This document shows positions 1-64,000 of a stretch of DNA of 64,000 nucleotides, piece after piece. The position numbers and the translations under genes are program-made. Each line of letters opens with the position of its first letter. Within the stretch, counting starts at the first letter, position 1. The stretch spans positions 140,618,223 to 140,682,222 of the forward strand of contig CM045761.1 in assembly GCA_025200525.1 (NCBI GenBank), written 5' to 3'. The notes under the pieces were generated by a model. The model did no database searches. It saw only the letters and a list, made by a program, of their open reading frames with translations, and was not told where the DNA came from. Source of the DNA: Camellia lanceoleosa. Taxonomy: Eukaryota; Streptophyta; Magnoliopsida; Ericales; Theaceae.

Positions 1-179
1 TTAATTCTGAGTCATGGTCCTGGCATATTGTAGTAGCTCAATGGATGTGTCTGCATGTTATTATTTTTTTTATAATAACGCTTCCGTTCAGGCCCCGAAT
101 ATTTTATATAGCAGGTTAAGTGTCTATTTCTGATTGGGTCATGCCCAAAACTTTTAGGGGCAGGTTTAGGGGTGTGACA
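1..179 (+). repeat. E1 5' LTR, terminal 179 bases
   Basis: These bases match 6781-6959 with about four differences and end in TGACA, immediately before the primer-binding site. The rest of this LTR lies upstream of the window. Confidence 0.93.
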
Positions 180-181
180 AG

Positions 182-193
182 TGGTATCAGAGC
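182..193 (+). other. E1 primer-binding site (initiator tRNA-Met)
   Basis: TGGTATCAGAGC, two bases after the LTR end, is the standard complement of the 3' end of plant initiator tRNA-Met used by chromoviruses to prime minus-strand synthesis. Confidence 0.93.
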
Positions 194-361
194 ACGAGTT
201 GCTATCTCACACACGAATCCATTGAGCTTTACGATGTCTAGGAAGTTGTAGGCATCATGCAGATTGATAACAACGTTAAATGTTTTCTGCTAACGCTAAT
301 GAGGATGATCAATGTCTATTGTATTCTATTGTGTATGTTGTAATTTAGTATTGTGTAGATC

Positions 362-1029
362 ATGGTGAGAATAAGGGCAGAGGAGCAGGAAGATGCCACT
401 ATTGCCCGGTTGGACAGCATGGAGAGAATGATTATGGAAATGGCAGAAACCTTCCGTCGACAACAGCAACAACAAAGACCAAATAGCAACAATAATGACC
501 ACAATGGCAACAACCACAAGAACAACCGCCACCGCCACCAATACCTCCACCGGTAGTACAAGACTTCCATGCTGAAGATAGAACCATTACACTTACAAAG
601 GAGTTTAAAAAGATGAAGCCGCCAGTGTTTAAAGGTGGAATCGAACCGATGAAAGCTGAGGCATGGGTATTGGTAATAGAGAAGTTGTTCGAAGTTTTCC
701 CTTGTACTGACATTCAAAAGGTGCAGCTTGCTGCTTTTACTCTTGAAGATGAGGTGCGAAGGTGGTAGATGCTCACAAGAACAATGCATCAAGGGTTGAC
801 GTGGAACAGATTCTTAGAGCTATTTTATGATAAATATTTTCCCTAGAGTATGCGGGACAAGAAGGTGACCGAATTCGAAACATTGAGACAAGGAAATAAA
901 ACTGTTGCAGGATACGAAGCTCAATTCGCGGAACTAGCTCGATTTGCTCCTCACATGGTAGATATAGAATATAAGAAGGCACGCAAATTCGAAGGAGGAT
1001 TGTAGGGTGCCATCCAGGATCGAGTTAAT
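362..1029 (+). pseudogene. gag: E1 gag, N-terminal and capsid part, broken
   Basis: An ATG at 362 opens a frame with a Gln-rich stretch (FRRQQQQQRPN). The frame slips near 510-560 within a Pro-rich segment and continues in another frame with recognisable capsid sequence (for example FKGGIEPMKAEAWV and FPCTDIQKVQLAAF). In that frame there are stops at about 766 (where Trp is expected), 844 (where Gln is expected in FPQSMRDKK) and 1003. All three are TAG. Gag would form the virus-like particle; this one cannot be made as a full protein. Start chosen as the first ATG after the leader, as usual in this family. Confidence 0.85.
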
Positions 1030-2766
1030 GTGTTGAAGTTACCTACTTACGTTGATGTGTTAGAAAGGGCTGTTATAGCAGAAGGGAATATTGCTGCCCA
1101 GACTCGAATTTCTGAATGGAAAGGAAAACGACAGAACAACCAATGGCTCAAAGGGTCAACTGCTCCACCAAACAAGAAGCAAAATTCAGGGACCTCCGGC
1201 GCTACTACTTTTCCTCAAAATTCAACTCCTGTGTGTCCAGAATGTGGATGGAGGCATCGAGGGATTTGTTATCGATTGACTGGAGCATGTTTTCGATGCG
1301 GCAAAACGGGGCATTTGATCAAAGACTGTCCACAAAAGAATCAACAAACTGGTAATAAGGCCGCCACAAGCTCAACAGGGTCTACACCGGCTCCTAATGC
1401 CAAGTCAGTTGCTAAACCTACTAACAATAAGGACAATATGAGGCAAGGCAGGGTATTTGCGTTGGTCCCAGGAGATGTACAAAATGCAACAACAGTGGTG
1501 TCAGGTACATTTATGGTTCATGGTCATTCTGCTTACGTCTTATTTGATTCTGGCTCTACCTGTTCTTTTGTGTCAAAATTATTTGCGAAAAACTTAAATA
1601 AACTTGAAGAAGAATTGCCTTATGTGTTATGTGTATCCTCACCTATGGGAAATTCCATGATCTGTACTTCTATCTATTCTGCTTGTGAACTTCTTATTGG
1701 GGACGTTCGTGTACATGCTAATTTATTACCACTTGATATGACTTCTTTTGACATTATCCTGGGAATGGATTGGTTAGGTGAATATGGTGCCACTATAGAC
1801 TGCCTGACGAAGCAAATTAAATTCCACCCTCCGGGGCAATCAGAATCTACTTTTCAAGGACAAGGAGTGACTTCTCCATCGTATGTGATTTCTGCGGCTA
1901 GGGCTTGTAAATTAATTCAAAAAGGGTGTCAAGGGTACTTATGTAGTGTTTTGGAAGGGCCAACAATGAACGAGAGTATTGGTGTGATTCCAGTTGTTTG
2001 TGAATTTCCGGATGTCTTTCCAGAAGAATTGCCAGGAGAATTAGTGGACCGTGAAATCGAATTCACAATTGAAGTGTTACCGGGAATTCAACCCATTTCT
2101 AGAACTCCGTATCGAATGACGCCAGCTAAAATGAGGGAATTGAAGATTCAGTTGCAAGAATTACTGGATAAGGGGTTTATCCGCCCGAGTGTCTTTCCGT
2201 GGGGTGCACCAGTCCTGTTTGTGAAAAATAAAGATGGAACACTCCGATTATGTATAGATTACCGGGAGCTTAATAAAGTAGCAATCAAGAATAAGTATCC
2301 CTTACCACGGATCGATGATTTATTTGATCAATTACAAGGGGCACAGGTCTTTTCCAAGATTGATTTACGGTCCAGCTACCACCAATTGAAAGTTAAAGCT
2401 GATGATGTTGAGAAGACAACCTTTCGAACTCGGTACGGTCATTATGAATTTTTGGTTATGCCCTTTGGAGTTACTAACGCACTAGCAGCATTTATGGATC
2501 TGATGAACCGTGTCTTCAAACCTTATCTGGATGAGTTTGTAGTGGTCTTCATTGATGACATCCTGGTTTATTCAAAGAATGTAGAGGCCCATGAAAACCA
2601 TCTTCGCTTAATCCTTCAGACCCTCCGGGAAAAGAAGTTGTACGCAAAGCCAAAGAAGTGTGAATTCTGGCTACATGAAGTGGCATTTCTGGGGCATGTT
2701 ATAACTAAGGAAGGAGTCTCTGTTGATCCAAACAAGATTGAGGCGTCCGTAGTTTTATGGGGTTAG
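1030..2766 (+). pseudogene. pol: E1 gag zinc knuckle, protease and reverse transcriptase
   Basis: One open stretch of 578 codons in the frame of the preceding gag. It holds the nucleocapsid CCHC knuckle [14 protein letters not shown] (residues 87-100), the aspartic protease site LFDSGST (Asp173) and the reverse transcriptase: the YRELNK motif near 411, then FIDDILVYS with the catalytic Asp pair near 509-510. The frame ends just after the RT thumb, where about a dozen codons expected before the GLAGYYRRF motif are missing and the frame shifts. The protease and RT active-site residues are intact, but the break separates them from RNase H and integrase. The annotated start is only the first Met after the last gag stop. 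Confidence 0.92.
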
Positions 2767-4673
2767 CCGGATATTATCGGAGATTTGTTCAGGATTTTTC
2801 GAAGATTGCTGTACCACTTACCCAGCTGACTAAAAAGGGAGCTGCATTTGAATGGTCTGAACCGCGGGAATTTGCTTTCCAAGAATTAAAAATGAAGTTG
2901 ACTACAGCCCCGATCCTCGCCCTACCATCTGGTACTGAGGGATTTGTAATTTACAGCGGTGCATCACATAAAGGACTTGGTTGTGTGCTTATGCAGAGTG
3001 GAAGAGTTATTGCTTATGCTTCTCACCAGCTTAAATCCCATGAGAAGAGTTACCCCACGCATGATCTTGAGCTGGCTGCAGTTGTTTTTGCTTTAAAGAT
3101 TTGGCGGCATTATCTGTATGGGACTACTTGTGACATTTATACTGACCATAAAAGTCTCAAATACATTTTTAACCAAAAGGAGTTGAATATGCACCAGCGG
3201 CGATGGTTAGAGCTTATTAAAGATTATGATTTACAGATCCACCATCATCCCAGTAAAGCCAACACGGTGGCAGACGCACTTAGTCAGAAAAATGTGGGAA
3301 ATTTGGCAAGCCTGTTGACAGCAGAAAAGGAGTTGATAAGTGAGCTAAATAAGATGGGGGTCGACTTGGTGGTACGTGGTCAAGGAGCAACCGTGGCAAC
3401 AATGATGGCCCAACCGACATTACTTGAGGAGATTAAATTACGCCAAATGGAGGATGGAGCTCTAAAGAAGATATGTGATGAAATGGAGACAAAACCGAAA
3501 CTGGGGTTCACTTTGATGGATTCTGTGCTTAAATTTCAAAACCGAGTATGTGTCCCTGATGTGTTAGAACTTAAACGGAAGTTGATGGAAGAAGCACATG
3601 CCTCAAGGGTTTCAATGCATCCAGGAAGTACAAAAATGTACCGGGATTTGAAGCAGAATTTATGGTGGCCAAGTATGAAGAAAGAAATCGCAGAGTTTGT
3701 TGCTAAGTGTTTGCAATGCCAACAAGTAAAAGCAGAGCACCAAAAACCAGCAGGATTTTTACAACCTCTTCCAATCCCGGAGTGGAAGTGGGAACATCTG
3801 ACCATGGATTTTGTTGTAGGCTTGCCACGGACACCTCGAGGTATGAATTCTATTTGGGTCATTGTTGACCGGATGACAAAGTCCGCTCACTTCTTACCTG
3901 TGAAGACCCAATATAATGCCGATAAGCTCACTATACTCTATGTGAAAGAAATTGTAAGACTTCATGGTATTCTGGTCTCAATTGTGTCAGACAGAGATCC
4001 AAAATTTGTTTCAAGGTTCTGGCAAGGTCTACAGAATGCAATGGGTACAGAATTAAAGTTTAGCACGGCTTTCCATCCTCAAACAGATGGACAATCCGAG
4101 AGGACAATCCAGACGCTAGAAGATATGCTTCGAATGTGTGTTTTGGATTTTCAAGAAAGTTGGGAAACTCATTTACCGTTGGTTGAGTTTTCATATAATA
4201 ACAGTTACCATTCGAGTATTGAAATGGCACCCTATGAAGCCCTGTATGAAAGACCTTGTCGTTCTCCCGTGTGTTGGGCTGAGGTTGGAGATAGACCATT
4301 GCTAGGGCTAGAGATTGTCCAATTAACAACTGAAAAGGTTAGAGTTATTCGAGATAGATTGAAAACTGCCCAAAGTAGACAGAAGAGTTATGCAGATAAC
4401 CGGCGAAGGAATTTGGAGTTTGAAGTGGACAGTCATGTTTTTGTGAAAGTTACCCCAATGAAAGGACACCCAAGATTTGGAAAAAGGGGTAAGCTGACAA
4501 CCCGATATGTTGGTCCCTTTCAGATCTTAGAAAAAGTGGGTCCAGTAGCCTACCGAGTTGCCCTTCCACCACATATGAGTCAGATTCATAATGTGTTCCA
4601 TGTTTCTATGCTTCGAGGATACCTTCCAGATATGTTATTGATTATCACCAAATTGTGTCGACTGACAAATTAA
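2757..4673 (+). pseudogene. pol: E1 RNase H and integrase
   Basis: 638 codons starting inside the RT connection motif GLAGYYRRF. RNase H: the motif normally VIYSDAS reads VIYSGAS (residue 68), so the first catalytic Asp is Gly; Glu105, Asp130 and Asp173 are present. Integrase: an HHCC zinc domain (His281, His288, Cys318, Cys321), then catalytic Asp351, Asp412 and Glu448 (TMDFV, SDRDPKF, SERTIQ), so the DDE triad is complete. The frame slips near 4640, before the chromodomain. RNase H of this copy is probably inactive. Confidence 0.93.
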
Positions 4674-4840
4674 CATACGAGGAAAAACCAATTCGAATTC
4701 TGGATCGTCAAGTGAAACAGTTACGGAACCGAGAAATTCCAATGGTAAAAGTGGAATGGCAAGAGCACTACGGAACCGAGGCAACTTGGGAAAAGGAAGA
4801 TGAAATGCAACTCCAATATCCGCATCTGTTTCCATCTTAA
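4655..4840 (+). pseudogene. pol: E1 integrase C-terminal chromodomain-like tail
   Basis: 61 codons in a different frame from the integrase, overlapping its end. The chromodomain pattern is clear: YEEKPIRILDRQ, then VKVEWQEHYGTEATWEKED and a final YPHLF. In chromoviruses this tail is thought to guide integration towards particular chromatin. Here it is detached by the frameshift near 4640. Confidence 0.9.
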
Positions 4841-4872
4841 GGTAAAACAAGTTTGGAGGACCAAACTTATTT

Positions 4873-4885
4873 AAGGGGGGGAGAG
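4873..4885 (+). other. E1 polypurine tract
   Basis: A purine-only run (AAGGGGGGGAGAG) ends exactly where the 3' LTR begins with TGTAATAACCC. This is the plus-strand priming site. Confidence 0.9.
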
Positions 4886-5200
4886 TGTAATAACCCGACC
4901 CTCGTATATGATTCTGGTATCTTTTCAGTCCTCTATTCTGTGCTTTTGAATGCATATTGTGAAACTCTATGTGAAATTACGTTGAATTAAGTGAAACTTG
5001 GACATATGGAATCCTATCTGTTGATTAAGAACATTATCTGTCACACTTGAATTATTTGAACTTGAAATTGGAGGCCTTAACAACCTAATTACCCGAAATT
5101 GACTACATGTATGTGTTCAGCATAATTTTCTGGTAATATTAAGCACGTTTATAAAATTTCAGTTTCGGCATGATAAAGTGATTGAATTTTGTCTTATATG

Positions 5201-5220
5201 CTTATATATGTGTATATATA
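5201..5220 (+). promoter_or_regulatory. Candidate TATA box in E1 LTR
   Basis: CTTATATATGTGTATATATA lies about 315 bp into the LTR, followed within 60 bp by a purine-rich GAGAGA segment. Position and composition fit an LTR promoter; the start site itself cannot be read from sequence. Confidence 0.5.
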
Positions 5221-5792
5221 TCTCTAAGTCTTGTTTTGAGCCTAAGATAAAAAACGTGAGACCTTTAGGGAGAAAATAAGAGAGAGTGGAGAGGAAGAAT
5301 TGGGGAAAATGTGATTCAACAAGAAAGCTTGGCAAAATTGTTGGAGTTGTGGGATTTAACTCAAGGTAAACTCAAGTTCATCTTGTTATGGCAACTTAAG
5401 GGTTGAAACTTATGTTTATGTTTGATTCATGTATGATACATGTTTAATTTATGAGGGTTTCTCATCAATTGGTTACTTTGACACTTCAATTGAGTGTTGT
5501 ATGAAATTATACTTCAATCTTTAGTTTTATATCATCACCCCATGGAATTATGTTAGTATCATGTGTGATGCTTGTTGAACTTGAAGAACTTGAATCCAAG
5601 AATGGAATTTGTGAGAGAGATGACTTGTTAAGCTTCTAATCTAGTTTAATTTGTCATGCTCAAGGTGGAATCTATGTTATGGTGATGTTAGGTTGAAATA
5701 TTGCATTAATCTAACCTTGGATTGCATGTAAAATGAGGTGTTGTTGCTAAATTTTGAGTTGAAATTGAGCTGTCCCAAATCTGGGCCACGGT

Positions 5793-5895
5793 CGCTTGAG
5801 CGGAGGTCATGGCTGCTCGAGCGGGAAAATCGACCCCCCAGCAGTTTTGTGACTTGTACAGTCCGCTCCAGCGGCCAAAGTGGCGCTCGAGCGGG
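5793..5895 (+). repeat. CGCTCGAGCG-type palindrome cluster in E1 LTR
   Basis: Four near-palindromes in about 100 bp: CGCTTGAGCG, GCTCGAGCGG, CGCTCCAGCGG and CGCTCGAGCGG. The same motif recurs in the other two chromovirus LTRs of this window. Confidence 0.8.
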
Positions 5896-6253
5896 GGACT
5901 TATTTTCAGACAAAAAAAATGTGTTTGTTCAGTTTTGCGTGCTTGACTTCCTGGTATTTTTAGAATATTTTTCTGATGATTTTAAGAATTCATTTGAAGG
6001 GTAAGGACACAGGGAATGATTCCTCAATGATTTTAGAAGAAAGAGAACTAATTTACAAGTTATGGTTGCACACTCCAGAAGGAACTAGTGCGCCATCACA
6101 ACACTGTGAGTAATAGTACTTTGAACGCACATTTATTTACTGCTAATATCTGTTAATAACATTTTGTTTTCTATTAGTTACAATATTGGCGTATGTATTG
6201 ATTGGAACTTAATGAAAATGAAATGTTGACAAGATACACGTACATATTTGTAT

Positions 6254-6392
6254 GTTCTGAGTCGAAAGGCTGTTATGGGCCAAAAGGCTGTTCTGGGTCG
6301 AAAGGCTATTCTGGGCCGAAAGGCCGTTCTGATAATTCTGGGTCAATAGACCATTCTGTTATAACTGTAACATTAGGCCAATGGCCGTTCTG
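6254..6392 (+). repeat. 18-bp tandem repeat in E1 LTR
   Basis: Units of the type GTTCTGGGTCGAAAGGCT repeat four to five times, then two looser copies follow. A related motif, inverted, is repeated in solo LTR D. Confidence 0.8.
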
Positions 6393-6959
6393 AAAATAAA
6401 AATTATATTAGCCTAACTTTTGAATCTTATTTTTGTGAATGCACTGTTATGCATGGTGGTTAAAATTGGTTATCAAACTGCTTAAGTATTATTATTCACT
6501 GAGCTTGTCTCACTCTGTAATTTGGTCTGATTCTGTAGGAAATCAACTTGGAGGTCAGTTCTAGCTTCGTTATCATGTATCTTTTGTCAACCTGAGGACA
6601 ACCAGGCACTTGGAGGAGTCCTTTGCATGCTAAGGCAGTTTTACTAGTCTTTGTCTTTTTGTATTAGTGTTTTGTTGGCTAAAGTCGTTCTGTATCTAAT
6701 ATTTTGTTAAATGCCCAGTCTTTGGGCTGGACTTGTAAATATGTATGTGACTTAATCTCAGATGCAAGTTCACTATATGTTTAATTATGAGTCATGGTCC
6801 TGGCATATTGTAGTAGCTCAATGGATGTGTCTGCATGTTATTTTTTTTTTTATAATAACGCTTCCGTTCAGGCCCCGAATATTTTATATAGCAGGTTAAG
6901 TGTCTGTTTCTGATTGGGTCATGCCCAAAACTTTTAGGGGCGGGTTTAGGGGTGTGACA

Positions 6960-9608
6960 TGTCTGCTTGAATTTTCTTTAGCTGTTTCAGCACAGCTTCT
7001 TCCTCGAACAGTTTTTCTTTCTGCCTCTCAGCCTCTTTGTCCTTCCCGGACGCCTCTGGCTGATCTAAGTGTGGGGGCTTGAAATATCGCCCACTCCTGG
7101 TCATATGGTCAACCTCCTCAACATACCAGGTGTCATTCGGTTGGTTCTACCCCCAATCTTCATCAGTGTGGGCAAGACGTAAGTCGTCGTCTTCCCACCA
7201 CATCCTGTCGGCAACCGACAGACAACTGTCCGGTTCCGTTGCAACTGTTCCTATGCTCACAGCACATTTCGTCCCTGTAGGGGCCTTGGCCTTCCTAGCC
7301 CTCTCAAGATCCTCGATCTTTTCCTGCTCAAGCCGCTTCAGTGCAGCCTCCTGTTCAGTGTCTACTGTACTCAAACTACCTGGAACCCGAGAAAAATTCT
7401 TCGCACCCATGCTCTCCGACGATCCTTCCTGATTCTCGGCCATTTCGTCCACTGCTGATATCCCAGCTTCTGATTGCCCCCGTTTTGACCGAGGTGTCTC
7501 AACAACATCTGCCTCGTCACTGAGCCACTCTGTATTTTTGGCCGATCCATCCAGATCAAACCAGTTAACAGTCACGTCCCCCGGATCCTGTTCATTGAAG
7601 AATTACAGATTCGTGATATCCTCCTCCAACTCTGCTAGGTCATCCAACCCCTGACTCGGTCCATCTTCCCGGACCACATTAATTTCTGCCCCAGCTGGCA
7701 ACTCTACCCTCGGCTTAACCTGATTTGCTGATGTGATATAACAACTCGAGTTGTACACAAAGCTCCCAGACCCCTCAGGCTCTGAATCAACATTCCCATC
7801 TGCCTCCAAAGTCATCTTGGTTCTATCTTCGACAGTCACCACCACCGGTTCGGGTTGGGTTAGGGAGGTGCTCAACATGCACAAGTCTGTGCTGTCTGGG
7901 ATGAACACCTCAGGCTTGGGTAGGTAAGAGGTTGTGATGTATTTGCTCGGGTCATATGGAATGGCTGCGGTTTGGATCAGGTTGATGTGTTTAGGTGGTG
8001 GAGCTTGGTTATGTGGTGGGAGTGGGTTGGTGGTAACATTTGGCTTCTCTGGAGGCGCGATCACCTTGTTGTCAATGAGATCCTGGATCTCATGACGTAG
8101 TCTGAAGCACTGGTCGGTGTCATGACCATGCTGTTGTTGAAAGGCACAATATTTGGCCGGGTTATGGGAGGAAGGAAGTTTGTTTGGTAATGGCCGCGGC
8201 TCCAGGGGCTTTAGATGCCCCTTTTTGATTAGGACCCTCAGGGCCGTTGACAGAGACATATACAGTGGGGTAAAGGTTCTTTGGCCTCGGGGTGGATATC
8301 TGGCTGTTTGTGAGCTGGTACCGAACGCACCGGTGAAGGGTGTACCTGTAAGTGTTTTTGGAGTAGTGGTGGTGACCATGCCCACATCAGAAGTTCTGGC
8401 AGCTGCAACACTACTCATGCCTGTATTCGAACTGCGTGTAAATGCCCTCTTGGCCTGCTTTCTCTCATGGTCAATCAGACCCTACTTCATGGCATCCTCA
8501 ATCCGTACCCCAATCTCGTGTAAGTATGCAAAGGTGGAGAGGGGTAAGACGATCATCTTTTGCATCAGCTTGGGTTGGAGGTTGCGCACAACGATCCGTA
8601 TCTGATCCTTGTCGACCGGCCTGATGGTCATCATAGAAGCTTTGGCCCTCAATCGGGTTACAAAGTCAGAGAAGCCTTCTTTCGGCTCCTGTCTGGTTGT
8701 CTCGAGATCACGAGTTGTGATCTCGATCTGCGTGTTGTAGGAGTATTGAGCTATAAAGGCCTTAACCATTTCTTCCCAACTTCTCTTGATAAAATCTTCC
8801 AACTTCGCATACCAGATGGCCGCGACGCCTGACGGGTCCAGCCGAAGAGGGAAACCTTTTGCAATCTGGAGAGGCCCATTGGCCTTAGGATATCTGAGAA
8901 CAACCGTAGGTGTACCATGGGATCCCCAGAACCGTCAAAACGGTCTATATGCGGCATCTTGAACCAGTCCGGCAAAGTCACCGCCGAATCGGTGTATCCA
9001 TTCTCTATGTCTGGAATGGAATTAATGCCTTAAGCTTTTTTGAACAGCTTTTCTAACTTGCTCACTTTCAGCGCTGTTGGATCCACCTCAAATTCAAACG
9101 GTGTATCCACTAGATTAGCTAGTGCTTTGGATAGCTGAGGTAGGATTAAGGGTAGAACTAGCCCCGTTGGGACGTCCATATTTTCTTGGACATTTGCAGT
9201 TTCCCCGAGTGTTGGAACTCTAGGTGGGGGTGGAGGTGGATGTGAAGCAGATGCTTCGGCTTGTTGAGGTTGATGCTGTTGCTGAAGTCTGGCAATCAGC
9301 TCTGTCTATTGAGCCACAACCTTTGCCTGACGCGCGGCAAACTCTGCCTGGCGGGCAGCATCCCGCTACATGGCTTGCATGGTCTCTTGGAGCTGACGCA
9401 TCATGTCCTCCATACTTGCCATAAGGTGCTGATCTAACTGAACAATAGGTACATCTCTCTGCGGTAGAAACGGAAACCTCAGCCCGACAACTCGCTGGTG
9501 GGGTGGATAAGGACCATTGATCTGGTAACTGCTGTACTGATGAACTGTGCCTAATTGACCTCCGTCTAGTAACCAGGGGTAATGAAAAGAACACTGCTTA
9601 TCCGTCAA
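6960..9608 (-). pseudogene. gag: Ogre A gag and gag-pro linker, broken
   Basis: On the minus strand: an N-terminal Gln-rich region with MEDMMRQLQETMQAM, a capsid segment (FKMPHIDRFDGSGDP, then FIAQYSYNTQIEITTRDLE), a knuckle-like segment KYCAFQQQHGHDTDQCFRL, the MTRSGRYFKPPHL motif and EEEAVLKQLKKIQAD, which usually lies just before the protease in Ogre-type elements. TAG stops occur at about 9370, 9308 and 8485, TAA stops at about 9032 and 7600, and there is a frameshift near 8800. E1 cuts the sequence at 6960. The family assignment is recognition of motifs, not a search. Confidence 0.85.
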
Positions 9609-10308
9609 CTAGATCCTCAGATTGATGAAGCCTTCGACCTCTAGTCCAGTGTGCTCGGGGGGCATCTGCCTTTTCGGAAGCAATTGTGCTAAACTGCCAT
9701 GCAAAAAGATAAATAAAGCATAATAAGGAAAGAACAAGCAGAAAAATGGGCAGCATTTCAGCTTAAATAAACACAACACACAGTTGATAATCACAAGCTG
9801 AAAGAACTGTTCTCAACATTGATCACTATTCCCAAATCACTGCCTCAAATCTGATATCTCCAAATACCGACGTCCGCAGACCAATACCCGAACTTGCAAA
9901 CTGATACATGCATTCCCTGTAGAGACACACTCTAAAAGCACATAACAAGCAAGTAAGAGCCAAAACACCCCTATGGAGGGGGAGGGTTTCCCTGTCCTAT
10001 CTTGTTAGGAGCTAGGGTTTCACTACGCATGCAGCGGTTTCAAACAACCTACAATTGGGTAAGCAACCTGTCCTAGTTTGGAATGGTCACTATAGTTTCC
10101 GATATGCAACTAGGTCGAATGGTCAAAAAAAGGAACCGAGGTTTGTGTTCCCATCGTGGCAGAGCCCATAACCGGCCAACCTTATGGCATGCTTTTCCAA
10201 GCAAGCCTCCGACAAACCGTTCAGGAATAGCAGACGGAAAACACTGTGACTTAAGCGCGCCAATGCAAGACAAAACAACATATCATGAGTTCGAGTCAAG
10301 TTCTCTAA
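9609..10308 (-). other. Ogre A untranslated leader
   Basis: No coding sequence seen. The half nearest the LTR is closely repeated in F (62790-63238), so it is a conserved family leader between primer site and gag. Confidence 0.75.
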
Positions 10309-10327
10309 ATCCCCAGCAGAGACGCTA
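10309..10327 (-). other. Ogre A primer-binding site (tRNA-Arg type), mutated
   Basis: Reverse complement TAGCGTCTCTGCTGGGGAT; compare TGGCGACTCTGCTGGGGAT in F. TGGCGACTC... is the primer site typical of Ogre elements. It lies five bases from the LTR. Confidence 0.85.
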
Positions 10328-11854
10328 GAAACTGTAGACTGCCCGAACTCCGCTTCGCGTGCGAGGGCGCGAATTGTAGTTCTAGCTACTACAGTTCGGA
10401 CTCCTGTCACAGTTCTGAATCTAATCTCACAAAGTGCAATGTAAGACTGATAAATCACCACAGAGTCCAAATCCGACAAATCGTTTTGGAAAACTGATTT
10501 TAATCAAAAAGCGCCAAACATGGACTGCTTTGCTAGATTTCAGAGTCACCACCTAAATATTTTATTTTGTGAAATTTAAGAAATCCTGACTCGTGCCTAA
10601 GGCCACGTGTCCGTCATCACCAAAGTTGCCTCGGCTCGGGAGCTTGGGTACGAGAGGGGAAGGTCCTGAAATGAGCACCCCCACTTGCCCGATCAAAGGA
10701 TCGGCCTCTACTAAACATGATATGTTGTTTTGAAAACACATGTGTCCTTATTCTGATTTATTAGCTAGCTTACTATGTGATGCGCACAGCATACAAGTAT
10801 AGAATATATCGCTCGATTTGGGACAAAACATCTCATGTTTGTTTTTTGAAAATGGTTTGAAGTTGCTACCCTCAAGTAGGCTAAAATGCGGATTTTCCAC
10901 CCTCAAGTGGGCTTAAAACATGATTTGCCACAAACAAGTGGGCTTAAAACGCACATTTTGATGAATTGTTCCAATTCAAGCAATGAAGCCTTCATCCACA
11001 GGCATTCAAGCAGTTACAGCAATTAAGCAAATAGCCTCATGACAAGCATGCTATCATGGCAGTCACTTACACACATGCAAGGATGCTAAAGCATAAGCAC
11101 TCACAGTGTACTCCGAGCTAAAACATAAACCAATTAGAAATCAATGCATGATCCTAATTATAGAAGATGCCTAATGCAACACATGCAAAATGCAACTAAG
11201 TAGGCTCAACTATCTAAGATGGCATATGAATGCAACACTCGATAGCAGGCTTTGAAACACGTATTCAAGTAAGTATTGAAATTCAATGTAGTTTGAATGA
11301 TGTGTCGAGCCTGGTGCATGCAATACGAATGAATGATGCACGCATGCAAAGCATAAGTATGCTAATTGAAATATGCCCTAAACTAACCACCGAAAGCGGA
11401 TAAGTAAAAGGGAGAAAGACGTAGGGTTGGAAGACATTCACACACGCACGCATACTTATTACAACATTTGCCTTCTTGACGGAGGGTCCGAATGAATAAG
11501 CTAAGCTAACTATGCTAAGCTACTTATTTACAAACCAACTAATTAACTAACTTTGCTAATTAATTATTACAACACGAATGAACTTGAACAACTAGCTAAT
11601 CTAAGCTAATTAAATACAAACCAAAATTAATTAATTAAACACTCAACTAATTAATTACAAAATAACTAAGCTAATGAACTAGTTTAGCTAAGCAATTTAA
11701 ACAAATGGCCTTGGGAAGCGAAGGGAATATGCATGCTCGATCGGCTTCGCTCGGAAATCCACTACCGTGCCTCATGATGCCTCTATTTGCACTCTTTTGG
11801 ACTTCTGAAAATTGTGCCAACTTCCAAGATGCTTTTGATCCACCTTAGGAACAT

Positions 11855-11975
11855 GCTGACGGATGGTCGGCTAAGAGGGATGGCCATCAGCCAAAGTTGA
11901 TGGCCATCGGCCACTTCTGATAGCCAATCGGCAAAGTTGGTGGCCGGTCGACAGCTTTGAGGGCCGGTCGGCCAC
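11855..11975. repeat. GGCC motif array 1, LTR A
   Basis: Six to seven degenerate units such as GATGGCCATCGGCCA and GGTCGGCCACTG. The same place in the other LTRs holds a different variant of the motif. Confidence 0.7.
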
Positions 11976-13701
11976 TGCTTCCTGCAAATTTCTCCTTTTG
12001 CTGACAACTGAGCACAAACAAAGGCATGGTAGTGTATTTGCAAGAAAATGTGTGTGCAACTACACTCCTTATCTTGTCTCAAGCTCAAAGGAGTGTACTG
12101 TTCGGCTCTCAAGCCACCAATCACGTATCCCGATGCATGATGGCCAAAGAGTCAAGCTTGCACAATGTTGATGAATGCACAAACAACACATAGGACTCGA
12201 TGAACCTCCACCTTATCATATATGATCAAAGGTGTCGGTGACCTAAGGAATGAGGCATGTTTCATCACTTCAAGTATGAAACGTCCCTCGTTTCTCGTGT
12301 TCGGATCAACGTCCGATCCAAACACATTGCAATGCAACACACATGCAAATAACATGCTATTTATCAATGCTAGAGTGGCACTCATGAGGTTCCATCATAT
12401 AAGCAATGCATGCATGGCATGTTTGGAGGCTAAAGCATCAAAGCAAGTAAAGAGCATCATACAAGAGGCATGCAATACAATGCTCAATGGACTTAAACCA
12501 ACCCTAAATAGACCTCATGCATGCCCAAACAATGGCCAAAATGTGCTGAAACTGGTAGCATAAATGGCAAGGGAATGATGCCCGTGCAATGGCTCACAAA
12601 CAAGGCATAAAGGTGCAACTCTCAAGAGCACCTAAAGAGTGAAAAACATGGAAGTGTGGCAACACTATATGCTCTGAAATACATGCCAAATGATGCCAAA
12701 ACATGCAAATGCCTCAAGCCAAGCATGCAAGATACCTCAAAACTCAAAGCTATTCAAGGCTATTGCACTACAAGCATGCATAACAAGCATCATACGACCA
12801 AGAAGCCTCAAAACAGAGCTAGTGACCAAGATTGCACTATGGTTATACAAAGCAAGGCATGCATGACCTAAAACACTTAGAATAGAGCTTAAGCATGGCA
12901 AAATATGAGTAAAAGCTTGTTGGAGTGGAGCCAAAAACATGCTAAAAAGACATGCTACTTTGCAAAGCTATAAGTAGGATTATACTACAAGTACAAGAAG
13001 CATGCAATAAGTGACCAAGACAGCCAAAAACAGAGTCATGGCAGGTCCAAAAGGTCACAAAAAAGTGCTCAAACAAAGCTTCAAGAAGATAGAACTACAT
13101 GCTCTTTTGACAAGCCAACAACACATGCTAACAAGACAAGAGGAGAGGGGACCACCCCCTCTCATTTTGGACCTCACAACCACATTTCTACCATTGAAAG
13201 TCCACTGGATTTTAGTGGTTAAAAGGCCAAATAAAGATTGCCTCAAAAGCCTTAAAAGATGTCACCAAGCTCAAGCCAATAAGGCACACAAGGGGGTAGA
13301 ACACCCTCAACACCAAAGAGGCCTCAAACAACTATTTTAAACACTTGAAAACAAAGCTTTTTGTAGTTGAAAGTAAGCCCCAAAACAATATGCAAGGAGG
13401 GCCAAATAAGGAATGAAAATAAAGCTTTAAAGAGGATATGAGACTCACCCTTGAAGCACAGCAATAACAGCAAGTTTCTGAGGCAAAACCAAGCTAAAAC
13501 CACTCAAATACAACCTCCAAGAACCTCAGCTAAAGAGTGAAGGTGTTTCACTAGGTGTTTTAGTGCAAAAGTGTGAAGAAAAACCACTTTACGGCACAAA
13601 CTAGTGCAAATATAGAGAGAGAGGGAGAAATATAGAGAGAGAGATATCTTGTCTCTAATGCAAATTTCTGAACCTTTGAAAGGGGAGAGAAGCCTCTCCT
13701 G

Positions 13702-13709
13702 ATATAGAA
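13702..13709 (-). promoter_or_regulatory. Candidate TATA box, LTR A
   Basis: Minus-strand TTCTATAT, at the position where the related LTRs have CTATATAG. A CT-rich leader follows on the minus strand. Confidence 0.45.
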
Positions 13710-13859
13710 TCACAAGCCTTAAGTTTGTTTGACAAGCTAGAAGCTTGTTACAATCCCTCCATACACGTGTATGGAGGATGCATTCTATGCTCACCAGCTG
13801 GCACAACTGGCAATAAAAATATCTGCAAAAGCAAAGAAAAGGGCCTCAGCCAAAAAGTA

Positions 13860-13995
13860 TGGCCGACCGGCCATTAAAGGTGCCGACCGGCCATCAGTGA
13901 TGCCGACCGGCCACCACTGATGGCTGATAGAAAGAGGGCATGGCCGATGGGCAAGGGGCCTGGCCAATGGGTTGTAGGGCTAGCCAACAGGCCAC
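13860..13995. repeat. GGCC motif array 2, LTR A U3
   Basis: Three close units of TGCCGACCGGCCATCAGTGA type, then looser TGGCCGATGGGC units. It lies about 150 bp upstream of the minus-strand TATA. Confidence 0.75.
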
Positions 13996-14838
13996 TCCCT
14001 TCCCTTAGAAACAAGGTCACAAGCTCTTGGTCCACAACCAAGCACAAAACAGACAAGTTGAGAGGCTCCAAGGCAAGGCGCACAGCCGAGACCTTTAGAA
14101 ACTCAAAACGAACACGAGCATGGATGATCATCGAGTGTTCAAACGATGACGTCTAAGTCTTGAGGACGGCAAAAAATGGGGTGGCTACACTATGTATACT
14201 CGCGGTTTTTGGTACTTTCACCGTAGACGCTCAGACCAACTCAATTCAATATTTCAATTCATGTTTCCCAGATTCACCATTTTTCTCAAAACGATAAACA
14301 TTTTCAATGCATAAGTGTGAAATAATGCTCGACGCAAATGAATAAGAAAATAGTTTCAATTCTCCTAAGTCACATGCAATTTCTACAACAATCATGGCTA
14401 TCCTCCACCGATAGCCCAAAACAAATATTTCTAAACAGATAGTTTATATTCCATAAAGATAAACTTTCAAAATCTCATGAGGTGAGTGATCATACATATC
14501 CAACTTCACCATCCTCATCAATACCATTTCAATTTTATAATTTTAACATCAATTTCATTATTTATACAAAACCAACATTTTAGATAATTAGGGCTGATTC
14601 CTTACTCCTTTCAAAATCAATTCCAAGTATCAAAATCAACCATTTCCACTCAACTCAACATTATTTCTAGCATAAAAATCATTTCTAAGAATCTATTTGA
14701 AAAATCCATCTTTTGATTTTTACCCAAAACCCTAGGTTATTCCAAATCTTCCAAAACTCTCAATGTTATTTAGAAATAACAAATAACTAAGTTAAAACTT
14801 ATAAAAAGTATGGAAAGTATCCCTACCTTAAGCTAGAA

Positions 14839-14841
<3 letters not shown>

Positions 14842-14890
<49 letters not shown>
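14842..14890. repeat. (GA)n microsatellite
   Basis: About 49 bp of uninterrupted GA. Shorter GA tracts occur at 20034-20060 and 30390-30420 in the Ogre-type LTRs. Confidence 0.97.
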
Positions 14891-14893
<3 letters not shown>

Positions 14894-15136
14894 GGGAAAT
14901 CCAAAGATGCCAAAAACCAACTTTGCACTGATTAGAATGGCGCCTACATCGAGCTTTATCTTTTTAACAAAGGCACACGAGTGAAAAGATCGACGGATCT
15001 AGGTGTATTTGAAGGAAATAAGTGAGTTTTAGTGAGAGAGAGTGGGAGAAAATAGGGTTTCGAAATGTTTAGAGAGAGAGAGGGAGGTGAAAAAGTGACT
15101 CAGAAAAGTGATTTTACGAACTGATTTAGCACAGTT

Positions 15137-15328
15137 CACTCGAGCGACCAAACACAATAAATTGTTCTGCTCCAGCACAAGAAGCTCCGCTCGAGCGCAA
15201 GAAACTTTGCTCGAGTGTAGGAAACTTTGCTCGAGCGAAGAATACAAACTCCCAGTATTTTTTGCAAACTTACAAAAGTACTAGAGTTTCACAAAGACCG
15301 CTTGAGCGCAAGAATCTTCGCTCGAGCG
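15137..15328. repeat. CGCTCGAGCG-type palindrome cluster in C LTR
   Basis: About seven copies or near-copies (ACTCGAGCG, GCTCGAGCGC, GCTCGAGTG, GCTCGAGCGA, GCTTGAGCG, CGCTCGAGCGA) spaced 20-80 bp apart. Confidence 0.85.
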
Positions 15329-15553
15329 AAGGGAAAAAATCTGGGCAACAAAAGTTTGAAAAACAAGCTATCAACCTATTCCAAACACAACCAACACGAC
15401 CCAAAAGCCAAACTCAAAGAGGTATAAGTAGAAATGAGACATGAATAACTATAAAAGACAACAAAACTCGGATTCAACACATACAATGGGTCGGTTCTGA
15501 ACCATAAATGCTATAAGGAATTTCGTTGAGGAAATGCTATACAATGGGTCGGG

Positions 15554-15565
15554 TCTCCCCCTCTT
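15554..15565 (-). other. Chromovirus C polypurine tract
   Basis: Minus strand AAGAGGGGGAGA, directly before the LTR, as in E1. Confidence 0.8.
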
Positions 15566-15784
15566 AAGGAATTTCGTCCCCAAACTTTAAAATTAAATGT
15601 TAAAACGACATTTTGACCAATTACAACATTGACAATAATTTCAAATCATCACCATGATCCATTCACCAGTCATCCATTCTCATTAACAAGGTAAATATCT
15701 GCTCATTACTGAATATACAATTCAAATTTTCAAAACATATACAATGTTTATATTACATTAACATAACAGAGTTTCAATACATGT

Positions 15785-16009
15785 TCAAACATCACTAAAT
15801 AAGTCCGGATATTTCTCACGGACTTCCGCCTCACACTTCCAAGTGGCCTCCTCAACCCTGTGGTTTCGCCACAAAACTTTTACCAAAGGAATTGTCTTGT
15901 CTCGCAAGACTTGGTCTCGAGTATCTAGAACTCTAACAGGTCTCTCCTCATACGAGGTATCCTCGTCAACCTCTAACTCACTCCAATCCAACACGTGTGA
16001 AGGATCCAA
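15785..16009 (-). pseudogene. pol: Chromovirus C chromodomain
   Basis: 75 codons reading DPSHVLDWSELEVDEDTSY, then EERPVRVLDTRD, VKVLWRNHRVEEATWKCE and YPDLFSDV, ending in a stop. This is the chromodomain tail of a chromovirus integrase, with its aromatic and acidic signature positions retained. The domain reads open from 16009, but upstream integrase is in several frames. Confidence 0.9.
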
Positions 16010-16528
16010 CTCATACTTTCAAAGCATACATATATGAAATACGTTATGAACCCCGGAAAGCTGTGGTGGCAAGGCTAAGTGATAAGCTACCTCTCCAATC
16101 CGCTCTAGGATCTCAAAAGGCCCGATAAATCTAGGAGATAACTTCTCACTCTTCCCAAACCTCATCAAACTCCATCTAGGTGATATTTTCAAGAAGACAT
16201 GATCCCTACCTCAAAGTATAATGGTCTCCTCCTACGATCAGCATAGCTCTTCTGACAACTTTGAGCTGTAACAACCTCTTACGGATAAATGCAATTTTCT
16301 TCGCCGTTTCCCGAACTAACTTTGGACCCAACATTGGTGCATCACCCACCTCGGCCCAACACACAGGGGATCTACATGGTCGGCCATACAAGGCCTCAAA
16401 CGGTGCCATACCAATACTCGACTGGAAACTGTTGTTATAGGCAAACTCCACTAAGGGAAAGTGCCTCTCCCACGACCCCTTAAAATCAAGGACACAACCT
16501 CGAAGCATATCCTCAAGGATCTTAATAG
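16010..16528 (-). pseudogene. pol: Chromovirus C integrase C-terminal part
   Basis: Minus-strand segment with MLRGCVLDFKGSWERHFPLV, FAYNNSFQSSIGMAPFEALY and GRPCRSPVCWAEVGD, the conserved chromovirus integrase end, followed by the GPFEILERIGEVAYHLALPP linker towards the chromodomain. It begins at the X1 insertion; the preceding sequence continues at 26246. Frameshifts lie between about 16200 and 16260. Confidence 0.9.
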
Positions 16529-16533
16529 TATGC
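16529..16533. other. X1 target site duplication, left copy
   Basis: TATGC directly before the LTR start, matched by TATGC at 26241-26245 directly after the right LTR end. Confidence 0.93.
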
Positions 16534-18048
16534 TGTAGACTGCCCGAATTCGCTCCGCGCGCCCTCCTTCCGAAAAAGGTGCGAATTGGTCATCCTGCTA
16601 CTACAGTTCGGACTCCTGTTACGGTTTTGAATCTATTCTCACAAAGTGCAATGTGAGACTGATAACTCACCAAAGAGTCCAAATCCGGCAAATCGTTTTG
16701 GAAAATCGATTTTAATCAAAAAGTGCCAAACATGGACTGCTTTGCTAGATTAGAGAGTCGCCACGTAAATATTTTGTTTTGGGGAATTTAGGAAACCCTG
16801 ACTTGTGCCTAAGGGCACGTGTCCGTCATCACCAAAGTTGCCTCGGCTTGGGAACTCGGGTATGAGAGGGGAAGGTCCTGAAATGAGCACCCCCGCTCGC
16901 TCGATCAAAGGATCGGCCTCTACTAAGCATGATATGTTGTTTTTATAAACACATGTGTTCTTATTCTGATTATTAGCTAACTTACTAAGTGATGCACACA
17001 TCATACAAGTATAGACTAAGTCGCGAGACTTGGAACAAAACAATTCATGTTTGTTTTTCGAAAATGGTTTGAAAATGCCACCCGCTAGTGGGCTAAAGCG
17101 TGGATTTGCCACCCTCAAGATGGGCTTTAAAACAAGATTTGCCACTCCGCAAAGTGGGCTTTAAAACACACATTTATCGAATTGTTCCAACTCAAGCAAC
17201 AAAGCCTTCATCCACAAGCATTCATGCAGTTAAAGCAATTAAGCAAATAGCCTCATGGCAAGCATGCTAACATGGCAACACTTACACTCATGCAAGTATG
17301 CTAAAGCGTAAACACTTACAGTGTACTCCGAGCCAAAACAAGAAACTAGTTAGAAATCATGCATGATCCTAACTATGTTAACAATGCCTAATGCAACACA
17401 TGCAATTAATAGGCTCAGTTATCTAAGATGGCATATGAATGCAACACTTGATAACATGTTGTTAAACACGTATTCAAAGAAGTGTATTGAAATACAATGT
17501 AGTTTGAATGATGCGCCGAGCTCGGTGCATGCAATACAAATAAATGATGCATACATGCAAGCATAAGGTATGATAATTGAAATATTCCCCAATCTAACCA
17601 TCGAAAGCAGTTAAATAAAAGGGAGAAAGGCGTAGGGTTGGAAGACATACACACACACACGCACCCTTATTACAACATTGTGCCCTCGCGAAGGAGGGTT
17701 CGAATGAAAAAGCTAAGCTAATCTAGTTAAGCTAAACAACTAATCTAATTTAAACTAATTAGACTAATTATTACACAACACAAAATTGAATAACTACTAA
17801 ACTACTTACTAATTATTACATCACTTTAACTAATTAGCACACTAATTAATTAAATTACAAAACTAATGCTAATTAACACGCAGGGCATTAAACCACGCTG
17901 CCCCAACTCTGTTCGAGGAAGTAGAAGATGTATGCTCGGTTTTCACCCTGAAGAGCTCTCCGGTTTGCTCTTGAGAGGCTCTATTTGCAGGGTATCTCCA
18001 AGAACTTTTTGCTGAGCCTTACCAAAGGACTGTTGGGGACTACACCAG

Positions 18049-18180
18049 TGGCCTGCCGGCCATGAGAAGCTACTGCCGGCCATCTGCAGGCCAAAAAAAG
18101 GCACTGCCGGCAGAGAATGATGCTACTGCCGGCCAAGAATGAGGCAGTGCCGGCCATCAATGGGGCACTACCGGCCGCTG
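18049..18180. repeat. GGCC motif array 1, X1 LTR
   Basis: Seven units of the type CTGCCGGCCATCAATG, with spacers differing from those in LTR A. Confidence 0.78.
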
Positions 18181-20029
18181 GTGTGCTGCATCACCATGCT
18201 GGAACAGAGCTCAAGCAAAGGGAAATGTGAGAGTCTCCTAAGGGCATGTATGTACTGTGCCACTTCTTATCACCTCAAAACATCAAGGGAGGGGCACTAT
18301 TGGATCCAAAACCATCAATCAAGCATTTGGAATGCATGATGGCCAAAGATCCAATCTTGTACACATTTAATAAATCCACTACCTCATCATGGATGATCAA
18401 AGGCAATGGAGACAAAGGGGATTGGCTCACTTTCATTACTTTGAGTATGAAGTGGACTAAATACCTTGTGTTCAACATAACGTCCGGTTGAACACGATGC
18501 AATGCAAATAACATGCTATGCAAACAACATGCTAATCTTGGCATGTTTTACTTGATTGATTTTGTTTACATATTTTAACATTACCAACCATTCTTTAATC
18601 GGTTACGTCCAAATGTGAAAGTCCTCTAATGATAAGGGGTCAACCAAAAGAGGGGTTTAAGGCATGAGAGGGATGATGCCTTTGACTAGGAGGAACCCTC
18701 AAAAAAGGGTTAAAGGCGCTTGAGCACCAACCCTACCTCATGTTTAAACACAACCTTAAGACCAAACAACCCTCAATGCAAATTGAAGAATGAAGAAATG
18801 AGGGAGGTGGAAGCCATGCAATGCATGATATGGCATGAAATACAAGACTCTAACATGCAAACAATGCATGCACAACATGTTACGAGACTTAAGCATCAAA
18901 AACTAGTGAAGGACACAACACTAGCACCATGCAATACAATGCTCAAAGGACTAAACCAGCCTTAAACAGACCCCAAGCATGCCAAAGCAGTGGCCAAAAT
19001 GAGCTGAAATGACAGCATGAAAAACAAGAAAAAGCATGCTCAAATGATGGCTCGCAAGCAAGGCACAAAGCTCAACTCTCAAACACATTGAAAGAGTGAA
19101 AAATATGAAAGTGTGACTAAGCTACAAGCACAGAAATCATGTGTGAAATGATGCCAAAACATGCAAACTCCTCAAGCTTAGCATGTTAAAGACTTTGAAA
19201 CTGAAAACTAGTTAAGGCCATTTAAACTATAGGTATACAAAGCAATCCTGATATGACCTAAACCACTCAAAATAGAGTTAAAGCATGCTAAAACATGGGT
19301 AAAAGCATGCTGGAGTGTAGCCAAAATAAGCTAGAATGATGGGCTAAAGCATCAAGCACACAAGGCTAATTAGCAAGATTACACTACAAGTGTGAGAAGC
19401 ATGCATGAGGTGACTCAACTAGGCTAAAATAGAGTTACAACATGCTGAAATAAAGTCAAAAATAGGCTGAGATCAAGTCAAGTGATGGTAGAAAAACATG
19501 CTCAACAAGTAGGCCAACAAGACATGCAACCAAGAAGTGAAGAGGGAAGGCCGCCCCCTCCTACTTTGGACCTCAAAACATGGTTTCTACTATTGAAATT
19601 TCTCTAAGTTTCAGTGGTAGAAAGGCCAAACAAAGGATGCCTCAAAAGCCTTAAGAGATGTCACAAGGCTTAAGCAAATAAGGCACACAAGGGGGTGAAA
19701 CACCCCTAACTCCCACAGGGCCTTAAACAACCATTTTTAACACTTAAAAATAGAGATTTTTGTAGTTGAAAGCTAGGCCAAAAACAGCATGCAAGGGTGG
19801 CCAAACCAATGTACAAAAACAAAGCTTAAAGAGGTAGATTCTCACCCTTGAAGCACAACTTTAAAAGAGCAAGCAAACAGCCAACTTCTGAGCCAAAGTT
19901 ACTCCAAGGAGCTCCAACAAGGCCTCCAAGAACCTCAAGCCTAAGGTTAAGGTGTTTGGCTAAGGGTGTTAGTGCAAATATGAAGAGAAAGCACACTTTC
20001 AAGGCTAAAATGTAGAGAGAGAGGATTCT

Positions 20030-20060
<31 letters not shown>

Positions 20061-20111
20061 TTTAGCTCAGCCAAAATTTTTCAACCCCTTGCATGCATAT
20101 AGATGAGCCCT

Positions 20112-20119
20112 CTATATAG
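20112..20119 (-). promoter_or_regulatory. Candidate TATA box, X1 3' LTR
   Basis: CTATATAG (reads the same on both strands), about 350 bp from the U3 end, with a CT-rich stretch 50-80 bp downstream on the minus strand. The same arrangement occurs in the related LTRs. Confidence 0.55.
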
Positions 20120-20260
20120 GTGATACAAGAAGCCTTCAAAGCAATCTAGCCCTCCACGTGCAAACAGATGGGCTCAGCTATGCAAACATTTTCAACCCCT
20201 TGCATGCATATAGATGAGCCCTCTGTCAAAATATTTGCAAAAATATCTGTTAAAGCATTG

Positions 20261-20322
20261 GTGGCCGGCCGGCCATCAGTGATGGCTGGCAGCCCTTGAT
20301 CATGGCCGACAGGCCATCATGA
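20261..20322. repeat. GGCC motif array 2, X1 3' LTR U3
   Basis: GGTGGCCGGCCGGCCATCAG followed by GGCTGGCAG and GGCCGACAGGCCATC, about 145 bp upstream of the minus-strand TATA. Confidence 0.75.
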
Positions 20323-20471
20323 ACATCAAGATGGAAGGTAGGGTTTGGAAAGCTCAAACCTGGAGCATTCCGTCACGGAAGTCGAGTACTCGATGAGCAA
20401 TCAAACTTGTTGTTGGATGTACCTACAAGAACATCCAAGTCTCGAGGATGGTAAAAAATGAAGTGTCTACA

Positions 20472-20490
20472 GTTGCCACTCTTTGACAGA
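20472..20490 (-). other. X1 polypurine-like tract
   Basis: Minus strand CAAAGAGTGGCAAC immediately before TGTAGAC. X2 has CAAACAGGGGCAAC at the same place. It is a purine-rich but imperfect plus-strand priming site, as is usual for Ogre-type elements. Confidence 0.65.
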
Positions 20491-20984
20491 ACTCGAAAGT
20501 CATGAAATGACGTAAGTGAATGTCAAAACCCAGAGACGACCCATTTTTGACAAGGTCAAAGACTCAACCAAACAAACAAGATAACAATATAGATGTGCCC
20601 GCAGGCTGGGGCAAAATGCAAATGACATGCATGATGCAAGAGCATAACTTATGATTATGCAAAGGGAGCTGTAATGAAGCATTTATGCAAATGTTATGCA
20701 AAGTAAATACAACATTTGAAACAAACCGATAAGGTATGGTAATCTCACACATGAGAAACACAAACACACAAACACGCTATGCGGGAGACTCACAAGTCAA
20801 ACCACATTTCACGCAGAAAGGATGTAAGAAAATCATGCAATATTAACCGCGACGCACGTAGGAAAGGCCAAAAGTGACTATCGGGCGTACCCGGAGTCTC
20901 AAACAAAACACATCCTAGCGCGCCACACGCGAGAGGAGCCAAGGAAGCAGTTTAAACACCAGGACGCACCAACGTGTTCTAAAC

Positions 20985-21835
20985 CAAAGCGTCCTATCGC
21001 ACCACGCACGAGAGGGGAAAGGAGGTTAACGAGAACATTGGGACACACCCAAATGTTTCTAACCGAAAGGGGTGGTATAAGCGTCAAAACACAGTTGAAA
21101 CGCTTCTAACCAAAGCAAGACGGTATAAGTGTCAGACACACGGTCCAAACACTTCTAACCGAAGTGAGGTATAAGCATCGAGCACACGGTCCAAACACTT
21201 CTAACCAAATCAGGGTATAAGTGTCGACCACATGGTCTAAACACTTCTAACCAAAACAAGGAGGTATAAACGTGGGACACACGATCCAACACTTCTAACC
21301 AAAAGGGCGGTATAAGTGTCAGGCACACAGTCCAAACGCTTCTAACCAACAAGAGAGGTATAAGCGTCAGGCACACAACCCAAACACCTCTAACCAAAAT
21401 GGGGTGGTATAAGTGTCGGGCATAAAACCCAAAACACTTCTAACCAAAGCAAGGAGGTATTAGCGTCAGACACACGATCCAAAGGCCTCTAACCAAAGCA
21501 AAGAGGTATAAGCATTGGGTACACGGTCCAAACGCTTCTAACCGAAGCAAGGTGGTATAAGCATTGGGCATACAATCCAAACGCCTCTAACCGAAGCAAA
21601 GAGGTATAAGCGTTGGGCACATGGTCCAAACGCTTCTAACCGAAACAAGGAGGTATAAGTGTCAGACACACGATCTAACACTTCTAACCAAAAGGGCGGT
21701 ATAAGCGTTGGGCACATGGGCCAAACGCTTCTAACCGAAGCAAAGAGGTATAAGCGTTGGGCACACGGTCCAAACGCTTCTAACCAAAGCAATGTGTCGG
21801 TGTAAACACCAGGCGTGCCCGAATGTTTCTAACCA
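20985..21835. repeat. X1 internal minisatellite, unit about 47 bp
   Basis: About 17 units built on GGTATAAGCGT, then GGGCACACGG, then TCCAAACGCTTCTAACC. The half-units AAGCGTT and AACGCTT are complementary. Open frames on the minus strand in this array are repeat artefacts. Confidence 0.88.
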
Positions 21836-22551
21836 ACGAAGAGGAAGAGGAATGGTTTTACCCAGAATTCCTTTGAATGAACCATACATACAATATCGTG
21901 CCTGCACGAGAAGAAAACTTAACAAGTACAATACAATACAAAAAGATAATCTATGCAAGATGAATGATCATAACATGATGTTGAGACATGTTCAATGCAC
22001 GACATGCAAGAAATGAAACCGAAGCATATTCCACGTATGATGATCAATAATGCATATTCAATGCAACATGCATGCTCTAAGCAAACATGGTAGTGTATGT
22101 TCCCTGCAACAATTTGAAATGCATGCTCGATGCAACGGGTATGGACAATTCCATGCGAATGTAAAAAACATGTTCAATGCAATACAATGGTAAATGCATA
22201 TTCAATGCAAAATGCATGCTCTAAGCAAGCATGGTAATGCATGTTCTACGCAACAATTCGAAATGCATGCTTGATGCAACGATAAATGCAATGCACATGC
22301 TATGCAATGACAAAAGCAAGTGTGCTAAAGACGACTCAAAGGCAACCTCTGATTTACCTCTCGGAAGAGTTGTAACATGTTTAAAAAGGATACACCTTGT
22401 TCGTGTTGATGAGCGATGACCCTTGCGTACCGCGAACGTGATTCTAGGCTTCTGCGGAGGCATTTTAAACCAAATTTTGAGCACAACTTGCATTTCTTGG
22501 AACCCAAGAACTCGTATCAAAGGAAAAGAGGCTTAGGGAGCTTGTGGATGC
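21836..22551 (+). other. X1 spacer between minisatellite and PMD promoter
   Basis: No coding sequence. It is rich in GCATGC/ATGCAA words and holds GAATGAACCATACATACAAT once (three times in X2). The end (22340-22440) is conserved with X2 at 32140-32240 and with F at 54345-54440, so it belongs to the element. Confidence 0.7.
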
Positions 22552-22662
22552 CTGCTGGCCATCATAGGATGCTGCCGGCCCCCTGCCGGCCATCAGTGGC
22601 CACTGCCGGCCAACAATTACACACTACTGGCCATCGATGTGCCACTGCAGGCCATCGATGGT
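22552..22662 (+). repeat. GGCC motif array upstream of X1 PMD gene
   Basis: Six units such as CTGCCGGCCATCAGTGGCCA and CTGGCCATCGATG. It ends about 35 bp before the TATA-like box of the antisense gene. Confidence 0.78.
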
Positions 22663-22697
22663 AGATTTGGGCAGTTTGGTCCTTTCAGCCGTGGCTC

Positions 22698-22708
22698 TTT
22701 AAGTAGAG
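22698..22708 (+). promoter_or_regulatory. Candidate promoter of X1 PMD gene
   Basis: TTTAAGTAGAG, conserved as TTTAAGTATAGAG in X2, followed in both by a CT-rich leader with TTTCTCTCTAG twice, and then the coding start about 360 bp on. Conservation between two copies and position are the only support. Confidence 0.5.
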
Positions 22709-23066
22709 GCAAGGATGGTTCATTTCCTTACAACCTCTTGCACGAAATTGCTACCCCTTTCTCTCTAGGTGATCTTTCTCTCTAGATCTGCGCATTCTAT
22801 GCGTTTTCCAACACCCCAGAAACATTTTCTTCGCAAAAACCCCCTTGTTCTCTTCACTTTGAACTAATCAGAAGGTGATTTCAATGCTTCTTTCGTCATT
22901 TCCACCATTCAAGGTTGATTCCCCTCGAGTTTCTCCCCAGGTTAGTACACTTTTCTGGGTTTTGACTTCCTTTGACTTTTTCCTCTTTCCTAGGGTTTGA
23001 CTTTCTCAAAGCTTTACAATTTTCTTCATTTTTCCCTCAATTTTGCTTCTCTTGCATCTATCTTAG

Positions 23067-25300
23067 ATGGCTGATGATGTCTCACATGACGGGGCCCTCC
23101 CCACGCTTCCTCTGGTAGATTTCGCGGCCGAGCCGGAGGTCGAGCTCGAACCGTTACCACCGAGCATCCGCCCTTTTGGCCCAACGGGGTATCACCCCGA
23201 CACTCACATAGTGCCTGTTGCGGGAGGCATCAAGGCCTTCACTGATTTCCTCGAGGACGCGCCAGACGACCTTCTATTGAGAGAGTCGGCATCTCATTTG
23301 TAGGCCTTTGCCGTGGAGGTACAAACACTGTCTTCTGCAGTATTACCCTTAACTGTTTACATTTCTTGCACTGTTTTAATCTGATCGCATAACATGCCTT
23401 GATTTGACTATATCTAACTGTACTTTCATCACATGGTCTGATTACATCATCACATGCATTATCACAAAACGGATCCCGTTCCTTTCGAGGCTATGACACG
23501 ACTACAGCTCGAGATTGGTATGATGAGCTTCCAGCCATGGTCCGTGACATCGTCGACGGGACCGGTTTTAGTCTGTTTTGGTCCAGCTTGACCAGGATTA
23601 CAGCGAGCCGACCTATCTTGGGGGCTCTTGTGGAGAGGTGGTGGGATACTACCAACTCCTTCCATTTCTCTACTACGGGTGAGATGACGATGACTCCGTA
23701 CGACTTTGCCATGGTCATTGGCTTAAGTGCAAGGGGTAATCCGATCCCTCTCGATCCTAACATGGGAGAGTAGGAGGCTGCGTGGATTACACTGCTCAGG
23801 GCATGCCCACCGATCCTTCGGGTAGGGATGGTGAGATACAGTTGGTTCGAGGAGCAGTATGCTAAGGGCTTCCTCATGTTCCTTTTCGATACCACCTTGT
23901 TCTCAAACAGGTGGAATACCGTAGGCTTGTATCTGCTGAGCGCATTGGTGGAGCTCCGGCGGGTTCAGTTCTGCGATTGAGGCGGAGCCGGTCTCACCAC
24001 CCTGTACGGATACATGAGCTCGGCCTCTCAGATGAGTGGGACTTTGATCGGCGGCTACTGGCGGTCCTGGGAGGTACACAACTTAGTTCCCCCCTTTTGC
24101 TTTATATTTTCTGCTTTGCATTTCCTGCTTTAAATTTGTATATGTATTTTTTGTTCTGCATTCTCTGTATTTACTCAGACACTGCATGCTTTCTACTTTG
24201 CATTTTCTGTATTTGCTTAGACACTACATGCTTTCTGCACATAGCTCACACACGGTATTTCTGCTCATTCTACATATAACTCACATACTGTATTGATCTC
24301 ACCTTCCTTCTAGTTGTGGGTGTACGCATACTTCCTAGCTCTTACTCCAGAGCCTATAGAGGAGACCCCAGCCACAGTCTTATTTTCTCGGGTATACGAC
24401 GACCAGCTCCGTCGTAGGACCCGGGAAAACTTCATGTTTTTCCATGAGTACTTCGACATGGTCACGACACATGAGGTAACCCAAAACACAAGTTATTTTA
24501 CCTTTCAATCAATTTGATGTACACACTGATCAATTGACGGCGACTAATCAACTGTTCGTTCTCTGATTCTCAGATCACGTGGCAGCCATGGGACGCGATA
24601 CCATCAGGGCTGCGAGCTCAGTATGACATAGCCAAGGTTGTCTCCCATTGCCATATCCTTTTTGAGGGCCCGATCTGTCGCGCTTGGTTCTTAGGCGAGC
24701 ACTTCTCACACTAGACCTTGGGACTAGCTGCCCCATTTGTGTCGATGGCGCCTCCAGCATCGATGATGGAGACACACAGACTATCCGTTGACCTAGTGAT
24801 CTAGTTCATGGTCGGGCTGGAGGCAGACTTCTTCCGGGTAGATGGTGATTATGCGACCTTCATCCAGACACATCTGATGCCACCTCTGACCGGTGTTCGG
24901 GGAGGTGAGGGAGCGAGAGCTCCAGCTGCGAGACGGAGAGGCCGAGGAGCCAAAGCTGTCAGATCCTGTGGTAGGAGAGATTCTGGGGAGAGACAGAGAG
25001 CCGGATGGCCAGAGCTGCCTACCACACTGACTTGCTGGGGATGCCTCGGAGAGACTTATCAGATTCCCATAGAGCCCGCACCTACTGGTCACGAGCTTGT
25101 CAGAGTTCGAGGCCCGACCCCAGTATGTTCCATACTTTACATTTTGCACATTCAATTCATTTCAGTTATGCTTTACAAGCCGCCGATCATCTCAAAACAT
25201 TGACAGGCATTCATAGAGTACACCGAGCAGTCTCTCGAGCTAGCGGCTTCTCTAATGGGAATGGTCTAGACGAGCATGAACCTGCTCAGTCTTTACAGGA
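23067..25300 (+). pseudogene. Plant mobile domain (PMD) gene of X1, antisense to the element, broken and truncated
   Basis: Start ATG at 23067, right after an intron-like TCTTAG acceptor; X2 starts in the same way. Comparison with X2 suggests exons 23067-23318, 23468-24073, 24314-24475, 24574-25122 and 25207 to about 25300. Exon 2 carries the PMD core: ALVERWWDTTNSFHFSTTGE, MTMTPYDFAMVIGL, then MVRYSWFEEQYAKGF, NRWNTVGLYLLSALV and GGYWRSWE; exon 3 continues LWVYAYFLALTPEP. PMD proteins (aminotransferase-like, the MAIN/MAIL1 family) are plant proteins found in genes and transposons. Defects: TAG in exon 1 (23301), TAG after DPNMGE (23771), further stops near 23980, 24714 and 24801, and an AA instead of AG at the first acceptor. 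The last exon is lost in the deletion joining it to the LTR. Confidence 0.85.
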
Positions 25301-25815
25301 TTCTTGTACATTTCTTCACTTGGCACTTCAGGGTAGAAAGGCCAAACAAAGGATGCCTCAAAAGCCTTAAGAGATGGCACAATGCTTAAGCAAATAAGGC
25401 ACACAAGGGGGTGAAACACCCCTAACTCCCACAGGGCCTCAAACAACCATTTTTAATACTTAAAAATAGAGATTTGTGTAGTTGAAAGCTAGGACAAAAA
25501 CAACATGCAAGGGTGGCCAAACCAATGTACAAAAACAAAGCTTAAAGAGGTAGATTCTCACCCTTGAAGCACAACTTTAAAACAGCAAGCAAATAGCCAA
25601 CTTCTGAGCCAAAATCACTCCAAGGAGCTCCAACAAGGCCTCCAAGAACCTCAAGCCTAAGGTTAAGGTGTTTGGCTAAGGGTGTTAGTGCAAATATGAA
25701 GAGAAAGCACACTTTCAAGGCTAAAATGTAGAGAAAGAGGATTCTAGAGTGTAAGAGAGAGAGATTTAGCGCAACCAAAATTTTTCAACCCCTTGCATGC
25801 ATATAGATGAGCCCT

Positions 25816-25823
25816 CTATATAG
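25816..25823 (-). promoter_or_regulatory. Candidate TATA box, X1 5' LTR
   Basis: CTATATAG in the same context as 20112-20119. Confidence 0.5.
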
Positions 25824-25931
25824 GTAATACAAGAAGCCTTCAAAACAATCCAGCCCTCCACATGCAAGCAGATAGCCTCAACTATGCAAACATCTATCAA
25901 AACATTAGCAAAAATATCTGTTAAAGCATTG

Positions 25932-26055
25932 GTGGTCGGTCGACCATCAGTGATGGCCAGTAGTGCCTCATTGATGGCCGGCAGGGCCTATTGGTGGCCG
26001 GCAGGGCAAAGCCCATGGCCGGCAGCCCTTGATCATGGCCGGAAGGCCATCATGA
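25932..26055. repeat. GGCC motif array 2, X1 5' LTR U3
   Basis: Six units of TGATGGCCGGCAGGGC type. The left LTR of the same element has only about three units here, so the array has changed length since insertion or differs between the two LTRs. Confidence 0.75.
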
Positions 26056-26240
26056 ACATCAAGATGGAAGGACCAAGTCATGGTCCAAAAATGAGAAAGA
26101 ATGGATGCAGGGTTTGGAAAGCTCAAACCTGAAGCATTCTGTCGCGGAAGTCGAGTACTCGACGAGCAATCAAACTTGTCACTGGATGTACCTACAAGAA
26201 CATCAAAGTCTTGAGGACGGTAAAAAATGGGGTGTCTACA

Positions 26241-27346
26241 TATGCTCGGATTACTCTTTAGTCTGGGAATGATAGGTAGTGCTAAACGTCAACCTAGTGC
26301 CCAAGGCATTCTGTAGGCTCTGCTACAACCGAGCCATAAAGCGCGGAAATCTATCCGAAACGATGGTCACAGGGACCCCATGGGGCCAAACAATGTCCAT
26401 AATGTAAAGGTCAGCTAGAAAATCTATCGAGTCATTCGTGCTCATAGGTACAAAATGCGCTGACTTGGTCAATCGGTCAACTACCACCCAAATGGCGTCA
26501 TTATCCCATTGAGTCCTCGGAAGACCCACAAAAAATCCATCCTGACTTGTTCCCACTTCCACTTGACTATAGGCAAAGGTTATAACAAACCCGCTGGCCT
26601 CTGATGCTCGGCCTTCACTTGTTGACAAGTAAGACACTTCGACAGAAACACGACTACATCCTTTTTCATCCCCTTCCACCAAAATAGATGACTAAGGTCG
26701 TGATACATCTTTGTGCCTCCTGGGTGCATTGCGAGGCGTGAATGGTGAAACTCTCTATGTACTTCCTCTTGGCAAGACTCTGGCATGAAAAGACGATCAA
26801 TGTATCTAACAGTCGAGTCAGAATACACATTCAAGCCCTTCTTTACCTTTTGACTAGAGATCTTCTCCCGAAGGGATTCTACCTCAAGGTCACCCCTTTG
26901 TGCTTCTGTAACTCAGCTCACAAGTGTAGGTTGTGCAACTACCGAAAAAAAAACTGTAGACTCAATGGATTGGCCAAGATGGAAGTCAAACTCACTAATA
27001 GCATCCAACATCTCCCATTCTCGGATGGTAATACAAGCTACACTGCTAACGGATTTTATTCTCAAGGCATCGACCACTACATTGGCCTTCCCTGGATGAT
27101 AGTGCAACTCAAAGTCCTAATCCTCTATAAACTCCATCCACATCCTTTGCCTCAAACTTCTCACCATAAAGGTAATGCCTCTATATTTTCAAAGGAAAGA
27201 TTAAAGTTGCTAATTCTAAAGCATAGGTAGGATAGTTCCTCTCATGTATTTTCAACTAACGTGAGCCATAAGCTGCTACATTTTCCTCTTGCATCAAAAC
27301 ACAACCCAAACCTTCTCATGAAGCATCATAATACACAAAATAGCCC
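26241..27346 (-). pseudogene. pol: Chromovirus C integrase core and RNase H (part 2)
   Basis: Continuation of the chromovirus interrupted at 16533. Minus strand, in gene order: RNase H remnants (YYDASWEGLGCVLMQE, then MHYHPGKANVVVDAL at 26913-27107), integrase zinc domain (HHSRLAMHPGGTKMYHDL, then CLTCQQVKAEHQRPAGLL at 26580-26834) and integrase core (DNDAIWVVVDRLTKSAHFVP, then VTIVSDRFPRF at 26323-26682). Several frameshifts and stops separate these blocks. The segment between SDR and MLRGCVLDF spans the X1 insertion. The upstream end is cut by X2 at 27347. Confidence 0.9.
27342..27346. other. X2 target site, left copy
   Basis: AGCCC directly before the X2 LTR start. The matching right copy would be outside the window. 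Confidence 0.6.
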
Positions 27347-28939
27347 TGTAGCTCGACTTTTTCACGCCTCCTTTCGAAAGCTCGGAAATAAGCCCTATAG
27401 TTCGAACTCCTGCGGTTCTAAATCTAATCTCACAAGTGCAATATGAAATTGATAAACACCAAAGAGTCCAAATCTGGCAAATCTTTCAGAAAATCAATTT
27501 TGAATCAAATTGCCAAAAATGGACTGCTTTGCCAGATACAGAGTCGCCACCTATATATTTTATTTTGGGGAAATTTAGGAAACCCATGACTTTTGCCAAA
27601 GGCCATGTGTCCGTCATAACCAAGATTGTCTCGGCTCAGGAACTTAGGTACGAGAGGGGAAGGTCACGAATACATTTGAGCACCCCCGCTTGCCCGATCA
27701 AAGATCGGCCTCTACTAATCATGATATGATTTTTATCAATGTTATATGCTCTTGTTCTGGTTCATTAGGCTAGCATTACTATGTGATGTGCGCATACAAA
27801 GTATGGACTAGTTTGCTCGAATTGGAACAATTCAATTTCATGTTTGTTTTTCAAAAAGGGTTTGAATTTGCCACTTAACAAAGTGGATTAAAGTCTGTGA
27901 ATTTGCCACTTGGCAAAGTGGGCTTAAAGTCTACGAATTTGCCACTCAACAAAGTGGGCTTAAACATACATTCATTGAATTATTCTAATTCAAGCAACAA
28001 GCCTTCATCCATAGGCACTCAAATAGTTATAGCAAGTAAGCATTTAGCCTCATGGCAAACATGCTAGTAATGACAATCACTCACACTCATGCAAGTATGC
28101 TAAAGCACTAAAAACTCACCTAGTACTCCAAGCCAAGAAAAGAAACTAGTTATAAAAATGCATGTTACTAACTATGCGAGATGACTAATGCAACACACAC
28201 ATTATGCAACTAATAGGCTCGGCTACTAATATGGCATATGGATCGATTTCAATAGCATGCGGTCTAAGCACGTATTCATAGAAGTATTGAACTAAAAATG
28301 CAGTTAGAATGATTAACCGAACCTTGGTGCATGCAATACAAGATGAATGGATGCGAACATGAAGTATGCTAAACGAAACATGATGCCCCTAATCTAACCA
28401 TCAAAAGTAGATAAATAAAAGGGAGAAAGACATGGGGTTGGAAGACATACACATTATCACATTACGCTCTCACGAAGGAGAGTCTGAATGAATAAGCTAG
28501 CCAAGCCAAACTACTTAACTAATTATTACAAAACTTGAGTAAATAAATTAACTAACTATTTTAGGCTAATTAATTAAGAATTTAACTAGGCTAAGCTAAT
28601 TAAATATTACAACACAAACTAATTTAATTAATCAAAACTAATTAAATAAGCACAAAAACAACCCAATTAGCTACAACTAATTAATTACAACATGGATTAA
28701 TTAACTAAGTACAATACTTTACTAATTAGCTACAACTAATTAAGTACAACAAATAAATGACTAATTTAAACTAATTAACTAGTACGGGAAGCGAAGGAGG
28801 CCCATGCATGCTCGGTTTTCGCCCGAAGAACATCCACTGTTTTCCTGCTGTATGCCTCTGTTACACAACACTTACACTTTTTCCTTCTCCAGATCAACTC
28901 TGCCATGCTTCACAAGCACACTACTCAAAAATCACTGGT

Positions 28940-29025
28940 ATCCGACAGGCCAGAAGTGGTGACCGTTGCCGTCCAACACTGATGACCTGCCAGCTAGTAA
29001 CAGTTGTCGGCCGACCATTGGTGAT
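28940..29025. repeat. GGCC motif array 1, X2 LTR
   Basis: Weak, degenerate copies (GACAGGCCAGAAGTGGTGACC, GTCGGCCGACCATTGGTGATG) at the position where the related LTRs have clear arrays. Confidence 0.55.
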
Positions 29026-30393
29026 GCACAATTCCAGGCTACAACAGAGAGCAAACAGGGCAAATAAAGGGTATTCTCACAGATTGTTTGTATTGTATAT
29101 CCCTCATTATCATCAAAACATCTCAAATGAGTGATACACTTGGTCCTTAAACCATCAATCAAGCAATTTCATTGCATGATGGCTAAGGAACCAATGTCTA
29201 CAAGTTCAATAAATGAACAAACAAGACCAAAACCATCACCCTATCATGCATGATCAAGGGCAATGGAGACCTAGGAAGCTTGGCACATTTCATCACTTTG
29301 AGTATGAAATGCCCCAATTTTCCTTGTGTTCAATTAACGTCCGATTGAACACACCAAAAAACAATCGAATTCTTATCTTGCATAACTTTAGTTTCCAATT
29401 TTGTTTACTCATTTTAGTTTACCAACCATTCCTTAATCCAATTAATTCCAATGGTGAGTTGAAGTCCTCTAATGGAAAGAGGGATAAAAAACACAAGTTT
29501 CTTTAGGTATGATTCATACCGTTGGTACATGAACCCTAGGTGATTAAACCATTAAGTATGAAACCTTAATTTCAGGCTTAGGCAAACAAGTGACTTGAAA
29601 CCACTTTCAAAGAAAAATAAAAAGCCAAGAATGGAGGGAGATTATAGAGGCGATTAATGTTGAAATGAAGTATGAAAAGCCCAAAATAAGTGCTCTCAAC
29701 TCAAATAAGTGATGTCTAAAGCCTAAAACATCAAGCTTATGAGGACTATAACACTAGAAGCATGCAAAACAAGACTCAAATACAACAACCAACCCAAAAC
29801 AGAATTAAAACAGTCCAAAATAGAGCCTAAAACATGCTGGAATTAAGCTATAACAAGCTAGAAAAATAAGCTAACACATAGAGGTATCTAGGCTAGCAAA
29901 CAAGACACAAGGAGGGGAGACTAACCCCTCCAAATTTAGACTTCAAAACATGATTTTTACCACTGAAAATACTCTGAAATTCAGTGTTCAAAAGCCCAAA
30001 AAAAGATGGTTTGAAGGTGGGAAACAAAGGTGGAAAAGCCTTACAAGCAAGGAATAAAGAAGGATGAACCACCCCCTAACCTTAAATGGCCTAAACCATC
30101 AATTTCAGCCCACAAAAAACAGAGTTTGATATAGCTCAAACCAGCCCAAAAAACAGTGGGAAAAGATATAAAAGCAAGTATGCAAAACAAGCTTAAAAGA
30201 CAAGTATTACACCTCTTGAAATAAAGATCAACTTTAGGCAATAATTCAAGCCAAAACCACCTTTAAGAGCTCCAAGAAAGCTTCAAGGAGCCTCAGCTCG
30301 AAGATGATCAACTTTGGTTAAGGTGGTGTAGGCAAAAGTGTGATGTATGTAGGCTAATGTGCACAAATTTGCAAGAGAGTGAGAGAGAAATGT

Positions 30394-30425
<32 letters not shown>

Positions 30426-30465
30426 TCCAAATTTTCTAACCTTCAAAAATGGAGGAGGAAACGCC

Positions 30466-30475
30466 CTATATATAG
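30466..30475 (-). promoter_or_regulatory. Candidate TATA box, X2 LTR
   Basis: CTATATATAG, a perfect palindrome, with CT-rich sequence downstream on the minus strand and two GGCC motif units (30551-30600) upstream. Confidence 0.55.
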
Positions 30476-30780
30476 AAAAACATGCATTTAGTTGAGATAA
30501 ATCCCTCCATACACGTGTAGGGAGATGAAGCCAATTGTGCCAACATCTGGAACACCAGTGATGGCCGACAGCCTCAATTGGTGGCCGACAACCACCAGGG
30601 GTTGCAGGCTTGAAGGTTTTGGTCCAAAACAAGGCATAGAATGAATAGGGTGTGAAGACTCAAAGACAGGGCATTCCACCGTGGACTTCGAGCATTAAAA
30701 CGAGCACATATAGTCATAATCATTGAGTGCACAAGTGATGGCATCCAAGTCTTGAGGACAGTCAAAATGGGGTGTCTACA

Positions 30781-30800
30781 GTTGCCCCTGTTTGACAAAA
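30781..30800 (-). other. X2 polypurine-like tract
   Basis: Minus strand AAACAGGGGCAAC immediately before TGTAGACACC, the usual pattern in Ogre-type elements. Confidence 0.7.
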
Positions 30801-31214
30801 CTCGAAACTCATGAAATGACGTGAGTGAATGTCAAAGCCTGAAGACGACCCATTTTGACAATGCCGAAGACTTGGACAAACAAACAAGACAGAAAATAAA
30901 TGGTTGCGCCCGGAGGCTGCCTACGTAATCAAACCAGCGTAGTTCTGGGGCGATTCAAATGATAAGCATGCAAAGCAGTTTGAAGATTAAACTTACACAC
31001 TTCGCGAAGCCAACCATGTTGAAAACTCATGATCATGCGAGATGATGTAATAAGCAATAAGAGATGCGATATGCGATATGCAAGATAACAACATAATAAG
31101 CAAGATAACAACACATAAATGAGCAACTTTAAGCGTAAAACCAACATTACGCAAGAAGAACTAAAACATATTCTAACCATACCAAAACAAAAGATGAGGA
31201 AAGAAAACACCACT

Positions 31215-31590
31215 CAGGGTTGCGTTTCACGCATCCTGAGAAACTGAAAAAACCACTCGGGATCGCGTTTCACAAGTTTCGAGAAACTGAAAACCGCTCA
31301 AGGTTGCGTTTCACGCATCTTGAGAATCAAAGAAGACCGTTTGAGTCCACGTTTCACGTGTCCCGAGATGAAACCCACCTAGGGCCGCATTTCACACGTC
31401 TTGAGAAATAACCACTCAGGCGTGTACTTCGTACGTCCTGAGGTAAAACCCGCCCAAGGCCGCGTTTCACGCATCCTGAGAAATAACCACTTAGGCGCAT
31501 ATTTCGTACGCTCTGAGGTAAAACCTGTCTAGAGCTGCATTTCACGTGTCCTAAGAAATAACCACTCGGGCGCGTACTTCGTACGTCCTA
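31215..31590. repeat. X2 internal minisatellite, unit about 43 bp
   Basis: About nine units based on GTTTCACGCATCCTGAGAAA, then alternating with GTACTTCGTACGTCCTGAGG. The sequence is unrelated by eye to the X1 array at the same place. Confidence 0.83.
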
Positions 31591-31604
31591 AGGTAAAACA
31601 ACAA

Positions 31605-31715
31605 AGGGGCGTGCGATAGATGCACGAAGGTAAACAAGTGCGATAGATGCACAAAGTGAATGAGTACGATAGATGCACAAAGGTGAACAAGTGCGATAGA
31701 TGCACGAAAGTGATG
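31605..31715. repeat. X2 second minisatellite, unit about 27 bp
   Basis: Four units of GTGCGATAGATGCACAAAGG plus a short spacer. The central GTGCGATAGATGCAC has complementary ends. Confidence 0.85.
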
Positions 31716-31779
31716 TGTGGCACGAATTAAAGGAGTATGCTCTCCTACCGAGACATGAATGATCTTAGCCAGAACTCCT

Positions 31780-31890
31780 CTAAATAAACTATACATACAA
31801 TATCGTGCATTTCTTCGAATGAACCGTACATACAATATCATTTGCTTGTGTTGAATGAACCATACATACAATATCGTGCATGTATAAGAA
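31780..31890. repeat. Three copies of a CATACATACAATATCGTGC unit
   Basis: GAATGAACCATACATACAAT units at about 31785, 31820 and 31855. X1 has one copy (21877-21900), so this is an X2-specific triplication. Confidence 0.8.
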
Positions 31891-32334
31891 AAAAAACTTA
31901 ACAAGTGCGATATAGTAACTGTGATACAATGTTAATCGAAAGCATGTTCTACGTGCAACAAGAACGGATGCATATTCTATGCGTGATTCATAACGGATGC
32001 AAGATGCGCATGTAGCATATATGAAATGCATATCTCATGTAACAACATATGTGAAATGCATATCTTATGCCGCAAAATGAAATGCATATTCTATGCAAGG
32101 AGCAAAAGCATAATTTGACAAAAACAAATTCAGTAGCAACTTCTGATTTACCTTTCGGAAGAGTTTCAATATGTCTAAAGGATACACCTCGTTCATGTTG
32201 ACAAATGACGAACATTGTGCACCGAAAACATAGTTTCAAGCTTCCATAGAGACAATCTGGTCCCAACAGTGAACTATCCCTACACCTCTTGGAAACCAAG
32301 GACACAAAACTACATCAGGACCGCAAGGGAAGCC

Positions 32335-32430
32335 ACTGGCCACTTGTCGGCCACAAGAGGAGGCTGCCGGCCACCAACCGGCCTTCAATAACTGTTGCTA
32401 GCCACAAAAGTGGCCTACCGGCCACCCGTG
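32335..32430 (+). repeat. GGCC motif array upstream of X2 PMD gene
   Basis: Five units such as ACTTGTCGGCCACAAG, GCTGCCGGCCACCAACCGGC and CTACCGGCCACC, ending about 40 bp before the TATA-like box. Confidence 0.75.
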
Positions 32431-32467
32431 GCAGATTCGAGGCAATTTTGTCCTTTTGCCTCGGGTC

Positions 32468-32480
32468 TTTAAGTATAGAG
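32468..32480 (+). promoter_or_regulatory. Candidate promoter of X2 PMD gene
   Basis: TTTAAGTATAGAG, in the same context as 22698-22708 of X1 (GCAnTTTnGTCC before, TTTCTCTCTAG after). It drives the plus strand, opposite to the LTR promoter. Confidence 0.52.
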
Positions 32481-32837
32481 CTTCGCACTTCATTTCAACA
32501 CAACCCCACATCCGAAATTCTTCCCTCTCTTTCTCTAGGTACTTCTTCTCTCTAGATCCGGGCTTTCTATACATTTTCCAATGCTCCACGTGAAGTTTAT
32601 TTGCTAAACCCTCTTTGTTTACTCTGTTTTGAACCAATTGAAATTTGATTTCGGTGCTTTTTCTTGGACTTTCACCACTTGAGGCTTGTTCCCCTCAAGT
32701 TTCTCTTGGGTTTTGTGCCTTTTCTCGGGCTTTGACTCTTTCTTCCATTTTCTCTCTCGTAAGGTTGACTTTTTCAAAGTTTGCCCTTTTTCCTCTATTT
32801 TTCTCCATTTTGGACCACTTTCTCATCTTCTGTCCAG

Positions 32838-35800
32838 ATGGCGGATGATATTCCTCATGACAGAGCTCCCTTCGAGATTCCACCCCATTTATCACCTCCG
32901 GCAGAGATGGAGGTCGAGCCCGAGCCCAAGATATTACCGCTGGAAGTACGCCCCTTCGATCCGGCGACATACCATCCTCGGATACATGTACTGCCACCCG
33001 GGGGTATCAGGCACTTCAAAGAGTTCGCGTGACGCGCAGCAGAGGAACTCTTGCTACGGGAGCTGGACTCCCATTTGTCTCACGGTGCCACCGAGATATA
33101 CACTATATTCTCATGTTTTCTTCATTTTTGCATTGTATTTCTTGCTTTAACTGTATTCATTGCTTCAACTGCACGGTTACACTGCATTTCTTGCCTCTTG
33201 TTGAATTTCTTGCCTTAATCATACTCTTGCACTGCATTTCTTACACTGCCTTTCATTTGTCTGTTCTCATATTATTGTATATCACTGTTCTGATCACAGG
33301 AGGACTCTCGTTCCATCAAGGGGCTATGGAGCCACGTCCGCGAGGGACAGGTATATGGAGCTCCCCACCGATGTATACTACATCATTGATGAGGCCAACT
33401 TTGGCTTGTTCTAGACTGGGCTCTCACACCATATTACGAGCCGACCACTTCTTGGTGCATTAGTGGAGCGGTGGTGGGATACCACCAACTCCTTCCACTT
33501 CTTTATCGCTGGGGAGATGACGATGACTCCTTACAACTTCTCCATGCTCACAAGCATAGGAGTAGGGGGTGATTCGATCCCCTATGACATGGACATGGGC
33601 GAGTGGGAGGTCGCCTGGCTTCCTCGTTAGGAGCACGCCCAACTCTCTTTAGACCAGCCATTGTCCGCTATAGCTGGTTTGTCGAGCACTTCCGCGGGGG
33701 AGAGCCAGAGACCCCAAAGGAGATTGAGCACTACACCCGGGGCTTTTTGATATTCATCTTTGGTACCACCTTGTTTGCAAACAGGTGGAACACCGTAGGA
33801 CTGTATCTACTAAGCGCTCTAGTGGACTTACCTCAGGTCCAGCTCTATGATTGGGGAGGAGCTAGCATTGCCACACTATATGGCTATATGAGCTCGACAT
33901 CCCGCAAGAGGGGAGACAGGGTTGGAGGCTATTGGAGAGCCTGGGAGCTATGCTTTACATTTTTGCTTTACATTTCCATCTTCTATTTCTGTGCTTTCTG
34001 CGTTACACTTTCTGTACACCGTATATTGTATTCTTTACATTTGTACTTTCTATACACTGTACTTTCTACATCGCTCATTCTGCATCCTCTGTATTTGCAC
34101 TATTTATACACTGTACTACACATTCTGCTTTCTGTATTCTACATTCTGCATTCTTTGCATTTGTACTTTCTATACACTGTACTACACATTCTGCATTCTG
34201 CATTCTGCATTCTCTGCATCTGCACTTTCTATACATTGTACTACACATTCTGCTTTTTGCATTCTGCATTCTCTGTATCTATACACTATATACTTATTGT
34301 TTCCTTTTCCTTGCAATTTTGGGTATATGCGTATTTCCCGACCCTCGCTCCGAAGCCGGAGGTGGAGATGCCCCCCATTGTGTCGTACTCTCATCAGTAC
34401 GATGACAGATACTGCGGAGGACCCGGGAGACCTTCTCATTCTTCCGCTGATACTTCGACACAGTGACTGCGGGAGAGGTAACCCAAACTCACAGTTATTT
34501 TTGCTTTGTCAACAATGGAAGACGACTAATAATCTGTATATTCCCTGTTTGCAGAGCCTTGGGCATTGATGTCGGCTGGAGTTAGAGACCAGTATGCCGG
34601 AGCCTGGGGGGCCTCCCATTTTTGGCTTCTGCTAGAGGGCCCAGTTTGTCGAGCATGGTTCTTAGGGGAGCGATTCGTGCACCAGACCATGGGTTTGCCT
34701 GAGCCGCTAGTTCCCATGACGCCTCCAGTATCTATGAGGGCTATGGAGAGCCTCTTCTTCCAGGGGATGATCCAGTTCACGAAGGGTTTGTATGCCGACT
34801 ACTTTTGCGGGGAAAGAGATTATTCGACATTTATCCAGACACATCTCATACCTCCCTTGTCAGGTGCCCATGCAGGCAGAGCAGTAGTTGCCCCCATAGC
34901 AGGTAGGACCCGAACGACGGAGACCAGGACTGGAGGGGCCCCTCCCGCTGGACAGGTCAACGGTTGGCCAGAGGTCCCGACCATGTTGACATGTTAGAGG
35001 CCAGCCGGGATGTCCTACCAAATTCCGATCAAGTCAGCAGAGGCCAAGCACAGATACATCCGAGCTCATGACGCACCTTTGGTATGTACCACATTTTGTT
35101 CAGTTTTTCATTTTCGTTTTGATATTTGTTCCTTCTGGATACTGATCGTTCCCAATACATTTATAGGCACCCCTGGAGTATACTGAGGGACTACTTGAGG
35201 TAGTAGCTTTGTTCAAGAGCATGATACTAAGGAGGAAGGCACTGCTCAGTCTTCATGGCATTTAGGTATTCTTCCCCTATTTTCTGCCAGTATTTCATCA
35301 TTTTCCACACTCTTGTGTATATCATTGTCACTGAGGCATGGATACTCATATCACGTCATGCATTTTGCCCCTTTTCACATCACACTGATATACTGCACTG
35401 ACACACTGTACTGTAGTTGTATTGTGTCCGGCTCATTGCATTCCACCACTTTCATTATACTGTATTTGCAACTGCACATTGTATCTGATATTCCAACACT
35501 GTATATTTTCAGGTTCTAGCCATACCGAGAGCACCAGTAGCGGCGACTGCACCTGCACCATCACCACCTTCTTCAACAGCAATGGGGAGAGAGAGACGGC
35601 CCCTAGTACGTAGCCGAGAGGAGCGTCGTGGTCGAGGCTGGAGGAGCCCCTCGGAGCCAATGTTGAGTGATGACAATGTTGAGACCAGTGGCTCCGGGAG
35701 GCAGTGAGTCTATAGTCTGAGTCCACTAAGAGTGGAGATGACAGTGGCTCGAGATCTGAGAGTGAAGGTGATGTTGAGTCAGGCTCTGGAGCAAAGTGCA

Positions 35801-35907
35801 GCGATGATTTCGATTCTGGCTCGGTATCTGAGTCGTACAGCGGCGCTGATGGTGATAGCTCTGAGTCTCCATCCAGGAAGAGGACAAAGAGGGCCTCTCA
35901 AGCCTGA
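32838..35907 (+). pseudogene. Plant mobile domain (PMD) gene of X2, antisense to the element
   Basis: Start ATG at 32838 after a CAG acceptor (MADDIPHDRAPFEIP; X1 begins MADDVSHDGALP). Exons inferred from X1 and splice signals: 32838-33095, 33300-33947, about 34317-34477, 34555-35081, 35167-35265 and 35513-35907, about 690 codons. Exon 2 has the PMD core: RWWDTTNSFHFF, GEMTMTPYNF, then RYSWFVEHFRGGEPETPKEI, NRWNTVGLYLLSALVDL and YDWGGASIATLYGYMS. The last exon encodes a Ser/Asp/Glu-rich acidic tail and ends SPSRKRTKRASQA, a likely nuclear signal. Defects: TGA after HFKEFA (33030, from CGA), frame breaks in exon 2, lost GT at the exon 1 and 2 donors and CAA for CAG at the exon 3 acceptor. A nuclear role is likely for the family; the function in the element is unknown. 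Confidence 0.86.
33955..34310. repeat. Repeats in intron 2 of X2 PMD gene
   Basis: Four to five units built from CATTCTGCATTCT, TTTGTACTTTCTATACACTG and TACTACACATTCTGC. The X1 intron holds similar but fewer words. Open frames here are repeat artefacts. Confidence 0.75.
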
Positions 35908-36387
35908 GATGACTGGTGCTGATTCATTTGTATTTTTGTTTAGTTTCTTTTTGTTAGTAGCATTATCACTTGTATAACTTTGGGAAGGTTTGTTTTGCCT
36001 TAAAACTTGTACTCTTCTTTTGTAAAAAAACATGATCGGAACAAAAAGTAGCGTAGTTTTTATGAAAAAGTGTTGTCTTTTTTGCATCATGAGCACCATA
36101 CATGCATGAAATGGACAAGGAATTAAAATGACCAAGAATGTTTGATTAAAACAAGATGCTTAATCGGGTAATGAACCAACCAACAACCACAACACAAAAT
36201 TCAATATACAACTCAATAAACAAAACAACGACCACTCGATCAACAAAACAACTCAAGTACAACTCGACAAACTTGCAAAACCAAAAGGACTCAAAACAAG
36301 ACCTTAAAATACACAAAGAGCATAACAAAACACATGTTTCCAGCACTGTTCAGCATAAAGATGGATGGCAAACCTGAGAGGAAGGGT
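35908..36387 (+). other. X2 spacer between the two antisense genes
   Basis: The 3' flank of the PMD gene (TTTTGTAAAAAAACATG near 36020) then A/C-rich sequence with repeated CAACAAAACAACTC words. No coding sequence recognised. Confidence 0.6.
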
Positions 36388-36450
36388 GCCGGCCAGAGGA
36401 CAAAGCCTGCTGGCCATCAATGTGGTACCAGCAGTGGCCTACCGGCCACC
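36388..36450 (+). repeat. GGCC motif array upstream of the DUF7745-like gene
   Basis: GTGCCGGCCAGAGG, CTGCTGGCCATCAATGTGG and CTACCGGCCACCAATG, the same motif as in the PMD and LTR promoter regions, about 150 bp before the ATG of the second antisense gene. Confidence 0.7.
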
Positions 36451-36601
36451 AATGTGCAGAATCTCCAGATTGTTGACAACTGGCTTCCACTCACTGCCTT
36501 ATCTTCTACAAAAGGTTAAGCTTCGTGTTTTCTTCATTTCAATTGTAAATTCTTCACAAAAACTCTTGGATTGGATTGCGACTTTAGACCGCTCAAAAAA
36601 G

Positions 36602-37166
36602 ATGAATTCATGGGGTTTTGGCATAAATGCTCTTTTCCCATTGAGTCGTTCTCCACTTTGTTTTCTGTTCCTCTATGCCGCAGCTAGGTGTTGGAACCCA
36701 ATTACACATGTCTTTAGCTTCGGGGGACAAGAGATATGCCTGACAATCGAAGAATTTCAGGCACTAATGGAATCCCGGCGCAATGAGGAAATCATACCTG
36801 AGCCTCGTTTCAGCCACATCCAAGCTTTGGGATGGATGTGTGGGCTCACTCTACACGAGGGTCGATCTTTGGTCCATAATAGAGTTGGATATTCCTAGTC
36901 TAATTCATCGATTTTTTGACTCCGGTGACCGCGATGACCTTCTTTGGCGAAGTTTTAGGCAACATGCCCTTTGCTTATGTATGCTGGCTTATTTCTTTCT
37001 TACCCCTAGTTTCGGCGGGTCCAACATTCGATTAGTCGAAGTGGCACAAAGCTTGAAAGAAGGCAAGAGTTGCATTGGCTTGGTGCTAGCCGAGACTTTG
37101 ATGGGCTTAGATGCCATCCATCGGCGAGAGACTGTCAAATTTGCAGGGAGTCCACTACTTCTGCAA
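36602..37166 (+). pseudogene. DUF7745-like gene of X2, exon 1
   Basis: ATG at 36602 (MNSWGFGINALFPLSRS). Motifs: CWNPITHVFSFGGQEICLTI, EEFQALMES, then after a frame slip near 36875 LWRSFRQHALCLCMLAYFFL, LVLAETLMGLDAIHRRE and GSPLLLQ. This pattern (TIEEF, a long helical stretch, a nuclear-type fold) I recognise from TE-associated plant proteins annotated, I believe, as DUF7745 and related to PMD proteins; the family name is from memory and unchecked. It ends at a CTGCAA|GTAATG donor. The gene is antisense to X2, downstream of the PMD gene. The intron has been filled by E3. Confidence 0.72.
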
Positions 37167-37264
37167 GTAATGTTTTCCACCTTTTCTAATATGTGTTTCT
37201 CACATAGCTCGACACTCATGCTCTGTTTTTCTCTCGAAACCCTTTTCTCACTTTTCTCGCAATA

Positions 37265-37269
37265 TACAT
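37265..37269. other. E3 target site duplication, left copy
   Basis: TACAT, matched by TACAT at 50231-50235. Confidence 0.95.
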
Positions 37270-37673
37270 TGTGGAGAAGTGGTTTGGAAATACTCTTCAG
37301 ATCCTGGGAGACGCTGGTGATCCTCAGCTAGTCACCTGAAAAGATGAAAACACTCCGGTCGGGGGTGCCAGAATTAGCACTTCGATGGACAAGTTAGTTC
37401 AGACACTCAAGATAGCTTCTTGTCTAAGTTAAGGGGAGTGATTCTTACATACCTTTCTAGATTTGTGCTTCTTGCATTTATACTTACTTTTTTGGGCCTT
37501 GGGGCCTGAGCCTACTTTTATCCCATTCACCTTATATTCATTCGGACCTACTGACCCCCTTCTATTCGGCTCCACTAACGCATTCGGCGCCCTTGTCATG
37601 CAATACGAGGCCGAGTAGCATCTAGTTTCTGGGGTAAACATCTCCCGGCTCTTCCACTTATTCGGCTCCCACA
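37270..37673 (-). repeat. E3 3' LTR (404 bp)
   Basis: TGTGGAGAAG at the start and CGGCTCCCACA at the end; near-identical to 49827-50230. The ends are inverted repeats (TGTGG/CCACA). Confidence 0.96.
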
Positions 37674-37686
37674 ATTGCCCTCCAAG
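37674..37686 (-). other. E3 polypurine tract
   Basis: Minus strand CTTGGAGGGCAAT directly before the 3' LTR; purine-rich, moderately convincing. Confidence 0.65.
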
Positions 37687-38028
37687 CGCTTCACTGACGA
37701 CAGTTGGCTGGAGTGCTTGGTTTTGAATTTCGAAAGGTCAGAGCCAAAATTCGGCGGCTGGCCTCATCGTCATGCAGATATCTAAGCGCACTCCTTTCGG
37801 TTGTCGTGTCGACTTTTCCCCCTTCGCGCATGTGTTTATTTACTGCGATTTAAAATTTTGACATCCTTTCATGTATCTCGTGACGCTCATCACTGGGTTA
37901 TCTTTTGGATAGTCCCTGCAACTCTGTTTTCCGATATCCCCTTCGTCCTTTGTAAGTTCTCTCCTCCTTTGCTTTGAAGACTTTTCTGGTTTGTTCCTTC
38001 CTTGGCATATTCTCTCAAACTGTAGGAC

Positions 38029-40124
38029 ATGGCGAAACATCTGAATGACCTCCTCTCGTCAGATCGAATCGCTGGCTTTAAACGCCATTTCTCCATTCCT
38101 GTTGATGTCCGTCTATCGCTTGTGGCTGACGGCACTCTTGATATGGAGAGGGAGGACGAAACCACGATTGTCTTTCCCTTTTTGTCAATTGCAGAGGGTG
38201 GAGTCCGTTTCCCCCTTTACCCGTTTCTTAGGGCTGTGCTTCGCTATTGGGGTTTAATCCCCTCCCAACCTAATGTAAATTTCTTTAGAACCATAATGGG
38301 GATTGTAGCACTCAACCGTCGCCTAAGAATTAACCTTGGCATTCCAGCCATCCGGCATTGCTATGCCTTGGCTAAGTTTTCTGGTCGGCACGGGCGTTTC
38401 TTCCTTAGGGCCAAGGATATTGATCATCAGCTGATTACTATGCTTTCCAGTTCTGGAAAATGAGTTGATGACGTTATGGTCGTTGTCCAGGGTAACTGGG
38501 AATTTGGCGAAGGAGAGGATCACGTCGACCCTATTCCCAGGCGGAGGGGCGAGCCAAGTGGCTGATTGCCTTCTTGCTTTTATTATTTGTTCGTTTTTAT
38601 TGTGAAGCCTCTTCTTTGAAATGTGACGGCTTGCCTTGTGCGGGGAGCATTTTGAAGAAAGTTCTACCTTCAACTGACGGCGCCGTTCTTTCGGACATAG
38701 AAGTCACACTCAAATATTTCGGCCGTCAAAGTCTTCAGAAACAAGGTAGGTCGGCGCATATTCTACTTCGTTACGAGCCGACATATACGACCTTCTCGGC
38801 GGTGGAAAATATCCCCGTTATGGAGGGCGAAGATTCTCTTATCGCTCTTATTTTGTCCAACTTCATAAACTTGAGGCAGGTTGGATTTGAAGGGTCCGAT
38901 TCAGAGCGGGAAGTAGCTAATGTTAGCGAATCAGATTAGTCTGAAACCAAATCTGACGAGGTATTAAATTCGGCCGATCCCCCATCCACCTTGGGCTGAG
39001 GGGATCTTTCACTTGACAGCGTTGTTCACGGTTTGGAAAGTATTCCCGCCGCAAACCCCAAAGACATGGCAGGGCTAAGCCTGACAAAACTTGCCAGGAA
39101 GGCGAATGCGGAGAGGTTGGCTGCGTGACAAAGAGCGGAGGCCCTTCCGTCTGAAATACCGCCCGCCGCCGAATCTCAATTCCCCCTGTCTGTTAGCAAA
39201 TCAAAGTTCGTGCGTGTTGTGGTGGAAATGGCAGAAAATTGGAATGCCGAATCTGCTGTGATCGTGCCGGCTAGCCAAAAAGTTAAGGCAGAGAAATGCC
39301 CTGCCGAGTTTGAGGCTGGCTCAGAGGAACACGGCGGCAAACGTCCCCGATTAGAGGGATCGGATGTGATCGTTCCTTTTGTCATTCAGCCGACAATAAG
39401 AAACATGCCGGTTTCTTCTGATGCTTCGGTGCTTAAAGATCCAGAAGTCGCATTCAGCTTGGCCACGTCCGTGTCATTGCTGTCTGACAATGAGGCTTTC
39501 CGGGTGGAAACGGATCTGAATGCGACAGCACTAGCCGCCCAATCGACGCTTTTGGTACGTATTCGAACTTATCTTCACTTAATCCAAACACTGTTGAAGT
39601 TAAGGTTTTAAATGCTTGTTTTGCAGACCGTCGGATGGATAGCCGATTTGGGCCATCACCATCGTGACGCCGTCAAAGAGATTGGCCGTCTACGCGAGGA
39701 TCTTGAAGGCCAGAGGAGAAGGGCTGGGGTCGAGGCTTTGAGGGCGAATAAGGAAGCCTCAAGGGTCGATGCCGAGATGGAGAGGGCTCGTAGCGCCGAT
39801 CGGTTGAGATCGGATGCCGAGAAGAGAGCGGACGCGAGCGAAGATGTGCTCACATTGGCCCAAAAGGCGATCTCCAGACTGGAGGCTGGGTTGGCTGAAA
39901 TGAAGGCGGCGAAGGAAGCCGTCGACTCGGAGTCTTCCAAAGTGTTCGAGGCTGGGAAAAATGTTGTTCTTTCCGAGTACGTTAACCAAGTCCCCAAGTT
40001 TGAAATTCGGGGATTCAAACATGGCTGGCGCAAGGCCCTTGCTACTACTAACGCTTCGTTGATTATGCCAATACCATATGAGCAAGTGGATGTTGAGCCA
40101 TTGGAGTCTGATTCTGATGGCTGA
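38029..40124 (+). pseudogene. E3 antisense extra gene 1 (gypsy-type transposon domain plus coiled coil)
   Basis: ATG at 38029 (MAKHLNDLLSSDRIAGFKRH). The N-terminal part has GGVRFPLYPFLRAVLRYWGL and IPSQPNVNFFRTIMGIVAL, the pattern of the 'putative gypsy type transposon' domain seen in extra genes of Tat elements. TGA replaces Trp at 38461 and again near 38562. After frame changes (38574-38939), an acidic segment leads to 39210-39554, a 72-bp intron 39555-39626 (GTACGT ... TTTTGCAG, phase 0) and a C-terminal coiled coil rich in Glu/Arg/Ala ending FEIRGFKHGWRKALATTN and a stop at 40124. It is antisense to gag-pol. Function unknown. Confidence 0.8.
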
Positions 40125-40324
40125 TCCGGCCGACTGACAGTTTTTAGGATGTCGAATATGCTTTTACAGTTTTTACTTTAGTATTTTTCATCTGTTGCTA
40201 CAGTCATGAGTAAATCATTTTGTTTAGTAACTTGAGTATATATAAAAGATTTCATGAGTTGTGCTCAACTGGTTAAGGAAAATGTTGAATGCTATTGTTT
40301 TCGGTTGTGGTTAGATCAGCTGCT

Positions 40325-41425
40325 TAATAACTCTGCCCTTGCCTTGGCCAGGTCGCGAGCTTGGGAAGCTGAATGGGCCTAACTCGTGGGCTGGCTAAGG
40401 CACAGATTGATCCGCCGTTAAGATTAACAAATATGCCCTTGCCTCAGCCAGGGCGCGAGCTTGGAAAGCCGAATGGGCCCAACTCGCGGGCTAGCTAAGG
40501 CATAGATTGATCGGCCGTTTGCACTTGAAAACTCGGCCACTAAGATTAATAAATCTGCCCTTGCCTTAGCCAGGGTGCGAGGTTGGGAAGCCGAATGGGC
40601 CTAACTCGCGGGCTGGCTAAGGCACATATTGATCCGCAGTTAAGATTAACAAATATGCCCTTGCCTTAGCCAGGCCGCGAGGTTAGGAAGCCGAATGGGC
40701 CCAACTCGTGGGCTAGCTAAGGCAGAAATTGATCCGCCGTTAAGATTAACAAATCTGCCCTTGCCTTAGCCAGGGCGCGAGGTTGGGAAGCCGAATGGGC
40801 CCAACTCGCGGGCTGGCTAAGGCACAGATTGATCGGCCGTTTGCTCTTATAAACTCGGCCGCTAAGATTAATAAATCTGCCCTTACCTTAGCCAGGGCAC
40901 GAGGTTGGGAAGCCGAATGGGCCTAACTCGCGGGCTGGCTAAGGCACAGATTGATCGGCTGTTTGCTCTTATAAACTCGGCCGCTAAGATTAATAAATCT
41001 GCTATTGCCTTAGCCAGGGCGCGAGGTTGGGAAGCTGAATGGGCCTAATTCGCGGGCTGGCTAAGGCACAGATTGATCGGCCGTTTGCACTTGAAAACTT
41101 CGACGCAAGATTAATAACCGCTTGCCTTAGCCAGTAGCGAGGTTGGAAATTTGTCGAATGGGCCTAACTCGCGGGCTTGTAAGGCACAGATTGATCGGCC
41201 GTTTGCACTTGAAAACTCGGCCGCTAAGATTAATAAATCTGCCCTTGCCTTATCCAGGGCGCGAGGTTGGGAAGCCGAATGGGCCTAACTCGCGGGCTGG
41301 CTAAGGCACAGATTGATCGGCCGTTTACACTTGAAAACTCGGCCGCTAAGATTAATAAATCTGCCCTTTCCTTATCCAGGGCGCAAGGTTGGGAAGCCGA
41401 ATGGGCCTAACTCGCGGGCTGGACA
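40325..41425. repeat. E3 array 1: about 10 units of 101-121 bp, each a foldback
   Basis: Each unit has CCTTAGCCAGGGCGCGAGG and, about 40 bp on, CTCGCGGGCTGGCTAAGG, which pair with each other (10 bp plus 6 bp with a 2-bp mismatch). Long units add GATCGGCCGTTTGCACTT and AAACTCGGCCGCTAAG. The array follows antisense gene 1 directly. Confidence 0.92.
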
Positions 41426-41560
41426 GTTGTCATCTGACTGTTGACGTTTGGGAATGCTGACGTTGCCTCGGGAAAGCTGCAAACATTGAAGGAGAAATAG
41501 AGCGGGTGCACGCCAGAGGCCCTACTTATTTCCATTCAGGCAACTGGGAAGGGACGAAGA

Positions 41561-42358
41561 TTGACTAAATCAGATGTCGTAATGAATCGCAGTAGCGAGC
41601 CTACACATTCGAGAAGAAGAACATCCAAGGGTCGGGTAACACAGCAGCCCCTCAGTCATCGAAGCAGATCGCCCCGAAAGGATAGTCAACCGAGAATCAA
41701 GCCTGATACGACGCCACGGCCGTTGAGTTTTGTGATTTCTGTGAGGAATAGACCAATGACGAAGGCAGACTCTATCATTAAAGACCCAGATGTGGCAGTC
41801 GAGTTCGCTCGACAGATATTCCCACCGGAAGTCCAACAATCGATGGTCGGACGTCGAGACGGCATCCACAGGGCCATGAAAGGACTATATACTGCTTACG
41901 AAGTTGGCATGCGTCTGCGGGAAGCGCGACGTGAGAGCGAGAAAAAGGACGAAAGGAATCGCAGTTTGGAGATTCGCGCGGAAAAGGTTGAGCGTGAGCT
42001 TCGGGAACTGAAGAGTGTTCGAGCGAGCGTGTCGGTTGCGGTCGATCAATCTAAATTGGTTGGTGTGGAGAGAGGAACCCAATGGACCTCGGGTTATGAA
42101 AAGGGGTTTCAAGATGGCTCGAAGGTTGGGATAGAGAAGACCAAATAGGATCTTGCCGAGGAGGTCTGTCGATGTGAAAATCGTGGATTCAAGCACAGCT
42201 AGATCAAGGCCCTTCAAACCGAGGGATCTCTCGAAGCCGTGGGAATTGATTCGGCCTTGCCCCTGTATCATCGCCATCACTTTCCTTATCCCGATTTCGA
42301 AATTGAGAAGGGCGACGATGAGGGTGCCGAACGAATAGACATTGCGCGGAATAAATAG
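41561..42358 (+). pseudogene. E3 antisense extra gene 2, partial paralogue of gene 1 C-terminus
   Basis: From the ATG at 41561, 195 codons are open, then TAG at 42146, and readable sequence continues to 42358 after a further frame change. A basic N-terminal part (SRRRTSKGRVTQQ) leads to KDPDVAVEFARQIFPPE, comparable to KDPEVAFSLATSVSLLS of gene 1, then a coiled coil (REARRESEKKDERNR, AEKVERELRELKSV) and ENRGFKHS, comparable to EIRGFKHGW of gene 1. So it is a diverged copy of the second half of gene 1. It also has its own downstream array. No function known. Confidence 0.72.
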
Positions 42359-42539
42359 AATTTCTTTTCTTTTCAACATTCGTATTTGGTCTTGAAATGT
42401 TTTGTGTTTAATTAATCGTATTATTTCATCTTTCTGGCAAGTTTTGTGTTTGTATGGCGTAAATGTTTAGACATGCATTGACCGGTCTGAATTAAGAATG
42501 ATTCTTATTGGATATTTATTCGGCCAATCAAATGGTCCG

Positions 42540-45325
42540 AATACAAACCTCGGAAAGGCCAATCGCGATATCCACGAAGGGCGCTCTGAATCCGGAGTCT
42601 CAATCGGCCCTTAAGGTGTCATGTACCAAAAAAGGCTCTGAATCCGGAGGCTTTATTTTGGCCAATCGTGATATCCACAAAGGGCGCTCTGAATCCGGAG
42701 TCTCAATTGGCCCTTAAGGTGTCATGCACCAAAAGGGGCTCCGAATCCGGAGACTTTATTTCGGCCAATCGTGATATCCACGAAGGGCGCTCCGAATCCG
42801 GAGTCTTTGTTTTGGCCTTGGAAGGCCTAATCGGCCCTTAAGGTGTCATGCACCGAAAAAAAGGGGGGGCTCCGAATCTGGAGGATTTCTTTTGCCCAAT
42901 CATGTTATCCACGAAGGGCGCTCCGAATCCGGAGTCTCAATCAGCCCTTAAGGTGTCATGCACCAAAAGGGGCTCCGAATCCGGAGACTTTATTTTGGCC
43001 AATCGTGATATTCACGAAGGGCGCCCCGAATCCGGAGTCTCAATCGGCCCTTAAGGTGTCATGCACCAATAGGGGCTCCGAATCTGCAGACTTTATTTTG
43101 GCCAATCGTGCTATCCACGAAGGGCGCTCGGAATCTGAAGTCTCAATCGGCCCTTAAGGTGTCATGCACCAAAAGGGGCTCCGAATTCGCAGACTTTATT
43201 TTGGCCAATCGTGATATCTACGAAGGGCGCTCCGAATCCGGAATCTCAATCGGCCCTTAAGGTGTCATGCACCAAAAGGGGCTCCGAATTCGGAGGCTTT
43301 ATTTTGGCCAATCGCGATATCCACGAAGGGCGCTCCGAATCGAGAGTCTTTGTTTTGGCCTTGGAAGGCTTAATCGGCCCTTAAGGTGTCGTGCACCAAA
43401 AAAGGGGGGGGGGGGCTCCGAATCTAGACGCTTTATTTTGGCCAATCGTGATATCCACGAAGGGCACTCCGAATCCGGAGTCTCAATCGGCACTTAAGGT
43501 GTCATGCACCAAAAGGGGCTCCGAGTCTGGAGACTTTATTTTGGCCAATCATGATATCCACGAAGGGTGCTCTGAATCCGGAGTCTTTGTTTTGGCCTCG
43601 GAAGGCTTAATCGGCCCTTAAGGTGTCATGCATAGAAAAAGGGGGGGGGGGGGGCTCTGAATCCGGAGGCTTTATTTTGGCCAATCGTGATATCCACGAA
43701 TGGCGCTCCGAATCCGGAGTCTCAATCCGCCCTTAAGGTGTCATGCACCAAAAGGGGCTCCGAATCCGGAGACTTTATTTTGGCCAATCGTGATATCCAC
43801 GAAGGGCACTCCGAATTCGGAGTCTCAATCGGCCCTTAAGGTGTCATGCACCAATAGGAGCTCCGAATCTGCAGACTTTATTTTGGCCAATCGTGCTATC
43901 CACGAAGGGCGCTCAGAATCTGAAGTCTCAATCGGCCCTTAAGGTGTCATGCACCAAAAGGGGCTCCGAATCCGCAGACTATATTTTGGCCAATCGTGAT
44001 ATCTACGAAGGGCGCTCCGAATCCGGAGTCTCAATCGGCCCTTAAGGTGTCATGCACCAAAAAGGGCTCCGAATCCGGAGGCTTTATTTTGGCCAATCGC
44101 GATATCCACGAAGGGCGCTCCGAATCGAGAGTCTTTGTTTTGGCCTTGGAAGGCTTAATCGGCCCTTAAGGTGTCGTGCACCAAAAAAGGGGGGGGGGGG
44201 GGCTCCGAATCTAGACGCTTTATTTTGGCCAATCGTGATATCGACGAAGGGCGCTCCGAATCTGGAGTCTCAATCGGCCCTTAAGGTGTCATGCACCAAA
44301 AGGGGCTCCGAATCAGGAGACTTTATTTTGGCCAATCGTGATATCCACGATGGGTGCTCTGAATCTGGAGTCTTTGTTTTGGCCTTGGAAGGCTTAATCG
44401 ACCCTTAAGGTGTCATGCACCGAAAAAGGGGAGGGGGGCTCCGAATCCGGAGGCTTTATTTTGGCCAATTGTGATATCCACGAATGGCGCTCCGAATCCG
44501 GAGTCTTTGTTTTGGCCTTGGAAGGCTTAATCGGCCCTTAAGGTGTCGTGCACCAAAAAAGGGGGTGGGGCTCCGAATCCAGGGGCTTTATTTTGGCCAA
44601 TCATGATATCCACGAAGGGCACTCCGAATCTGGAGTCTCAATCGGCCCTTAAGGTGTCATGCACCAAAAGAGGCTCCGAATCCGGAGACTTTATTTTGGC
44701 CAATCGTGATATCCACTAAGGGTGCTCCGAATCCGGAGTCTTTGTTTTGGCCTTGGAAGGCTTAATCGGCCCTTAAGGTGTCATGCACCGCAAAATTGGG
44801 GGGGGGGGGGTCCGAATCCGGAGGTTTTATTTTGGCCAATCGTGATATCCACGAAGGGCGCTCCAAATCTGGAGTCTCAATCGGCCCTTAAGGTGTCATG
44901 CACCAAAAGGGGCTCCGAATCCAGAGACTTTATTTTGGCCAATCGTGATATCTACGAAGGGCGCTCCAAATCCGGAGTCTCAATCGGCCCTTAAGGTGTC
45001 ATGCACCAAAAGGGGCTCCGAATCCGGAGGCTTTATTTTGGCCAATCGTGATATCCACGAAGGGTGCTCCGAATCCGGAGTCTCAATCGACCCTTAAGGT
45101 GTCATGCACCAAAAGGGGCTCCGAATCCAGAGACTTTATTTTGGCCAATTATGATATCCACGAAGGGCGCTCCGAATCCGGAGTCTCAATCGCCCTTAAG
45201 GTGTCATGCACCAAAAGGGGCTCCGAATCCGGAGACTTTATTTCGGCCAATCGTGATATCCATGAAGGGCGCTCCGAATCTGGAGTCTTTGTTTTGGCCT
45301 TGGAAGGCTTAATCGGCCCTTATTA
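42540..45325. repeat. E3 array 2: about 25 units of 103 or about 125 bp made of short palindromes
   Basis: A unit contains CTCCGAATCCGGAG twice, TCGTGATATCCACGA and GGTGTCATGCACC; each is a short inverted repeat with a 4-5 base loop. Two unit types alternate, the longer with TTTGTTTTGGCCTTGGAAGG. Poly-G runs of 7-14 bases interrupt some units. Open frames across it are artefacts, since 103 is not a multiple of three. Confidence 0.95.
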
Positions 45326-45412
45326 ATTAAGGCTTGGGGGCGAGCTTGCGAAAATGAGAAACTTTGTATTACAAAAGTGGAACACGTACAAGTATCAAGC
45401 CCACAAGTCGGG

Positions 45413-46498
45413 TTAATGATAGAATTTACGCAAATGTGTAGAATTCCAAGGCCGTGGCAGGCTTCTTCTTGTCATGTCTGAGAGCCGATATGCCCCTGTT
45501 CCTGCGATGGATTCAATTTGATTGGGGCCGTCCCAGTTTGGACCCAATTTTCCATCGGCCAGTCTTCGGTCGGCTGGGAGTACCTTCTTTAGGACAAGCT
45601 CTCCTGGCGTGTATCGGCGCAACTGAACTTGCTGATTGTACGACTTGGTGAGCTACTGCTGATAGCGTGCCATGGATGCCAGGGCGCGGTCTCTTCGTTC
45701 TTCAATTAGAATCAGATCTAGGACAAGCATCATGTCATTTTGGCCTATGTCAAAAACTTGTGATTTCAGAGTTGGGAGGCCGATTTCCAGGGGTAAGATT
45801 GCCTGGGTTCCAAAGCATAGAGCAAACGGCGTTTCTCTGGTGGATCTCCTCGGCGTAGTACGATGAGCCCACAATACACTCGGCAATTTTTCGACCCATT
45901 TGCCTTTAGCTTTTTCCAGCCTCTTTTTGATGCCGTCCAAGATGGATTTGTTAGAGGCTTTGGCTTGACCATTGCTTTGGGGGTAGGCTGGTGACAAGAA
46001 GTAAGGCCAAATGCCATATTCGCTGCATAACTCTCGCTATACGCCACAATCAAACTGGGTGCCATCGTCTGAGATTAGAGCTCTCGGAATGCCGAATCGT
46101 GTTATGATGTTTCTCCATACAAAGCGTTTAATGTCGGCATCTTGTATATGTGTTAGAGCCTTCGCTTCGACCCATTTTGTGAAGCAGCCTGTCGCAACGA
46201 TTAAGAATCGTTTGTTTCCTGGGGCCCTGGGCAATGGTCCTACGACATCAAGTTCCCACTGAGCAAACGGCCAGGGACTGGTGATAGAGTTCAACTTTTC
46301 GGCAGGCAGATGGGTTAATGGGGAGAACTTTTGGCACTGTTCACATTTTTTTAGATAACTCTCCGTGTCAGCTCTTATTGTCGGCCAATAATATCCTTGC
46401 GTTATAGCTCGATGGGCCAGGGACTGTCCGACAGAATGGGCACCGCAACTGCCCTCATGTATCTCTGTCAAAAGCTCCTCCACTTTGTCGGGGTGCAC
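45413..46498 (-). pseudogene. pol: E3 integrase
   Basis: Minus strand. Zinc domain with HEGSCGAHSVGQSLAHRAIT and KKCEQCQKFS (46300-46498), core with WELDVVGPLPRAPGNKRF (first Asp) and ALISDDGTQF (second Asp). After a TAG at about 46036 comes MSPAYPQSNGQAKASNKSIL: the catalytic Glu expected in GQAEASN is Lys. The C-terminal part (KLPSVLWAHRTTPRRSTRET, then RYTPGELVLKKVLPADRR and AYRLSDM) ends at 45413 with HLRKFYH. A TAA interrupts near 45651. Not functional as read. Confidence 0.9.
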
Positions 46499-46648
46499 GC
46501 ATTCCTAATATAGACCAGAGAGGGACTTTTTGTAAAGCCCTCCTTGCAGATCCAGATAGTATCGCAGGGCTTTATTTCGCAGCTTGTGCGCTTCTTTTTT
46601 GTCCTTTGGGAGTTGTTCGGAAGAGAGGAATGCAGCGATGGGGTCCAT

Positions 46649-47150
46649 CTAGCTTGGTGCTGATTCTATAACATTGACATGGATTTCCTCCGAAGGGCCA
46701 ATACTCGGCTTTGGGACGAAACCTACTTCGATGGTCCGTTTGATCTCAGAATTGATGGCGGAGGCTAGGCACGCCAAGGGATCTGCGTGTGTGTTCTGGT
46801 CGCGTGTTATTTGGTTCAATTCGTGATGGTCAAATTTTGCCAACAAGGAATTCGCCGTTTTCATGTAGGCCGCCATGCGGTCGTTTCTTGCCACGTACTC
46901 CCCCTTTAGCTGATTGATTACCAACTTTGAATCACAAAACACAACCAGACGCCGCGCGCCGAGAAGATGCGCATTCCACAGACTGGCTAGAAGGGCTTCG
47001 TACTCGGCTTCGTTATTTGATGCTTGGAAGCCAAGCTTGACGGCCTGCTCAATTACTGCGCCGTCTGGAGACATGATTACAACTCTGGCGCCACTGCCCC
47101 TTTGGTTAGATTATCCATCACAGTATAATTGCCAAATATCCCCGACATAA
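46649..47150 (-). pseudogene. pol: E3 second RNase H (Tat-type additional RNase H)
   Basis: Minus strand: IWQLYCDG near 47120, a stop, then SNQRGSGARVVIMSPDGAVI, SNNEAEYEALLASLWNAHLL and VVFCDSKLVINQLKGEYVAR. These are the DG, E and D motifs of the extra RNase H acquired by the Tat lineage, placed between the first RNase H and integrase. Confidence 0.9.
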
Positions 47151-47254
47151 ATTCTCTAGTTCGGCTTTGGTAGAATTTCAGCCTTTGGTCGAACGTCATC
47201 AGGTTTGAGGTTGGCAAGCTCGCCGGTGAATTCGGCAACAAAGTCGGCCAACAC

Positions 47255-48339
47255 CTACCCCTTGATTGCAGTTTTAAGTAAAAACCGAATGTCGCCTTGG
47301 CCGAGTTCAAGAGCCCACTTTGAAACACGTCCCGATGCTTCCTCACTCCTCAGTACTGATCGGAGGGGATAATCTGTTAGCACCCTAATGCTATGTCCCT
47401 GGAAGTAATGCATCAGTTTTCTTGCCGCCATGACTAGTGCTAAGATGAGTTTTTCCAGCGGAAGGTAGCGTGTTTCGGCGTCAACCATTTCCTTGCTCTC
47501 ATAATACACTGGTCATTGCTCCCCCTCCTCCTCTTTTAACAGTACGGCGCTGACGGCCCTATCGAAAACTACCAGATATAGGATGAGCGGGTCACCAGCG
47601 GCGGGTGTTGTCAAGAGAGGTACTGAGCGGAGGTAGGTCTTGAGTCTGTTGAAGGCTGATTCGAATTCGGCGGACCATTCAAAAGCCTTACCCTGCCGTA
47701 ATGTCTGAAAGAATTGTCGGCAGCGATCTGTAGACCGGTTGATAAACCTGTTAAGTGCAGCGGCCATCCCCATCAACTTTTGGACTTCCTTTACTGAACG
47801 GGGGGAGGCGAGTTCCAAGATTGCTATGACTTGCCTCGGGTTGGCTTCAATTCCTTGGTGATTGACGATGTAACCCAGAAATTTGCTAGAGTCGATTCCG
47901 AAGCATTCAGTTTCATTCTGTATTTGCGTAAAATGCTGAATGTCTTTTCTAGATCCGCTATATGATTTTGTTCTTCTTTGGACTTGACCACCATGTCGTC
48001 GATGTATACTTCCATAGTGTGGCCGAGTTGCTCTTTGAACATGGCGGTGACCAATCTTTGGTAGGTTGCCCCTGCATTTTTCAGCCCAAAGGGCATAACT
48101 TTGTAGCAATAGGTTCCTCTTGGGGTGAGGAAGGTAGTTTTGTCCTGGTCATCTGGGTGCATGGCGATTTGATGGTAGCCTCTATAAGCATCGAGGAAGC
48201 TCATGCGTTGATGACGTGTCGTCGCATCGACAAGCTGGTTAATTCTAGGTAGAGAAAAACAGTCTTTGGGGCAAGCTTTGTTCAAATCCGTGAAGTCGAC
48301 GCAAACTCGCCAAGTCCCATTATTCTTTTTCACCACCAC
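47255..48339 (-). pseudogene. pol: E3 reverse transcriptase and first RNase H
   Basis: Minus strand. RT: WRVCVDFTDLNKACPKD, then AYRGYHQIAMHPDDQDKTTF, VMPFGLKNAGATYQRLV and VYIDDMVVKSK with both catalytic Asp residues. A frame slip near 47890 leads to SSKFLGYIVNHQGIEANP, then RQGKAFEWSAEFESAFNRLK and the RNase H connection (YYESKEMVDAETRYLPLEKL, FQGHSIRVLTDYPLRSVL), with a stop at about 47510. The first-RNase H Asp motif reads LYLVVFDRAVSAVL. Confidence 0.9.
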
Positions 48340-48351
48340 TGTATTGGAGAT

Positions 48352-49791
48352 CTACGTAGGGTAAGTGACTTCTTTAATTGCCCCGGCGTCCAGCAGTTTG
48401 TCTACCTCCTCAACAACAGCGGCAGTGTGCTCCGCGGCTGATTGCCGGCGTTTCTGGATGATCGGCTTACATGTCGGATCGACATTCAGACAGTGCTGTG
48501 AAATTGACGGGTCTATTCTCGGCATTTCGTACGGAGTCCACGCAAAGACATCAAGATTGCTGAGCAAGAAAGAGATCAGCTGATGCCTGTCGGCCTGATT
48601 CAGAGAGGCGCCGATCATGAAGAACTTTTCTGGGCTTCCATCAATGTCAACTGGATCTAGGTCTTCCGTTGCCTTCTCATTTGGATACTGCCCAACGTCA
48701 TCCAGGATCTCCCGATTCGGCACCTCAATGGAGTTTACTTGCAGTGGCTTTGGCGTTCTGGCGGCAAGGAGATAACATGCTTGTGCCGATTGCTGGGATC
48801 CGTGGATTTGCTCAATGCCGTGTTCTGTTGGGAAACGTAGCAGTTGATGATAGGTGCTTGGGACGGCCTGCAATGTATGTAACCACGATCGGCCCATGAT
48901 GAGATTGTATGGTGAAGGCAGCCTCACGACTAAGAATTCCACATCCACCGTTCTAGAGCCTGCTCGAACGGGTAAGCTGATCTTTCCCAAGGGGTACTCT
49001 GGAGTGGCGTTAAAGCCGAATAGTGGATAAGGGGCTGGAGTCAGGTCTGACTCGTTGAATCCGAGTTTGGTGAAGGTTTTATAATACATAACCTCCAAGG
49101 TACAGCCCTGGTCGGTAAGAACGCGTTCGACGGTAAAACGGTTTACACGCAGCTCAACAACCAACGGATCGATGTAAGGGAGTGTTACACTGATCAAATC
49201 AGAATCGTCAAAGGTGATACTTGGCGTTTCTCGGGGCCGCTTTGTTGGCGTGAGTGGCTGTTGGGGGCTTGGATGTGATTGGATCGCATGCACGGTCAGG
49301 GCTGCTGGTAGGTTGTATATCATGTGGACGGTGTCAAGCTGAAATGTATCCTGTGAAGGGGCAGGTGTTTCGACCACGCGCTTCCGGACACATTGGTGGA
49401 GACGTTCGTCTTTTGCCAGCTCCTCAGGATGATCTGTTGAGGCATAGCGACCGTCAGTTTCTTGTTGTTGGGCCTGAGATCGTCGATCATCTGCCCTCGG
49501 GGGTCGCTCAGATGCCTGCCGCACCGTTTGTTTGGATTTTGCTACTTCCAAGGCCAGATCACGACGAAGGCACTCGTTCTCAGCGATGATGTCATCCAGC
49601 CTCTGTTTTATTTGTCGAGCTTGTGCCATGGTCGCTTGTATTGTCCTCGGCATTGGGTTGGAAGATGAGAGGAGGTCTGAGGCAAGTCTTGCTGCGATGG
49701 TTGTTGGGCCAAGCGAGCTTGCTAGAATGAGGTCACCTCTCTGTGCGGTCTTGTCGGTGGCTATCGGAGGATCTTCAGTCACGCCTGCCAT
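48352..49791 (-). pseudogene. pol: E3 gag remnant, protease and RT entrance
   Basis: 480 codons from the ATG at 49791, 16 bases from the primer site. The first about 90 residues are a coiled-coil gag start (QARQIKQRLDDIIAENECLR); the capsid and knuckle domains expected next (some 300 residues) are absent, and the frame passes straight to the gag-pro linker. Protease: RVNRFTVERVLTDQGCTLEV with the DQG active site (Asp227) typical of Tat. RT entrance: VFAWTPYEMPRIDPSISQH. It ends VTYPT then TAG, where Trp is expected. The gag deletion keeps the frame open. Confidence 0.9.
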
Positions 49792-49806
49792 GGATGTATT
49801 TGAGTA

Positions 49807-49824
49807 TTCCCACAGACGGCGCCA
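49807..49824 (-). other. E3 primer-binding site
   Basis: Reverse complement TGGCGCCGTCTGTGGGAA, two bases from the 5' LTR. This primer site is common in Tat elements. Confidence 0.9.
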
Positions 49825-49826
49825 GT

Positions 49827-50230
49827 TGTGGAGAAGTGGTTTGGAAATACTCTTCAGATCCTGGGAGATGCTAGTGATCCTCAGCTAGTCACCTGAAAAG
49901 ACGAAAACACTCCGGTCGGGGGTGCCGGGATTAGCACTCCGACGGACAAGTTAGTTCAGACACTCAAGATAGCTTCTTGTTTAAGTTAAGGGGAGTGATT
50001 CTTACATACCTTTCTAGATTTGTGGTTCTTGCATTTATACTTACTTTTTTGGGCCTTGGGGCCTGAGCCTACTTTTATCCCATTCACCTTATATTCATTC
50101 GGGCCTACTGACCCCCTTCTATTCGGCTCCACTAACGCATTCGGCGCCCTCGTCACGCAATACGAGGCCGAGTAGCATCTAGTTTCTGGGGTAAACGTCT
50201 CCCGGCTCTTCCACTTATTCGGCTCCCACA
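49827..50230 (-). repeat. E3 5' LTR (404 bp)
   Basis: TGTGGAGAAG to CGGCTCCCACA; pairs with 37270-37673. Followed by the TACAT duplication. Confidence 0.96.
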
Positions 50231-50278
50231 TACATCTCTCTATTCTTTTAATCTCTCTCTTCTTTCATCCCTCCCTAG

Positions 50279-50791
50279 GTGTGGAAAATGGACAAGCTGA
50301 AGGCAGTGGATTTTTGCCCTGAGTACTTGGCTCGAAGCTATTTCTTCCGCCACCATCTAGTGGATTTCCCAAACGAAGGGTGGTGGTGCCACTAGATGTG
50401 CAACAGGTCTGCTGCTGACATTGTTTGGCATTGCCCTTGGCTTAATTTGACCGAAATGAGCTACAGCATGACTCGGCAACCCAACATTCAACTGATCGGC
50501 CTTACACATTGCGTATTCTACTTCCCTTTCCAGTTTAGACGTCAGTTTGGACATGATCAGGCTCACCCAAAGGAGGGGGTAGAGTACCTAGTTTCATTCC
50601 CCATCTGAGGTTCACACTTGGCTAGGTACTTTACTGCTTAGAGGACAATAGAGCTTCTGGCCCTTGCCCTTAGTTTCAACTGCGCCCTTTCTAGCGAGTG
50701 CTTGGCTTGGCTCAAGGATGAGGCACAAACTGGGCCCACTTTGGCATCAAAAGCTTCCACAAGCACGAGCGGGGGACGCAGGAGCGCCTAA
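50279..50791 (+). pseudogene. DUF7745-like gene of X2, exon 2
   Basis: After a CTCCCTAG acceptor the frame reads VWKMDKLKAVDFCPEYLARS, YFFRHHLVDFPNEGWW, stop (50393), MCNRSAADIVWHCPWLNLTE, PNIQLIGLTHCVFYFPFQFR, RQFGHDQ, stops at 50606 and 50639, and RTIELLALALSFNCALSSE, ending at TAA 50789. All in one frame, so only nonsense changes break it. AATAAA near 50848 may be its poly(A) signal. It is the continuation of exon 1 at 36602 across the E3 insertion. Confidence 0.72.
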
Positions 50792-51480
50792 CTCATCTAT
50801 GCCCCTAGTTTATTGCTTTGATCTTAGTTTTCAAGTTTTTTGAATGTAATAAAAGCAACTTTGATTTGCATCGAGAGTTGGAGAACTTTGTATTGAAATC
50901 AATGAAATTAAAGTTGTGAGCATTGAAAATTTTTCCTTTTGGTCCAAAAAAGGTCTAAGTTGTAAAAGGCAAATTTGAGCAAAAATCAACTTTTATCAAA
51001 ACTTTTCAAAACCATTTTCGATAAGGATCACCACTTAACATGTACGGAATCAATCCTTGAAATGTACAACCCCGAATCAAAAGATTACAAATTACCCCTT
51101 GACTAAATAACACTGCTCAGCACTATAACCAGTTCTCAGAATAAAGATCACAACCAAATCCTTAGGTAAAGAACAGACAATGATGACTTGATCAAACACA
51201 TGGACAGGACAGTTGATTTGGAGATGTTTATGGTTAGACTTTAGGATGAAGTTGCCTACATATCCCGAAGATGGGAATCAGGTCATACGTAGTTTAGTTC
51301 GGGTTCACTTGAGTATTAACTCTCTCCTTTTGTGCTCTAACTTTTACCAAGGCCACCCTTTAGGGTTTTCAACCTTGCGAGCTTAGTTTTTCTTTATTTC
51401 CAATTTTTTTGTGCTCTAACTTTTGCCTAGGTCGCCCTTTCGAGTTTTCAACCTAGCAAGCCTCTCAGGGATAACATTTC
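50792..51480 (-). other. X2 region between antisense gene and integrase end
   Basis: No coding sequence. It is collinear with 58761-59560 of F, including GAAGTTGCCTACATATCCCG and the phrase CTTTTACCAAGGCCACCCTT. It is therefore a standard part of this element family. Confidence 0.7.
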
Positions 51481-52114
51481 TTCAACTTGTCCATATTGAT
51501 CGATTGGGAAAACTCCGGCCATCCAGGTCCATGAGAATAATAGCTCCACCAGAACAGATAGTTTTGATGATGTAACGACCAGTCCAATTGGGTCTGAACT
51601 TGCCCCTAGGGTCATGGATGGGAGCTCAGTTGTCTTTTAGCACCAAATCCCGCTCTTTGAGATTCTGGGACTTACCCTTCTTGTCAAAAGTCCTCGCAAT
51701 CCTACGTTGATAACCCTGAACATGGTACATTGCTTTCGGCCTTCTCTCATCAAACAACATCAGTTCTTCGACCTTACTCTACTGCTGGTCCACCACTGCT
51801 ATTTGACACTCAATCATAACTCGTAGCGACGGGACTTCTATTTTGATTGGCAGAATAGATTCCATCCCATAGACAAGAGAATAAAGAGTTGCCCCTGTAG
51901 ACGTCCGAATTGAAGTTCTGTAGCCCCAGAGTGCGAACGACAATTTATCTGGCCAGTCCCTGTAGGTCTCAACCATCTTCTGCAGAATATGCTTGATGTT
52001 CTTGTTAGCGGCCTCAACAGCTCCGTTGGTTTACGGCCGATATGTAGATGACTTATGGACAGCCACATTGTATTTCTCCAACAAGTCTATCACTTCTTTC
52101 TTGAAATGGGAACC
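51481..52114 (-). pseudogene. pol: X2 integrase C-terminal part (Ogre type)
   Basis: Minus strand from the F insertion: GSHFKKEVIDLLEKYNVAVH, KSSTYRP, TAG (52034; Gln expected), TNGAVEAAN..., then WPDKLSFALWGYRTSIRTST, GATLYSLVYGMESILPIKIE, and after a stop the C-terminal KFRPNWTGRYIIKTICSGGA and LMDLDG. The catalytic Glu (VEAAN) is present in the reading. This proves an Ogre-type pol for X2. Confidence 0.88.
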
Positions 52115-54325
52115 TGTAGACCGCTCGGACTCCGCTCCGCGCGCGAGAGCGCGAATTGTGGTTCTAGCAACTACAGTTCGGACTCCTGTCACGGTTCTGA
52201 ATCTAATCTCACAAAGTGCAATGTAAGATTGATAAATCACCATAGAGTCCAAATCTGGCAAATCATTTTGGAAAATCGATTTTAACCAAAAATCGCCAAA
52301 CATAGATTGCTTTGCCAAATTTTAGAGTCGCCACCTAAATATTTTGTTTTGGGAAATTTAGGAAACCCTGACTTGTGCCTAAGGCCACGTGTCCGTCATC
52401 ACCAAAGTTGCCTCGGCTCGGGAACTTGGGTATGAGAGGGGAAGGTCCAGAAATGAGAACCCCCGCTCGCCTGATCAAAGATCGGCCTCTACTAACATGA
52501 TATGTTGTTTTTGAAAACACATGTGCACTTATTCTGGTTTATTAGCTAACTTACTATGTGATGCGCACAGCACACAAGCATAGACTAAATGACTCAACTT
52601 GGAACAAAACATCTCATGTTTGTTTGTTTGAAAATGGTTTGAAAGTGATACTCGCAAGTAGGCTAAGTCGTGGATTTGCCACCCTCGAGTGGGCTTAGAA
52701 ATACATGATTTTGCCACTCTCAAGTGGGCTTAAAACTCGCATTTTGATGAATTGTTCCAATTCAAGCAATGAAGCATTTATCCACAGGCATTCATGCAGT
52801 TAATCAATTAACCAGATAGCCTCATGGCAAGCATGCTGTCATGGCAACATACACATCTCATGCAGTATGTTAAAGCGTAAAAGCTTACCTAGTACTTCGA
52901 GCCAAAACAGAAGCTAGTTAGTAATCAATGCATGATCCTATCTATGTTAAGATGCCTAATGCAACACACACAAAATGCAACTAAGATAGGCTCAGCTATT
53001 CTAAGATGTCATGCGAATGCAACTTGATAACAAGTATTCAAATTGGTATTGAAATACAATGTAGTTTGTATGATGCACCGAGCCCGGTGCATGCAAGACA
53101 AAATGACTGATGCACGCATGCAAGCATAAGGATGCGAATTGAGATATGCCCTAAAACTAACCATCAAAAGCTGGTAAATAAAAGGGAGAAAGACGTGGGC
53201 TTAGAAGACATATACACACACGCACACTTATTACAACAATGTGCCCTCTCGACGGAGGGTCCAAATAATAAGATAATTAGCTAATCTAAGCTAATTAAAC
53301 TAATTATTACAAAACAAAACTAATTAACTAACAAGTTAACTAATTAATATAAAACAAGCTAATTAGCTAACTACACTAGCTAATTAAACATTACAGCATA
53401 AATCAATTAGCTAAACACGTTAACTAATTAAGTACAAAACCAAAGTATAGGCTAGCTAAGAAAAGCAGTAAAAAGGAGCCTCGGAGCGAGAAGTGCATGC
53501 ATGCTCGGTCGCCTAGTTCGGAAATCCATCACTGTGCCCAACTTGCCTTTGTTTGAATTTGATCTCAGAACACTGCACAAGCCTCCAGATAGCTTCTACC
53601 TCAACTTGGAGACCTCCAAGAAGGCTGCCGACCACTTAATGGTGGTGTAGACCTCCTGTAGACCACTTACATTTGCTGCAAACTAGAAAAAGTGGTCGGC
53701 CGGCCACTTTTACTGGTCTGCCGACCAGAAAATGCTGCCAAGCTCCATTTTGCTGCAACAGAGAACAAAAAGGGGCATAGAAGTGTATTTGCACGGTATG
53801 GGTGCACAACCACCCTCCCTATCGTTTCTTAAGCTCTAGGGAGTGCGGTTCTCAACTCTTGGGCCACTAACCGAGCATCGCAATGCACGATGGCCGAGAA
53901 GCCAAGATTGCACAATTCAATGTCAATGAATGCACAAATAACACATAAGGGCCTTAAACTCTATCATGCATGATCAAGAGCGTCGGCAACCGAGAAATGA
54001 GGCACATTTCATCACTTCAAGTATGAAACGTCCCTCGTTTCTCGTGTTTGGATTAACTTTCAATCCAAACACAAAGCAAGGCAACAACATGGAAATACAA
54101 AGCAATGCAACATGAGCAGGACAAAACAAAGTCCTTAAGCATTGAGGCACACAACACTATGGCTATACAATGAAATGCATAATAGACCAAACTAGCCCCA
54201 AATAGACCTTATGCATGCCAAGACAAAGGCCAAAATGCTGAAAGGATGGTATGAAAGGCAAGAAAATGCATGCTCATGCATTGGCCCATCTACTAAGCAT
54301 AAGAGGACAACTCTCAAACACATTC
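52115..54325 (-). repeat. F 3' LTR, truncated (2.2 kb)
   Basis: Starts TGTAGACCGCTCGG. Collinear with LTR A until about 54325, then jumps to internal sequence; the U3 half with TATA is missing. Motif array at 53625-53735, AT-rich block at 53270-53450. No gene. Confidence 0.88.
53625..53735. repeat. GGCC motif array 1, F LTR
   Basis: GCTGCCGACCACTTAATGG, GTGGTCGGCCGGCCACTT and GTCTGCCGACCAG; variant units at the same place as in the other LTRs. Confidence 0.65.
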
Positions 54326-54535
54326 TATGCAATAGAGGGGCATCAAATATGTACTTTGGTGCCTCCAATTTACCTCTCAGAGGATTTTGCAGCATGCTCA
54401 ACTCAAAAAAGATACATCCTGTTTATACTGGTGAGAGGTAAAATCTGTATGTGAAAACCACGGGTGCAGCTTGTCTTCTCGATCATATTCACAACTTTCC
54501 CTATTCTCCAACGGGGTGGCAGACTAGGTTGGTTC
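54326..54535 (+). other. F internal piece homologous to PMD-upstream region
   Basis: CCAATTTACCTCTCAGAGGATTT and AAAAAGATACATCCTG match 22340-22400 (X1) and 32145-32200 (X2). So a deletion joins mid-LTR to the region upstream of the PMD promoter, removing LTR U3 and the minisatellite. Confidence 0.65.
54531..54535. other. Solo LTR D target site duplication, left copy
   Basis: GGTTC, matched by GGTTC at 57324-57328. Confidence 0.95.
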
Positions 54536-55069
54536 TGTCACGACCCAAACCCGCCCCTAAAAGTTTGGTCCATGACCGGCCTGTACATAGGCCTCAAAAC
54601 AACAATTTTAGAATGATATTTAACCACATACGAGGCCTTAAGCGGAAGCAATATCAATAAAAGACAACATCCATTGAGCTTGTGCATACATGGTGGCTCA
54701 ATTAATTTAAGCATTTAAATACATTCCCATAGTTACATTTACAATCACAGAATTATGCAAATGTCACACACACTTAAATAAGACTCCAAAAATTACACAA
54801 CTCCCAATAATCAAAATTAAGGCCTCAACACGGAGGCGTACCCCAAGCAGCTTGGCAAATAGGTAGACCTCAATACAATTCTAGTGTCAATTCCCAATGG
54901 CTCACCTACATAAACATATATAAAAACGGAGTGAGCAAGGCTCAGTGAATAATAGCAATGCAAGGATGTAAGGAGGTGAGTTAAACGAGTATAGACTTAG
55001 AGAATGTAAATATGCATATCAAACCATACACAGATCTTATTTATAATCATATTTTAAAATGGCCTTAGG

Positions 55070-55290
55070 TCCATATGTAATACAGAACGGCCTCGGGCCC
55101 AGATATGATACAGAACGGCTTTAAGCCCAGATGCGATATAGAACGGCTTTAAGCCCAGATATGATACAGATCGGCCTTAAGCCTATAGATAATACAGAAG
55201 GCCTTAGGCCCAACATATTATGCAGAATGGCCTCAGGCCTAACAGATTATACAGAGCGTCCTCAGGTCCAGATATCAACAGATTGGCCTC
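55070..55290. repeat. 28-bp-type repeat in solo LTR D
   Basis: Eight units of the type ACAGAACGGCCTCGGGCCCAGATATGAT; two more copies at 55478-55530. Reversed, the core is GGGCCnnAGGCCGTTCTG, matching the E1 LTR 18-bp repeat. Confidence 0.85.
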
Positions 55291-56103
55291 GGGCCCATCA
55301 TTGGCAAAACAGAATAATTCCAGATACACAAAGATATCATTGTTCCATAATGCACATATGTTCCATTTGTTCATCATGAATTCAGGTAATTAACTTGCAG
55401 ATAACAAAACGTTAGTATTAATTATTAACAGAAGGCAAATGTATCACTGCATTAATAGGGATAGAACAATTCACATCATAACGGCCTCGGGCCCACGTCT
55501 ATTACTAGGGACAGAACGACCTTAGGTCCATATCAATGCCATTAATGTAATCAAAGTACAATATCAATTAAGTTAATCAAAGCACAATATCAATGGGATA
55601 TGCCATTCACAATTAACAATACTTAAATCCAAATTACAGGAAGTAAGTGAAACATATCGTTACACTACTATTACTCACAGTGATCAGCCCCCGGTAGTAA
55701 TGGGACGATGCCCTCGTCTCGACCTACAAGCACAATGCACAACACATAATATGAGATTATAATCGATCCTTTACTTATTCTCTTTGACCATTTAATCAAT
55801 TAGCCATGGTTGTACCAAGCTCATTATGCCTCAATAAGTTATAATCCATGCCTCAAAAAATAGGAGGAATCAATGGAAAATGGTTTAAGCGAAGAAACGG
55901 TACAAACCGGTAAATAGAAAGTGAATAGTCTCCACTAAATTGGGAATAACTACTTCTGTACTTAGAATTTGGGAGTGAGACTACCACCATTGGAAACTAG
56001 ACTTCCGGGGCTTGATTTTAGGCTCAAGAATCACTCAAAACGGGGTCCGGAGGAGGGACATATGCCTATTTGAAGTTACCCAGTATATGCTGAAACAGGG
56101 ATG

Positions 56104-56245
56104 GCCGCTCGTGCGCCCACTTTGGCCGCTCGTGCGGTGACTAGGCCGCTCGAGTGGTGGGTTAAGCAGAATGCAATGCTCTATTTTTTTTCATGTTCCG
56201 CTCGTGCGGTGCCCATGGCTGCTCGTGCGGTCTGGGCAAAATTAG
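56104..56245. repeat. CGCTCGTGCGG cluster in solo LTR D
   Basis: Six copies of GCCGCTCGTGCGG type, one of them CGCTCGAGTGG; the counterpart of the CGCTCGAGCG clusters in E1 and C. Confidence 0.8.
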
Positions 56246-57323
56246 GCAGTCCGAAAATGATATTTGCTCTAACACTTGTTCTTTCCATTTCTAAGCTTGA
56301 TTTCAACTCTATTCACTCAAAAACATGTAGAATTCCTTCCAAAATATAATCAACTAACATCATTCAAATAGAATCTCATATTTTTCTATATATCCAAACT
56401 TCCATTATATATACCCAAATCATGTAGATATAACTTACACATAGGTGATTCTCACACCAAACCTTGTTATTCCATGAATCACCCTTAAGATTAAACTCAA
56501 CTTAAGCAGATTTAAGGAAAGCATGGTTTAATTCCTTGAATTCAACCCAATCCATTCATAATTCAACACACTTGTTCATTTACATATCAAACTTCCAAGC
56601 TACTTTTTGATTTCATGTAGTAGGTGAATTATCTATAAAGATGATAGTTAGAGCCACATACCTTATCTTAAATCTTTGTTTTTCCCCTTGATTTCTTCAA
56701 TTTTCCAAGCTTCATGGTTGGTCTTCCTCCTCTCTCTCCTATTCTCTTCAATCATCCTCAAATCCCCCATGGATGTTGAGTTTTCTCTTAGAGGAGCTTT
56801 GCCTCTCCTTCTCTCTCTCACGGTTTACTTTCTGTCTCCCTTAGATATTTTGACCCAAAATGATGAGTTCAACAACTCATATATCTATGCATATATAATA
56901 CACACATAAGTTCATCATAATAGGGGGAACCAAACGTGCCCTTACGAATCGTACAAAATCAAATTCCAATTAAACTTCCCAGATGACTCCAAAAATTATG
57001 CTAATGATAAAAATGTCCCCTGTTCCGGTTTCTGAAGCCTCTAAGGCCGTCAATTTACTAGGCGAAATTATCCAGCCAAGCATACCTTAACGAATCAGAC
57101 AAAATAAATTTCCAATTAATTTTCCCAAGTAACTCTAAAAATTCCCATTAACATATGCAGATACTCAGTTTTGATTTCAGAACCCATGAAGGTCGGTAAT
57201 TTAAATTTTAAAGTCGTAACTCAACAGATCATTTTTCAATTCGAACAGATATCATCAAATTGAAGAACATTAATCCACAAGTGCATAAAGGTAATTTCTG
57301 ATACGGATTTTGGGGTCGTTACA

Positions 57324-58076
57324 GGTTCAGTATCCAGAATTGAGGTGCATACACGCTACCTCAACCTATGGGGCTTCCATACAGATTTCAAACCGAGGAT
57401 ACACCCCTGGGTATTTAAACCAAACTTTAGTCTCGAAAATCCTGAACCTTTGCGTTCTAGGCATCAGCCATTCAAACTCTAGTTTCCACCGTCGCAGTTG
57501 GTCTCCTAGGAACTCATTGCAAACACAGCCAAGATGCCCCTAGCAGGGAATGATACTCATGGAGAGCACTTCTAATCGCCATTTTGGCATTGAAACAGGC
57601 TTGAACTTGAGCTTGAGGTGGAGGCACACTCATACTTCGGAGCATTGGCAAGGCCTAAAAAGGTACATACGGAATGCAATAACGGAACTTATTGAAGTTG
57701 AAACAAACTCAGATGCCTGACATTTGAACTCTTTTCTTTTACTGTGCAGTCTGGAACCTATATAGCTTCAGATAGGTCCTGGTTTTACTGTTCTGTTGAT
57801 CTCACATGACCTAGGTTGAACCCTGTGATTTATGAAAGAAAGAATCTTGTTTTGTACAAATGTGGAGAATGGCACAGTGCTCTAAGCACAAAACGATTTG
57901 AAATTGAGAAATGAGTTCTTGACCGGGTATTAAGCCTATGACTGAACACAGCGCACCACGACTCAACAAAGGAAAACAAAAGGTAAACAGCCTAAACACA
58001 TCGAGAAACACTCGAAACGACTCAAAACAAGAATCGAGACAAACAAAACACGCACACAACACTTAGATGTGTTCCA
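57324..58076. other. F internal sequence, unrecognised
   Basis: Continues the sequence interrupted by D. A plus-strand frame is fairly open near 57326-57660 (RYLNLWGFHTDFKPRIHPW), but I recognise no family and there is no counterpart in X1 or X2. The last part (57960-58076) resembles the A/C-rich spacer before the X2 DUF7745-like gene (36180-36340). Confidence 0.45.
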
Positions 58077-58760
58077 ATGGCAAGAGACCTCTCAGTTCAC
58101 GAGGAGCCAGTTTCTTCGGGTAACGTTTCCCACCCTTTCTTATTTGTGATCCTCACATCACTCTGGCACTCAATCTCTTGTTTTCTGAAAAAGCCCTTTC
58201 CTCACTTTTTCTCTCAGCGCACATCTCTCTATTCTTCAACCTCTCTTATTTTTTTATCATTCCCCTGGGTGGTTGATGGATAAACAGAAAGTTGTGGGCT
58301 CTTGCCCCTAGCATTCCACTAGATTCTTCTTTTTCTGCTCACAACAGTGAGCTTACCCACAGAGGGGTTGTGATGCGACAAGATGTACACCAAATCTGCA
58401 ACTGACATCGGTTGACAACGCCCCTGGCTTAACTTGATCAAGATAAGCTACAACATGTCCCACCGACCAAGTACACAATTGATTAGTCTCACAGACATTT
58501 TCTACGTCCCCATTCCGGGTCAGACGCGAATTTTTGACTTGATCATCTAGATGAGGGAATTGAATATCCCGCTCCAGTTCCAGTTCGTGCTTCGCACTTG
58601 GCTTGATAACTCGCTGCTCGGAGGATGGGAGAGCTTTCAGCCCTCTATTATTAGCTTCAGCTATGCCCTTTCTGGCGAATACGTTGCCCTTTCCGGCAAG
58701 CATGTTGACAATGGGAAAAAGACAGAAAGCTTGACTCAACTGTGCCCCTAGTTCATCATT
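58077..58760 (+). pseudogene. Decayed DUF7745-like gene of F
   Basis: 58130-58260 matches the X2 intron start to exon 2 junction (CTCACATCACTCTGGCACTC, then CACATCTCTCTATTCTTC), and 58270-58760 matches exon 2 with many stops (for example QVHN-LVSQTFST, and RELNIPLQFQFVLRTWLDN at 58551). Exon 1 is missing. It shows the second antisense gene is a normal part of this element family, not a chance neighbour of X2. Confidence 0.6.
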
Positions 58761-59560
58761 TTGACCATTTTTTTTGTTTTTGGCTTTCTACTAAAACAAA
58801 TTTTGACCAATATGAGAGTTAGATTAACATACTTGTTCAACTTTTGATTTGAAATCATGCAAGTTAGGCTATGAGCACTGAAAATTTTCCTTTTTCGGGT
58901 CTAAGAAGTGGTCCAGTTTTGGAAAAATGGAATGATTTTCGGGAGAAAATTAGTCAACCTCACTAAAAATTCTCAAAAACTATTTTTACAAATGGCCACT
59001 ACTCGACCAACACAGAATTTACTCTTCAGATGCACAATCTCATATCTAAAACAATGGAAAATTGCCCCTTGTTTAAATGGTACTGCACGACACCAAATCT
59101 AGCAACGAAAAGTTGCCCCTTGCTGAATGGCACCACAGCGCACTGTAATCAGTCCTCAAAGTGATGATCACAACCAAACTCTTGGATACAAAAACAACAA
59201 AGATGGCCCATTCAATCTCATAGACAGGACAGTTGAATTTGAAGTGTTTTATGGCTGGACTTCAGAATGAAGTTGCCTACGTATCCCAAAGATGGGAATC
59301 AAGCTTGACGTAGTTCCGGGTTAAGGTACACTCGGGTATTTAACCTCTCCTTTTGCACTCTAACTTTTGCCAAGGCCGCCCTTTCTTGGTTTTCAACCTT
59401 GCGAGCTATGTTTTTCTTTTCTTTTCGTTTCTTTTCATTTCTTCTCTTTTTCTTTTTATTTTTTTCTTTTCTTTTCTTCTTTTATTTTCCTTATTTTTTT
59501 TTTGCTTTTTTTTTTTCTCTTGCTCTAACTTTGCCTAGGTTGCCCTTCTGGGTTTTCGGC
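58761..59560 (-). other. F region between antisense gene and integrase end, with CT tract
   Basis: Collinear with 50792-51480 of X2. A run of CTTTT units expands at 59410-59522. No coding sequence. Confidence 0.7.
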
Positions 59561-60238
59561 CCAGCGAGCCTCTCAAGGATAAAAAAAGTGTAACTTTGTC
59601 CATGTTGATCAGTTTGAGATCTCGAAGCCATCTGAATCCAGGAGAATGGCTATTGTTCGCTGATGATGTAGAAGTCCATCCAATGGGGGTTGAATTGCCC
59701 CTAGTGTTGTGGATAGGAACTCGATTGTCCTTGAACAATAAACTTTCTTCTTCCAGCTACTGGAATTTGGCTTTCTTGCCAGTCTTCAATGGTTTACGAT
59801 ATGACTCATCTTTTGAATCTTTTGAGCACATCTGACATTTTTGCCCTTAGTTCAAGGGTTACTTCTAATCTAGCTTTGCAAGCTTCCTTTGATAACATCT
59901 GATCTTCTTGATTTGACTTTCTTGCCCCTAGTTCAAGGGTTTCTTCAAATCTGGCCTGGCGGGCCTCCTTTAATGTCATACGACCTTATTGCCCCTAGTT
60001 CATGGGCTGCTTCAAATCTGGCCTGGCGGGCCTCACATTGTGGTTGACCGTTGAACATTCTGAATCCAAGTTCAAGGTTTGAAAGTAAAAGGGGTTGAGT
60101 CTCGAGGCTGAGAGCGATCCTAAGCTGCACAATCTCAAAAGCGATTCCACACAGGTCTTCGTAGAACCACGCAAAATATTTTTTGAAATCTTTTAAGAAA
60201 GCGACAAATCGCTCGCACTGAAGACAGTGTAGAACCAA
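59561..60238 (-). pseudogene. pol: F pol remnants (integrase end and pre-RT segment)
   Basis: 59561-59760 on the minus strand matches the Ogre integrase end (SLRGSL..., LVLKDNRVPIHNTRG, then LMDLD-like sequence). 59945-60238 reads RFVAFLKDFKKYFAWFYEDL, CGIAFEIVQLRIAL, the protease-RT linker pattern of Tat elements (FAWSYEDMPG type). The RT, RNase H and most of the integrase between them are deleted. GGCCTGGCGGGCCTC occurs twice near 59955 and 60020. Confidence 0.72.
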
Positions 60239-60797
60239 TCTAGATCAAGGTAGGATCCTTCTCAGTACTCACATTAACAAACATGATTTCATTCATTAAG
60301 GGCTTAGCATGCCTCTCTTTCTCTCAAGTGATCAAATTTTTGCGAATCCCGAGGAATTCCTTCCTTTTTGTTTTCAACACAATGGTCAAAAAGTTTTGAA
60401 GAACTTAGGTCAATGCAAGGATTTCAAGGCACAGAAAAGACACAATTTTTAGTCAAATACTGCCATCTTACTCAGAACTTCTGGCACAATTGGCTCCAAG
60501 GCAGAAACAGCCTCGAAAGAAAGAGTGTAAAAGACAAACACAAAACAAGATGGTGATGTTCGAGGTAACACCCTCGCAATCACCCGACTCCAACGCAACA
60601 GGACTGACTCGATATAACAAGACAGACCCGACTGACTCAGTACAAAAAAAGATTGACTCAATACAAAACAACAAGACTGACCCAATAACCAAGTCAGAAA
60701 GTAAAATAACCAGCATTCGCAAATGCCCAAAACAGTGCTTGCCATCCCCATATCTGGAGTAAATTGGGTGCCATCCGCAGGTGGTTCATTCCCCCGA
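60239..60797. other. F unassigned internal sequence
   Basis: No recognisable domain. GACTCAATACAAAACAAC-type words repeat at 60620-60680. It lies where protease should be, so it may be eroded pol. Confidence 0.4.
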
Positions 60798-62390
60798 TCA
60801 CATCACATTATCCCCGAAGTTCACTAATCTAGTGCCGATAGACTTTGCAGGACCTGGTGCGACGATGACCTCGTTGTCAATCAAATCTTGTATTTCATGG
60901 CGAAGACGAAAGCAACTAGCAGTGCCATGACCGGTTTGTTGATGGAAGGCACAGTATTTGGTCGGATTATGCTTAGCTAGAAGGGGGTCCGGGAGAGGCT
61001 GAGGCTCGAGAGGTTTGAGATACCCTTTCTTGATCAGTACCTTCAATGCACAGGTTAGGCTCATATGAAGTTGGCTAAAGGTTCATTTGGGGGAAGAGGA
61101 AGCACTAGGTTTAGAAACATCAGCAAATGGAGTAGTGGGTGTTGGTCGTGTATCCCTAGGCTTAGAACCAGAATTAGGATGGGTATTTCTGGTAGAGCAT
61201 CCTTTTCTGTTGTTTGCCTCCTGATTCAGAATACTCTCATCTTGAGTAGCAAAAGTGTACTCCATAATTTTTGCAACAGCTGTAAGCACTTGCTGTCTGT
61301 TCAGCCCTTTGTCCTTCAATGCCTTGATAGCCCCCCGAAGTTGTGCAAAAATATCAACACTTGTCCCGGCTTCATTCCTGCCACTTGCTTTAGCTTGCCC
61401 AAGGGATTGGGTCGCTATATCAGAGCGGAGCCCGGTTGTTGTCGACAAGTCACCACCCAGATCTGAGATGGCTTCAGGTTGACCCTTTTCAATTGCAGCT
61501 CGCCCCAAGATTGAGGAGTCTTTTGGATTGAAATTTCTGGCCCTTGATGTGGTCGATGATGGAGCCAATATTGCAAAGGCTAAATCTGCCACAGTTCTTT
61601 GCAAATCTTTAATCATGCTCCCTAGCTCAGAAGTAGTAGGTTCATGGGTTTGGGATGATTGGGGTTCAGGTGCACCCATCATGCATAAGTCCATGCTTTC
61701 TGGGATAAATACCTCAGGCTTGGGTAAATGGGCCGGGGTTATGTATATGCTAGGGTTATAGCCAGATGGCATTGTATGAATTAAATTGAGATGTGAGGGT
61801 GACAGGTTTGTGGTGGCCTGAGGTCCCTTTGGTGGAGCTATGATCTCTTCATCAATAAGAACCTGAATCTTATGACAAAGGCAGATGCAACGATTCGTAT
61901 CGTGATCGTGTTATTGATGGTAGGCACAGTGTTTCGCTGGGTCATATCTGGGTGGAAGAGGGTTTGAAAGGGGTTGAGGTTCTAGGAGTTCTAGGTGCCC
62001 TTTTTCTTGCAGCATTTTCAAAGCTTGAGAAAGACTCATGTATAGAGGATGGAAATTTTGGGCTTGGTGTCGAGTTGAAGTGGTTGGTCTTTGGCTATTG
62101 AGAGAAGTAGTGATAGTGTCTACTTCTGAGCATTGCGCAGCTGTGCTACCATCAGTAGTAGCATTCGAACTGTGAACAACATCCTTCTTCGAAGGCTCAT
62201 TATCTTCCACACAGATCCCTTGTCGGATGGTCTCCTTGATTTGGACCCCAATGTTATGGAGGTCCTTAAAGTTGAATATCATATTCTGCAATGTCTCGGC
62301 TTGCCTCACCATATCTTGCTGTAGCGAATCCACTGATTGCTGAAAACGGATCAACAAGTCCTATAGATTTATCGGAGGCCGCGCCATGAT
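60798..62390 (-). pseudogene. gag: F gag with duplicated knuckle module, broken
   Basis: Minus strand. N-part: SLQQDMVRQAETLQNMIFNF and LHNIGVQIKETIRQGI. First module: PLYMSLSQALKMLQEKGHLE, PLPPRYDPAKHCAYHQ, a stop (61914), then HDHDTNRC and PKPEVFIPESMDLCMM. After about 600 bp of linker with EAISDLGGDLSTTT, a second module follows: MSLTCALKVLIKKGYLKPLE, NPTKYCAFHQQTGHGTASCF and RLRHEIQDLIDNEVI (60798-61064). Ogre A has one such module. The duplicated order is unusual. Confidence 0.82.
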
Positions 62391-63238
62391 AGAGGTAGAT
62401 GCTTGTGCTTTGAACAGAGGTGATGTGACTGGTGACCGCCGGATCAGATGAACCGGTGAGCCCTGAGTGGCCCTTCTTTGCCTTGCCTCAGCGAAAGAAA
62501 CACTGGTTGCTCTGTTGAACTAAATCTCTGACTTGACAAAGTCTATCAACACAAGTCTGGTGTACTCGGGGGATATTGGAGCCTTCTAAAGCTATAGTTC
62601 CAAGACTACCTTGCAAAAGAGAAACAGACAGCATCTCAGCCTGATTTCACTGGAATAGATATGAGCATAGCTGATTGACTGCACTCTTTACTGAAATATG
62701 CCCCAAAATTCTACCCGTATACTGATACCCTCAGGTAAAACTGATTCCCCCAAAATACTGATGCCCTCAGGCTTGATGCCTAGACTTGCAAACTGATACA
62801 TACAACCTGTAGAGACACACTCTGACAACACGTATCAAGCAAGTAATAGCCAAAACACCCCTATCGAGGGGTAGGGTTTCCCTGTCCTATCTTGTCAGGA
62901 GCTAGGGTTTCACTACGCACGCAACAGTTTCAAACAACCTACTATCGGGTAAGCAACATGTCCTGGTTTGGAATGGTCACTATGGTTTCCGATATGCAAC
63001 TAGGTCGAATGGTCAAAGAGGGTGCCTCGATAAAAACCGAGGTTTGTGCTCCCATCGTCGCAAAGCCCGCAATCGGTCAGCCTTATGGCACACTTCTCAA
63101 AGCAAGCCTCCGGCAAACCGTTCAAGAATAGCAGACGGCAAACACAGTGTCCTAGGCGCACCAATGCAAATGCAATGCAAAGAAACACATAACTGTAAAC
63201 AAAACAACATATCATGATGTTTGAGTCAAGTTCTCGAA
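62391..63238 (-). other. F untranslated leader
   Basis: No coding sequence. 62790-63238 is close to 9900-10308 of Ogre A, including GGTCACTATnGTTTCCGATA. Confidence 0.75.
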
Positions 63239-63257
63239 ATCCCCAGCAGAGTCGCCA
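63239..63257 (-). other. F primer-binding site (tRNA-Arg type)
   Basis: Reverse complement TGGCGACTCTGCTGGGGAT, five bases from the LTR; the Ogre-type primer site. Confidence 0.92.
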
Positions 63258-63262
63258 GAAAT

Positions 63263-64000
63263 TGTAGACCGCCCGAACTCTGCTCCGCGCGCGAGGGCGC
63301 GAATTGTGGTTCTAGCTACTACAGTTCAGACTCCTATCACGGTTCTGAATCTAATCTCACAAAGTGCAATGTAAGACTAATAAATCACCATAGAGTCCAA
63401 ATCCGGCAAATCGTTTTGGAAAATCAATTTTAATCAAAAAGTGCCAAACATGGACTGCTTTTCCAAATTTTAGAGTCGCCACCTAAATATTTTGTTTTGG
63501 GAAATTTAGGAAACCCTGACTCGTGCCTAAGGCCACGTGTCCATCATCACCAAAGTTGTCTCAGCTCGGGAACTTCGGTACAAGAGGGGAAGGTCCTGAA
63601 ATGAGCAACCCCGCTCGCCCGATCAAAGATCGACCTCTACTAACATGATATGTTGTTTTTGAAAACACATGTGCTCTTATTCCGGTTTATTAGCTAGCTT
63701 ACTATGTGATGCGCACAGCACACAAGCATAGACTAAATCACTCAACTTGGAGCAAAATATCTCATGTTTGTTTGTTTGAAAATGGTTTGAAAGTGATACT
63801 CGCAAGTAGGCTAAGTCGCGGATTTGCCACCCTCGAGTGGGCTTAGAAAAACATGATTTTGCCACTCTCAAGTGGGCTTAAAACTCGCATTTTGATGAAT
63901 TGTTCCAATTCAAGCAATGAAGCCTTTATCCACAGGCATTCATTCAGTTAATCAATTAAGCAGATAGCCTCGTGGCAAGCATGCTGTCATGGCAACATAC
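63263..64000 (-). repeat. F 5' LTR, first 738 bp
   Basis: Starts TGTAGACCGCCCGAACTC; nearly identical to 52115-52860 (the F 3' LTR), supporting that both belong to one element. Continues beyond the window. Confidence 0.92.

Follow-up and report, generated by a model that had tools for sequence, protein, structure and literature searches.

Antisense, intron-containing PMD and DUF7745 genes in Ogre-type retrotransposons of Camellia lanceoleosa

A multi-intron gene carried by a retrotransposon normally loses its introns through RNA, yet the elements described here retain intron-acceptor sites at thousands of places. We examined them in a 64-kb stretch of DNA (the window, C4:140618223-140682222) from the 3.0-Gb genome of Camellia lanceoleosa (Theaceae, Ericales), and all genome-wide searches were run in the same genome. 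The window is a nest of LTR elements (Table 1), two of which, X1 and X2, belong to a single Ogre-type family and inserted separately. In both, a plant mobile domain (PMD) gene lies on the strand opposite to the element, as judged from the LTR start and the polypurine-like stretch to the left of PMD, which read on the minus strand.

X1 is flanked on both sides by the halves of a chromovirus-like integrase. It lacks gag, pol, PMD exon 6 and all but the start of its 5' LTR, and PMD exon 5 passes into the 5' LTR remnant within about 20 bp. Because the two LTRs of X1 differ in length, a deletion after insertion fits better, and the candidate explanation that X1 is a mobilised short element was rejected on these unequal lengths. 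X2 runs in the order 3' LTR, polypurine-like stretch, repeats, PMD (+), DUF7745 (+) and integrase (-), the last of which presumably has the look of an Ogre integrase; RT and RH of X2 were not found within the 64-kb window. The 3' LTR parts of X1 and X2 align at about 65%, and LTR lengths of 3.9 kb (X1) and about 3.4 kb (X2) fit the long LTRs, up to about 5 kb, of Ogre elements (PMC6317226), a feature that is typical of Ogre and not exclusive to it. The Ogre primer binding site pairs with tRNA-Arg (PMC9289625); this site has been lost in X1 and lies outside the window in X2, and in a related element, X4, TGGCGACTCTGCTGGGGA adjoins the LTR as a candidate site. Both X1 and X2 are dead copies. At the left end of the window (1-6959, +) there is also a chromovirus-like element with long open frames and 179-bp end repeats that are 97.8% alike.

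Table 1. Features of X1, X2 and the nested element X3, in positions of the window
Feature	Position	Strand	Remarks
X1 whole element	16534-26240	minus	between TATGC target duplications
X1 target duplication TATGC	16529-16533 and 26241-26245		inside chromovirus-like integrase
X1 3' LTR	16534..20471	-	ends TGTAGAC...GTCTACA; 3.9 kb
X1 polypurine-like stretch	20472..20486	-	adjoins 3' LTR
X1 PMD gene	23067..25305	+	exons 1-5; exon 6 lost; in-frame stops
X1 PMD exons	23067-23318, 23468-24073, 24314-24475, 24574-25122, 25207-25305	+	
X1 5' LTR remnant	25327..26240	-	914 bp, start of 5' LTR only; meets PMD intron 5
X2 3' LTR	27347..30780	-	about 3.4 kb; left end by similarity only
X2 polypurine-like stretch	30781..30795	-	adjoins 3' LTR
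X2 PMD gene	32838..35907	+	six exons; stops and frameshifts
X2 PMD exons	32838-33095, 33300-33947, 34317-34477, 34555-35081, 35167-35265, 35513-35907	+	
X2 DUF7745 exon 1	36602..37166	+	one frame change
X2 DUF7745 exon 2	50279..50791	+	beyond nested Retand; limits counted by hand; stops inside
X2 integrase C-terminal part	51629..52114	-	cut at 52115 by another Ogre-type LTR
X3 Retand	37270..50230	-	nested in X2 DUF7745 intron; target duplication TACAT, 5 bp
X3 Transposase_28 ORF	38026-38460	+	antisense to X3
X3 pol	45656-49884	-	belongs to X3

A sequence-only reading of this DNA had claimed homologous antisense PMD genes in X1 and X2, with common exon borders and adjoining pol. The genes and their borders stand, and their limits were right to within a few bases, but the adjoining pol does not: X1 has none, and the pol nearest to the X2 gene is that of a nested Retand element, X3. 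The PMD gene consists of six exons and five introns, all of phase 0, and the borders correspond one to one between X1 and X2. For each of the four introns shared by the two copies, the alignment was better than that of any of 60 dinucleotide-shuffled sequences; noncoding mismatch rates were left out as a neutral yardstick, because shuffled sequences align at nearly as low rates. Splice dinucleotides are kept at 8 of 9 sites in X1 and 7 of 10 in X2. The matching GT/AG sites reported earlier hold in both copies for introns 3 and 4 only, whereas for introns 1 and 2 sites have been lost, namely the intron-1 acceptor in X1 and the intron-1 donor together with both intron-2 sites in X2. The Pfam check proposed at that time gave a match of X1 to the PMD profile PF10536 at 60.2 bits (cut-off 34.9), and two X2 pieces scored 30.8 and 27.5 bits, each singly below the cut-off. 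Two outcomes had been named beforehand as counting against the gene, no profile match and its absence from all other full-length family members; neither was found.

Both PMD copies are pseudogenes, with in-frame stops in each and frameshifts also in X2. The differences between them amount to 32, 22 and 51% at codon positions 1, 2 and 3, with a dN/dS of 0.23 (Nei-Gojobori, 510 codons, 46 left out). The last exon of X2 encodes a serine-rich and acidic region with a basic stretch at its end, a putative nuclear signal. A protein search with PMD returned 145 proteins, and among the 120 listed, those with a named organism were all from Camellia; searching with an alignment of PMD relatives gave 185 proteins, and the 120 listed included two from Rhododendron vialii at 35-38% identity. 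Against PF10536, the Camellia relatives P0001 and P0016 scored 107.2 and 113.3 bits. When ten Camellia proteins were compared by eye, some, such as P0001, continued across the PMD exon joins of X1 and X2. Fold prediction gave two structures with mean pLDDT of 32 and 50 and no usable model, a fold search in the PDB gave no fold match (best E 1.6), and a scan of viral contigs gave 123 pattern matches and 0 relatives.

X2 holds a second antisense, intron-containing gene, which the sequence-only reading had not mentioned and which we assign to DUF7745. The X2 exon-1 pieces gave no match to the DUF7745 profile PF24924, which does match three of its relatives, P0123, P0128 and P0144, at 37.6-43.2 bits (cut-off 26), with no match for P0138. 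X2 DUF7745 aligns to P0123 at 64%, with 100% of the query covered. In two of 218 proteins compared, P0138 and P0099, both from Camellia annotations, PMD continues into DUF7745. The idea that PMD and DUF7745 are recognisably homologous was rejected (hhalign Prob 0.2, E 0.31), although the PMD profile did give scores, below its cut-off, on three of the four DUF7745 proteins scanned.

The intron of X2 DUF7745 is the site of X3, whose assignment to Retand is borne out by PF04195 (30.1 bits, cut-off 26.2) and RVT_3, the second RNase H (68.4 bits). Its antisense Transposase_28 frame is placed between pol and the 3' LTR, as in the Retand lineage. The pol in this region was also considered as X2's own; this was rejected, as the LTRs and target duplication of X3 enclose it. 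In X3, gag seems to be missing, dense tandem-repeat arrays lie at 42557-45322 and 40324-41422, and the antisense region is made up of several ORFs (38026-40121) and may contain introns too.

The same arrangement was then followed across the genome. A search with PMD exon 2 gave 23,668 first-look candidates, of which 150 were scored, and the 20 places ranked directly after X1 were taken as the PMD-chosen sample. Exons 1 and 2 are apart in all 20 copies, and exons 2, 3 and 4 in 19, the other copy, L028, being without exon 3. Canonical splice dinucleotides were found at 98 of 115 sites scored by script, where a few of the misses are script offsets. The 3' LTR start lies upstream of PMD in the orientation of X1 and X2 in 17 of 20 copies (three of these are short matches), DUF7745 lies beyond PMD in the same orientation in 18 of 20, and the integrase is opposite to PMD in 15 of 20, that is, in 15 of the 15 copies showing one, and on the same strand in 0. 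All 17 copies whose exon-1 match starts at the first residue have an ATG there, and in 10 of these 17 a TTTAAGTA box, a candidate promoter element, is located 356-367 bp upstream of it. The first 52.5 Mb of contig C1 contain 70 PMD acceptor sites, and 10 of these have a same-strand DUF7745 acceptor 2.8-6.8 kb downstream; an upstream DUF7745 acceptor occurs at 1 PMD site and one on the opposite strand at 0, and 1,000 circular shifts gave at most 4.

These data bear on the reading that the PMD genes are ordinary host genes beside which Ogre elements inserted by chance. Many of the Camellia entries listed are indeed named MAIN-LIKE or MAINTENANCE OF MERISTEMS. However, X1 sits between 5-bp target duplications, PMD acceptor sites occur in thousands, and most of the 20 copies repeat the LTR start, DUF7745 and the opposite integrase with comparable spacing. 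We find this reading hardly credible, as it is already contradicted by the repeated arrangement.

Elements were also chosen independently of PMD. An integrase search gave 53,388 first-look candidates, 150 of which were scored; the candidates listed after the window's own were 85-88% identical to the query and mostly stop-free, and five places were picked down this ranked list. DUF7745 is antisense to the integrase in all five, and PMD is present in one. Other family members do carry PMD, as in the 20 PMD-chosen copies, but the gene is not universal: it was not found in four of the five integrase-chosen elements (L029, L030, L031 and L033). In these four, only 2.0-2.4 kb separate DUF7745 from an LTR start upstream of it, and this interval holds no PMD match. 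DUF7745 is therefore the steadier member and PMD the variable second gene in this small sample of five integrase-chosen elements. The four elements without PMD come from a large, mostly stop-free integrase group and possibly represent a younger PMD-less Ogre subfamily.

This variability, with PMD in one of five integrase-chosen elements, is in line with another reading, in which PMD and DUF7745 are host-gene cargo captured by a DNA-level rearrangement and carried without use to the element; so is the finding that all 20 PMD-chosen copies are broken, with exons 1-4 all unbroken in 0 of 20 (a sample chosen by similarity to a broken query). On the contrary, place, strand and exon borders are the same in X2 and most of the 20 copies, and there is constraint between diverged copies, so that we regard unused cargo as improbable.

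Next, intron retention was examined by matching spliced-junction and intron-acceptor patterns against the 3.0 Gb, a processed-copy test that requires exact matches and misses diverged copies. The acceptor pattern of PMD intron 2 occurred at 4,359 places (2,182 and 2,177 by strand; reversed control 0), whereas the spliced exon-2/exon-3 junction gave 0 matches in 3.0 Gb. This test is not blind, because, judged on the 20 copies, the patterns would recognise a spliced form of 9 and the acceptor form of 11. The spliced exon-3/exon-4 pattern, which would recognise 4 of the 20 copies, gave 2 matches, and in both the intron is present and its acceptor is altered. The DUF7745 acceptor pattern, present in 5 of 26 copies examined, occurred at 4,773 places, and the spliced pattern at 2, both intron-containing on inspection. 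The spliced patterns of the three introns thus gave 0, 2 and 2 matches, and all four matched places keep their introns. The antisense arrangement and the retention of introns are genuine features found widely across the C. lanceoleosa genome, and the pattern counts support the earlier proposal that the antisense placement protects the introns. Counting retained introns in this way turns a logical expectation into an observation. The intron-containing form also bears on how PMD entered retrotransposons, because capture of an mRNA would bring no introns.

Coding constraint was assessed on exon 2 in 21 copies (the 20 PMD-chosen ones and X1). The dN/dS comparison of further copies, as had been suggested, gave a median of 0.17 over the 210 pairs (range 0.10-0.40), a value that depends on the yardstick: in the six close pairs with a value for both, divergence is 0.03-0.26 in introns and 0.21-0.31 at exon-2 synonymous sites. 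Introns change less here, which makes synonymous sites a fast yardstick by which dN/dS may come out too low. The 500-bp leader differs by 0.09-0.20 in five close pairs. Mismatches in exon 2 reach 13.7, 10.8 and 31.5% at codon positions 1, 2 and 3, and transversions 3.4, 2.0 and 7.1%; because the pattern holds in transversions alone, it is not only the result of cytosine deamination. In the copies L009-L028, the slower divergence of introns perhaps comes from methylation-driven change in GC-rich exons.

The asymmetry between codon positions also bears on whether the antisense transcript itself acts. It would pair with genomic RNA and supply 21-24 nt siRNAs that keep the element in check, and the frames would be leftovers of a captured gene. 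Such a role was raised for antisense ORFs in general by Vicient and Casacuberta (PMC7264820), and in tea 175 PHAS loci lie at PMD genes, most of which have very limited expression (PMC10673657). An action through RNA only predicts no codon-position asymmetry, but the asymmetry is there and holds in transversions, and long open proteins persist in the Camellia annotations; we therefore consider it rather unlikely. The tea PHAS loci may belong to the same elements as those described here. These elements offer a source for the numerous PMD genes that annotations of tea relatives contain, and perhaps for their PMD phasiRNA loci too.

Overall, we consider it probable that Ogre-type elements carry antisense, host-spliced PMD and/or DUF7745 genes that keep their introns and whose proteins regulate the element in trans. 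The accessory region lies on the strand opposite to gag-pol, in the interval from pol to the 3' LTR, and comprises a PMD gene of six exons, a DUF7745 gene of two, or both. The host would transcribe this region, probably from an element-internal promoter located about 360 bp before the PMD start codon, and would splice and translate the antisense transcript. Genomic RNA is read from the other strand, which lacks these splice signals, so that the introns go through reverse transcription into every new copy. The PMD and DUF7745 proteins would most likely be trans-acting nuclear accessory factors that regulate the element. Points that weigh against this reading are the broken state of all 20 PMD-chosen copies, the four integrase-chosen elements with no PMD match, a dN/dS whose size depends on the yardstick, and the lack of a fold match. 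RNA of the PMD gene is predicted to be complementary to the element's transcript, because the gene strand is opposite.

Both PMD in Ogre elements and antisense 3' ORFs in their relatives are already published. PMD-bearing Ogre elements were reportedly described by Steinbauerova et al. in 2011. PMD is carried by 57% of Ogre elements (PMC6317226), no extra domain was commoner than PMD when 121 genomes were screened (PMC9289625), and the PMD-A clades are exclusively Gypsy-encoded (PMC5418596), with which the location of the X1 and X2 genes in Gypsy-type elements agrees. Domain and lineage are thus the same as in the Camellia elements, but the available parts of PMC6317226 and PMC5418596 describe no multi-exon gene and no DUF7745 beside PMD. 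Extra ORFs were called in PMC6317226 as uninterrupted stretches of at least 250 codons. The largest PMD exon has 216 codons, so a screen at 250 codons sees at best pieces of the gene (a 292-codon frame in X2 runs through intron 2), and screens for long uninterrupted ORFs in general may catch only pieces of such spliced genes. Within the literature searched, DUF7745 went unmentioned and no account was found of antisense genes with introns in plant LTR elements, and the available part of PMC11152179 holds nothing on an antisense spliced arrangement. Intron retention at thousands of places and the PMD-DUF7745 pair were not found in print, and the spliced two-gene form is the new part.

Among the known systems, the Retand, Grande and RIRE2 elements likewise have antisense coding regions in the interval from pol to the 3' LTR, where tandem repeats are frequent (PMC7264820, PMC11963269), and X3 is one such element, but their protein domain, Transposase_28, differs; the word 'intron' occurs 0 times in the main text of PMC11963269 and PMC7264820. 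The host PMD proteins MAIN and MAIL1 act in silencing (PMC5418596, PMC7156037). They have the same domain but are host genes, whereas the Camellia copies lie in mobile elements at thousands of places. It is conceivable, if unlikely, that the antisense-encoded PMD proteins of the element disrupt the silencing pathway that the host bases on its own, related MAIN/MAIL1 proteins. In that case PMD and DUF7745 would form a spliced two-gene counter-silencing module, and phasiRNAs directed at PMD transcripts would be the plant's response.

A further comparison is offered by HBZ of HTLV-1, a protein unrelated to PMD, with a promoter in the 3' LTR that finds no support in the Camellia elements. In principle, HBZ and the other deltaretroviral antisense genes are alike to the genes described here, being antisense protein genes of an LTR element, and spliced antisense transcripts are known from HTLV-2 to -4 and their simian relatives (PMC8622228).
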